A DNA stretch of 44,997 nucleotides from an uncultured Spirochaetaceae bacterium (GTDB lineage: Bacteria > Spirochaetota > Spirochaetia > Sphaerochaetales > Sphaerochaetaceae). Positions within the stretch are counted from its first letter, which is position 1. Each line of letters begins with the position of its first letter. The stretch spans positions 1 to 44,997 of the forward strand of contig CAMDZB010000010.1 in NCBI GenBank assembly GCA_945910645.1. Reading direction: 5' to 3'. Of this stretch, positions 1 through 44,997 are shown piece by piece. The notes below the pieces were generated by a model. That model was given only the letters and a program-made list of their open reading frames with translations. It did no database searches and was not told the origin of the DNA. Position numbers and translations under genes: made by a program.

Positions 1-4480
<4,480 letters not shown>

Positions 4481-4536
4481 AAATCTCCTATTCGCCTTTA
4501 TTTACCTTTATTTTTGTTAATTTTTAACAAACACTA

Positions 4537-4567
4537 CCCTAGAGGGCGTAAATTATTCCCCCTAGGG
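4537..4567 (-). terminator. Attenuator-like hairpin in the rplL-rpoB spacer
   Basis: On the minus strand, arm CCCTAGGGGG (4567-4558) can pair with CCCTCTAGGG (4546-4537). That gives ten base pairs including one G-U, around an 11-nt loop. The stretch after it is T-rich but interrupted (TAGTGTTTGTT), so termination would be partial. A second small inverted repeat, TTGTTAA/TTAACAA, follows at 4515-4530. In E. coli a partial terminator in the equivalent spacer lowers rpoBC transcription relative to rplJL; the same role here is an inference. The whole spacer is 124 bp. Confidence 0.55.
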
Positions 4568-4604
4568 TTGTTTTATATAATGAGTATAAGTTTGCTATTT
4601 GAAA

Positions 4605-5000
4605 TTATTTGATTTCGATTACGCAACCTGCTGCCTCAAGCTGAGCCTTAATCTTTGTAGCCTCATCTTTTGAAACGCCTTCCTTGATGTTTCCACCTGC
4701 AGGATTTTCAACAAGATCTTTAGCGTCCTTAAGACCAAGACCTGTAATTGCACGTACTTCCTTAATAGCTGCAATCTTCTTTGCAGGATCTGCACTCTTC
4801 ATGAATACAGTGAATTCTGTCTGCTCTTCAGCACCAGCTGCTCCTGCTGCATCACCTGCTGCCTGAGGGCCTGCAGCTACTACTGCTGCTGCAGCAGTAA
4901 CACCGAATTTCTCTTCCATTGCTTTAATTAAGTCAGCAATTTCCATTACACTCATTGATGCTATTGCTTCCAGCATCTCTTCCTGACTGATTTTTGCCAT
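4605..5000 (-). CDS. rplL: RplL, 50S ribosomal protein L7/L12
   Basis: This is a 131-residue acidic stalk protein of the large ribosomal subunit. It binds L10 in multiple copies and recruits and stimulates the translation GTPases. The N-terminal dimerisation region (about 1-35, [18 protein letters not shown]) leads into an alanine-rich hinge (about 36-60), and then a C-terminal domain with the hallmark [20 protein letters not shown]. The length matches the family. The ATG at 4998-5000 has a strong AAGGAGAG site upstream. It follows rplJ after 77 bp and precedes rpoB, the standard order. Confidence 0.98.
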
Positions 5001-5025
5001 ATTATCTCTCCTTATTTTTTTTTAT

Positions 5026-5064
5026 CCACAAGTGGCATGGCTTCGTATTGAAGACCAAATGTGG
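5026..5064 (-). promoter_or_regulatory. Structured spacer between rplJ and rplL
   Basis: The minus-strand transcript can form an outer CCACA/TGTGG pairing (5064-5060 with 5030-5026). Inside it is a hairpin GGTCTTC/GAAGCC around a five-base loop (5056-5039), with one bulged base. An A-rich tract and the rplL ribosome-binding site follow directly. The absence of a U-run argues against a terminator. It could set the higher translation rate that L7/L12 needs, act as a processing site, or bind L10-L12. None of these is shown. Confidence 0.4.
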
Positions 5065-5077
5065 TATTTGATTCTAA

Positions 5078-5590
5078 TTAAGCTGCAGTATTTGAAAGCT
5101 TCTCTTCCAAAGCCTTTAGTGTTGCAGCAAGCTTCTGTACAGGTGCCTTCATCGTACCCATTAGTGATGCGATAAGTTCCTTTCTTGTTGGGAGCTTTGA
5201 GTAAGCCTCGATCTTATCCTTATCGAAGTACTCGCCATCTAATAGTGCGCTCTTAACAGCAAGTCTACCTGTGTCTGACTGAGCCTTGAACAAGGCCTTT
5301 GCAATCTCATTTCCTCTATCACCCTTAACATATGCAATAGCTGTTGGGCCTTTAAAGTCATCCTCGTTGATTGGAGTGTTCATCTCTTTAAAAGCGATCT
5401 TTGCATACCTGTTCTTGATAACGCGGAGCGTTGAGTCCATCGCAAGTAGATTCTTTCTGAGAGCCTTCATCTCTTCAACAGTAAGTCCTCTGTAGTCTGC
5501 AAAGACATAGCCGTTGTACTTTTCAAACTCTTCTTTAAGAACCTTTACGTCAGCCTTTTTACCTTCTGTAATTTTTGTCTCGTATGCCAT
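5078..5590 (-). CDS. rplJ: RplJ, 50S ribosomal protein L10
   Basis: This is a 170-residue L10, the base of the ribosomal stalk that binds 23S rRNA with L11 and carries L7/L12 dimers on its C-terminal helix. The start MAYETKITEGKKADVKVLKE at 5588-5590 is preferred over in-frame codons further upstream because GGAGAG sits just before it and the length fits the family. Typical L10 segments are the YVFADYRGLTVEEMKALRK block (about 25-45) and the KNRYAKIAF block. The alanine- and leucine-rich C-terminal helix ends AAATLKALEEKLSNTAA-like. Only 10 bp separate it from rplA, leaving no room for the usual L10 leader RNA. Confidence 0.97.
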   Translation of the reverse strand: MAYETKITEGKKADVKVLKEEFEKYNGYVFADYRGLTVEEMKALRKNLLAMDSTLRVIKNRYAKIAFKEMNTPINEDDFKGPTAIAYVKGDRGNEIAKALFKAQSDTGRLAVKSALLDGEYFDKDKIEAYSKLPTRKELIASLMGTMKAPVQKLAATLKALEEKLSNTAA

Positions 5591-5600
5591 AACTCTCTCC

Positions 5601-6284
5601 TTACACGTTTGCAATGGCTGTGTCAATCATGACGCCTGGTGTCATTGTGCCTGCAAGAGCGATAGTTTCAACGAATACGCCTTTTGTATCCTGTGGCTTT
5701 CTTCTTGCAATTTCGATAACAGCTGTCTTTGCGTTGTCTGCTAAATCCTCAGCTGACATTGAAAGTTTACCGACCTTCAAGTGTACAACGCCTGACTTGT
5801 CTGAGCGGAACTCAACTCTTCCCTGCTTAAGTTCAGCAAGAGCTCCGCGGATGTCTGTTGTAACTGTGTGTGTCTTTGGGTTTGGCATAAGTCCACGACG
5901 ACCAAGGATAGGACCAAGTTTACCTACTTCCTTCATCATGTCTGGTGTTGCAACACAGATGTCGAACTCATCCCAACCGCCCTTGATCTTCTCGATTAAG
6001 TCCATGTCTCCAACATAAGTTGCGCCAGCGTCTTTTGCTTCCTGAGCTTTATCGTCGCGTGCAAATACAAGGATCTTTTTCTCCTCACCAAAGTTGTGTG
6101 GGAACAACAATGTGTCACGTACGCTCTGTGACTTCTTTAATGATAGCTTGACGTGAAGCTCAAGACTCTCGTCAAATTTTGCATATGCTAAACTCTTAAT
6201 GAGTGATGATGCCTCTTCTACTGAGTAAAGCTTACCTTTTTCGATCTTCTTTACTGCTTCCTGATATTTCTTTCCTCTTTTCAT
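5601..6284 (-). CDS. rplA: RplA, 50S ribosomal protein L1
   Basis: This is a 227-residue L1, which binds the mobile L1 stalk of 23S rRNA, helps release E-site tRNA, and in many bacteria represses its own operon by binding the mRNA leader. The start [20 protein letters not shown] and the signature [10 protein letters not shown] (about residues 128-137) with the upstream [10 protein letters not shown] are diagnostic. The ATG overlaps the rplK stop as ATGA, so the two are translationally coupled. A GGAG site lies within the end of rplK. The L1-target-like hairpin upstream of rplK fits autogenous control of both genes. Confidence 0.98.
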
Positions 6285-6709
6285 TTGACAATCTCCACTC
6301 CCATTGAACGAGCTGTTCCTGCGATAATCTTCTTTGCAGCCTCAATGTCGTTTGCGTTCAAATCAGGCATCTTAGCCTTTGCAATTGACTCAAGCTGAGC
6401 TTCTGTAAGCTTTCCAACCTTATCTTTGTTTGGAACGCCTGAAGCCTTCTCAAGATGAAGCTCCTTTTTGATTAAAACAGCAGCTGGTGGTGTTTTAAGG
6501 ATAAAGCTGAATGATTTATCAGCATAGACAGTAAGAACTACTGGAATGATCAATCCTGGTTCAAAGCTCTTTGATTTCTCGTTGAACTGCTGAACGAACT
6601 GAGGTGCTGATACTCCGTGTGGACCAAGTGCAGGTCCAATTGGTGGTGCAGGTGTTGCCTTTTGAGCAGGACACTGCAACTTAATTACGGCTGTAACTTT
6701 CTTAGCCAT
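6281..6709 (-). CDS. rplK: RplK, 50S ribosomal protein L11
   Basis: This is a 142-residue L11, which binds the GTPase-associated centre of 23S rRNA and is needed for stringent-response sensing. The start [20 protein letters not shown] was chosen because it matches the family N-terminus and has AGGAG upstream; in-frame codons further upstream fall in the leader hairpin. The [22 protein letters not shown] block (about residues 20-41) and the C-terminal [10 protein letters not shown] block are characteristic. It follows nusG after 56 bp, a spacer holding a compound hairpin, and overlaps rplA by four bases. Confidence 0.98.
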
Positions 6710-6722
6710 TGTATACTCCTTC

Positions 6723-6757
6723 GTGGTAATTACGACTAGCGTCAACTAGTCTTCCAC
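6723..6757 (-). promoter_or_regulatory. Compound hairpin immediately upstream of rplK (candidate L1-binding leader)
   Basis: In the minus-strand transcript, GACTAG and CTAGTC pair perfectly (6751-6746 with 6739-6734) around the six-base loop TTGACG. An outer GTGG/CCAC stem (6757-6754 with 6726-6723) is separated from it by an asymmetric internal loop of two and seven bases. The structure ends only a few bases before the rplK ribosome-binding site. L1 targets on mRNA are known to be stem-loops with an asymmetric internal loop placed upstream of the L11-L1 genes, so position and architecture fit. I could not align the loop to a known L1 consensus. Confidence 0.5.
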
Positions 6758-6765
6758 TAATTTTT

Positions 6766-7335
6766 TTAAATCTTTTCTGCATCCTCTGTGTCGATGTCGA
6801 CAATAGTAGGACGACCAAATATCTCTACGGACACCTTTAAGCGTCCTCTCTCTTTCATAACTTCTTCAACCACGCCCTGGAACTCTGCAAACGAACCGTT
6901 CTTGATGTAGATTCTGTCGCCCTTGTCGAAGGTTGTAAATACCTGTGTTGGGTTTGATGACTTAATCTCACCTGTAAGCTCAAATATATTTCTAACCTCT
7001 GCAGGAGTTAGTGGCATTGGCCTTGATCCACGAGCTGTTGTAGCGTTTACAAAACCTGTTACGCCCTCAACGCTCTTTACCATAAATATTACTCTCTTAA
7101 CTTCCTCAAAGTCGTCTGGCATGTCCAACTCAAGAAGTATGTAACCTGGCAATATCTTTGACTTTCGCTCTCTCTGCTTTCCGTCCTTTGTATCTTTGAT
7201 TACACGGATTGGAACTCTAACGTCAAGGCAGTACTTGCCGAGATTTGATCCGCTTTCCATCATCAGGCGGATTTGATGTTCAATCTTCTGCTCCCATCCT
7301 GAGAATGTATGAACTGCGTACCATCCTTTTGCCAT
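6766..7335 (-). CDS. nusG: NusG, transcription elongation/termination factor
   Basis: This is a 189-residue NusG that clamps RNA polymerase through its NGN domain and contacts Rho or ribosomal S10 through its KOW domain. The start MAKGWYAVHTFSGWEQKIEH is the standard N-terminus, and the upstream in-frame residues lie within secE. The NGN region includes the YILLELDMPDDFEEVKRVIF segment. The linker holds RPMPLTPAEV, and the C-terminal KOW motif reads FDKGDRIYIKNGSFAEFQGVV-like (about 130-150). The gene starts 2 bp after the secE stop, so they form one unit. Confidence 0.97.
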   Translation of the reverse strand: MAKGWYAVHTFSGWEQKIEHQIRLMMESGSNLGKYCLDVRVPIRVIKDTKDGKQRERKSKILPGYILLELDMPDDFEEVKRVIFMVKSVEGVTGFVNATTARGSRPMPLTPAEVRNIFELTGEIKSSNPTQVFTTFDKGDRIYIKNGSFAEFQGVVEEVMKERGRLKVSVEIFGRPTIVDIDTEDAEKI

Positions 7336-7337
7336 GA

Positions 7338-7520
7338 TTAACTCCCAAATACAAGAAGCGCGCCACGTAGGAGCAACCAATCGACTAATCCAAGGATGAC
7401 TGCAACAATAATTGTGGAAATAACAACTACACGTGTGGAATGAACTACTTCTTTTCTAGACGGCCATGAGACCCTCTTCATCTCTCTAAAACAATCTTTA
7501 AGATATCTGAAAAACTTCAT
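7338..7520 (-). CDS. secE: SecE, preprotein translocase subunit
   Basis: This is a 60-residue single-span SecE, the clamp subunit of the SecYEG channel in the inner membrane. A basic amphipathic helix with the conserved REMKRVSWPSRKEV segment (residues 13-26) precedes one transmembrane helix (about residues 32-52). This is the short form found in most bacteria outside the gamma-proteobacteria. It lies between tRNA-Trp and nusG, the common arrangement. Confidence 0.95.
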   Translation of the reverse strand: MKFFRYLKDCFREMKRVSWPSRKEVVHSTRVVVISTIIVAVILGLVDWLLLRGALLVFGS

Positions 7521-7556
7521 CTATAATTCTCCATCAAAAACACTCAATAAAAAGTA

Positions 7557-7630
7557 CAGGCCAGGAGGGATTCGAACCCCCGACGCTCGGTTTTGGAGAC
7601 CGACGCTCTAACCGCTGGAGCTACTGACCT
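7557..7630 (-). tRNA. tRNA-Trp (anticodon CCA)
   Basis: The minus strand from 7630 folds as a cloverleaf. Acceptor arms AGGTCAG and CTGGCCT pair over seven positions with one G-U. The anticodon stem TCGGT/ACCGA encloses the loop CTCCAAA, giving anticodon CCA. The T arm contains GGTTCGAATCC. CCA is not encoded at the 3' end. It lies between rpmG and secE, as in many bacteria. Confidence 0.95.
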
Positions 7631-7636
7631 ATATAA

Positions 7637-7813
7637 TTATTTGATTTTTGCTTCCTTATGAAGAGTATGCTTGTGTTCAAATGGGCAATACTTCATCAAT
7701 TCCATCTTTCCTTGAGTATTACGTCTATTCTTCTCTGTTGTGTAATTCTTTCTCTTACACTCGCTGCACTGAAGAGCAATCTTTTCAACTGGCCCCTTTT
7801 TCTTACCTGCCAT
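7637..7813 (-). CDS. rpmG: RpmG, 50S ribosomal protein L33
   Basis: This is a 58-residue L33 starting [20 protein letters not shown]. The core [20 protein letters not shown] and the C-terminal [11 protein letters not shown] are typical. Residues 16-19 form one CxxC and a single further Cys lies at 43 (CPFEH). This is the three-cysteine version seen in some zinc-type L33 proteins, so zinc binding is uncertain. The start is set by the family length and by GGAG upstream; codons further upstream run into tRNA-Thr. The gene sits between two tRNAs and must be released by tRNA processing. Confidence 0.96.
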
Positions 7814-7834
7814 AACACTTCTCCTTTTGTCATG

Positions 7835-7907
7835 AGCCCCCAGGCGGAATTGAACCGCCGACCTCAACCTTACCATGGTTGCGCTCTACCGACTGAGCTA
7901 TAAGGGC
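7835..7907 (-). tRNA. tRNA-Thr (anticodon GGT)
   Basis: The minus strand from 7907 gives the acceptor stem GCCCTTA/TGGGGGC (two G-T pairs), the D arm GCTCAGTCGGTAGAGC, the anticodon stem CAACC/GGTTG with loop ATGGTAA (anticodon GGT), and the T arm GCGGTTCAATTCCGC. CCA is not encoded. It is the first transcribed element of the cluster, about 28 bases after the predicted transcription start. Confidence 0.95.
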
Positions 7908-7941
7908 GCTTAAGCCGATAGACGGCAATATGACAACGTAT

Positions 7942-7971
7942 ATTTTAGTTGATTTACAAAAAAATAGTCAA
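7942..7971 (-). promoter_or_regulatory. Promoter of the tRNA-Thr/rpmG/secE/nusG/rpl/rpo cluster
   Basis: A -35 TTGACT (7971-7966) and a -10 TAAAAT (7947-7942) are separated by 18 bases, with a T-rich spacer. Start of transcription is expected near 7935. A small GCCG/CGGC hairpin lies between there and the tRNA. The consensus-like boxes and the stable-RNA genes downstream suggest a strong growth-linked promoter. No terminator for comF is visible in the 99-bp gap, so read-through is possible. Confidence 0.65.
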
Positions 7972-8006
7972 GTCAATTTGATAAAGTTTATGTATATCAT
8001 AACCTT

Positions 8007-8720
8007 TTATTGTAGAAGAAGGTCCTCGCTATAGAGCGTCAGTCCGATTATGTTAGATTTCGCCTTCAGCTCTGTAAGTAGTTTGATGCATTCTCGTATT
8101 GATGATCCTGTTGTAATCACATCATCAAACACGATGATGTTCTCAGCGTTATTTATGATGTTAGTAGCATCATCTACAAGCCTAAACTTGCCTGACGCCT
8201 CCTTTCGCCTGTCCTTACTCGAGAGCCTCTTTTGCTCATGTGTTGATCTCTTTGCAAGTTCAAAAAGGTTAAAAAACGGAACGTCTGTACGCCTGAGCAC
8301 CTCAATGCACTGGTCAAAGCCGCGGTTTTTAAGTCCACTCTTTGATGAGGGAAGCGGAACAATAATCGTGTTGTCATCCCTAAAGATGTGATTCGAGAGC
8401 CATCTGTTTATGTAATTGCTGAAAAACTCTGATGCGTTTATATTCCCCTCGCTCTTGAAGTAATTAAGGGCATCTCGTGCCTTAAGCTCGTACTTAAAGA
8501 GAGAGTAAACAGGGTATCTTTTATACATTATCACTACGCCTCGTTCCGCGTTTTTGTCATTCTTTATGAGAGACTCCTCAATTTTCTCCTTACAGGCTGT
8601 ACAAAACGGAAGTCCGCTTTTAATCGAGGAGATATCGTATGGTGAATTACATAAAGGGCAGTCTGATAACGTGTGGTGTAGTGCATTTGTAATTTTATTC
8701 ACTCGTGTTTTGATGCTCAC
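8007..8720 (-). CDS. comF: ComF-family phosphoribosyltransferase-like protein
   Basis: This is a 237-residue ComF-type protein. An N-terminal zinc-finger-like pair (CPLC at 21-24 and CTAC at 40-43) precedes a type I phosphoribosyltransferase domain with the PRPP-binding motif IIVFDDVITTGSS at about residues 191-203. ComF proteins are linked to DNA uptake in naturally competent bacteria, but many non-competent species carry them, so the role here is open. The GTG start at 8718-8720 overlaps the mutS stop (GTGA) and has no clear ribosome-binding site, so translation probably depends on coupling to mutS. It is the last gene of the rfbA-tamB-bamA-mutS group. Confidence 0.85.
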   Translation of the reverse strand: MSIKTRVNKITNALHHTLSDCPLCNSPYDISSIKSGLPFCTACKEKIEESLIKNDKNAERGVVIMYKRYPVYSLFKYELKARDALNYFKSEGNINASEFFSNYINRWLSNHIFRDDNTIIVPLPSSKSGLKNRGFDQCIEVLRRTDVPFFNLFELAKRSTHEQKRLSSKDRRKEASGKFRLVDDATNIINNAENIIVFDDVITTGSSIRECIKLLTELKAKSNIIGLTLYSEDLLLQ

Positions 8721-11290
8721 GTGTTCACTTTACTCTTAAGTTCATCGATAAAACGCATAGCATCAAGGGGCGTGGATGAGTTGATGTCAAATGATGTGAT
8801 CATCTCCTTGATCTCTCTGTACTTGATCCCACTCTCATCCTCGTATTCAGGCTCATCGTCAAAGAGGCCTTTATCGTAATACGTGCCCTGGTCTTTTAAG
8901 TCCTCCTTGGATGTTTTGATCTTATCAAGAAGTTCACGTGCAAGGAAGAGCACAGCCTCCGGTACCCCTGCAAGGGATGCAACGTGTACGCCATAGCTTG
9001 ATGATGCAACTCCATTAATTACACGGCGTAAAAAATGTACATCGCCGTTTTTAGGCTCATCAACTTCAAGCGTTGCCTTTATAATGTTATTCTCAAGCTT
9101 TTTTGATGCAATCGAGATGTAGTGGGTTGCAAACAGCGTCTTGATCTTCTTCTTTGCAAGGTAGTGCATCACGCTCTCGGCAATAGCCATGCCGTCATCT
9201 GAACCTGTACCTCTGCCTATTTCATCAAGGATTATGAATGAGTCCTTTGTGGCATTTCTAAGGATGAGGGCAGTCTCCTTCATCTCTACAAAGAACGTGC
9301 TCTCCCCTCCTGCGATATTATCGTTAAAGCCAAGGCGTGAGTAGATTCGATCAACAGGCGTAATGATGGCACTATCTGCACTCACGAATGATCCAAGCTG
9401 CGCCATTATGATAATAAGTGCATTCTGCCTAAGGTAGGTGCTCTTTCCTGCCATGTTAGGACCTGTGATGAGCATAAAAGTTCTATCTGTTGTGTTTATG
9501 TCGATTGAGTTTGGTATGAACTGACCCTTTGATGCAAACTTCTCAACAATCGGGTGGCGCCCCTTTTGAATTCTAAGCTCACCTGTTTTTGTAAAGTGCG
9601 GACGTGTATACTTTCCGTTTATTGCGGCAAGGGCAAGGCTTATGAAGAAGTCTATTTCCTTTATTCCTTCTGCGATGTTAAGAATGTCGATTGCCTTTTT
9701 AATCACCTTAAGTACAAGGGCGTTAAAGAGTGAGGCGTCGAGCTTCTCCTCCTCGTACTCAGACCTGTCCTTCTCCTTTTCAAGATCCTTAAGATACGGC
9801 GTGATGTAGCGGTGTGAGTTCACAAGCGTCTGCACTTCCTGCCACTCTTCCGGCACCTTTGATACAAATGATGGGGTAACATCAAGGGTAAAGCCGAACA
9901 CCTTACTTGTTCCAAGCTTTAAATTTTGTATCCCAGTTTCTGCCTTTAATTTCTGGATGTATTCTGTAACGATTTCATCCCCATGTTCCTTAAAGCGTCG
10001 CTTTTCATCGAGTGCGTTATTGACCCCGCTCTTCATGAGGCGTTTACTTGCAATGTCATCATCGACTGTCTCATCAATCTCCTTGCCAAGTAAAAGTACC
10101 TCGTTAATTCCATTTATATCGATGTTCTTAAAAAGCGATGCGTACGGCGTATCTTTATTCCCATTTAGGATATTTCCGACTGCGGATAGCGACTTTGAAA
10201 GGCGTAAAAGCTGATACTTTTTAACACTTCCATTCATGATAAAGATGCTCATCCTCTCAATGTCGTATACAGACGTAAGTAGGCTCTTTATGCGCGTCCT
10301 TTCCTTCTCTTCATTTATAAAGTACTCAACCCAATCAAGGCGCTCCTCAATCTTCTTTACATCCCTAAGCGGTGACATCACCCTCTCTTTAAGGGCTCTC
10401 TGCCCCATAGCTGTGGATGTATAGTTAAGGGTACCAAAGAGCGATTGTGTGTTGTTCCTATCCTTTGACGTCTTTACTATCTCAAGACTCCTTAAGGCAT
10501 TCTCATCAAGAAGAAGCGTATCCTTTTCACTCTCAACCGTAAGTGATGATATGTGAAGCGATGGAAGGAGATTAAGGAGTTTAAAGTAGTCAAAGAGGCC
10601 TCCAACTGCTCCCCAAAGCGGTGATGTTTGATCAAGCTCTGAAAACGACACAGTTATTGTTCCAAGCGCCTCTTTAAAGATATTGATGCCAAAACGGGTG
10701 GTAAACGATGAATGTGGGAATTTGTTGATTACAGCTCCTTTCTCATCAAGGCGCGCTCTCTTATCCTTATCTGTAAAATAATCATCATCGCTTACGACAA
10801 TCTCCTTGATTCTACAGAATGAGATGAAGGCTAAAAGCGAATCAAAATCATCGAATTTTCTTACAATATAGCGCCCGGTTGAAATGTCTCCTCTACAGGT
10901 GTAGTACTCGCCGTTCTCACTGTAGTACGAGAGGATATAGTTCGGGCTTGATTCATCAAGAAAATCCTCATCAAAGACTGCACCTGGAGTGATTACTCTT
11001 ACAACCTTACGCTGCATTAAGGATCCATTTGGAGAGCCAATCTGCTCGCATATTGCAATCTTCTTTCCGTAGTCCAAAAGACGCTTTATATAGGTTGATG
11101 CCGCATGGTATGGAATGCCGCACATTGGAGTCTCAACACGTGCTGTAAGCGTGAGGTTCAGAAGGCTTGACACCTCGATGGCATCGTCCATGAACATCTC
11201 ATAAAAATCTCCAAGGCGGAAAAATAGGATTGAATCTTTATTCTCCTCCTTGAGGCTTAAGTATTGCTCAATTAAAGGAGATTTTTTCAT
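8717..11290 (-). CDS. mutS: MutS, DNA mismatch recognition ATPase
   Basis: This is an 857-residue MutS, normal length for MutS1. The mismatch-reading Phe-x-Glu motif is Phe29-Tyr30-Glu31 in GDFYEMF. The lever and clamp regions lie in the middle. The ATPase domain has Walker A GPNMAGKST (about residue 620), Walker B with FIILDEIGRGTGSDDG, and the downstream ATHY segment. The ATG at 11288-11290 shares one base with the bamA stop (TAATG), so re-initiation is likely. An in-frame extension upstream overlaps bamA by 22 codons and adds nothing family-like. The partner MutL is not in the window. Confidence 0.97.
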   Translation of the reverse strand: MKKSPLIEQYLSLKEENKDSILFFRLGDFYEMFMDDAIEVSSLLNLTLTARVETPMCGIPYHAASTYIKRLLDYGKKIAICEQIGSPNGSLMQRKVVRVITPGAVFDEDFLDESSPNYILSYYSENGEYYTCRGDISTGRYIVRKFDDFDSLLAFISFCRIKEIVVSDDDYFTDKDKRARLDEKGAVINKFPHSSFTTRFGINIFKEALGTITVSFSELDQTSPLWGAVGGLFDYFKLLNLLPSLHISSLTVESEKDTLLLDENALRSLEIVKTSKDRNNTQSLFGTLNYTSTAMGQRALKERVMSPLRDVKKIEERLDWVEYFINEEKERTRIKSLLTSVYDIERMSIFIMNGSVKKYQLLRLSKSLSAVGNILNGNKDTPYASLFKNIDINGINEVLLLGKEIDETVDDDIASKRLMKSGVNNALDEKRRFKEHGDEIVTEYIQKLKAETGIQNLKLGTSKVFGFTLDVTPSFVSKVPEEWQEVQTLVNSHRYITPYLKDLEKEKDRSEYEEEKLDASLFNALVLKVIKKAIDILNIAEGIKEIDFFISLALAAINGKYTRPHFTKTGELRIQKGRHPIVEKFASKGQFIPNSIDINTTDRTFMLITGPNMAGKSTYLRQNALIIIMAQLGSFVSADSAIITPVDRIYSRLGFNDNIAGGESTFFVEMKETALILRNATKDSFIILDEIGRGTGSDDGMAIAESVMHYLAKKKIKTLFATHYISIASKKLENNIIKATLEVDEPKNGDVHFLRRVINGVASSSYGVHVASLAGVPEAVLFLARELLDKIKTSKEDLKDQGTYYDKGLFDDEPEYEDESGIKYREIKEMITSFDINSSTPLDAMRFIDELKSKVNT

Positions 11291-14010
11291 TAGAAGATTG
11301 ACATGTTGATTGACAAGACTGGTCGGATGTAGTTGAAGAGTCCGCCTGTCTTCCATTCAACAGAGCGCATACCTTCTGATATCGAGTAGTTGGCAACAAG
11401 GAATATTCCGAGTGGGAATCCTGAGATCTTGAGCCTTGCACCGATTCCGAATGCGCCGTACCATGTGGTTTCGAGTTTCTCACCTATGGCAAGCTTTGGA
11501 GCACCGGCTGTAATTGATGTAAACGCTTCAATGTTGACAATATCAACAGCAATTGGGAATGATAGCTCAAGGATTGTATCCCAAAGGAGTGCTAAATCAT
11601 AAACTGAATCCGTACCTCTTGATACCATCATACCATCGATGTAAAGCATCTCGCTCTTTGTGGCTCCGTATTTAGGATCGTGCCATCTCCAGCCTGTATT
11701 ACCTCTATCAACGTCGCAGTTCCACCACTGTGGAAGCATTAAACCCAATGATGATGTGAGGCTTGCAACAAGTGCACGTGGTCTAATTCCATCTCCTACC
11801 TTAAATAGCGTAAGGTATCCTGCAGCACTTGTGTTGCTTCTAATGTAGTTTGAAAGTCCTCCGAAGATACCGCCTGCGTACGTAAAGCTCTGTGAAATCA
11901 GATATCCCTTTGTTGTATTCTGTACAAGGTCTCTTCCGTCCCACTGAATTGAGAGTGATAGGAAGTTTGACCACTGCCATGCCTGTCTATATTTATATAC
12001 AAGGTACTCGTATGGCATGCCTTCATTTTCATTGTAGTACACCTTATTTAAGCCGAAGTTGAGGCTGCCTGAAAGTGTTAAACGACCTGGTGCAAACGAC
12101 CATGTATAACCTGTGTTGTAACCGAGTGAGAACCTGTACATTGTATAGTCCATAAGGTACTGGTTTGGTGGGGTTGCACCGCGGCGCGCCTGCCATTCCT
12201 CATAGCTGTTATATCCGTTTGGATATGCGTTGTTACGTCCGAATAGATAGTCACTGTTTGCATTCTTTGTAAGGTTGTTTGACTTGTATGAGCGCTCAAA
12301 CTGGAATGATACGCCGTTTGCCCATCGCTTGTTGCCAACCCACGAGTCGCTCCATGATAAGTTTACAGCCTGATAGTCTGTGGTAAGCTGTACACCTGCT
12401 GTAAGCTTCATACCGGTTCCTACAAGGTTCTTATCGGATATGCTTGCAAGGAAGGATATTGGGAATCCTGTGTTGTTGCCGCCGAATGTTAAACCTAAGG
12501 TGAGGTCCATCTGCTTTGTCTCAGTCACCACAAAGTCTACATCAACGCTACCATCTGCCTCGCCTGCTGTGAGTTTGTAGTTAACATCGCTTACAAGAGT
12601 GGTGTTATAGATGTTCTGCATACTCTTGATAAGCTGTTGGCGTGAGAAAACCTCGCCTCTCTTCATTGTAACCTCACGTAGGAATACGTAGTCCTTAGTT
12701 TTAGTGTTTCCAGAGACTGTTACATCTTCAATTACAGCCTGTACGCTTTCATCAATTTCAATTCTAAGGTCGATTGTGCCGTCAAGCTCGTTACGCGTCT
12801 CAACAGGGTTAAACTGTGAGTAGATGTATCCGTTGTCGTAGTATTCGCCCGCGATGCCATCAAGGCTTAGTGAGATCTTAGATGAGTCGATCACATCACC
12901 GGTGTTAATCTGCATGAACTTTCTAAGCGCATCCTCGCTTATGGCGCTCATACCTACGAATGTCACTTCACCAAGCTTCCACATCTGGCCTTCCTGGATC
13001 TCGATTACTATTCTGAACCTGTAGCCCTCTTCCTCAAGGTCTGTTGTGACATCCTCGATTGTTGGAGTGAGGATCCTTACGTCAAGATAGCCGTTGTTAA
13101 GGTAGTGTAAGCGGAGTGCCTCAACGTTGTTCTTAAGCTTATCATCCTGGTAGTATCCTGAGATAGTAAGCGTGTTTTCAGCCTTCTTCATTATATTGAG
13201 AAGCTCGGCATCGCTGAACGAATAGTTGCCTTTGAATGTTATATCTTGAACTCGCGATCTATAGCCTTCGTTTACTGTGTATCCTACGTATACTTCGTTC
13301 TTTTCTGTATTTATCTCGTATACCGAGTCTACGGATACCTCTCTAAATCCATTTGATTTATATAGGTTGATAATTTCGGTTTCACCGAGCGTTACATCGC
13401 CTCTGAAGAACGGAGAGTCTTCTTTTAATGTAAGTTCACCCTTGATCTTCTTCTCGCTAAGCCCCTTCGTTCCATCGATCTTAATTGATGAGACACGTGG
13501 TTTTTCAACAAAATCGAATAGAATTACAAGACGTCCTTTACTGTCTCTGTCTGCGGATGGTTCTACGCTGTCGAAGTTATCATTGTAGTTGAACAAGTCA
13601 TCCTGGATTCTTGAAAGAAGCGTATATGAGAACTCCTCGCCTAGGTATTTGTCAAGAAGCTTGTTTATCTCATTAGCTGTGGCGTATTTTAAGCCTGTGT
13701 ATCTAAATTCATTGATTTCCTTACCAATATACCACTCTTCATCATCTTCTTCCTGAGGTGTTACATCAGGTGAAGCTGTTTCCTGAAAAGCAACAGCATT
13801 TACTTCATCCATAACAGGCCCCTTGACAGGCTCGTTGAGAGATGTAGATGATGTGAATTCAGGCGATGGTGGTAATGCGTCATTTAGAGGTGGCAAGGCG
13901 CCATCTTCAAGAGATAGCACCTCATCTCTGATCGATTCCTCTTGTTCTTCTCCAAAAACAAGCGCAAATGACATCAAGACGATTATTAAAAGTAATAGCA
14001 ATTTCTTCAT
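11290..14010 (-). CDS. bamA: BamA/Omp85, outer-membrane beta-barrel assembly protein
   Basis: This is a 906-residue Omp85 protein that inserts beta-barrels into the outer membrane. A signal peptide (about residues 1-20, MKKLLLLLIIVLMSFALVFG) is followed by an unusual acidic, proline-rich segment (about 21-95). A stretch of about 380 residues follows, enough for five POTRA domains, with typical motifs such as FKGNYSFSDAELL and VSGNTKTKDYVFLREV. The C-terminal barrel begins near residue 490 and ends in LSINMSIF with the terminal aromatic expected of barrel proteins. The L6-type region reads MMVSRGTDS rather than the classical VRGF/Y. tamB lies 3 bp upstream and mutS overlaps downstream. Five POTRAs favour BamA over TamA. 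Confidence 0.92.
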   Translation of the reverse strand: MKKLLLLLIIVLMSFALVFGEEQEESIRDEVLSLEDGALPPLNDALPPSPEFTSSTSLNEPVKGPVMDEVNAVAFQETASPDVTPQEEDDEEWYIGKEINEFRYTGLKYATANEINKLLDKYLGEEFSYTLLSRIQDDLFNYNDNFDSVEPSADRDSKGRLVILFDFVEKPRVSSIKIDGTKGLSEKKIKGELTLKEDSPFFRGDVTLGETEIINLYKSNGFREVSVDSVYEINTEKNEVYVGYTVNEGYRSRVQDITFKGNYSFSDAELLNIMKKAENTLTISGYYQDDKLKNNVEALRLHYLNNGYLDVRILTPTIEDVTTDLEEEGYRFRIVIEIQEGQMWKLGEVTFVGMSAISEDALRKFMQINTGDVIDSSKISLSLDGIAGEYYDNGYIYSQFNPVETRNELDGTIDLRIEIDESVQAVIEDVTVSGNTKTKDYVFLREVTMKRGEVFSRQQLIKSMQNIYNTTLVSDVNYKLTAGEADGSVDVDFVVTETKQMDLTLGLTFGGNNTGFPISFLASISDKNLVGTGMKLTAGVQLTTDYQAVNLSWSDSWVGNKRWANGVSFQFERSYKSNNLTKNANSDYLFGRNNAYPNGYNSYEEWQARRGATPPNQYLMDYTMYRFSLGYNTGYTWSFAPGRLTLSGSLNFGLNKVYYNENEGMPYEYLVYKYRQAWQWSNFLSLSIQWDGRDLVQNTTKGYLISQSFTYAGGIFGGLSNYIRSNTSAAGYLTLFKVGDGIRPRALVASLTSSLGLMLPQWWNCDVDRGNTGWRWHDPKYGATKSEMLYIDGMMVSRGTDSVYDLALLWDTILELSFPIAVDIVNIEAFTSITAGAPKLAIGEKLETTWYGAFGIGARLKISGFPLGIFLVANYSISEGMRSVEWKTGGLFNYIRPVLSINMSIF

Positions 14011-14013
14011 ATT

Positions 14014-17000
14014 TTATAAAACAAAGTGTCTCTTTATATTAATACCAATATTATTCAAAAAATCAAGAAATGACAACTCACTCGGGTTAGTAAATATAGA
14101 AATGGTAGCAAGGGGCGTGTTCCATTCAAGGGAAAACTCAGCTTCACCTGTAAGACCCTGTATGAATAGATTCTTTGTTTTTCCTGAGTTTTGTGATGAA
14201 CTTGGCGATAAAAAGTGAAAGGATGCCTGGAAGAAAAGATCGTTTGTGACGTTCTTTCCTAAGAATATTGTGGTTCCATTAAGGTAGCGCGAGAACGCAT
14301 AGCCGTATTCCCCATCCCCTGAGAAGCCTGGGATCACATCCGCAATCACATTATAGAATATGCGCTGTCGTACCGAGAACATATCAAGCCCTAAGGCACG
14401 GGTGAGCGTATCACCAAGGTTATTCTTACCAAGCGGCTCTATAACACCAAGCTTTGTAACTACATCAAGTGCAACCGACGACATGTACGCAAGCGATGAG
14501 AGCCCTGTTGATGAGTACGTGCTTGTCGGGAGTATGTTTTGACCTAAAATCAGGAGTATTTCTGCATCGCTAAGGCCTGTAGATGATGAGAATCGCGGTG
14601 TAAGGTTATCCAAGGTGGCATTCTCAAACGAGAGGTATATATCTACAGGGTTCCCGTTTGCATCATAATCCTTAAGGCGTGCACTTAACGACAGGTTGAG
14701 CCCTGCAAAATCCGCAGCGTACTGCTTTAAAAAGCCGTTTGTCATCGATGATTCGAGGATTTCTCCCATGTTCGCCATGGAGTGCCACGATAGGGTTCCC
14801 TCTGTGATGAGGAAGTTCTTTTGGAAGTAGAATATTTCACCGCTTCTTAGGGCAAGATCGCTGTCTACTGTGAATCTGCCGTCCTTGTACTCAATACGCC
14901 CCTCTTGGTTTTCGCCGATCGATGCGTTAATAAATGGATTTGTGACTGATGGGTATTTGAATGACATACCCTTTTCAATCTTGAGGTTGCCGTCAAGTTT
15001 TGTGTACTTTTTGCTTCTTTCGATGTTGATTGGCTTTGATGGAACTGATGGATCATAGAGCCATCGTGGGAAACGGGCAGGAGGCGCAAGGGTTCCGTCA
15101 CGCGCTTCAAGGTCAAATCTGATATCTGGAAAGTTTAAGTAGTAGAGATCCATCTCAAAGTGCCCCCAAACGTCCTCGATGTCCACGTTTAGATTGGGCT
15201 GAGGAAGCGGAACGCTTACGGATACAGGGTTATCCTTATCGATATCCATCACAAGCTCAATAAGAGGGAGATCCCACTTCTCGATGTGGAGTTTACCCCC
15301 TACCATAAAGCGTGAAATTCGTCCTGTTTTTGTATTTCTTGCAAGCACATCTGTTTTTAGAATGTTGAGAGTATTTCCGAATGCGACAATTTTTGGATTC
15401 ATAATCGTGCAGAGTTCATTTTCAGCCCAGAGGTTCCACATCACAGCGCTTTTTGCACTGAGATTTCCATACCACTGAGGGTTCGATGTATCCCCTACAA
15501 GGCGGACTGATCCTTCAAATATTCCGTCTTTGAACTTCACTGAGTTACCCCAGATGAGGAGTTCAAGGTAGTTGAACGGGAAATAAACATTGTCAAACTG
15601 TATGTCTATAATGCCGTTCTTTATAGATCCATTTGCCGAAAATCCTATTGTGAAGCTCTTATCAAGGTTAATAGAGAGCGTGGAATCATCAAAATTATAG
15701 AATCCGTTTAGTGTTTTTCCAATCGCCTTTATGGAGTCTGATGTTATCTCTATCTCGGTTGTGAAGTCGGATGGATAGAACGTGTTATGGAAGTTGGCGT
15801 TGTGGAAGTTGACGGTACCTTTAATAACATCTGTTATATTACGTAAGTTATACTCTGCATTCATGAGTGGTTTAATGTTGGATACTGCATCAAGCATAAA
15901 GCTGAATACTGAGTTCTCCTCCACCCTTTCCATTTCAGCTGTTATATATGAGTTTAGCCTTGCATCGCCTGTTGTGAGGTTCAGAGTAACCTCAGCATCA
16001 TCAATCTTTACATTTCCGTATGATAAATCGAAATTTGATAGCGTAAGAACGTTGTTGTTAAAGCCAATGTCTATGTTGAGTTTATCCCCTCCTCTGTCAC
16101 CTGATGCCTTTATGCTTCCAAAGACCGTGTGTTTATCCTTAAGGTTAGTTGTTGCGAGCAATGATACGTCGATTCCATCAAAGGGGTTACCCTTGATGGT
16201 TGAGAAGCCCTTAAAGCCCTTCATATCAAGATAGAGCGTTGCGCTATTATCATTAGGAACGTAGCTTATATTAACGGTTGATTTTAGCGATGAGGAATGC
16301 AAAGATCCACCAACCTTGATGTTAAATGGGCTGAACTCGCCATTATCGTTGATTGTATTTACAAAGAAGGCGCCGGTGTATGTTTCAATGGCTGTTTTAA
16401 CTTGTATGTCGTTGATATGGATGTTTTTCCTTGTGGCATCAAGTTTAAAGTCAAGAACTGATCCGTTTTCAAAGGCAAGGTTGACTCCATCTGATGTTAC
16501 TCTTAGAAGCTCACCCGTGAGGTCAATATTGATTGAGGAGTTCACCTTTGAGTCTACAACCTTTATAAATGGAAGCTTTGGGAAGTTAAGGTTATTGATA
16601 TCGATATTGATCTCTCCGTTGTTCATCGCATAGCCCTTTATGGAAAGTCCATCTGTGATCGCCGTAAGGTACTTTGTCTTGTTGTCGAAGTTGATGTCAA
16701 AGGCGTAATTGTTGTTGTAAATTGTTAAAAGTCCATTTGCAGTGGTAGAAAACGGATTATTGAGGTTAAAGAGGCCGTCGAATGTAATTACACCATCAAG
16801 TGATGTGATTTTACCTCTGTAGAGGTCGCCATCCTCAATAAAGGTGCCTCTTGCGTATTCTGTGTCGTTTTTGTATAGAATTGCGGTGATGTCAGGAAGC
16901 GATGTTTTTAAGTTATATTTGCCATCGAGGGTGAACCTAAAGCCAAATAGGTTAATCTCCGTGTTTCTGATGTTAACAATGCCATCTTCAACGTTTAAGG

Positions 17001-18564
17001 CACCATCGATAGTCATTGCGCTTCTCTGGTTCAAGAAGTGCAGGTTTGAAATCACAACATGGGCGTCTCCGCTTGCGTCAAACATCCTATCGCCACGCCC
17101 CTTAAGCTTAATCTCGCCGTTTACAAGCGATGCATTTGATAGGAGAATAGAGCCGATGTCTGGGATGAACATTAGCATCTTTTTGCCGTGGAACGATGAG
17201 AATAAAACTGATGCGTCAAACTCAAACGAATTAAGGTTCACCATTGCGCTTGCTGTAAGCTCTTTTACGTTATTGCTCTGACTATTTGATGTAAATGATG
17301 TGTTGATTACGCCGTTTTCAAGCGATAAAAGAAGTGAAAATACGTCATCAACCCTGTCAAAAACAACGTTATCTATGGTCATGTTTCCCTTAGGATTGTT
17401 AAATGGATCTTTAAAATTTGCATCAATTTCACCCTTAAACGGCTTTAGGAACAATAGGTTTTTAGTCTCGATGTTTGATGTGAGTGTAACCTCATTTGTT
17501 TGTCCGTAGTTGTATTTAAAGTTAAGCGATGAAAGCGTGATATCAGGGTTGCCGTACGATGAGAGCTTTAGGCGGAGCAAATCTGAGTTAAAGAGTACGT
17601 TTATATCGTTCCACCCTATAAACTGGCAGATAAGCTCTGTATTATCACTCTCTGATGATATTTCGATGCCATTACGTGAGAACGAGAGGTTTGAAAGTGG
17701 AACGTGTAAGGTCTGATTCCTACTGCTATCGCGCTCTATGTATGGACTTAAGTTTTCAAGACTGAACGTGAGTGATTCTGCTGTGTTATTGTTGATGCGT
17801 AAATCGTCAAAAAGCATGTCTATGCGGTTACTATCGCCTTTTGATGCCTGAATACGTCCGAACTCTATGTTTTCATTCTCAGAGAGGTTTAAAATAAGGT
17901 TTGGAATATTAAGTTCAAATTCCTTGAAGTTGAGTCTGCGGTCGAATGAGATAAACACATCAAGCGGATCTGTATGAATACTGTTATTTTTAGATGCAAT
18001 ATCCACCTTAAACGACTCAAGGTTGATCGATACTCCGTGCTTTAAAACAGAAATTATATTGAACTTCTTCTCAGATTGTTTTTGATCGTTTGAAGTCCGA
18101 TCGCTTATAGAATCATCACCATTTCTGTCATCGATAACTTGATCTATATTTTGATCAGGATTTTCATTCATTGCCATGTCTTTGATGTTCAAATGTGCAT
18201 TTTTAACAGAGACATCAAGAGGCACAGGAAGACCTGTAAGTGACATCACAATACTGAAGAAGGACTGGTTGAAGGCTATCCGTTCTGCACTAAGCAGCGG
18301 TTCATCATCGCCCTGAATCTTAATCTCAACATTATCAAGTACAAAGGCTGAGAGCAGAGCCTCGTTTGTGCTCTTCTCTGCTATAATCTTGATGCCAAGT
18401 GATGAGAAGAGCTTCTCACGGGCCTTTCTATAAGCGCGCGTGTATATATCAAGGTCAAACGCTGAGACTAATACTATGGATATAATTAACGCTGAGATGA
18501 GAAGACTAAAGGATAGAATAAGACACTCTTTAGTGGTGTAAAATTTGCCCTTTCTTTTAGTCAC
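14014..18564 (-). CDS. tamB: TamB/AsmA-like translocation and assembly module protein
   Basis: This is a 1516-residue protein with one N-terminal transmembrane anchor (about residues 14-33), then a very long beta-rich periplasmic region rich in Asn, Asp and Ser. It ends in a DUF490/TamB C-terminal domain with LSFENATLDNLTPRFSSSTG-like and DAEILLILGQNI segments. TamB-type proteins bridge inner and outer membranes; they work with a BamA/TamA-type barrel and are linked to phospholipid transport. The next gene is bamA, 3 bp away. The GTG start at 18562-18564 lies inside the end of rfbA (8-bp overlap) with AAGGAA six bases upstream. The N-terminal half is not recognisable beyond its general repeat-like beta pattern. 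Confidence 0.9.
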   Translation of the reverse strand: MTKRKGKFYTTKECLILSFSLLISALIISIVLVSAFDLDIYTRAYRKAREKLFSSLGIKIIAEKSTNEALLSAFVLDNVEIKIQGDDEPLLSAERIAFNQSFFSIVMSLTGLPVPLDVSVKNAHLNIKDMAMNENPDQNIDQVIDDRNGDDSISDRTSNDQKQSEKKFNIISVLKHGVSINLESFKVDIASKNNSIHTDPLDVFISFDRRLNFKEFELNIPNLILNLSENENIEFGRIQASKGDSNRIDMLFDDLRINNNTAESLTFSLENLSPYIERDSSRNQTLHVPLSNLSFSRNGIEISSESDNTELICQFIGWNDINVLFNSDLLRLKLSSYGNPDITLSSLNFKYNYGQTNEVTLTSNIETKNLLFLKPFKGEIDANFKDPFNNPKGNMTIDNVVFDRVDDVFSLLLSLENGVINTSFTSNSQSNNVKELTASAMVNLNSFEFDASVLFSSFHGKKMLMFIPDIGSILLSNASLVNGEIKLKGRGDRMFDASGDAHVVISNLHFLNQRSAMTIDGALNVEDGIVNIRNTEINLFGFRFTLDGKYNLKTSLPDITAILYKNDTEYARGTFIEDGDLYRGKITSLDGVITFDGLFNLNNPFSTTANGLLTIYNNNYAFDINFDNKTKYLTAITDGLSIKGYAMNNGEINIDINNLNFPKLPFIKVVDSKVNSSINIDLTGELLRVTSDGVNLAFENGSVLDFKLDATRKNIHINDIQVKTAIETYTGAFFVNTINDNGEFSPFNIKVGGSLHSSSLKSTVNISYVPNDNSATLYLDMKGFKGFSTIKGNPFDGIDVSLLATTNLKDKHTVFGSIKASGDRGGDKLNIDIGFNNNVLTLSNFDLSYGNVKIDDAEVTLNLTTGDARLNSYITAEMERVEENSVFSFMLDAVSNIKPLMNAEYNLRNITDVIKGTVNFHNANFHNTFYPSDFTTEIEITSDSIKAIGKTLNGFYNFDDSTLSINLDKSFTIGFSANGSIKNGIIDIQFDNVYFPFNYLELLIWGNSVKFKDGIFEGSVRLVGDTSNPQWYGNLSAKSAVMWNLWAENELCTIMNPKIVAFGNTLNILKTDVLARNTKTGRISRFMVGGKLHIEKWDLPLIELVMDIDKDNPVSVSVPLPQPNLNVDIEDVWGHFEMDLYYLNFPDIRFDLEARDGTLAPPARFPRWLYDPSVPSKPINIERSKKYTKLDGNLKIEKGMSFKYPSVTNPFINASIGENQEGRIEYKDGRFTVDSDLALRSGEIFYFQKNFLITEGTLSWHSMANMGEILESSMTNGFLKQYAADFAGLNLSLSARLKDYDANGNPVDIYLSFENATLDNLTPRFSSSTGLSDAEILLILGQNILPTSTYSSTGLSSLAYMSSVALDVVTKLGVIEPLGKNNLGDTLTRALGLDMFSVRQRIFYNVIADVIPGFSGDGEYGYAFSRYLNGTTIFLGKNVTNDLFFQASFHFLSPSSSQNSGKTKNLFIQGLTGEAEFSLEWNTPLATISIFTNPSELSFLDFLNNIGINIKRHFVL

Positions 18565-19429
18565 TTACATTCCTTAGATAATCTCCGTACTGATTTGGCA
18601 TTCCTGATGCTGTTTTAAGAAGCATTTCTTTATCAATCCAGCCGTTTTTATAACATGTCTCTTCAATACATGCTATTTTATGACCTGATGCCTTTTCTGC
18701 CTTTTCAACCTCAACTCCCGCCCTTAAAAGGCTCTCGTGCGTTCCTGCATCAAGCCAGCTTACGCTTTCAGGAAGTGGCACTACAGACACCTTTCCTTCG
18801 TTTAAAAACAGGTTGTTCAAGTCTGTGATTTCAAGTTCCCCCCGCTTTGATGGCTTTAGAGTCTTTGCTTTCTTTAGAACTGTATTTGAATAGAAATATA
18901 ACCCCGTTACAGCCCAGTTTGACTTAGGTTTTGATGGCTTTTCCTCAATGGAAAGAGCGTTAAAGTCACTGTCGAATTCAACAACTCCAAAGCGCTCAGG
19001 ATCCTTAACCTTATGGGCGTAGAGTACGGCTCCCCCGTCTCTTATAATGCTGTTGCTCTGTATGTTTTTAAGCGATTCCTCAAGGTGCGATCCGAAAAAG
19101 ATATTATCACCAAGGATTAGACAGACATCGTCATCTCCTACAAACCTTTCGCCTATTATGAATGCCTCTGCAAGTCCATTAGGGGACGGTTGAATTCGGT
19201 ATTCAAGATGTATCCCAAGCTCATCCCCTCCTTCGAGTAGCTGCATGAAGCGTGGTGTATCATCCTTTGTAGATATGATTAGAATATCGTTGATGCCAGC
19301 CTTTAAAAGCACATCAAGAGGATAGTAAATCATAGGTTTGTCGTATACAGGCAAGAGCTGTTTACTTATAGCATGCGTGATTGGATAAAGGCGTGTTCCA
19401 CCTCCACCTGCGAGTATTATTCCTTTCAT
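18557..19429 (-). CDS. rfbA: RfbA, glucose-1-phosphate thymidylyltransferase
   Basis: This is a 290-residue nucleotidyltransferase that makes dTDP-glucose from dTTP and glucose 1-phosphate, the first step towards dTDP-rhamnose and related surface sugars. The nucleotide-binding start KGIILAGGGGTRLYPIT (residues 2-18), the SKQLLPVYDKPMIYYPLDVL block, the IQPSPNGLAEAF block and LILGDNIFFG with its metal-binding Asp are all present, and the length matches the family. No rfbB, rfbC or rfbD is nearby, so the rest of the sugar pathway must be elsewhere. It leads the tamB-bamA-mutS-comF group behind its own promoter-like region. Confidence 0.95.
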   Translation of the reverse strand: MKGIILAGGGGTRLYPITHAISKQLLPVYDKPMIYYPLDVLLKAGINDILIISTKDDTPRFMQLLEGGDELGIHLEYRIQPSPNGLAEAFIIGERFVGDDDVCLILGDNIFFGSHLEESLKNIQSNSIIRDGGAVLYAHKVKDPERFGVVEFDSDFNALSIEEKPSKPKSNWAVTGLYFYSNTVLKKAKTLKPSKRGELEITDLNNLFLNEGKVSVVPLPESVSWLDAGTHESLLRAGVEVEKAEKASGHKIACIEETCYKNGWIDKEMLLKTASGMPNQYGDYLRNVSD

Positions 19430-19450
19430 GTGTCAATTCCTCTTTACGCT

Positions 19451-19469
19451 TATATTATAACATAATATA
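19451..19469 (-). promoter_or_regulatory. Promoter-like palindrome upstream of rfbA
   Basis: The 57-bp gap before rfbA holds TATATTAT/ATAATATA, a perfect 8-bp inverted repeat with a 3-base centre. It contains the -10-like TATAAT (19459-19454) preceded by TG, an extended -10. No good -35 is visible. An AGAGGAA ribosome-binding site follows. It is the only clear break between the MATE gene and rfbA, so it is the likely promoter for rfbA-tamB-bamA-mutS-comF. The symmetry could mark an operator or be chance in AT-rich DNA. Confidence 0.4.
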
Positions 19470-19486
19470 GCCTAAAAGAATAACTG

Positions 19487-20866
19487 TTATTGTTCATCTC
19501 CAACCGACTGAACCTTGAGATCCTCATTACCCCTTTTATTAAAATCGCGCATGATGCCCCAGGCGAGCACAAAGCTTATTGCTGTGCCTACAACCCATCC
19601 AAGTGGCCATGAGAGCCAGATGCCTGTGGATCCAAACTCATATGGAAGTAGGAACGCAAGTCCTACACGCAGGATTAGGTCTGCAAATGTTGCAATCATG
19701 AAGCGTCTCATGTGGCGCGTTCCCCTGAGTACTCCATCTGTGGTCCACTTGATTGAAATCACAGCGTAGAATGGCGCTACGATACGTAGGAATGCTCTTC
19801 CCTCATCCATTGATGGCCCTTTTGGGAGGAAGATGCTGAGGATATTATTGGGGAAAATAAACACTATGATTGATATTGGGAGCGCAAAACACATTGTCAG
19901 TAGAAATCCGCTCTTCCATCCCTCGTAAATTCTCCTGTACTTACGTGCACCAAGGTTCTGGGCAGAAAAGCTTGTTATACCATCTGAGAAGGTCTTAAGA
20001 GCGTTCATAAGCGTGTTATGAATCTTAATTGCAGCACCATACCCTGCCATAACTACAGCACCAAAGCTGTTGATTACGCTCTGAACAAGGATATTTCCAA
20101 CAGATACAAAGCTCTGCTGAAGCATTGATGGAATAGCAACTTTCAGGATATTTTTAAGTATAGGGAACGAGAAGTATACAGTCTTTGCACCAGGGGTTGA
20201 TGGAACTTCCCTTAATCGTTTCATAATCACGATAAGTGAAAGAATAGCACTGACGCCCTGACAGATAAAGGTTGCCCACGCAACTCCGCTAACACCCATG
20301 TTTAACACCACAACAAAGAAGATGTCCATAAATATGTTTACGGTTGATGAAAGTGCAAGGAAGATAAATGTGGTTTTTGAGTCGCCAAGAGCTGTAAAAA
20401 TACCCGCAGAGACGTTGTATAGCATCAGGAATGGAACGCCCCAGATGTAAATATCCATGTATAGCTTTGAATTCTCAAAAACGTAACCTTCAGGTGTTTT
20501 TATTGCCCTTAGGAGCATAGGGGTTAACGTAAGCCCTAGGATCATTAGTACTGCAGAGATTGTAAGACCTGTGATGAAGGTAGTCCAAACTGATGTTTTT
20601 AATCTCTCGTATTCACGTGCACCAAAATAGCTTGCGACAATCACAGAGCATCCTATGTTCAAACCGGTGTTGATTGCAATGAAAATCAGCGTGATTTCAT
20701 AGCTGTTACTCACAGAAGCAAGAGCCTCTTCGCCTATGAATTTTCCTGCAACAAAGCTATCTGCAATATTGTATAGCTGTTGAAAAAGTATTGAACCAAA
20801 GAGTGGTAGGCAGAAACGCCAAATCACAGGCAGTGGTTTTCCTATCGTTAGATCCTTGCTACTCAT
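19487..20866 (-). CDS. MATE-family efflux transporter
   Basis: This is a 459-residue polytopic membrane protein with about twelve transmembrane helices in two similar halves, the MATE layout. The segments GSILFQQLYNIADSFVAGKF (TM1 region) and GYGAAIKIHNTLMNALKTF, with FSAQNLGARKYRRIYEGWK at the matching place of the second half, are characteristic. MATE proteins export drugs or metabolites by Na+ or H+ antiport; the substrate cannot be told. I place the start at the ATG at 20864-20866 because AGGAAAT precedes it and the protein then begins in the usual way. An in-frame ATG 13 codons upstream forms TAATG with the citC stop and cannot be excluded. It is the last gene of the ten-gene run. Confidence 0.88.
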   Translation of the reverse strand: MSSKDLTIGKPLPVIWRFCLPLFGSILFQQLYNIADSFVAGKFIGEEALASVSNSYEITLIFIAINTGLNIGCSVIVASYFGAREYERLKTSVWTTFITGLTISAVLMILGLTLTPMLLRAIKTPEGYVFENSKLYMDIYIWGVPFLMLYNVSAGIFTALGDSKTTFIFLALSSTVNIFMDIFFVVVLNMGVSGVAWATFICQGVSAILSLIVIMKRLREVPSTPGAKTVYFSFPILKNILKVAIPSMLQQSFVSVGNILVQSVINSFGAVVMAGYGAAIKIHNTLMNALKTFSDGITSFSAQNLGARKYRRIYEGWKSGFLLTMCFALPISIIVFIFPNNILSIFLPKGPSMDEGRAFLRIVAPFYAVISIKWTTDGVLRGTRHMRRFMIATFADLILRVGLAFLLPYEFGSTGIWLSWPLGWVVGTAISFVLAWGIMRDFNKRGNEDLKVQSVGDEQ

Positions 20867-20904
20867 ATTTCCTAATCCTGCGCCGTAACGACACAAGAAA
20901 AACA

Positions 20905-21936
20905 TTACTCTTTATTTGTTATTTTTTCAATAATTTCGGATGCATCTTTGCTCAATAAATAATCGTATGTAGTTTTTGGAACAAGCGCTTTTACACTCTC
21001 AAAATCGCCATTTTTAATAAGTGTTCTTACTGTGCTTGCACTCACTGCTGTTCCATCGATTTCAAGGCGTGGGATCACCTTTAATTCAATCCCTTTCTTC
21101 GGGAGTTCATCGCGCATTGTTTTATTGTAGATATCTGTGGTTTTTGAGAATGGCTCTTTCCCTACAAAGCGCTTTTTTATGTTCAGCGTTTTTGCAATCT
21201 CTTCAAACATTTCAATATCAAGACGTGAGTGGATCATAGAGGCTTCAGAGTCATCTTTTAAAAAGTACGTTGGAAAGGTTGCGTTGCTGATTAAATACGG
21301 GCCTGTGGAATGAACGTAGACGCCATTTAAGTCACTTACGCCCTTCTCTACAAGAGACAACCTCACATCTGATGGAAATATACTTTCATCCTCTGAGAGC
21401 ACAAATACGTGTAGAGTATCGCTCTCTTTAAGCGCTGTTTTAATAAGGTTAAGGTGTCCGTATGTGAATGGGTTTGCGTTCATAACGATTGCGGATGTGC
21501 ATCCAGTGCGCTTATACTTCTCAAGGCTCTGAAGATAGTTTTTAAAACCGTTCTTCTTGTTCTCCATGAACACAAGTTTATTGTCGATTCGTGCAATCTC
21601 ATAAAAGCCCAATGCTAAGAATGACACCGCACTCTCTATCTTTGTATATCCAAAGTAGTGGCTGTATCCTCTCTCAAGTTCCTTTTCCCTCAGAGCGGTG
21701 ACTATCTTTGCAATAAGGCCGCACCCCTGAAATTCCGTATCTACTGCAAGGCATCGCATTGTATTCTTGTAGAGACTTCCTGTTGCAACAACCCTTCCGT
21801 CGTCCGTCATCAATGCAGAGGTGTAGTCGAGAAACTTATCCCTCTTTATGCCTTCTTTTTGAAGGAGTTCATCAACCTGTTTTTGAACCTTGATGTTATC
21901 TTTTTCAACTTCAAATACTATTGCATCTTCTAACAT
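20905..21936 (-). CDS. citC: CitC, [citrate (pro-3S)-lyase] ligase
   Basis: This is a 343-residue enzyme that acetylates the thiol of the citrate lyase acyl-carrier prosthetic group using acetate and ATP, switching the lyase on. The N-terminal GNAT-like domain (about 1-130) and the C-terminal nucleotidyltransferase domain with NANPFTYGHLNLI (about 155-167) and SASTVRTLIKNGDF (about 302-315) match the CitC layout and length. The ATG overlaps the citXG stop by seven bases and has AAGGA eight bases upstream. No citD, citE or citF is in the window, so the lyase it serves must be encoded elsewhere. Confidence 0.92.
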   Translation of the reverse strand: MLEDAIVFEVEKDNIKVQKQVDELLQKEGIKRDKFLDYTSALMTDDGRVVATGSLYKNTMRCLAVDTEFQGCGLIAKIVTALREKELERGYSHYFGYTKIESAVSFLALGFYEIARIDNKLVFMENKKNGFKNYLQSLEKYKRTGCTSAIVMNANPFTYGHLNLIKTALKESDTLHVFVLSEDESIFPSDVRLSLVEKGVSDLNGVYVHSTGPYLISNATFPTYFLKDDSEASMIHSRLDIEMFEEIAKTLNIKKRFVGKEPFSKTTDIYNKTMRDELPKKGIELKVIPRLEIDGTAVSASTVRTLIKNGDFESVKALVPKTTYDYLLSKDASEIIEKITNKE

Positions 21937-23300
21937 TCATTTGATCCTTTTATGACTTCATTATCAAGGGTGTATAAAAAGTATGTGAGTGAGAGTAAAT
22001 CTGCAGAGCCGCCTGATGAGAGGTTATCCTTGATAAACTCGCGGTCTAGACTTTCAATGTCGTCCATTGTTGGATACGGATTCTTCTGAAGTAGTGCACT
22101 GATTTCATCCTTAACTTCTTTGGCCCTTTCCTCTGAGCTTCTTGCGATAAGCACAGTGTCATCAATGCTCTTTATGATGTAAAGAAGCGTTATTGAAAGG
22201 GCTGAATTGATATCATAGCCTTTTTTAAGTGCATCCTTCAGAATAGGATACGAGATGTTTCTGACAACATCAAAGCCGTTCTCAGCCTCGCCTCTTACAC
22301 CCCTGATGTTTGATTTTAGAAACAAACGCTCGCCGTTCGTCCTTGCATCATTAAGACCTGCATAATCGCTCCTCAGAAGGTCTTGACACATTGCTCTGAT
22401 TTCACTATAAACATCATCAAGCGTGTACGCTTTTTGAGATAGGCGCCCAAGGCATCCTAAGACTATGCCGAATATGAAGATCACGCCCTTATGAGTGTTA
22501 ACGCCATGAGTTGATGTGTACATAGTAAGCTCAGCCCGTTTGCCTTCGTCACGAAGCAGTTTAAGCGTGTAAGTGGCATCCTTATCCGCTGTTCGTCGTC
22601 CGATGTCGTAAGATGTGGTAAAATACGGGTAGAGTGAGGAGGTTGAACTCATAAACGTAAAGACATCCATATCGCTATGACTACCATTATTCACCCTGTC
22701 TACAAGGCCTGGCTTTGGCGTTGTGATGATTTCATAAAGTATGCTTTGAAGCGCAAGTGATACAATTTTTTGAGCGTTGTATTCAACAAGTGTTGTTTTT
22801 ATGATACGCATAGCCTCTTTGAATAGTTCATCCGCGCTATGAGTGCGATTTCGTCCGCAATCTTTGGCGTTTTTTGAGCATAAGAGACACTTCTTTTCAT
22901 TAAAGCCAAGTTCAGTTCTGCTCACTTTTACGCCGTTTTTAGATATTACATCAATGTCAAATAGCGTTCCAATTTTATAGAGTTCTTCACTTTCGAGCAT
23001 GGCCTGTTTTAACGCTTTTAAGGGTGCATCCACTACATAGAACGCCTCATCTCCTGTGAAAGCGTGATGTTCCTCGTGGTGTAGAAGGCGGAATCGTTTC
23101 ATCCTGAGTGTGCTTGTAATAAGCGTGTTTCCAAGATTAAATGCTCTTCTTATATCATCATTTGTTTTAATTGCGCCCGGAATGTTAAGTGTAAAGCTTA
23201 TCAATGGAAGATTATATCTCTTGAGAAGTTCATTCTGTTTGTACATTCGCCTTTCACGCCCTAGTGCCATATCAAGCACCGTGACTTCTCGTTCAGTCAT
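21930..23300 (-). CDS. citXG: CitX-CitG fusion for citrate lyase prosthetic-group synthesis and attachment
   Basis: This 456-residue protein joins two activities. The N-terminal CitX part (about 1-165) attaches phosphoribosyl-dephospho-CoA to the lyase carrier protein; it shows FTLNIPGAIKTN, LFDIDVISKNGVKVSR and CLLCSKNAKDCGRNRTHS. The C-terminal CitG part makes triphosphoribosyl-dephospho-CoA; it shows TPKPGLVDRVNNGSHSDMD and GVNTHKGVIFIFG. The CitX segment usually written GRLFDIDV here reads GTLFDIDV. I choose the ATG at 23298-23300 (MTEREVTVLDMALGRERR), overlapping the rsmI stop by eight bases, because the CitX domain begins directly after it. Two in-frame ATGs lie further into rsmI. Confidence 0.92.
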   Translation of the reverse strand: MTEREVTVLDMALGRERRMYKQNELLKRYNLPLISFTLNIPGAIKTNDDIRRAFNLGNTLITSTLRMKRFRLLHHEEHHAFTGDEAFYVVDAPLKALKQAMLESEELYKIGTLFDIDVISKNGVKVSRTELGFNEKKCLLCSKNAKDCGRNRTHSADELFKEAMRIIKTTLVEYNAQKIVSLALQSILYEIITTPKPGLVDRVNNGSHSDMDVFTFMSSTSSLYPYFTTSYDIGRRTADKDATYTLKLLRDEGKRAELTMYTSTHGVNTHKGVIFIFGIVLGCLGRLSQKAYTLDDVYSEIRAMCQDLLRSDYAGLNDARTNGERLFLKSNIRGVRGEAENGFDVVRNISYPILKDALKKGYDINSALSITLLYIIKSIDDTVLIARSSEERAKEVKDEISALLQKNPYPTMDDIESLDREFIKDNLSSGGSADLLSLTYFLYTLDNEVIKGSNEC

Positions 23301-23991
23301 CGTCTCTTTTCTTTTTGTCATCAGGGCACACGATGATAACAAATTCCCCTTTTATTGAGTTTCGATTTTTGTAGTCTTCATAGAGGTTATTGATGGTGTC
23401 TTTTTGGATCTCCTCATGCATTTTAGTAAGCTCACGTCCGATTACGGCAATGCGTTCTCCATCGATGTTTGAGAGCGCCTCTAGAGTCTTGATGATCCTA
23501 TATGGCGATTCATAGATTATGAACGCCTCACCACGTGTAAATAGCTCTTTAAGGCGCGTGTCGCGTTTTCCTGACGTCTTTGGTAGAAATCCTTCAAAAT
23601 GCCACGACTTTCCCACATTTCCTGCAGCACTTATGAGCGTAACAGATGCAGAGCACCCCGGAAGCGGCACAACCTTATAGCCATTCTTCATCACTTCTTC
23701 TGCAAGCCTGGCACCTGGATCACTCACACCTGGAGTACCCGCTTCTGTTACATAACATATATCGTTGCCATCATCCATTAGGTTGATGATACCTTTTGCA
23801 GCCTTAGCCTCGTTATGAGCCTCAATTGCAAGTAGACGCTTATCTGTTATATTAAAGTGATTGAGTAAGTTACGTGTGGTTCGTGTGTCCTCTGATGCGA
23901 TAATCTCTGTACTCTTTAACACATCCAATGCACGAAGCGTGATGTCTTTAAGGTTACCAATTGGTGTTGCAACAACATATAGTGTACTCAT
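23293..23991 (-). CDS. rsmI: RsmI, 16S rRNA (cytidine-1402-2'-O)-methyltransferase
   Basis: This is a 232-residue tetrapyrrole-methylase-fold enzyme that 2'-O-methylates C1402 in the decoding centre of 16S rRNA using S-adenosylmethionine. The N-terminus STLYVVATPIGNLKDITLRA and the IIASEDTRTTRNLLNHF and TEAGTPGVSDPGARL blocks are diagnostic. At 232 residues it is shorter than the E. coli-type form and lacks its C-terminal helical extension. It starts 15 bp after the ACT-like gene and overlaps citXG. Confidence 0.96.
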   Translation of the reverse strand: MSTLYVVATPIGNLKDITLRALDVLKSTEIIASEDTRTTRNLLNHFNITDKRLLAIEAHNEAKAAKGIINLMDDGNDICYVTEAGTPGVSDPGARLAEEVMKNGYKVVPLPGCSASVTLISAAGNVGKSWHFEGFLPKTSGKRDTRLKELFTRGEAFIIYESPYRIIKTLEALSNIDGERIAVIGRELTKMHEEIQKDTINNLYEDYKNRNSIKGEFVIIVCPDDKKKRDDD

Positions 23992-24006
23992 ATTCTCATC
24001 CTATTT

Positions 24007-24672
24007 TTAGAGAAAACTCTGCATTAAATTGTAGGTATCAAAGGCGTCTTGATTCTCTGTTACAAACACAAGCTTATTATGAGTTGAAAAGATCTCATAG
24101 ACGTTGATATTCTCAAAGAACAGGCGCTTTATCGCCTTGTATACTATGCCTTCTGTCTCTAAAAAGCCTCCTTGGAAGGTAATTACAATGGCTGTAAGGG
24201 ATGCAAAGCGTGAGAGGATCTCTTCGTTTTTGAACATCTCATCAGCAAGTGGTTGGTTCTTCCCACTTGTGATGATGGAGTATTCGCCTCCGCTCTCTGT
24301 GATGTTAAAAAAGTCATCAGTTTTTGAGACAATACGGGTGAACTGATTAACCTTGTCCTCAGTTCTTTCCTGGTTATCAAGGCTCTTGCTCTTAAAGTTG
24401 ATGGAATAGATGTTGTTTTTCATCACAACGTCGTATTTGATGTTGTCGTATCGTGAAGGATTTGGTATATCATCCTTCTCGAAGTCCACAAGTGCCCGCT
24501 TTATCGCAACTGCGATTGCCCCTTGTTTAACCTCATGACCTACGTATTTTTCGGCATCCGGGCGTACCATCTCGGATAATGCCTGCACGTTGATCGCTCC
24601 ATTTTTGAGATAGTAGAGCAACCACCTGTCTTCCAAAAGCATGTTTTTAATAAAAGTTGATAGCTTTACCAT
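24007..24672 (-). CDS. Uncharacterised protein with ACT-like C-terminal domain
   Basis: I do not recognise this 221-residue protein. The N-terminal third looks helical (DRWLLYYLKNGAINVQALSE, then VKQGAIAVAIKRALVDF) and could be a winged-helix-like or other small helical domain. A middle beta-rich part follows. The C-terminal 65 residues (from about 155) have the beta-alpha-beta rhythm of an ACT ligand-binding domain: a strand LTAIVITFQG, a helix EGIVYKAIKRLFFENI, a strand VYEIFSTHNKLVFVTE, and a closing helix. ACT domains usually bind amino acids. The ATG lies in the last codons of nrdR (7-bp overlap), so it is co-expressed with it. It could be a small regulator. Confidence 0.7.
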   Translation of the reverse strand: MVKLSTFIKNMLLEDRWLLYYLKNGAINVQALSEMVRPDAEKYVGHEVKQGAIAVAIKRALVDFEKDDIPNPSRYDNIKYDVVMKNNIYSINFKSKSLDNQERTEDKVNQFTRIVSKTDDFFNITESGGEYSIITSGKNQPLADEMFKNEEILSRFASLTAIVITFQGGFLETEGIVYKAIKRLFFENINVYEIFSTHNKLVFVTENQDAFDTYNLMQSFL

Positions 24673-25127
24673 TTTTTCAATCCTTTAATTGCTTTAATAA
24701 TCTCTTTGACATCCGAAAAATCCTTGTATACAGATGCAAAGCGAATATAAGCAACTTCAGAAAGTCCTTTGAGCGACTGGAGAATCTCATCTCCTATCTC
24801 TCGTGTACTAAGGACACCGTTATGATCTGATGCTATCTTGTATAATCGCATTGTAAGGTCTGAAAACAAATCCTCCTTTGCTTTACTGTCTAGTACCATT
24901 CCAGCAAGGGCAGTATTTATGCTGCGTTCAATCTTGGAGCTTTGGAACTTCTCCTTCTTACCGCTTTTCTTCATTACGGTGATGGTATCGTATGAGAGCA
25001 TCTCGTGTGTTGAGAAGCGCCTGTGACAGTCCATGCATTCGCGTCGTCGTCTTACTATTAGTCCGTTTGAAATCAGACGTGAGTCAACAACTGATGTGTT
25101 TTGAGATGTGCAAAACGGGCACTTCAC
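24666..25127 (-). CDS. nrdR: NrdR, transcriptional repressor of ribonucleotide reductase genes
   Basis: This is a 153-residue NrdR. The zinc ribbon has Cys3, Cys6, Cys31 and Cys34 with the RRRRECMDCHRRFSTHE block. The ATP-cone (about residues 47-137, starting ITVMKKSGKKEKFQSSKIER) senses dATP/ATP and controls binding to NrdR boxes at nrd promoters. The length is standard. The GTG start at 25125-25127 overlaps the fabD stop as GTGA, so it is translationally coupled. I saw no NrdR box in this window, and no nrd gene is present. Confidence 0.96.
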   Translation of the reverse strand: MKCPFCTSQNTSVVDSRLISNGLIVRRRRECMDCHRRFSTHEMLSYDTITVMKKSGKKEKFQSSKIERSINTALAGMVLDSKAKEDLFSDLTMRLYKIASDHNGVLSTREIGDEILQSLKGLSEVAYIRFASVYKDFSDVKEIIKAIKGLKKW

Positions 25128-26050
25128 TTTTCATCACCCTTAAGTGAAAGTATTAGCTCCTTGAATTCATCTACAGTGTCTGTTGAGAACAGCTTTGCGT
25201 CAAAATGTGACTTCTTACAGAATCCAACAAGGGTATGCCCTGTTCCTACCTCGATTAGAGTGTCATATTTTTCAACTTTTAGTATCTCAAGTGAGCGTGA
25301 CCACATCACAGGTGAGTAAATCTGCTTCTCAAGAAGTAACTTTGTATTTGTGCTGTCAGTTTCATAAATTCCGCTTACGTTTGGCATATATGGAGTTTTG
25401 AGTGTGGATACCTTTACAGTATCAAGGATCTTTCCAAACTCCTCAGATGCTGCCTTTAGGAGTGGCGAATGGAATGGTCCGCTTACCGGAACCTGGATCA
25501 CGCGCGCTCTTATTTCCTTAAGTTTTGCTGACGCCTCATCCACGCCTTCCTTCAGTCCTGTGATAGTAACCTGTCCGTCGTAGTTGTAGTTTGCAATCCA
25601 TACGTTATCTATCTTATCAACAACCTCTTCAACCTCGCTGTCCTTAAGGCCAATTACAGCAGCCATTGCCCCAAATCCCTTAGGGCATGCCTCCTCCATG
25701 ATACGTCCTCTCTCCTTTACAAGAAGAAGCGCTTGTTCATCCGTAAGCACACCTGATGATACAAGTGCTCCGTACTCGCCAAGTGAGTATCCGAGGTTAA
25801 CATCCGCTTTAATGTCGTACTTTTCAAGAAGTTTAAGCGTTGAAAGCGATACTGAGAGCATAGCAACCTGAGTGAACTGAGTGCGATTAAGGGAATCATT
25901 CTCTTCAAAGCAGAGCTTTTTTAAATCTATCTTGAGTACTTCTGAATATCTATCAAATGCGTTTTTGAACACCGGAAATTCATCGTAGTAATCCTTGCCC
26001 ATTTTAACTCTCTGAGCACCTTGACCCGGAAACATAAAAGCTGTAGCCAT
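25124..26050 (-). CDS. fabD: FabD, malonyl-CoA:ACP transacylase
   Basis: This is a 308-residue enzyme that moves malonyl from CoA to acyl-carrier protein to feed fatty-acid elongation. The N-terminal FPGQGAQ (residues 7-13), the nucleophile Ser89 in GYSLGEYGALV and the catalytic His194 in SGPFHSPLL are all in place. Arg at about 115 (KERGRIMEE) is the expected substrate-carboxylate ligand. It starts 8 bp after the orphan membrane protein and overlaps nrdR. No other fab genes are adjacent, so it is not in a fatty-acid operon here. Confidence 0.96.
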   Translation of the reverse strand: MATAFMFPGQGAQRVKMGKDYYDEFPVFKNAFDRYSEVLKIDLKKLCFEENDSLNRTQFTQVAMLSVSLSTLKLLEKYDIKADVNLGYSLGEYGALVSSGVLTDEQALLLVKERGRIMEEACPKGFGAMAAVIGLKDSEVEEVVDKIDNVWIANYNYDGQVTITGLKEGVDEASAKLKEIRARVIQVPVSGPFHSPLLKAASEEFGKILDTVKVSTLKTPYMPNVSGIYETDSTNTKLLLEKQIYSPVMWSRSLEILKVEKYDTLIEVGTGHTLVGFCKKSHFDAKLFSTDTVDEFKELILSLKGDEK

Positions 26051-26058
26051 AAATCCTC

Positions 26059-26799
26059 CTATTCCTGATTATGCTTGAGCGTATCCAAACAGAACGAGAT
26101 GAACGAAAGGAACATCAGAAGCGCTCCTACTGCGCTCACAAACGTATTAATTGAAATGATGAACATGAATATTCCAACAAGTGACATCAAATTATATAAA
26201 AGGTTCCAGATTCGTAGTGAAAACTGTATGTTAACAAGCGAAAGTATGTATGAAATTGAATGCACCGCTGAGGCGATAAGAAGGGCAAGAAGCATAAAGA
26301 AGAAGTGTATGTTGATATCAGCCCCACTTGGGACAACAAGAATCAAACATAGAGCTAGGATAAGCGAAATTAGTACGCTTGGCTTGTATCGATCCTTGCC
26401 GTGGAAAATCATGTTGTACTGATCGAGGAACATAAACACCATCGTCATTGTAGAAAAATAGTTACGAACATTGATGAAGATGCCGAGTGTATCAAAATAC
26501 GGAAATATCGAATAGAGGTTTCTTACACCAACATCTGCGATACAGTATAGTATGATTGTCATGTAACATAGCACGGAACATGCCTTACTATCGCTAAAGT
26601 TGAACGAGTGAACCATAAGCAAGATGTGAATCGTGGATATAAGGGCTACGAGGATAGAGAACGAGTAGTAGATCCAATTTATTCCCTCCCTCATCCTGTT
26701 GTTCATAACATCAGATATGATTATCGATATTAAAAAGAGCGCAAAAAGTATTACTGTGACTGTGGTGATTAAAACTCGTTTTTCCTTTGCTCTGATCAT
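26059..26799 (-). CDS. Uncharacterised multi-pass membrane protein
   Basis: This is a 246-residue integral membrane protein that I do not recognise. By eye there are seven or eight hydrophobic segments, at about residues 8-28, 39-62, 74-92, 113-131, 142-159, 166-190, 195-216 and 219-238, with short polar loops and a basic N-terminus (RAKEKR). That suggests an inner-membrane protein with a cytoplasmic N-terminus. No catalytic or transport motif is visible. The start has AAGG eight bases upstream and lies 4 bp after the symporter-like gene, so the two membrane proteins may function together. The eight-span layout loosely resembles 7TM sensory modules but lacks a linked signalling domain. Confidence 0.75.
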   Translation of the reverse strand: MIRAKEKRVLITTVTVILFALFLISIIISDVMNNRMREGINWIYYSFSILVALISTIHILLMVHSFNFSDSKACSVLCYMTIILYCIADVGVRNLYSIFPYFDTLGIFINVRNYFSTMTMVFMFLDQYNMIFHGKDRYKPSVLISLILALCLILVVPSGADINIHFFFMLLALLIASAVHSISYILSLVNIQFSLRIWNLLYNLMSLVGIFMFIISINTFVSAVGALLMFLSFISFCLDTLKHNQE

Positions 26800-26803
26800 G
26801 AAA

Positions 26804-28018
26804 TTACCTTACGTTTACGAAAAGCTCCGTCTCCTGTACGCCGAGGGCTGCCACTCCAAAGAATGATGCACCTGTGTCAATCATGGATGAAATGCTACTT
26901 ACCAGTGGTAAGATAGCAAACAATATCATTGCATAGTCTTTGCTCTCTATTCCAATAGCGTTAAGTGAGGTTGTCACTACAAATAGTACCTCAAGTCCAG
27001 GATGCATAAGAGCGCTTGCACCTGAGAGTGCAAGTACAATAAACGGAAGCGTAAAATACGCGCTGATATTAACAGCATAATCGTTATACTTTGCGATGAT
27101 GAACACCACAACAAAACTCACAAACGCAACTCCAGGACGTGCGCACAAGGTCAGGAACGGCGTCATACTTGCAGCGTTCTTCTTTGGAATGCCGTTTTCG
27201 TGTCTTAATACCACCTCTTCACTCGGGATTGAGAACAAAACATTGCGTGTAAAGAACGATGAAAGTGCTATGGATAAACTTGAAAAAGTGAGTGCAAAAG
27301 CTGTTTTCCTCTGAAAATGACTTCTGGTAAGGTACATGAGCGGATACACAACAAATAGAAGAACAAGAGCGCCAATAAAGAGGATAATCAGAAGGTTTCT
27401 AACCTCTTTCCCTACACTCTGAAATCCAATGCTCATAAACCAGAATGTGCCTATGAAAAACAACGCAAAATTATAAACACGCGCCATGAAGCGAGCAAAT
27501 CTAAATCCAATTTCAGTAAATGAGTTTAGAACAATATATGCAGGCCTGATCACATCAAGATCCGGCTTTGTAAAATAGCCAATCAAATATGAAAGAGCCA
27601 CTATGAGCAAAAGCAATTTATATGGGGATGAAAAGAGTCCGCCATCGCTAAATAGATCGTATGCAGATGTCATCCCTGAATCTATGATGTCGGATGGACT
27701 TGATGCAAAGTCTACATTCATAAATGTAGGGAATATAACAGACATAATGTACGAGAGCAGAACGGATACTACCATCGAAAGGATGCCCCAGATTATCGTC
27801 TTTAAAAACGTCTTAAAGAATGTCCCCTTTCGCCTTAAGGATGCAACTGATCCCACGGTTGTAAGTAGGGCAAAAAGGCAGGATATCATCACACCGCCTT
27901 GAAGAAGCTTATACGATACATTCTGGAAGAATTCCACCACAAGCTGTACATTTCTAAACGAGAGCGCCATAACGGCTGAGAGTATAAATGCCAAGAAGTA
28001 CGTAAGGCTATACTTCAT
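26804..28018 (-). CDS. Divergent DAACS/SDF-fold protein (dicarboxylate/amino-acid:cation symporter-like)
   Basis: This is a 404-residue polytopic protein. Its order of hydrophobic segments and the C-terminal run GASALMHPGLEVLFVVTTSLNAIGIE, then LVSSISSMIDTGASFFG, align by eye with the second hairpin and TM8 of GltPh-type symporters. The Asp of TM8 is kept (MIDTG). The following Arg that binds the substrate carboxylate is Ala, and the Asn and Asp of the Na+ site are Gly and Leu. The NMDGT motif of TM7 and the serine-rich first hairpin are also missing. The transported substrate, if any, is unlikely to be aspartate or glutamate. Of three ATGs in a row inside the end of the amylase gene, the third (28016-28018) has the best distance to GAGG. 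Confidence 0.6.
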   Translation of the reverse strand: MKYSLTYFLAFILSAVMALSFRNVQLVVEFFQNVSYKLLQGGVMISCLFALLTTVGSVASLRRKGTFFKTFLKTIIWGILSMVVSVLLSYIMSVIFPTFMNVDFASSPSDIIDSGMTSAYDLFSDGGLFSSPYKLLLLIVALSYLIGYFTKPDLDVIRPAYIVLNSFTEIGFRFARFMARVYNFALFFIGTFWFMSIGFQSVGKEVRNLLIILFIGALVLLFVVYPLMYLTRSHFQRKTAFALTFSSLSIALSSFFTRNVLFSIPSEEVVLRHENGIPKKNAASMTPFLTLCARPGVAFVSFVVVFIIAKYNDYAVNISAYFTLPFIVLALSGASALMHPGLEVLFVVTTSLNAIGIESKDYAMILFAILPLVSSISSMIDTGASFFGVAALGVQETELFVNVR

Positions 28019-31000
28019 CATCATCCTCGTCTTTTTCTGAACATTTTGTATAGTTTTCCTTAAGCGTATTGTAGTCGTAGCGCGTGTTATCAGAGAGGCT
28101 GTATAGAAGCGTGTATGAGTCGACAATCCTTATAACATCCCTATCGCCTTCAACCTTGAACATCAGATCAGAAAGTGCCTTGAACGTTGACACCTCCTTA
28201 AAGCGTGAAAGGTCAAAGTAAAGTGTACCCTCGTACTCATTAAGCTTTATAAGCGTTGTAAACTCACTGTTTTCAAGAAGCGCTTTAATGTCATCAGGCA
28301 ACTTACGTGTCTCAAGCATGAGGTAGGCATACCACTTGATGCGTTCCATTCGCTCTCTATCGATTGCTCCGTCCTCTTTCTTAAAGCGATATGTAAAGAA
28401 ACGTAAAACTGAGCGGATAAATAGTAAGAGTTCATCGCTGTCTTTTATCTTATCTAAAAACGGAAGTATCACCATGAGCGTTCCGTATAGCTCCTCCTTG
28501 TTTGGTATGACGCTGAGCGCACCATCAAGGAATAGCGGCATCTTTTTACGCGTAAGCTGGAAGCCTTTGAGCCACTTCTTCACGATTTCAAGAGTGCTTT
28601 CTGTATCAAACTCTCTATATGATGAGAAGAAATCATCGTTTTTCAGCTCACTCTTAATTGCATCATACGTGGTTCTAAGAAGGGTGGTAAGCGTCTTTTG
28701 AGCCTTTGGACTTGATGTTTTAAGTAGGGTTGCTATCGATGCAAAGTAGCTCTCATCAAGTAAAGGCGCCATTGCACTATAGAGCGATGAGAACATCAGA
28801 TCCTCACCGGCATCGTTGATATCCTCAACTCCGCGCCTTCCAAACTTCTCAAAGAAGCGCGCATATATCCCAAACCTGTCAGTAAGCGTTCTGATGTTTT
28901 CAAACACTTGGGTTTCAAAGCCGTTAAGATCAATCCAGAAGCCCTCTTTTTCAATCTTTGAGATTGGATATATGTGATAAAGCTTATCGTTAAGCGTCTG
29001 ATATAGCATGAACTTATCGTTTCCTCTTTCAAGGTTCAGGGCGTTTATGAACGATACGTTTCTTAAGGTTTTCTTGCCGTTTTCCTTCGTATTCTTGCTT
29101 ACAGACATCGTAACCCTGCCGTTTGCCTTAGAGTACGAGTTGTTGTAGAACACAAACACCTTATCAGGTCCCATGCCGTTTGCGTATGCATAGACGTTCT
29201 CCTCGATGCCTCCGTGTTCATTCACAAGGTCGAAGAGTTCAAACGCTTTAGTTCCTGAGAAACATCTTCTCTTCTTAAGAAGTGGGAAGATTAGGGTTTT
29301 ATGCGCATCTAAGAAGGCGTAGTTTGGCGTCTCATCCCACTTTGGCGATGAGAATTCCATTCCGTATTTTTCTCTAAATCCCTCAAGCTGGCCGTGTCCG
29401 AACATAGGAAGGCCTGGGAGTGTTGATAAAAGCGTTGCACATCCAAAGTACTTATCCCCATCTCCAAAGCCCTCTATGGCGGCATCCTCATCAGGATTGT
29501 TAAGGAAATTTACGTAACGCTGCATGATTTCAGGATCAAAGGCGAGCGTCTCTTTAATGCCATCCCTGTATTCCTTGTTCGCTTCGTTTCTCAGCATGTT
29601 CATAAATGCGCTGTTGTATACGCGGTGAAGGCCAAGTGAGCGTACAAAATACCCTTCCATCATCCAGAATGCCTCAGCAAGAAGAAGCGTATTTGGTGCC
29701 TCTTTTTGCACACGATCCACAACCGTTTTCCAGAACTCCTCACCCATAAGGCGTGCAAATTCTTCATCGCTCATTGTGTGGTCTGCACGTCCTGGTATGT
29801 CGCCTGCATGTCCTTCCTCAGGATACCATAGGCGTCTTATATGCTTCATTGCAAGCGTCATTGCAGCATCAAAGCGGATTATAGGAAAGTCGCGTGCAAC
29901 ACGCAAAATCACACCGATTACGGCTTCCCGCACGTCCTTATTAAGGTAATTAAGCTGTGCAGTGTCGTTCCATGGCATACTTGTTCCATCGTTACCGTGG
30001 AAGATAAAACGCGTCTCCCCTGTGTTTTTATCGCGCCTTAGAAAGGTTACAGCGCAGTCTGACTTGTTAAAGTAGTGATCCTCAATCTTAATCTCAACAT
30101 TTGGATCCGAGGAGAGATCCTCACCGTTATATGTGTATGATGCAAACGGTGAATAGCTCTGGCTTATAAAGTACTCAGGGTGCTCAATTACCCATGGCGA
30201 GTCTATTCCCGTATGGTTTGGAACCATATCCCCACAGAGGCGGATATGATAGTTACTAAGACGCTCCTTAAGGCGATGAAGTGAATCCTGACCTCCAAGG
30301 CGATCTGCAATCCTATATTCGTATAGCGAGTATGCAGAGCTCTCCGCATCGCTGTTACCACAAAGGCACTTTATGCGTTTACTTGCAGGGCTTCTCTCCC
30401 ACACACCGATGAGCCAGAGGGCGTTAAAGCCGCTGTCTCTTAAAAATATAAGCTCCTCATCTGGAATCTCATCAAGATGAGTTATGGATCTATTGTATTT
30501 CTTTGAAAGCTGTGAGAGCCAGACAAGGGCATTCTTGGCAATCATCACAACATTAGGCATCCAATCCCTATCCTCAGTGTACGCCTCAATGCCATCAAGA
30601 GTTCCTAGCTTGAACTGTGGCTTTCCACTTCCCGTAAAGTGAGGCTTTCTGAACTCACTAATATAATCACGTGCCTTCTTTAGAAGCTTGAGCACATTTT
30701 CACTAAGGTATTCCTTCCAGTGCTCAAGGATGTACGAAAGCTGATCCTCAAGCGATGTTGGAAAGAGTATAGATGGCTTATTTAGAAAATCAAAGAGCGA
30801 ATCAATATCGTTCTTTTTAAACAGCCCCTTTGTGCTCACGCTCTGGTATGGCAAAAATGACGATAAGAAAAAGATAGCGTCCTTTTCAATATTGAACTCA
30901 TCTGATTTAAAAGCAACCTCTGCATTCTCTATAATTGCAGGGTTTGATGTGATAACATAGTACACGAATAGAGAGCGGAGCGTTTCAGAGAGCATCTGAT

Positions 31001-31349
31001 TCTTTAAAAGCTTTGTTGGAAATGCCATATCATACTGTTTTAGTGATGATTTAAAGGTAGCATTCTTCTCGTTGAGTTTTGTGTAGTCTTTAAAGAGCTG
31101 AATCCTGCTTGTTTTTATAACGTGTGTAATCACATCCTGGTATGCAGAATGAAGCACACCAATTAAATAAAATGAGAGTGAAGAATACTTTCCTGTTTCA
31201 TAAGAAACATTCAAGAGATGCGCAAATTCATCTGCAACTCTATGAAAAACTACAGGTGGATCCTCTGTATTAAAAAGGGGCTGAATATAATCAGTCTTTT
31301 TTCGTACATCTACTGATATTCGTAAATCTCTATTGTCCGCATTCTTCAT
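28008..31349 (-). CDS. Large GH13 alpha-amylase-family protein
   Basis: This is a 1113-residue protein without a signal peptide, so probably cytoplasmic. An N-terminal helical region of about 250 residues precedes a GH13 barrel. Conserved regions are VPNH (about 375), RFDAA with the nucleophile Asp (about 493), LLLAEAFW with the acid/base Glu (about 558) and a fourth region NFLNNPDEDAA (about 615-625), where the usual His before Asp is Pro. GLPMFGHGQLEGFREKYGME follows. The last roughly 350 residues are helical and unassigned. Likely work is on storage glucan or malto-oligosaccharides, but the exact reaction is unknown. I start at the ATG at 31347-31349; a TTG six codons upstream lies within the promoter. 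No ribosome-binding site is visible. Confidence 0.85.
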   Translation of the reverse strand: MKNADNRDLRISVDVRKKTDYIQPLFNTEDPPVVFHRVADEFAHLLNVSYETGKYSSLSFYLIGVLHSAYQDVITHVIKTSRIQLFKDYTKLNEKNATFKSSLKQYDMAFPTKLLKNQMLSETLRSLFVYYVITSNPAIIENAEVAFKSDEFNIEKDAIFFLSSFLPYQSVSTKGLFKKNDIDSLFDFLNKPSILFPTSLEDQLSYILEHWKEYLSENVLKLLKKARDYISEFRKPHFTGSGKPQFKLGTLDGIEAYTEDRDWMPNVVMIAKNALVWLSQLSKKYNRSITHLDEIPDEELIFLRDSGFNALWLIGVWERSPASKRIKCLCGNSDAESSAYSLYEYRIADRLGGQDSLHRLKERLSNYHIRLCGDMVPNHTGIDSPWVIEHPEYFISQSYSPFASYTYNGEDLSSDPNVEIKIEDHYFNKSDCAVTFLRRDKNTGETRFIFHGNDGTSMPWNDTAQLNYLNKDVREAVIGVILRVARDFPIIRFDAAMTLAMKHIRRLWYPEEGHAGDIPGRADHTMSDEEFARLMGEEFWKTVVDRVQKEAPNTLLLAEAFWMMEGYFVRSLGLHRVYNSAFMNMLRNEANKEYRDGIKETLAFDPEIMQRYVNFLNNPDEDAAIEGFGDGDKYFGCATLLSTLPGLPMFGHGQLEGFREKYGMEFSSPKWDETPNYAFLDAHKTLIFPLLKKRRCFSGTKAFELFDLVNEHGGIEENVYAYANGMGPDKVFVFYNNSYSKANGRVTMSVSKNTKENGKKTLRNVSFINALNLERGNDKFMLYQTLNDKLYHIYPISKIEKEGFWIDLNGFETQVFENIRTLTDRFGIYARFFEKFGRRGVEDINDAGEDLMFSSLYSAMAPLLDESYFASIATLLKTSSPKAQKTLTTLLRTTYDAIKSELKNDDFFSSYREFDTESTLEIVKKWLKGFQLTRKKMPLFLDGALSVIPNKEELYGTLMVILPFLDKIKDSDELLLFIRSVLRFFTYRFKKEDGAIDRERMERIKWYAYLMLETRKLPDDIKALLENSEFTTLIKLNEYEGTLYFDLSRFKEVSTFKALSDLMFKVEGDRDVIRIVDSYTLLYSLSDNTRYDYNTLKENYTKCSEKDEDDDEV

Positions 31350-31355
31350 ATTTTG

Positions 31356-31364
31356 ATTATAACA
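31356..31364 (-). promoter_or_regulatory. Extended -10 promoter of the amylase-led operon, predicting a leaderless mRNA
   Basis: TGTTATAAT (31364-31356) is a perfect extended -10 element. The expected start point seven bases after it is 31349, the A of the amylase ATG. The -35 region overlaps the U-tract of the preceding terminator and has no consensus. It is the only promoter-like sequence before a ten-gene run ending at 19487. Confidence 0.6.
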
Positions 31365-31370
31365 CAAGAT

Positions 31371-31407
31371 AAAATAAAAAGATAGGAAGGCAAAGCTTCC
31401 TATCTTT
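31371..31407 (-). terminator. Rho-independent terminator of the giant lipoprotein gene
   Basis: A perfect 12-bp stem AAAGATAGGAAG/CTTCCTATCTTT (31407-31396 with 31389-31378) encloses a six-base loop. On the minus strand it is followed by a U-rich tail made of the end of the stem and TTATTTT. It lies 22 bp after the stop codon at 31429. Confidence 0.92.
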
Positions 31408-31428
31408 AGTGGTTTTTATGTATTTACA

Positions 31429-34400
31429 TTACGTTGTTGTTGTGGACTTTGGAAGGATCGTCCTATAGAGACGTAAACCATAACGCTCCTTATTCACCAT
31501 GTTCAATCCACCAAGGCTGTTCCTACTAAGATCAGTCATCTCGTTGATATTAAACTTATATATCTCTTCTTTCTGATCAGCCCATGATCCACTGAACACG
31601 TAAGGTCCTCCTGAGGTAATAGCCCTATCATTAAAGTTACCTAGCGTAATTTCAATTACGTTTCCGGACATATCATAAAGTCCAAGGAGATTTTTCTTTG
31701 CACCATTGTATCTGATGGCGTCTGCACCTGTAATGTACTTACCTACAGGCTGAGTACCAGGATCATTTGAATACAAACCACCGTAGATGACATAGTCTTT
31801 AAGGCTTTCATGGTTTGTAAGTGTGGATGTTGTGTCAAGACGCTTATCATAGCCTGATGGAGCATTATAAGTCTGCGCATAGAAATTTGTAGGAAGTGAA
31901 GGTGTTTCATTATAAGATGCTTCCCCTGAAAGCGCCTGAGAAGATGATGATGATGCATAGAGGTATTCGCCAACCGTTGGAAGTCTGAATCCTGTCTTGT
32001 CTGCACCAAATCTACCATATGCGGTGTCAGCCTTATCTAAGTATTGAGGATAATGATTATGAATATCCGCAAGTCTAGATTTATCAGTAGCAGTTACAGA
32101 CCTAATTATTGAATTATCTGTATTGAGATATACAGGTGTAAGGGCAACAGCGTTACTTCCATTTATTGTACGCATGTTTGCGTTGTACCATTCTGTTGCT
32201 GCGTTACAGAACACCATCATCTCGTATACAGACATACCAACGATTGGGTCAACTGCACTGTTTCTGTTCCTAGCTGTTCCCTGAGTTCCATTATTATATC
32301 CATAATACTCAGTGGTACTGCTATCAAACGTGTATCCACCTGATGGTGAGGTTGCCCATGTATAGATCTCCTTAAAGAATCCACCTGTCACTGGGATATC
32401 AGCAACTAAGAAGTCGTTATGGATCTTCTGTGTATAGTTTATAGTTGGCCATGAAATGCCACCCTGTAAGCGATAGAAATCCATCTGCTGCTCAGTAGGA
32501 TATGGGTGACGTGTTTCTCCTATAAAGTCTTTGTAGTATGGGCTATACGCTGCACCTTGCTTGATCTTAAGTGATGATGCCTTATCAACATTGAAATACT
32601 TATTGTCAACATTAACAACAGTTACGTTTTTTCCTGTTTCTGTATGCGGTTGGAGAATTACACCATCGCCGTTTACACGCTGCTTTGTTATGTTCTTAAT
32701 ATGCTTATCGTCGAATGTGAACGACGGCGTAAATTTAACAGAGCTTGCTCCCTCAGGAATTGTAAGCGCTGCATTGATTCTACCATAAGGAATAAGTTTT
32801 GCAGTAGAGTACTTGCCGTTCGCATCAGGCTCTGAATAGAATTTGTAATTAACGGTAAGCGTTGATGAAGTGTCAATGCTGCCATCAGCTTTCAACACTC
32901 TGTGTGATACGGGAACTTCCACACCCTCTGAAGGTGTTTGAACAAATTCAATACCGTTATTTTTACTCACATCATCAAGTTGTACGATGAAGTACTGGTT
33001 ACCCTCAATAGCAGCCTCTTTATTTAGGATCACCTCGTTCTGTGACAACTTAATTCCAACATTGTAAACAGGGTTAGGGTTGAAAATTTTGACTTTGACC
33101 TCTCCTCCAGTTGCAAAAGTCGGCTGTGTAACATCTTTAGAATCAGCTGCAGCAAGGGTATCTGATGCAGGGATTGTTAAGACCACATTACCACTTAGTG
33201 TTCCTGATCCTGTTGGATAACCTGTAATCGCAATATCAACAGTCTTGATGACATCAATATCAACAGTATCAGATACCTTTTCAACAGGCCCAATAGTCAC
33301 AGAGTAACTGAGCGTATTTTTTGAATTGTATACAGAGTTAAAGGAATTAAGCCATTTGACCACTGATGCAGTATCAAGATCTGGTCTGAAGTACGTCTTA
33401 TCATTGGTAATAGAGAGTTTAATACCCTTAGTTGTATCAGAGCCGATTCTCACATATGGAATAAACTTGACATTGGTAAGCACTGTTGTTCCATCGCTGT
33501 CGTATGCTGTACCACTAATTGTGTAGTCCCCACTTGGACTATATTGAATGTTTGGCTGCTGAGGCATAGTAAGGCCAGTAACTGCATTTGCAATGCTATT
33601 AGAGGTAATCAGGAGAGGTAGGCTTGTACTTGCAGCATTTGTAACGAATGCTCCTTTGACCCTGAATGTGAGTGTAGTTTTAACGTTGCCTATATCAGGA
33701 TTCGTGTCGCTAGCGCTTGTTGACTTGATTATCTCACTCTTCTGTTCAACTACCTCAAGCCCTTTCTTTGGATCAACTGCGGATTCATTTCCAATGTCGA
33801 TAACGCTAGAAACATTCGTAAACCATGTCCTTAATTTTGTAGGAGTCATAGCTTCAAACTTTCCACCAGTGAGAGTCAATGTGACAGTCTGCCCCTGTCC
33901 ATATCCAAGGTAAACCCTGTGTGGAGCTGAAAGATTAGCATTATTTGATGAAATCCTAAGATTATCATATGACTTGTAGCTTACAGGGCTTGTAAGGCTA
34001 GGTGCCGTATTGGTATTAGCTATGTCATAGTCAGCTGTGGTAAAGTTCGTGATTGGCACGCTGATATCTGCTGTGTTAAGCGTGAGATTTGGAATCGTTA
34101 TGTGCCCTGTGATTCCCACAACCAATGTTGACTTTGCTGTTGTTGTCTTTTCAAGCTGGCTATAATCAAACTGGAAGTAATTGCCGCCAGCCTGTCCTGT
34201 TGACAATTCATTAAGCTTTGCAAACCACCTCTTAACTTCAGCATCTTGTATATCAGTCTTAAACATTGGTGTGATATCAGCACCCTCTGGCTTATTAAGC
34301 GTAAGGAGAACCTTAATGCCGTTGCCGTCTCCAAGTTTGATGTATGGAGTTCCAGCAATTGGATTTGTGCTTGAACCATAGTATCCTTCTGCAGAGCTTA

Positions 34401-37400
34401 TCGTAAGTGTAACATCATCAGTGACGTTGTAGTAGATGTCTGTGTTAAGGTAGAGTGCTTCATTGTTCTCGTTAACTGTTGTGCCTGTGTTATCAAGGGC
34501 GCTGTATGGGATCTTTACAGTTGTTGTACCCCTACCACTGATTGCTGTAGGATTTGGTGCACCAGTTACTCTGATGAGGAGTGAATTTGTATGAAGGCCT
34601 GCACCTGCAATATCCACATACTCGAATTTAACAGTTCCACCAAGAAGATCGCTCAGTGGCTTGAACCATTCTGCAATTCCCGCATTAATAGCATTCTTTG
34701 TTGCCTCAGTATCATCTTTTTTGTCTAATGAGCCACCAAAGAGTGCACCATCAAACTTGAGCATGATTGAAACGCCATCACCTGTCTGTCCAAACTTGAA
34801 GTATCTTGTTGCAACAAGGCTCTTCTCAGCACTGCTTCCTACATACGTACCCTCAGACTGTGGGACTGCTGATACATCCTTAAGGCCTGTTGTATCATAT
34901 CGTGCCCCAGTAATTAGTAACTTCTGACTATCATCCTGAACTTCTCCTGTCTTTTCCTCAGGACCACCATATTGAATATAATTGTATGGAATATAAATTG
35001 GTACATTCTGATCACTTGATGTCGCAGCAGCGTGAGCATAGCCGTTAAGTGTTACAGTTAAGATGTTACCCTTAATAGGCAGCACTGTTTTATCAATAGT
35101 ACACGAAATACCACTAAAAGCATTTTTGAAGTCAGAGTCATTGATGCTCTTTGCAAGTGATTCTTGAAGTGCTATAAGTTTTTCCTCAGTATCCACATTG
35201 AAATTACCGTTTGTAAGCTCAATGCGGATCTTTACAGGGTTTGTACCTCCAATATCCATCCATTTGTATGAACCTACTCCGAGTGGATTATTTTCATTCA
35301 TGCCATAGTTTTGTGATTTTACAAGAGCAGCCTTTACCATCTCATCTGTCGCCATGTAGAGGTTAACAGCATTAGGCGCTCCTTCATCTGTATTTCCAAG
35401 CATTATGTCATCATCTGTAACCATTTCACCATGTGGATTTGCTGCAAGTATATGCTTGTATTTAATGAGTAGACTCTTTGCAACTGTTCCCGTTATCTCT
35501 TTATTTGCGTAACCTGTCACCTTTACATCGATGTATGACTTTCCAGCACCACCGCCGTTTGTAGTATCAAGCTCATATGCAAGGATGCCATATTCTCTAG
35601 TGATCTCTGAGAATATATCTTTAACCATTTCATTATCAAGGTTTTGAGCAAAGCGAGCGTTAGAGAGTTCAACTCTTACAATGACACCATCCTCACGTTG
35701 GTCTGTATTATCGCCAGTAGTAGCACCAGTATTTGTACTTCTTCCAAGATTGATAAATGGCTGTCCTCTAAGAGGTGAATCAGATGATCCTACAAATCCT
35801 GATGTTGTTGAAACGTTTGCAATCACAGCACCTTTGTTCTTAAAGAAGATCTTTGTTGTGTATTTGTCCTCATTAAGCGCACTTGAAGCAAACTTTATGT
35901 AATCCTTCTTGATCTTAAGCTCTGTGCCAAGCTCTGCAAATATTGCAGTCTCATCAGGTAGGTTGTAACCTGTAACCTTGATGACAATGTGATCTTCTGC
36001 AATGCTTGAGAGTAAATACTTACGTGTGCTGTTATCCTTAGGATCTTGAGGGATCTCTATGACTGTACCTCTTATATCCTCATTCATTTTTGTGCTATCA
36101 GAAAGGATTGCATTTAGCTTTGCTGTGTCAAACCTTGCGTTCTGGAGGTTTAATTTGAGTGCAAGTCCGTTTTCACTCTCAGCGTATGAGATGTATGGAG
36201 CGGCCTCAAGTGGAACGCCCTGGCTTCCGTAGAAGTTCGCATCGTTATCCGTAACACTTGATGATACAAGAGATGATGTCTGGTAGTATATTGGAATTGT
36301 CCGTGTTACAAAATCATCCACAGCACCTGCAAGGTCCATAGCTTCTATTTTAATTGATGTTGATGAGTTTGTATTTGGCTTTGTTGGATATCCTTTAATC
36401 TCAATTATAATGCTCTGAAGTCCTTTAGCATTTTCTACTTTATTACCAGTAGAAGGATCCTTGATTGTATAAGAATCGTTAGATTCTGTACTATCACCTG
36501 CTTGTGGATCAACCCATGTTCCACCAACTGCATCTTTGAAGTTTTTAAACCACTCTGCCACTCTTACACTATCAACTTTTTCGCTGAATGTTAGCCTTTT
36601 AGCTTCGCCTGTAATGTTGAGTTTAACTCTCGTTACAGGATATTCTATTGGAGTTCCAGATAATGAGACTGAGTAGTTATAATTAATATATGGTGTTCCC
36701 TTAATTGGATTGTTCAAACTACCAAAGTACGCATCACCAGTATCGATTTCAACATTGTCAGCAGGCTCAGTCCTGTAGTAGACATTAAGAGGTGTTGGAA
36801 CTTTTTCATACGACTCATGGACATTCTTAAGTACGCTGTATGGAATATCAAAGGTATTCACACCATCAAGGCTACCAATCGTTGGGTGACCTGTCACAGT
36901 AAACACTATGTTGTCTTTACCTACTCCTGTATTTTCACCACTTTCAATTACAAAGTTTATTTTAGAGTTATTCACATCTCTTACAAACGAATCAAACCAG
37001 ACCTTCAAGAGTTCTCCAGTTATGTTGTCATTAAATACAGCGTTCTTAAGCTGGATCTTGATCTTGTTACCAAGGTTGTTTGACCCAAAGTTAATGTATG
37101 GAGTTCCGATAAGCTTATTAGCACTTGTTCCTACATAGCCAGTCTCTGATGAGATAGTTGCCGAGATCTTTGATGTGGCATCTGTGGTCTCATACTTAAT
37201 TGCGTTATCCTGATTTGCTTCCTCCTCAAGGGAAGTGATCTTACCGTTTGTATCAACAATACCCTTACGTAAGCGGAATGTGCTTGGTACATTTTCAAAT
37301 ACGAGTGCAGGGATTTGCTGCTTGATAAAACCTGTACATGATGATGAATTAAAGTAACCTTGAATATTCACATCAACCCATGTACCGTTTGTATCGTATG

Positions 37401-40400
37401 CAGCAATTGTTGCTTTTTCAATTGTTACATCAGAATTTTCTTTAAACCAGCTCGTAACAATAGCACCCACTGCAAGTGATGATGTTTTAAACTTAACAGG
37501 ATGATTCTTTGCCGATGGTAAAATATCCCCAACATCACCTTCTCCATATGCATAGCCCTGTTTGTTGCTGATTCTCACCTTAAATCCTGATGGTATTGAG
37601 CCTGTACCATCATCAAAGTATGTCTTTTCTGGAGCTGTTAAAGCTTTCGCCTCAGATCCGTAGTAACCAGTCATATCCTCAATTGTTAGGATCGAGAAAT
37701 CAGCCAGTCCCCTATAGTAGATGTTCTTTGTGAGGCTTGATGTCTGCCATTCACTGTCCGCAGAGGCATTTTGAATGTCAGCAAATGGGATCACTACTCT
37801 AAGATCTTTAGCACTAGCGCTCCATGCAATGTTACTGTAGCCGTGGATTCTGAATTCAACAACATTAGGAGCGTTTGCATCCTGTCTAATGTCATCAATG
37901 TGTGTCTCTTTTCCATCTTCAACATTCATAATGTCTCTTATGTCTGGAATCCACTGTTCGATGTCTGATGCTGTGAGTCCCTGTCTGAATGCACCGCTTG
38001 AAAGCGTGATCTTAACACGGTATCCAAGAGCATGGTCGCTGTCTATCAAGTAGCTCTGAGAGAGCCACATTGGGTTTGTGCTTTCTGCACCTGTGTATCC
38101 TGCATCGTTAGAGAGCGTAATAACAGGTGTAACTCCTGTGTAGAAGTTAAAGCTATTGTTAGTAATCTTTAATGTGTTATCGACACTCGAAATTCCGCCG
38201 AGCATATCCTCATATGGAAGTGTGAATGTTGTGGCTCTTTGAATGTTTGGAACTTTTGCATAACCTGTCATCTTAAGGGTTAGCGGGTCTGTACCCTTAC
38301 CATCAACGTATTCAACCTTAAGTGATGAGGCACTGTCAGCAACGTCTCCCACCACCGTCTTAATAACGTCAGTAGCGCCTGTATTGAACCACTTCATCAC
38401 TTTTTCTGATGTTAGAGTATCGCTGAACTTAAAGTCGGTCCAGTTCTTGTTATCAGTTATTTTATCTGATGAGAGCTTCAGTCTAATGAATCTCTCTCCT
38501 ACATTAATATAAGGGAGGGCATCTATTCTATTATCATAGTCTGACGCAACAGATCCTTCTACTATTGTCACAACAGGCTTGTTACCTGTTCTATAATACA
38601 ACTGAGGATTTTTAATTACAGATGCATCAGTATCGTCTGATGTACCGACTTTCCAGTTCTGGAGTTTATCAGGTGGAATAATGACACTTTGTGTTAGTGC
38701 ATCAGATGATGTTGCTGATATTGAGTAGCCGTTCAAGCTTACGATTATTGAACTCTGATCAGTCATAATCAACTTTACAATTGCACTTGTAATTTTAACA
38801 TTTGTATTTGATGCAAAGACAAACCAACTCTTGATATCTTCACCAACGCTGAGGTTCGTAAACTTAGCTCTTTCAAGGTTGATTCTTATATCCTCACCGC
38901 TTCCGTTTGCAATACCAACATAGTAAGGAATTGATACAGGGTTAGAAAGCTCAGCACCCTTATACACAGTATCAAATTTTGCGCTTGCCTTATCCTCAAT
39001 CTTAAAGTAAAGCGTGGTTGTCTTGTTGCCCTGAGCAGCAATTGCACCATCAATTGCAGTCCATGGAACTGTTACAGTGACAACTCCGTTATTAGGTTGA
39101 GCTGTTGCAGGGACGTATCCTGATATTAAGAGCTCAAGTATGTTCTGGCTTGATGCTGTAGTGTCCGTTGTAATATTAAGTTCAGTTGCGCCAATTGTCT
39201 CTTTAATCTGATCAAACCATCCTAGAATCTCTGAGTCTTTCTGACCTGTAATAAACTCATTCTTAAACTTCTTGTTTGAAAGAATAAGGCGAACTCTTGA
39301 TCCTCTTGTATTGTTCTCATCACCTGTATAGAATCCTGGGACAAACTGTAATGGCTTTACAGCACTTGAGCCGTAATAGCCTGTGGTATCAGAGATGTGA
39401 ACCTCTACATCTGTAGTCTTAATAAAGTAACAATGCTGTGTTATGGAGTATGTCTTATACGTCTCACCAAATTGAATGTGACTTAGTGGAATTTCAATAT
39501 CGCCATAAGATGGCTGTGCGTTTCCTCCATCAGATCCTGATGTTGCAGACTTACCTGTTCCTATGATGCGGATTACGATTGTGTCTTCTCCGCTGCCGCC
39601 TGATAGTATCTCTGCGCTGAGGTCTGAGAGGAACCAATATGCGATGTTTTCAAACCATTGTTTTACATCAGTTACACTCAAGCCATTCTTAAACTTGCCG
39701 TTGCTGAGTGTGATCTTAATTTGTGATTCGCTCTTCTCGTTTGGAACAGCGATGAGCGGATAGCCCTCTGTTCCTCTAAAGTCGCCGTCCGTATTGTCTA
39801 GAATAGCAAGTGTAACTTCACTAGTTACCTTATATGGAATGTTCTTGACAATAGGAGTTGCAAACTTTGCATTCTTAATGTATTCAGGGCTGATTGAAAT
39901 CTGAAGATTGCCTGAATTCTTAAGAGTATCAGTTTCTGTTTTATAGTAGTTCTTAAAGCTACCTTCAAGGTTGATAACAAGAGATTTTTTCTTACCGTCT
40001 GCATCAGCAATCACCTCGTGTACTGTTACAACCGGGTTGTCAATTATGCCATCTGCATTTATAAGCCACTTTGTGATGTCTTGACCCTTAGAAAGTCCTT
40101 CAAACTCAGCCTGTTTGTCTTGACCTGTGATCTCGAGGCTGTCGTTGATTGTAAGGAGTATTAGCTGACCGTCTGTATCATCTCCGTCTGTTTCTTTTAC
40201 GCTATGGATGCGTAGGTTCTTAACGCCTTCAATAGGCTTTGTCGGATAGCCGTAATATTTGATATCGTTATCTTTTACAGTGACATCATATGCAATCTCT
40301 CTCCATATTGCTGTAAGAGACTGATTCTCCCTTCTGTTCACAATTGCATTATTATCATCATCTGGATTATAGACGTTGTTTTGCACCTTCTCGCCAGTCA

Positions 40401-42300
40401 CATCGTCTCTCCACTCAACAAAGAGCCAACCAGGAACTGGATGATTCTTCTTGATATCTTCAAGGTCTACGAGTGTTATCTGATTTGGCTTTGTCCATTT
40501 AGCTTTTGCAGAATAGTTTCTGTCTGGTTTAATAAGTTGTGATATTTGTCCTTGACCGTTTATGATACCACCGCCAGATCCTTCTGTTATTTCGTAACCA
40601 CCGAATATGAATTTATATTTTGTGGCATCGTTATTGCCGTTTAGCCTTGCTTTCTCTGTGTCAAATGCACTCTTGAAGTCAGATTCCTCTTTAATATCGC
40701 TGTTGCCAAGGTTGTATGTTATATTCCAAATTTTCTCAGGTATGGTTATTGTTGGAAAACCATCGATTGTGAGAATCTTCTTTTCAGGATCACTTATTAT
40801 TGCGCCAGGCTCTGATACATACCACTCATTTACCTCTGTTGCATAGAAAATGCCGTCAGGAATATCAACCTCTGTTTCAACCTTTGCCCCATTGGCTTCT
40901 TTTTCAACTTTTGCTTTTGGTTCCTTTGTTGCGTTTTGAGAATCTAGGGTTACACCGAACACCTTGTTCTTTGTCCACTTTGCGGTGATTGTGATTGTTG
41001 GAACTTCATCAACTGCCTCTGCCCTATCCACCTTGAATGTGTATTCACCAGGAGTAGCTTCATTGATCTTAGTAGTTCCTGAATAGAACCCATCAAACCT
41101 CCATCCATAAGCAGAAGGTGCCTTGAACGAAATTGTAGGTTTTTTATCCTCATCAACAGAGCCCAACCATCTCCAATCAGCTGTTACCTTTCTCTCTTTC
41201 GAAACAAAGTTGCCAGGTTCGATTGACTTATTGATGTCACCTTCACTGCTGATATACTCAGTTGTTCCAAATTTATATCCCTGGAACGACCACGATATTG
41301 TTCTGTTAAACTGATTGTCGCTAAATGCTACCTGCATCTCATCATCAGACGGATAGTCAACACCTGGTGTTCCATTCTGTTGGTTCTCATGTACAAATAC
41401 AACCTTCCACTCCTTTTTTGGAAGCTCATCTAAACTAAGCTTGTCTATAGTAGGTCCAAGCCCGGTACCTCTATCATCACCTTCATTACCACCAATGGTA
41501 CTGAACGACCATTTGTGATCCAAATAGTATAGGGTAGTTTTTCCTTCATCTTTTTTTGCAATCTCTGTGTAGTCATTATTCACATCACCGTTACCCCATG
41601 GTTTTAAAGTAAGTTTTTTTACAACAGAGTCATTCCATACACCGTATAGAGTCTCGTTGCCGAAGAGCTTCTTTGACGATGTGACTACTTCTGATGAGGA
41701 ATCACCTTTTGGTGTTGAACTTCCCACCTTTGGTTTATAACCTACAAATGAAAATACACCATTTTTATCTACGATATTCTTTTCAAAATTAACAGTTGGA
41801 GCATCACCCCAATCTGCCGTGATAGTGGTGTCGCCCTTAATGGAAGGATATGAGTTAGTCTGATTAACGAGCATAATATGCCCGTCTTCGTCTATAAAGC
41901 CCTTATAGCCTTTAAATTTAACTTCTGCTGAAACAGAACCACGAGGCTCCTCATACTGTTGTGTTTTTTCATCATAACGACTAGGAGTTGGTTTATAGTC
42001 ACCTACATACACAGTAGGGTCAACATACGTGATCGCTGCCGTGTATTTGAGAGTAGGCTTATCGATAGGGTTCTCAGACGGTGTAAGCTTCTCTTTGCCG
42101 TCTGTGTTCTTGTACCACGACTTATCAAGAGGGTTATAGAAAATCTGCGTGGTGCCCCTTGTATCTCCATTGCTTATAAGAGTTAGCTTGTAATAATACG
42201 GCGTGCTGTCATCATCACACGATGTGATAAAGAGCCCCACTGTAAAAATCAAAAGCAACGCTGCAAATAGAGTTTTTAATGTTCTGTTAAAATTTTTCAT
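31429..42300 (-). CDS. Giant repeat lipoprotein with C-terminal FGE/C-type-lectin-like domain
   Basis: This 3623-residue protein begins with a type II signal peptide (basic MKNFNRTLK, a hydrophobic core, then ITSC with lipidated Cys28) followed by DDD. Residues about 30-680 contain InlB/Flg_new-like units ending in TADW, TAKW, KAKW or TAIW. Residues about 680-3070 hold some sixteen divergent repeats of about 150 residues. A further beta-rich spacer (about 3075-3290) leads to a C-terminal domain (about 3297-3611) with FCNAATEWYN, GFRLPTVGEYLYAS, LLGLYDMSGNV, FSGSWAD and YGLRLYRT, the FGE/SUMF1 signature order. The paired catalytic cysteines of FGE are absent; the protein has only about five cysteines in all. 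It is probably a surface-anchored adhesin or ligand-binding filament. It has its own promoter and terminator. Confidence 0.9.
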   Translation of the reverse strand: MKNFNRTLKTLFAALLLIFTVGLFITSCDDDSTPYYYKLTLISNGDTRGTTQIFYNPLDKSWYKNTDGKEKLTPSENPIDKPTLKYTAAITYVDPTVYVGDYKPTPSRYDEKTQQYEEPRGSVSAEVKFKGYKGFIDEDGHIMLVNQTNSYPSIKGDTTITADWGDAPTVNFEKNIVDKNGVFSFVGYKPKVGSSTPKGDSSSEVVTSSKKLFGNETLYGVWNDSVVKKLTLKPWGNGDVNNDYTEIAKKDEGKTTLYYLDHKWSFSTIGGNEGDDRGTGLGPTIDKLSLDELPKKEWKVVFVHENQQNGTPGVDYPSDDEMQVAFSDNQFNRTISWSFQGYKFGTTEYISSEGDINKSIEPGNFVSKERKVTADWRWLGSVDEDKKPTISFKAPSAYGWRFDGFYSGTTKINEATPGEYTFKVDRAEAVDEVPTITITAKWTKNKVFGVTLDSQNATKEPKAKVEKEANGAKVETEVDIPDGIFYATEVNEWYVSEPGAIISDPEKKILTIDGFPTITIPEKIWNITYNLGNSDIKEESDFKSAFDTEKARLNGNNDATKYKFIFGGYEITEGSGGGIINGQGQISQLIKPDRNYSAKAKWTKPNQITLVDLEDIKKNHPVPGWLFVEWRDDVTGEKVQNNVYNPDDDNNAIVNRRENQSLTAIWREIAYDVTVKDNDIKYYGYPTKPIEGVKNLRIHSVKETDGDDTDGQLILLTINDSLEITGQDKQAEFEGLSKGQDITKWLINADGIIDNPVVTVHEVIADADGKKKSLVINLEGSFKNYYKTETDTLKNSGNLQISISPEYIKNAKFATPIVKNIPYKVTSEVTLAILDNTDGDFRGTEGYPLIAVPNEKSESQIKITLSNGKFKNGLSVTDVKQWFENIAYWFLSDLSAEILSGGSGEDTIVIRIIGTGKSATSGSDGGNAQPSYGDIEIPLSHIQFGETYKTYSITQHCYFIKTTDVEVHISDTTGYYGSSAVKPLQFVPGFYTGDENNTRGSRVRLILSNKKFKNEFITGQKDSEILGWFDQIKETIGATELNITTDTTASSQNILELLISGYVPATAQPNNGVVTVTVPWTAIDGAIAAQGNKTTTLYFKIEDKASAKFDTVYKGAELSNPVSIPYYVGIANGSGEDIRINLERAKFTNLSVGEDIKSWFVFASNTNVKITSAIVKLIMTDQSSIIVSLNGYSISATSSDALTQSVIIPPDKLQNWKVGTSDDTDASVIKNPQLYYRTGNKPVVTIVEGSVASDYDNRIDALPYINVGERFIRLKLSSDKITDNKNWTDFKFSDTLTSEKVMKWFNTGATDVIKTVVGDVADSASSLKVEYVDGKGTDPLTLKMTGYAKVPNIQRATTFTLPYEDMLGGISSVDNTLKITNNSFNFYTGVTPVITLSNDAGYTGAESTNPMWLSQSYLIDSDHALGYRVKITLSSGAFRQGLTASDIEQWIPDIRDIMNVEDGKETHIDDIRQDANAPNVVEFRIHGYSNIAWSASAKDLRVVIPFADIQNASADSEWQTSSLTKNIYYRGLADFSILTIEDMTGYYGSEAKALTAPEKTYFDDGTGSIPSGFKVRISNKQGYAYGEGDVGDILPSAKNHPVKFKTSSLAVGAIVTSWFKENSDVTIEKATIAAYDTNGTWVDVNIQGYFNSSSCTGFIKQQIPALVFENVPSTFRLRKGIVDTNGKITSLEEEANQDNAIKYETTDATSKISATISSETGYVGTSANKLIGTPYINFGSNNLGNKIKIQLKNAVFNDNITGELLKVWFDSFVRDVNNSKINFVIESGENTGVGKDNIVFTVTGHPTIGSLDGVNTFDIPYSVLKNVHESYEKVPTPLNVYYRTEPADNVEIDTGDAYFGSLNNPIKGTPYINYNYSVSLSGTPIEYPVTRVKLNITGEAKRLTFSEKVDSVRVAEWFKNFKDAVGGTWVDPQAGDSTESNDSYTIKDPSTGNKVENAKGLQSIIIEIKGYPTKPNTNSSTSIKIEAMDLAGAVDDFVTRTIPIYYQTSSLVSSSVTDNDANFYGSQGVPLEAAPYISYAESENGLALKLNLQNARFDTAKLNAILSDSTKMNEDIRGTVIEIPQDPKDNSTRKYLLSSIAEDHIVIKVTGYNLPDETAIFAELGTELKIKKDYIKFASSALNEDKYTTKIFFKNKGAVIANVSTTSGFVGSSDSPLRGQPFINLGRSTNTGATTGDNTDQREDGVIVRVELSNARFAQNLDNEMVKDIFSEITREYGILAYELDTTNGGGAGKSYIDVKVTGYANKEITGTVAKSLLIKYKHILAANPHGEMVTDDDIMLGNTDEGAPNAVNLYMATDEMVKAALVKSQNYGMNENNPLGVGSYKWMDIGGTNPVKIRIELTNGNFNVDTEEKLIALQESLAKSINDSDFKNAFSGISCTIDKTVLPIKGNILTVTLNGYAHAAATSSDQNVPIYIPYNYIQYGGPEEKTGEVQDDSQKLLITGARYDTTGLKDVSAVPQSEGTYVGSSAEKSLVATRYFKFGQTGDGVSIMLKFDGALFGGSLDKKDDTEATKNAINAGIAEWFKPLSDLLGGTVKFEYVDIAGAGLHTNSLLIRVTGAPNPTAISGRGTTTVKIPYSALDNTGTTVNENNEALYLNTDIYYNVTDDVTLTISSAEGYYGSSTNPIAGTPYIKLGDGNGIKVLLTLNKPEGADITPMFKTDIQDAEVKRWFAKLNELSTGQAGGNYFQFDYSQLEKTTTAKSTLVVGITGHITIPNLTLNTADISVPITNFTTADYDIANTNTAPSLTSPVSYKSYDNLRISSNNANLSAPHRVYLGYGQGQTVTLTLTGGKFEAMTPTKLRTWFTNVSSVIDIGNESAVDPKKGLEVVEQKSEIIKSTSASDTNPDIGNVKTTLTFRVKGAFVTNAASTSLPLLITSNSIANAVTGLTMPQQPNIQYSPSGDYTISGTAYDSDGTTVLTNVKFIPYVRIGSDTTKGIKLSITNDKTYFRPDLDTASVVKWLNSFNSVYNSKNTLSYSVTIGPVEKVSDTVDIDVIKTVDIAITGYPTGSGTLSGNVVLTIPASDTLAAADSKDVTQPTFATGGEVKVKIFNPNPVYNVGIKLSQNEVILNKEAAIEGNQYFIVQLDDVSKNNGIEFVQTPSEGVEVPVSHRVLKADGSIDTSSTLTVNYKFYSEPDANGKYSTAKLIPYGRINAALTIPEGASSVKFTPSFTFDDKHIKNITKQRVNGDGVILQPHTETGKNVTVVNVDNKYFNVDKASSLKIKQGAAYSPYYKDFIGETRHPYPTEQQMDFYRLQGGISWPTINYTQKIHNDFLVADIPVTGGFFKEIYTWATSPSGGYTFDSSTTEYYGYNNGTQGTARNRNSAVDPIVGMSVYEMMVFCNAATEWYNANMRTINGSNAVALTPVYLNTDNSIIRSVTATDKSRLADIHNHYPQYLDKADTAYGRFGADKTGFRLPTVGEYLYASSSSSQALSGEASYNETPSLPTNFYAQTYNAPSGYDKRLDTTSTLTNHESLKDYVIYGGLYSNDPGTQPVGKYITGADAIRYNGAKKNLLGLYDMSGNVIEITLGNFNDRAITSGGPYVFSGSWADQKEEIYKFNINEMTDLSRNSLGGLNMVNKERYGLRLYRTILPKSTTTT
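33085..40257 (-). repeat. About sixteen divergent ~150-residue protein repeats within the giant lipoprotein
   Basis: Each unit opens with a strand and a GYYGSxxNPLxGTPYIxxG-like motif. It continues with an amphipathic KIxLxLxNAxF segment and a helix ending in WF (also WL or WI), then a strand with xGY (VTGYP, IHGYS, MTGYA), and closes with IPYxxL and IYYxT. Opening motifs fall at about residues 682, 840, 977, 1117, 1257, 1406, 1547, 1726, 1861, 2027, 2173, 2336, 2490, 2645, 2788 and 2936. Spacing is 135-180 residues. The DNA copies are strongly diverged, so the array is old. I do not recognise the unit as a named domain. Confidence 0.8.
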
Positions 42301-42343
42301 AATCCCCTCTCTTTTGGACGTAATTCAGACTATTAATATAAAT

Positions 42344-42371
42344 ATTATAAATATAAAGGGCGTTTTTTCAA
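42344..42371 (-). promoter_or_regulatory. Promoter of the giant lipoprotein gene
   Basis: A -35 TTGAAA (42371-42366) and a consensus -10 TATAAT (42349-42344) are separated by 16 bases. Transcription would start near 42337, leaving a leader of about 37 nt with the strong site AGAGAGGGG just before the ATG. No terminator for the upstream outer-membrane protein gene is visible in the 108-bp gap, so read-through may add to expression. Confidence 0.7.
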
Positions 42372-42408
42372 GTAAAACACGGGGGTGATTTAGAAAATTT
42401 GAACAGAT

Positions 42409-43389
42409 TTATATAAAAAACTTGAAGCTTAGGAACATCTTGAATTCCCTGTCCTTACCCTGATAGAGGTTCGGTGAGAGAAGCGCACCAAGTTCAATCT
42501 TTATGGTTCTGCTTTCAAATGAGGCTGAAAGAGTGTGCATAAAGAATTTCTTATCGTTGATGTTAAACGCATCGTTTTTGAAGGTGTAAAAATTAAACTT
42601 GTTATGAAGACTTGCCTTCATCGTTGGCGAAAGAACCAAGGATAGGTCTATAAAAAGGCGAAACTCCTTATCATCATCAAAGAGCTTTATCGCATCAATG
42701 CTCACCTTACCCTCAACTGGAACAAGATCGTCTAACTTGTTGTATTTTGGAGACTTAGCCGAAATTCCAAAATTGATATTTTTATAGATATACTCGCCGT
42801 TAACGGTGGCTGTGGTATCGCCGAATACAAGCATGTTTGTTGCAAAAACACCGAAGGAAAAATAGTTACCATCCGTGAGAATCAGGCTGAGCCCAAGGGA
42901 TGTATCAACGCTTGAGGAAACATTTGTATAGTATCTGAAAAAGCTCTCGCCAAGGAATGAAAAGAACGAGAGATTTCGGTTAAGAGTGGCCTCTGACGTC
43001 TTATAATCGCTTAAGGATAGGTTAACGCCAAGTGAGAAATACTTATACCCGTAGGCAATCATGATGTCAACATAGCGGCTCTTTACGCCCTCGTACAAGC
43101 CATCTGTATTTTTTCCTATCATCTTAGTGGTTGCACCGAGGTTAAGCGCCATAACACCGCCTAGCACGCTTATGTTGAGGTCTAAAACGGGCTCCTGTAG
43201 TGTGGATTGACTTGAACCCTCCTTAAAGAAGGTATCCGTGTACTTCACCTCCCCTACAAAGAGCGATGATGATGAGAAGAACAGCTTTGCAGGGTTATCC
43301 CTCACATCATCAGACCAGATGTCCGCGTTTGATGCAAATAGCGAGAGTGGAACAAGTGTAAACAAGACAACTAGTAGGAATCTTTTCAC
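42409..43389 (-). CDS. Predicted beta-barrel outer-membrane protein
   Basis: This is a 326-residue protein with a signal peptide (about 1-19, MKRFLLVVLFTLVPLSLFA). The rest is built of alternating amphipathic strands (for example YVDIMIAYGYKYFSLGVNLS and GNYFSFGVFATNMLVFG), ending in a final strand FKMFLSFKFFI, the pattern of a barrel of about twelve to fourteen strands. The family is not recognised. The GTG start at 43387-43389 overlaps the stop of the upstream TPR lipoprotein as GTGA, so the two are coupled and may form one outer-membrane unit. The giant lipoprotein gene follows 108 bp downstream. Confidence 0.75.
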   Translation of the reverse strand: MKRFLLVVLFTLVPLSLFASNADIWSDDVRDNPAKLFFSSSSLFVGEVKYTDTFFKEGSSQSTLQEPVLDLNISVLGGVMALNLGATTKMIGKNTDGLYEGVKSRYVDIMIAYGYKYFSLGVNLSLSDYKTSEATLNRNLSFFSFLGESFFRYYTNVSSSVDTSLGLSLILTDGNYFSFGVFATNMLVFGDTTATVNGEYIYKNINFGISAKSPKYNKLDDLVPVEGKVSIDAIKLFDDDKEFRLFIDLSLVLSPTMKASLHNKFNFYTFKNDAFNINDKKFFMHTLSASFESRTIKIELGALLSPNLYQGKDREFKMFLSFKFFI

Positions 43390-44504
43390 TGTTTCAGCTG
43401 TGCTTCTGCCCTATCGTTTGACTCTTTTAGGGCTCTCACCTCAGAAAGCTTTAGAGCAGCCTCCCCCGAGTGCGTGTAGGTGTACACCTCCTCAAGAAGC
43501 GAAATTGCACTCTTGTAATCCCCGTTTGCGTAGTAGATTATCGCTGCGTTGTAACCTGACGGAAGATGCTTTTCTTGTTTCCATGCCAAGTAGAATCTAT
43601 CCCTTGCCGCAACAAGATAATTATTCTTAGCAAGCTCCCATGCATCCTCGTACGCCTTAAGTTCAGGATCGTTTGCCATAAGCTTTTCAACCTTACTTAC
43701 CTTATGGGGCGAAAGAGACCTTAAAACCGAGGAGTTAAGGTTGTTAAGAAGGCCTTTATAGTATGGAAGCACAGATGGAGCATAGATCGTGTATGGGTAG
43801 ACTGTGGTGGATTTGGATGTTGAATCCTCAACTGTACGAGATGCTATCACACGGCGTGTGCGCGCATCAACCACGTTGTATGTGACCCCTACTGTGACCC
43901 TCTGGTAGAGCGTGTAGATATAGTAATCAACGACTCGTCTTCGGCGTTCAACGCCGTTCTTGTCTTTGTACGTCTCCCACTCATATACAGGATCGACATC
44001 AAGATACTCGTTTAGGTTCATCTTGGTAACCTCGCTTGTGATAAAGGCGTCGATGTTGTTAGCCTCAATCACATCGCCGTATGATACGCCTGGGATCGTG
44101 ATGATGTTGTAGATATTATCAGCCGCAGAACCTGCGATAACAGTGTTGAAGTAGTTTGTTCTTCGAAGCGCCGATACAAGTATTTCGTTGGTGTAAGCTG
44201 CAAGTGAGTCAGGAAGCGGTGTCTGATATCCTGAGTATGGCAGGAGCCTGAAATTGTTATAGTCATAGAACGAGCCTAATCTAAATGGAATATACGAATT
44301 TGAGTATGAGTAGTTCCATTTCTTGTAGCTCACTGTTGATGGAACTGCAATATTCCTGTATTTTGACATGTTGATCTCTGCAGGCTCAAGAACGTTAAAC
44401 TCAATGGATGGTGGGCCTGATGCACATGATGTGATGATCAAGGCAAGAAAGATTATAGACACAAAAGAACTAAGACGTTTAATATTTATATTAAAACTCT
44501 TCAT
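43386..44504 (-). CDS. TPR lipoprotein with CsgG/DUF6340-like N-terminal domain
   Basis: This 372-residue lipoprotein has the signal peptide SFVSIIFLALIITSC with the lipid Cys at about residue 27. The next section (about 35-220) has an opening VLEPAEINMSKYRNIAVPS, a helix LAAYTNEILVSALRRTNYF, then AFITSEVTKMNL and VTYNVVDARTRRVIASRTVE. That is the order seen in CsgG/PelC-like and DUF6340-type lipoproteins; the match is by eye. Two or three TPR-like helices (LAKNNYLVAARDRFYLAWKQ, AAIIYYANGDYKSAISLLEE) close the protein. The ATG at 44502-44504 is used because the signal peptide begins there; the GGAGAGG site is 12 bases upstream, with a three-codon open frame between. It overlaps the barrel protein gene. 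Confidence 0.78.
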   Translation of the reverse strand: MKSFNINIKRLSSFVSIIFLALIITSCASGPPSIEFNVLEPAEINMSKYRNIAVPSTVSYKKWNYSYSNSYIPFRLGSFYDYNNFRLLPYSGYQTPLPDSLAAYTNEILVSALRRTNYFNTVIAGSAADNIYNIITIPGVSYGDVIEANNIDAFITSEVTKMNLNEYLDVDPVYEWETYKDKNGVERRRRVVDYYIYTLYQRVTVGVTYNVVDARTRRVIASRTVEDSTSKSTTVYPYTIYAPSVLPYYKGLLNNLNSSVLRSLSPHKVSKVEKLMANDPELKAYEDAWELAKNNYLVAARDRFYLAWKQEKHLPSGYNAAIIYYANGDYKSAISLLEEVYTYTHSGEAALKLSEVRALKESNDRAEAQLKQ

Positions 44505-44582
44505 AAAACCATATTTCCTCTCCAAATAAATATAATACTAGAAAATTGTATTTTTGTGTACCTTGCTATATATTTAGTCATT
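44505..44582. promoter_or_regulatory. Divergent promoter region between the TPR lipoprotein and aspartate kinase genes
   Basis: On the plus strand TTGTAT (44546-44551) and TATATT (44569-44574) are 17 bases apart, which would start transcription near 44581, almost at the aspartate kinase ATG. On the minus strand a TATTAT-type -10 near 44534 with a weak TACACA-type -35 could serve the lipoprotein gene, followed by a GGAGAGG site. The two promoters would overlap within 78 bp. Confidence 0.45.
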
Positions 44583-44997
44583 ATGGCAAAAATAGTATGT
44601 AAATTTGGCGGAACAAGCCTTGCAGATAGCAAACAGATGAAGAAGGTAAGAGACATAGTTCTCTCATCAAAAGACAGACAATACGTGGTTGTTTCAGCCC
44701 CTGGAAAGAGGTTCAGCGACGATATTAAAATCACAGATCTTTTGTACGCATCCCTTGAGGATGACGATGCATTTGACAAGGTTGTAACGCGATTCTTCTC
44801 ACTTGAAAGAGACTTAAACGTGAATCACGTGGCGTCAAGCTACCTAATCGCAAACAGGGATTTTCTAAGACAGAGCAAAGATCTTATGGCATCGCGTGGC
44901 GAATACTGCTCTGCTATGATTTTTTCTGAGTTTATTGGATACAACTTTGTGGATGCAAGCGATATTATCACAATCAACGACGACGGAAGCATAAACG
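44583..44997 (+). CDS. Aspartate kinase (N-terminal part; runs off the right edge)
   Basis: These are the first 138 residues of an aspartokinase, which phosphorylates L-aspartate as the first step to lysine, threonine and methionine. The start MAKIVCKFGGTSLADSKQM holds the KFGGTS catalytic motif. Further on, SRGEYCSAMIFSEFIGYNF matches the family segment around the aspartate-binding Glu. No ribosome-binding site precedes the ATG, and the predicted transcription start is within about two bases of it, so the mRNA may be leaderless. Regulatory ACT domains, if any, lie outside the window. It is the only plus-strand gene seen. Confidence 0.9.
   Translation, partial: MAKIVCKFGGTSLADSKQMKKVRDIVLSSKDRQYVVVSAPGKRFSDDIKITDLLYASLEDDDAFDKVVTRFFSLERDLNVNHVASSYLIANRDFLRQSKDLMASRGEYCSAMIFSEFIGYNFVDASDIITINDDGSIN

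Follow-up and report, generated by a model that had tools for sequence, protein, structure and literature searches.

An uncatalogued Ig-like domain as the likely stalk of giant lipoproteins in two related spirochaetes

Introduction

Bacterial surface proteins in which tandem folded domains carry a functional domain away from the cell have been described in several guises. In fibrillar adhesins and fibrillar-adhesin-like (FA-like) proteins, a single chain runs from an anchor through a stalk of tandem beta-domains to a candidate adhesive domain (Monzon et al. 2021, PMC8286594), and rod-like stalks of tandem folded domains, with nearly identical repeats of variable number, define the periscope proteins (PMC9704523). 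Among spirochaetes, long Ig-like arrays are carried by leptospiral Lig and other Big_2 (PF02368) proteins, while the targets of the diversity-generating retroelement of Treponema denticola, and its variable proteins, share the FGE/C-type-lectin fold and are in most cases lipoproteins with a supposed role at the cell surface (PMC4891356); TvpA (PDB 2y3c) and related lipoproteins exemplify a lipid-anchored protein ending in a non-enzymatic domain of this fold. Here, a giant lipoprotein of an uncultured spirochaete is compared with these systems; in this protein a lipid anchor and a candidate binding tip are separated by sixteen copies of a domain absent from the catalogues searched.

Architecture of the giant lipoprotein

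The window, that is, the whole stretch of 44,997 nucleotides analysed, contains a minus-strand open reading frame (31429-42300) encoding a protein of 3623 residues (Table 1). Its N-terminus is a lipoprotein signal, MKNFNRTLKTLFAALLLIFTVGLFITSC, with the lipobox LFITSC and Cys28 read directly from the sequence; the 640 residues that follow resemble InlB B-repeats, with PF09479 matches in the orthologous and paralogous copies and no Pfam match in the window copy. Sixteen head-to-tail units of about 130-175 residues span residues 671-3074 (33079-40290), so that the array of about sixteen copies placed at 33085-40257 in the preliminary description is real and nearly exactly bounded.

Table 1. Features of the 3623-residue lipoprotein, with positions in the window
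Feature	Residues	Window position	Strand	Basis
Signal peptide with spirochaetal lipobox (LFITS-C28), lipid anchor		42217..42300	-	sequence reading
N-terminal region, InlB B-repeat-like	30-670	40291..42213	-	PF09479/PF18998 in corresponding region of paralogues/orthologue
Unit 1	671-827	39820..40290	-	profile/HMM
Unit 2	830-963	39412..39813	-	profile/HMM
Unit 3	964-1101	38998..39411	-	profile/HMM
Unit 4	1102-1240	38581..38997	-	profile/HMM
Unit 5	1241-1390	38131..38580	-	profile/HMM
Unit 6	1391-1533	37702..38130	-	profile/HMM
Unit 7	1535-1707	37180..37698	-	profile/HMM
Unit 8, AlphaFold2-modelled	1711-1846	36763..37170	-	profile/HMM + model
Unit 9, part of two-unit model	1847-2010	36271..36762	-	profile/HMM + model
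Unit 10	2012-2157	35830..36267	-	profile/HMM
Unit 11	2158-2320	35341..35829	-	profile/HMM
Unit 12	2321-2472	34885..35340	-	profile/HMM
Unit 13	2475-2628	34417..34878	-	profile/HMM
Unit 14	2629-2779	33964..34416	-	profile/HMM
Unit 15, diverged opening strand	2782-2909	33574..33957	-	profile/HMM
Unit 16, diverged opening motif	2917-3074	33079..33552	-	profile/HMM
C-terminal FGE/C-type-lectin-like domain without catalytic cysteine pair, putative binding tip	3291-3557	31630..32430	-	PF03781 E 5.6e-8; profile matches 5aoh, PorK/GldK, TvpA 2y3c; cysteine list

The C-terminal domain matches PF03781 modestly in the window copy (33.2 bits, the cut-off being 23.3), and a profile built from three proteins matches 5aoh, PorK/GldK and T. 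denticola TvpA, the last at E 6.4e-6. The active-site cysteine pair that follows the GGSW motif in catalytic formylglycine-generating enzymes is missing: Cys3365 is the only cysteine of the tip region, and the stretch GSWADQKEE contains none. The absence of this pair suggests that the tip serves binding rather than catalysis. A diversity-generating retroelement was also considered; RVT_1 has no match in the assembled genome (95.7% complete), and with no reverse transcriptase there, such a diversification system is not implied.

A genuine and uncatalogued repeat domain

An HMM derived from 100 units of other proteins, and thus not circular with respect to the window protein, recovered all 16 window units with domain E-values of 1e-12 to 1e-30; with the same HMM, no domain passed E 0.005 in any of 20 shuffled copies of the protein, nor was one detected in the reversed sequence. 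In a MAFFT alignment of the 16 units, one F is invariant and one G almost so; pairwise identity among the units has a median of 21% and a maximum of 29%. The shared motif order proposed from the window alone is borne out by 116 units from two genomes, with Y (74%), G (96%), P (78%), KIxL (L 80%), F (93%), W (85%), F (89%), the G of GYP (98%), IP (73%) and YY (79%). Nearly every conserved column is of a structural kind (G, F, W, P, Y and core I/L), and no polar or metal-site residue is conserved across the units. Recent tandem amplification is ruled out by this low identity together with the lack of any tandem repeat the length of a unit in the DNA.

The repeats are covered by no Pfam, NCBIfam or PHROGs model and by no PDB sequence, and the domain deserves the term 'unrecognised' first given to it. 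Not one unit reaches a profile match to Big_2, and HHalign of the units against the Big_2 repeats of a same-genus relative returned a probability of 0.1%; neither an MBG nor a cadherin family was listed, YDG grazing one of 62 units at E 0.08, short of every threshold. A match to an Ig, cadherin or MBG family over most units, named beforehand as the finding that would tell against novelty, did not occur. MBF2 matches on two paralogues cover only some 24 residues and were treated as chance, and a fold search of BFVD gave no match.

AlphaFold2, supplied with the family alignment, modelled a single unit with a pLDDT of 95.0 and a pTM of 0.88, and two adjacent units (8-9) with 92.5 and 0.86. DSSP assigns nine elements to the single-unit model, seven of them predicted strands; their order is strand, strand, a long KIxLxNAxF strand, two short helices bearing the WF, strand, an IxIxGYP strand, an IPY strand and an IYYxT strand. 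A Foldseek search of the PDB gave weak neighbours, mostly Ig-like or other beta-sandwich proteins (IgI3 of R28, SPD-2 of CEP192, Caf1, GspB Siglec, sulfite oxidase); for the single unit none reaches E < 0.001, and IgI3 of R28 is best at TM 0.44/0.53. The predicted unit is probably a variant of the Ig-like superfold that has gained a pair of helices, the second closing with WF, and has no close solved relative; neighbours this weak, with a best TM of about 0.5, indicate an uncatalogued family within a familiar superfold. The preliminary nomination of the repeat as something undescribed accordingly holds for the family and not for the fold, which is probably an Ig-like beta-sandwich.

Expansion within one genus

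The genomes compared are metagenome-assembled, with broken contigs. A first unit profile found 58 stretches in the spirochaete's own genome (1.15 Mb), 48 in a genome of the same genus and none in 59 other relatives; an improved model (E < 1e-9) detects 60 units in the own genome and 56 in that of the sister species. Among 139 genomes of the family, the long form occurs only in these two. At least four giant lipoproteins carry units in the own genome, amounting to 38 kb, or 3.3% of its DNA: the window protein, a 4310-residue protein (contig C18) with no recognisable tip, a protein of at least 3269 residues split over two contig ends (N-terminal part on C23, C-terminal part on C18), and one of 1478 residues (contig C3). 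FGE/C-type-lectin-like tips are present on two giant proteins. The two parts of the split paralogue appear to form one protein, an arrangement that recurs in the sister species on contigs C90 and C36; it has at least 20 units and ends, without a tip, within five residues of the last.

Unit number and order are conserved between the two species. The window protein and its counterpart on sister-species contig C61 both have 16 units, each of which pairs best with the unit at the same position (offset 0 over 16/16 units); the statistic is 126.5, and 1000 column permutations reach 80.8 at most. The 4310/3844 pair is likewise collinear (228.8 against 128.7), as is the split protein in each of its halves, though only narrowly in the second (p = 0.001), and the same permutation test found no significant diagonal between non-orthologous arrays. 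Orthologous giants are 27-31% identical (35% for the short one) compared with 58-82% for four neighbouring housekeeping proteins, a comparison of syntenic loci that leaves out the flanks of the window gene, contig C61 holding only the gene. Collinearity at such low identity indicates that the arrays predate the species split and that unit order was kept while sequence diverged rapidly, as would be expected of an exposed scaffold. Divergence among the units had earlier been read as a sign that length is held by selection; that alone is no proof, and the position-by-position conservation of 16 units at 27% identity supplies the better argument.

Compact relatives in spirochaetes and a phage

A compact form of about 100-120 residues (ITL..F..DVSxWFxNLPxGL...GTP...IP), without the opening GYYGS-NP-PY segment, occurs in one or a few copies per spirochaete protein. 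Single copies are found in lipoproteins of other spirochaete families (L077, L084, L085), in an HEFQH-containing lipoprotein of the own genome (L040) and in one large sister-species protein (L083), and two units lie in an open reading frame, cut off at the contig start, of a same-genus genome (G002) whose contig is identical to CADBSO010000014.1 (isolate RUG14265), the prefix RUG denoting rumen genomes. The compact-domain sources comprise G002/RUG14265, G296, G444, G435 and the phage contig IMGVR_UViG_2740892202, on which a tailed phage encodes, between its genes for the major head and neck proteins, a 1506-residue protein with about ten compact copies (L101).

Profile-profile comparison by HHalign joins giant units and compact domain at 97.8-97.9% probability (E about 1e-13), and a compact-domain profile built without giant units matches them at E-values down to 3.9e-12; at the level of sequence profiles, the two are homologous. 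The domain is therefore not unique to the window protein, and the relatives anticipated in other spirochaete lipoproteins exist in compact form, and in a phage besides. That form is sparse: of 393 genomes sampled from the phylum, 4 carry it, including the own and sister genomes, which does not bear out a domain common in Treponema. Searches of plasmid and phage record collections with the compact proteins (tblastn) gave no match, and viral scans with the full window protein or the G002 protein found no relatives. The family is real, absent from the Pfam, NCBIfam, PHROGs and PDB-sequence libraries, and strikingly expanded in a single genus.

Proposed function

The reading favoured here, which is held to be likely though well short of secure, is that the 16 units form the stalk of a giant, lipid-anchored, fibrillar-adhesin-like surface protein whose non-catalytic FGE/C-type-lectin-fold tip binds a ligand. 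The lipidated N-terminus would anchor the protein in the envelope, followed by the InlB-like region, from which the array of domains would project outwards by an estimated 65-75 nm if each unit spans 4-4.5 nm; the C-terminal domain would then bind its ligand, for which glycans or proteins on plant particles, on other microbes or on a host surface are the likeliest candidates. The lipobox, the array, the predicted fold, the FGE-like tip and the conserved unit number and order are observed; the scheme presumes that the protein is displayed at the surface, that the array is extended throughout its length and that a ligand is bound. A rod keeping the C-terminal domain off the membrane is plausible: the two-unit model is confident, the tip resembles TvpA, and a relative has stalks of Big_2 domains. 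These Big_2 stalks provide the best evidence: the same-genus genome G002 encodes lipoproteins in which the same C-terminal FGE domain (E 4.9e-19) stands behind tandem Big_2 domains (PF02368, E 3.5e-54), and, by this analogy, the new domain most likely serves as a stalk. The plan that these proteins appear to share with the giants is a lipid anchor, an Ig-like stalk and an FGE/C-type-lectin tip, with the stalk module differing. Not every array can serve to present a tip, since the split paralogue has none and the 4310-residue giant none that is recognisable.

The existence of an array without a tip also lends itself to a different explanation, in which the units are themselves ligand-binding and the array is a multivalent binding surface, not a spacer. 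Such a role has a spirochaetal precedent in the Lig proteins of Leptospira, which bind host proteins via Ig-like repeats (PMC2892007), and the strong differences among units, each position being conserved between species, could reflect position-specific functions. Conservation across the units is, however, almost entirely structural, and ordinary Big_2 domains occupy the same place in same-genus relatives; binding by the units is accordingly considered unlikely.

Less probable still, and improbable overall, is a dense coat or S-layer-like sheath that binds no specific ligand and gives protection or cell-cell contact to a spirochaete with a reduced genome and possibly attached to a host. In its favour are the 3.3% of the genome spent on giants, the precedent of small-genome A. 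kunkeei (up to 6% of the genome in giant surface proteins; PMC12863079) and the phage protein, which may offer a parallel if it lies on the particle exterior; yet the tips on two giants favour binding and no S-layer motif or Pfam domain was found.

The stalk reading could be extended further: the domain may found a new Ig-like stalk superfamily common to spirochaetes and tailed phages, expanded by a genome-reduced rumen lineage (about 60 domains, 3.3% of the genome) into giant fibres of fixed, position-specific order that are its main apparatus of attachment to a host cell or particle. This proposal is speculative, and doubtful as a whole.

Comparison with known systems

As a domain family, the repeat annotates thousands of otherwise unannotated residues in rumen spirochaete genomes. 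It also offers a natural example of repeats that kept their number and order as their sequences diverged to about 27% identity, making stalk length as a selected trait directly testable, and the exchange of stalks behind the same tip fold (Big_2 in one relative, the new domain in two others) is a clear instance of modular surface-protein evolution.

The giants differ from each of the described systems in a particular feature. Periscope proteins have near-identical repeats in variable numbers (PMC9704523), whereas a median repeat identity of about 21% and a conserved unit number (16 = 16) exclude the window protein from that class. Lig and other Big_2 proteins share its spirochaetal origin and Ig-like arrays, with a Big_2 model of 79 positions in contrast to units of about 140 residues with an inserted helix pair. 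TvpA has the comparable lipid anchor and tip fold without a giant stalk, and no reverse transcriptase is present in the assembled genome studied here. To judge by its predicted layout, the window protein would fit the definition of fibrillar adhesins (PMC8286594) except that its stalk matches no Pfam family and adhesion by the FGE-like tip is putative; its anchor is a lipid, and lipoprotein anchors are absent from the main text of that study. The giants are thus seen as a variant of fibrillar-adhesin-like surface proteins rather than as a new kind of system.

Arrays and compact units in other proteins

The long repeat units also occur in a further giant lipoprotein of the same genome, featuring at least 20 units and apparently divided between separate contig ends, in which the protein terminates no more than five residues past the last unit, leaving an array without a tip domain; its downstream neighbour is a further giant lipoprotein. 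No domain was recognised in the ∼450 C-terminal residues of the 4310-aa giant, a region weakly conserved in the sister species and possibly representing a tip of unknown type.

Compact units, the homologous shorter form, occur in other proteins: singly in an 865-aa lipoprotein, which has a HEFQH motif reminiscent of zinc metallopeptidases and no Pfam match; singly in a sister-species ORF alongside numerous InlB-like repeats and a BspA-like leucine-rich C-terminus; and in ∼10 copies in a tailed-phage protein, which may decorate the head or form a fibre on it and whose gene lies between those for the major head and the neck.

FGE domains and neighbouring genes

By eye, the product encoded next to the window giant bears a likeness to GH13-type amylases, and a 1229-aa protein of the same-genus relative G002 carries a YGTH...GG motif resembling a MACPF signature. 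Large G002 proteins combine Big_2 repeats with a C-terminal FGE domain, a domain counted 16 times in G002 versus six in the window's own genome.

Coordinates of the proteins and regions discussed
Feature	Source	Coordinates	Remark
Giant, at least 20 units	own genome, C18/C23	L037:5479-11046 + L038:2-4240	
Its counterpart	G001 (sister species)	L042:1-2472 + L043:2689-7323	
C-terminal part, 4310-aa giant	own genome	L036:2530-4000	
865-aa lipoprotein	own genome, C1	L040:2770-5364	HEFQH motif
3193-aa ORF	G001, C49	L083:2-9580	
1506-aa phage protein	IMGVR_UViG_2740892202	L101:3859-8376	
Large protein	window	28008-31367	directly downstream of giant gene
1229-aa protein	G002	L121:11447-15133	adjoins Big_2-FGE proteins
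Large Big_2-FGE proteins	G002	L121:902-5311; L121:15112-19224; L122:5906-11344

Follow-up and report, generated by a model that had tools for sequence, protein, structure and literature searches.

A giant lipoprotein-like protein of an uncultured spirochaete bears an FGE-like, TvpA-type putative binding head at the end of 16 Ig-like repeats

The DNA analysed here (the window) is a stretch of 44,997 nucleotides, contig CAMDZB010000010.1 of GenBank assembly GCA_945910645.1, from an uncultured Spirochaetaceae bacterium whose genome is called G000 below. It carries a gene for a giant lipoprotein that combines a lipobox, a long array of repeats and a C-terminal domain of the formylglycine-generating enzyme (FGE) family. 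The parts of the gene and the element that follows it are listed here, each with the evidence used.

31429–42300, minus strand: giant lipoprotein gene of 3623 aa; open reading frame with ATG start, PF03781 at the C-terminus
42217–42300, minus strand: signal peptide and lipobox ITSC, with Cys28 as the presumed lipidated residue; translation inspected by eye
40282–42216, minus strand: N-terminal region, weakly InlB/List-Bact-repeat-like; PF18998 (Flg_new_2) below cut-off
33121–40281, minus strand: stalk of 16 repeats of ~140 aa, most likely Ig-like β-sandwiches; repeat profile, AlphaFold2, Foldseek and VIA
32497–33120, minus strand: linker from the last repeat to the head, without repeat or Pfam match
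31432–32496, minus strand: FGE-like head of TvpA type without cysteine pair; PF03781, PDB profile matches and cysteine count
31432–31650, minus strand: the end of the head past GNVIE, which corresponds to the variable region in proteins of diversity-generating retroelements (DGRs) and changes fastest within the head; identity with the homologue in the congener G001
31376–31407, minus strand: terminator-like hairpin and T run directly 3′ of the gene, AAGATAGGAAG...CTTCCTATCTTTTT; by eye

The N-terminus of the lipoprotein, MKNFNRTLKTLFAALLLIFTVGLFITSC, is signal-peptide-like, and the lipobox ITSC was located by eye at residues 25–28. The region that follows matches PF18998 (Flg_new_2) with an E-value of 0.0069, under the cut-off; PF09479 is above cut-off in a paralogue (L012) and in the G001 homologue (L014). 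A literature search on InlB B-repeats in Treponema returned nothing relevant. Directly downstream of the giant gene, at 28008–31367, lies a gene whose 1119-aa product has a weak alpha-amylase match in its middle (PF00128, 32.9 bits), with no domain assigned to either flank.

The head comprises the 355 C-terminal residues (3269–3623; window 31432–32496, minus strand). The first-pass annotation, made from the sequence alone, had placed an FGE/SUMF1-like domain at 31429–32410 on the strength of five motifs. All five of them, FCNAATEWYN, GFRLPTVGEYLYAS, LYDMSGNV, FSGSWAD and YGLRLYRT, are in frame of the minus-strand open reading frame 31429–42300, and the domain assignment stands, with its limits better drawn at 31432–32496. 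PF03781 (FGE-sulfatase) matches a 343-aa C-terminal piece with an E-value of 1.4e-10 and 41.7 bits against a curated cut-off of 23.3, and matches the whole lipoprotein at residues 3291–3557 with an E-value of 5.6e-08. Of the 255 profile positions, the match in the head covers none beyond 194, so that the C-terminal part is left out. The head shares domain family and motif order with SUMF1/FGE, and differs from it in the absence of the cysteine pair and of any sulfatase found in the genome.

The only cysteine of the head lies in FCNAATEW, and there is none past the GNV motif, in line with the earlier observation that paired catalytic cysteines are missing. At the place where human SUMF1 has GGSYMCHRSYC, aligned with GGSWGCNPDDC of a phage homologue, the window protein reads SGSWADQKEEI. 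None of nine aligned heads from G000 and G001 has the FGE-type pair, in an alignment that left out two PF03781 matches (G000:C2, which is partial, and G001:C57), and inspection by eye of the C-termini of further FGE-like heads, including those of the congener G002, revealed no cysteine pair of FGE spacing. The sulfatase profile PF00884 found nothing in the three congeneric genomes, the own genome included, and was positive in 10 of 14 control genomes in the same search. Lacking both the cysteine pair and a sulfatase in the three congeneric genomes, the head was rejected as an active FGE, and the sequence data support a non-catalytic role for it. A scan of viral contigs yielded four phage loci. 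Two nearly identical ones from IMG/VR (L051 and L054) code for a small protein of FGE type in which the FGE-spaced cysteine pair, GGSWGCNPDDC, is retained, and L051 served as the positive control for the pair.

A family profile of the head was built from eight sequences: the window head, those on C3 and C11 of G000, those on C43, C70 and C44 of G001, and the loci L023 and L026. It matches 26 distinct PDB sequences at E ≤ 1. The best match is 5aoh (E 8.5e-31), deposited under the name Spore coat protein CotH, a chain of 273 aa and hence without such a stalk. TvpA of Treponema denticola (2y3c) follows with an E-value of 1e-23, far better than the first true FGE (6s07, E 3.8e-11), although two of the sequences behind the profile come from spirochaetes of other genera and may favour the TvpA match; PorK/GldK chains match at 2.2e-13, and the kinase-named chain 5nxl at 3.7e-11. 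An AlphaFold2 model of the head from a 6-sequence alignment reached a pLDDT of only 40.3, and the fold assignment therefore rests on sequence profiles. These support the kinship with the TvpA-type head that had been suggested at first sight.

The C-type-lectin fold of TvpA belongs to the FGE subtype (PMC6328139). As judged by profile, the window protein carries the same kind of head at its C-terminus, and TvpA is likewise a predicted lipoprotein according to PMC4891356. The two differ in that TvpA is a single-domain protein (PMC6328139), whereas the head here sits on a 16-domain stalk; moreover, TvpA is a DGR variable protein, whereas the window gene is without reverse transcriptase, template or AAY excess. 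A similar layout is that of L023, on the Treponema MAG contig JAISTO010000214.1, which also has N-terminal repeats followed by an FGE-like head without cysteine pair; its stalk, however, consists of PF09479 repeats, and the Ig-like unit was not found among its open reading frames.

The long stalk behind a lipid anchor that the first-pass annotation had seen can now be given in units. A profile made from 14 hand-cut units detects 16 repeats (14 strong, 2 weak) from residue 674 to about residue 3060. Pfam gave no match for the repeats in the window protein, and a PDB sequence profile search with the stalk unit returned only an S-layer protein with an E-value of 0.12. When one of the 16 units was modelled by AlphaFold2 with the other 15 as alignment, the model had a pLDDT of 88.1 and a pTM of 0.83. 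Foldseek ranked ChiW first for this model (E 3.2e-3, probability 1.00, TM 0.51), no match falling under 0.001. VIA likewise ranked ChiW first, at residues 935–1042, with a Z of 7.4 and an rmsd of 3.1 over 105 residues, a Z under the tool's own mark of 8, below which a match can mean merely a common arrangement. Next came the S-layer proteins SbsB (Z 5.4) and SbsC (Z 5.3), and the matches ranked below ChiW and the S-layer proteins show ordinary β-sandwich resemblance. The ChiW region corresponds to Ig-2 (Ser928–Phe1044), presented in PMC5132251 as a seven-stranded Ig-like domain and a possible linker. The closest folds to the stalk unit are ChiW Ig-2 and then the Ig-like domains of SbsB and SbsC, at moderate scores and 15% identity, and the modelled fold of the unit is most likely Ig-like. 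No description of giant Ig-like lipoproteins of Treponema was found in the titles and abstract beginnings searched. The combination of lipoprotein, repeats and FGE-like head is an already known architecture; the Ig-like unit and its expansion in the genus appear undescribed in the libraries and literature searched.

Of 139 genomes of the family, three have the Ig-like unit, and all three belong to the same genus as the window: G000 and G001, and with one weak match G002. Besides the window gene, its carriers in G000 are a 4310-aa open reading frame and a contig-edge one of 1856 aa (C18), a contig-edge one of 1413 aa (C23) and one of 1478 aa (C3). The G001 carriers measure 3844, 824, 2773, 1545 and 1091 aa, several of them cut by contig ends. 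The giant lipoprotein-like open reading frames at L065 (G000:C18), L066 (C23), L068 (G001:C36) and L069 (G001:C90), of up to 4310 aa, have the repeats and no FGE head; the 4310- and 3844-aa proteins have other C-terminal regions in its place. The head itself was found, at E 0.001, in two of 41 genomes searched, its own counted, and a peptide-pattern scan of an 84,980-species collection added four distant loci, including a Treponema MAG and a Spirochaetaceae MAG.

In G001 the homologue is split over two contigs. The last 47 residues encoded on C61 are identical to the start of the open reading frame on C70, and since C61 carries 16 repeats and C70 the head, G001 has the same lipoprotein architecture. 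The stalks of the window protein and its G001 counterpart are 24% identical over 2655 aligned columns. The orthology of this head pair was taken from architecture and sequence match; synteny is present in three of the four cross-species head pairs, C3/C43 having four downstream genes in common and both C11/C44 pairs the tandem order and one more neighbour. On C11 of G000 (L013, L050) three genes are consecutive, the first encoding ~2290 aa and the other two encoding shorter proteins (694 and 562 aa) that bear FGE-like heads and whose order is kept in G001 (L016).

The heads do not change evenly along their length. Across the four pairs of species homologues, identity past GNV amounts to 20, 22, 23 and 19%, about half of what the remainder of the head shows (41, 46, 42 and 31%, in the same order); for the window head and its G001 homologue the values are 20% in the C-terminal segment and 41% elsewhere. 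The faster change of this segment fits a ligand-facing surface, but misalignment or relaxed constraint could contribute to the difference.

Is the head of the window gene diversified by a retroelement? The reverse transcriptase profile PF00078 has no match in the own genome and none in the three genomes of the genus, whereas 66 of the 139 family genomes have one. A search of the own genome for a template repeat of the head DNA returned only 56 bases (80%) and 35 bases (89%) of the C3 paralogue, the longer of which encodes part of the GAKKNLLGLYDMSGNV scaffold. AAY codons number 5 in the last 45, the gene mean being 3.2 per 45, and 20% of windows along the gene reach 5, so that the impression of no clear AAY enrichment at the end of the gene is borne out. 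With 33 contigs and a completeness of 95.7%, the assembly is not closed, and for this reason a missing DGR cassette is unlikely yet conceivable. An ongoing DGR acting on the window gene was rejected as far as the assembly allows, there being no reverse transcriptase, template copy or AAY excess; the sequence evidence thus supports the absence of diversification, and the earlier statement that diversification was not supported holds genome-wide.

The third congener, G002, is different. In its draft genome, which measures 2.0 Mb and is 87% complete, PF03781 matches 16 times; 14 of these matches were taken as loci, and 13 C-termini were extracted by pattern. Seven of these 13 ends (L030, L032, L036, L038, L042, L043 and L044) follow the pattern RGG-x-(W/C)...CSV...GFRLARS, in which replacements are scattered; just beyond the stop codon, most of the seven are still alike in DNA sequence. 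Several of the seven genes have a GC-rich hairpin, GGCAGGCGGCGGGCCGCCTGCC, 3′ of the stop. With the 165-base end of L036 as query, G002 gave seven long matches, one of them the query itself, and an eighth of 24 bases; the same query had no match in G000 or G001. Five of the seven ends were picked for gap-free alignment. Among their 41 codons, positions 1 and 2 are unchanged in 20, one of the two is changed in 6 and both in 15, counts that refer to the variable ends alone, without a scaffold control. The variable codons mostly end in C, AAC included, and third positions also vary, in 22 of the 41 columns. Such a pattern would be the expected outcome of adenine mutagenesis of AAC codons. Neither a reverse transcriptase (PF00078) nor a template (165-base L036 query) was found in the G002 draft genome. 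A copy on C70 of G002 (L078:11663–11775) lies outside any PF03781 match, in a 116-aa open reading frame close to where the contig ends, and is not adenine-rich; it was therefore rejected as the template and is probably a degraded variable region.

We propose, with a probability of roughly 0.65, that the window gene encodes a giant lipoprotein with a non-catalytic, non-diversifying, putative binding head on a surface stalk. In this proposal, the N-terminal lipid would anchor the protein in the membrane, the chain of 16 Ig-like domains would extend outwards as a stalk, and the TvpA-type FGE-like head, its copper site lost, would end the stalk as a binding tip of fixed specificity for an outside partner, which might be a host or neighbour cell, a glycan or matrix. 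Since the head resembles an enzyme whose active site it has lost, it probably serves to hold on to an extracellular partner. The FGE-like fold alone is no proof of binding, since the PorK/GldK scaffold, PvdO and EgtB share the domain and are not adhesins. The C-terminal segment of the head, which a DGR varies in TvpA, would here change between species by ordinary evolution and not by retromutagenesis.

One alternative concerns the origin of the head and leaves its present role as just proposed: the head may be a former DGR target, frozen after the lineage lost its DGR. The DGR-type ends of G002 are consistent with such a history, and PMC4891356 describes isolates of T. denticola that retain target genes but have neither reverse transcriptase nor template repeat. 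We nevertheless regard it as unlikely, given that the G002 heads and the window head do not match at E 0.001. Descent from a head that never belonged to a DGR is equally simple, because DGRs have a much narrower distribution than heads of the FGE type.

Second, the head might be a structural domain like GldK/PorK that holds a partner within the cell's own envelope and has no outside ligand. The match of PorK/GldK to the head profile speaks for such a scaffold, but the far end of a 16-domain stalk is an odd position for it and the head sequences differ widely between species, which makes it rather improbable. Much less credit can be given to a head that is a still-diversified DGR variable protein whose reverse transcriptase and template are encoded in genomic DNA missing from the assembly. 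The window head is of the same type as that of TvpA, a congener has at least seven FGE-like ends of DGR type, and the assembly is not closed; against this, in addition to the missing reverse transcriptase in all three congeners, the lack of a template-like copy in G000 and the unexceptional AAY count, the end of the window protein is without the RGG-W...CSV...GFRLARS pattern of the G002 ends, and the window and G001 heads differ throughout and not at the end alone. Finally, that the head is an active formylglycine-generating or other metal-dependent enzyme can scarcely be believed, its PF03781 match above the cut-off notwithstanding, with no cysteine pair in it and no sulfatase in any of the three congeners.

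Enzyme and DGR target are the best-known roles of FGE-like heads. Here such a head, at the tip of a giant Ig-like stalk, bears the sign of neither, and the family libraries searched contain no entry for the stalk domain. The long stretches of DNA that two small genomes spend on such proteins suggest that contact with cells or surfaces matters to the lineage. Tentatively, and with considerable doubt, the genus may use FGE-like heads in two ways, one species having many DGR-type ends and two species of ~1.2 Mb, without detectable reverse transcriptase, having giant receptors with genus-specific Ig-like stalks and ordinarily evolving heads. If true, this would offer a natural comparison of programmed and ordinary receptor diversification on one scaffold. 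Since related heads in one species of the genus have DGR-type ends, that scaffold could also serve to study how diversification is gained or lost.

Elsewhere in the window, at 14014–18564, a gene for a 1516-aa protein without Pfam match adjoins a BamA-like gene at 11290–14010; its position suggests that the protein may be TamB-like.
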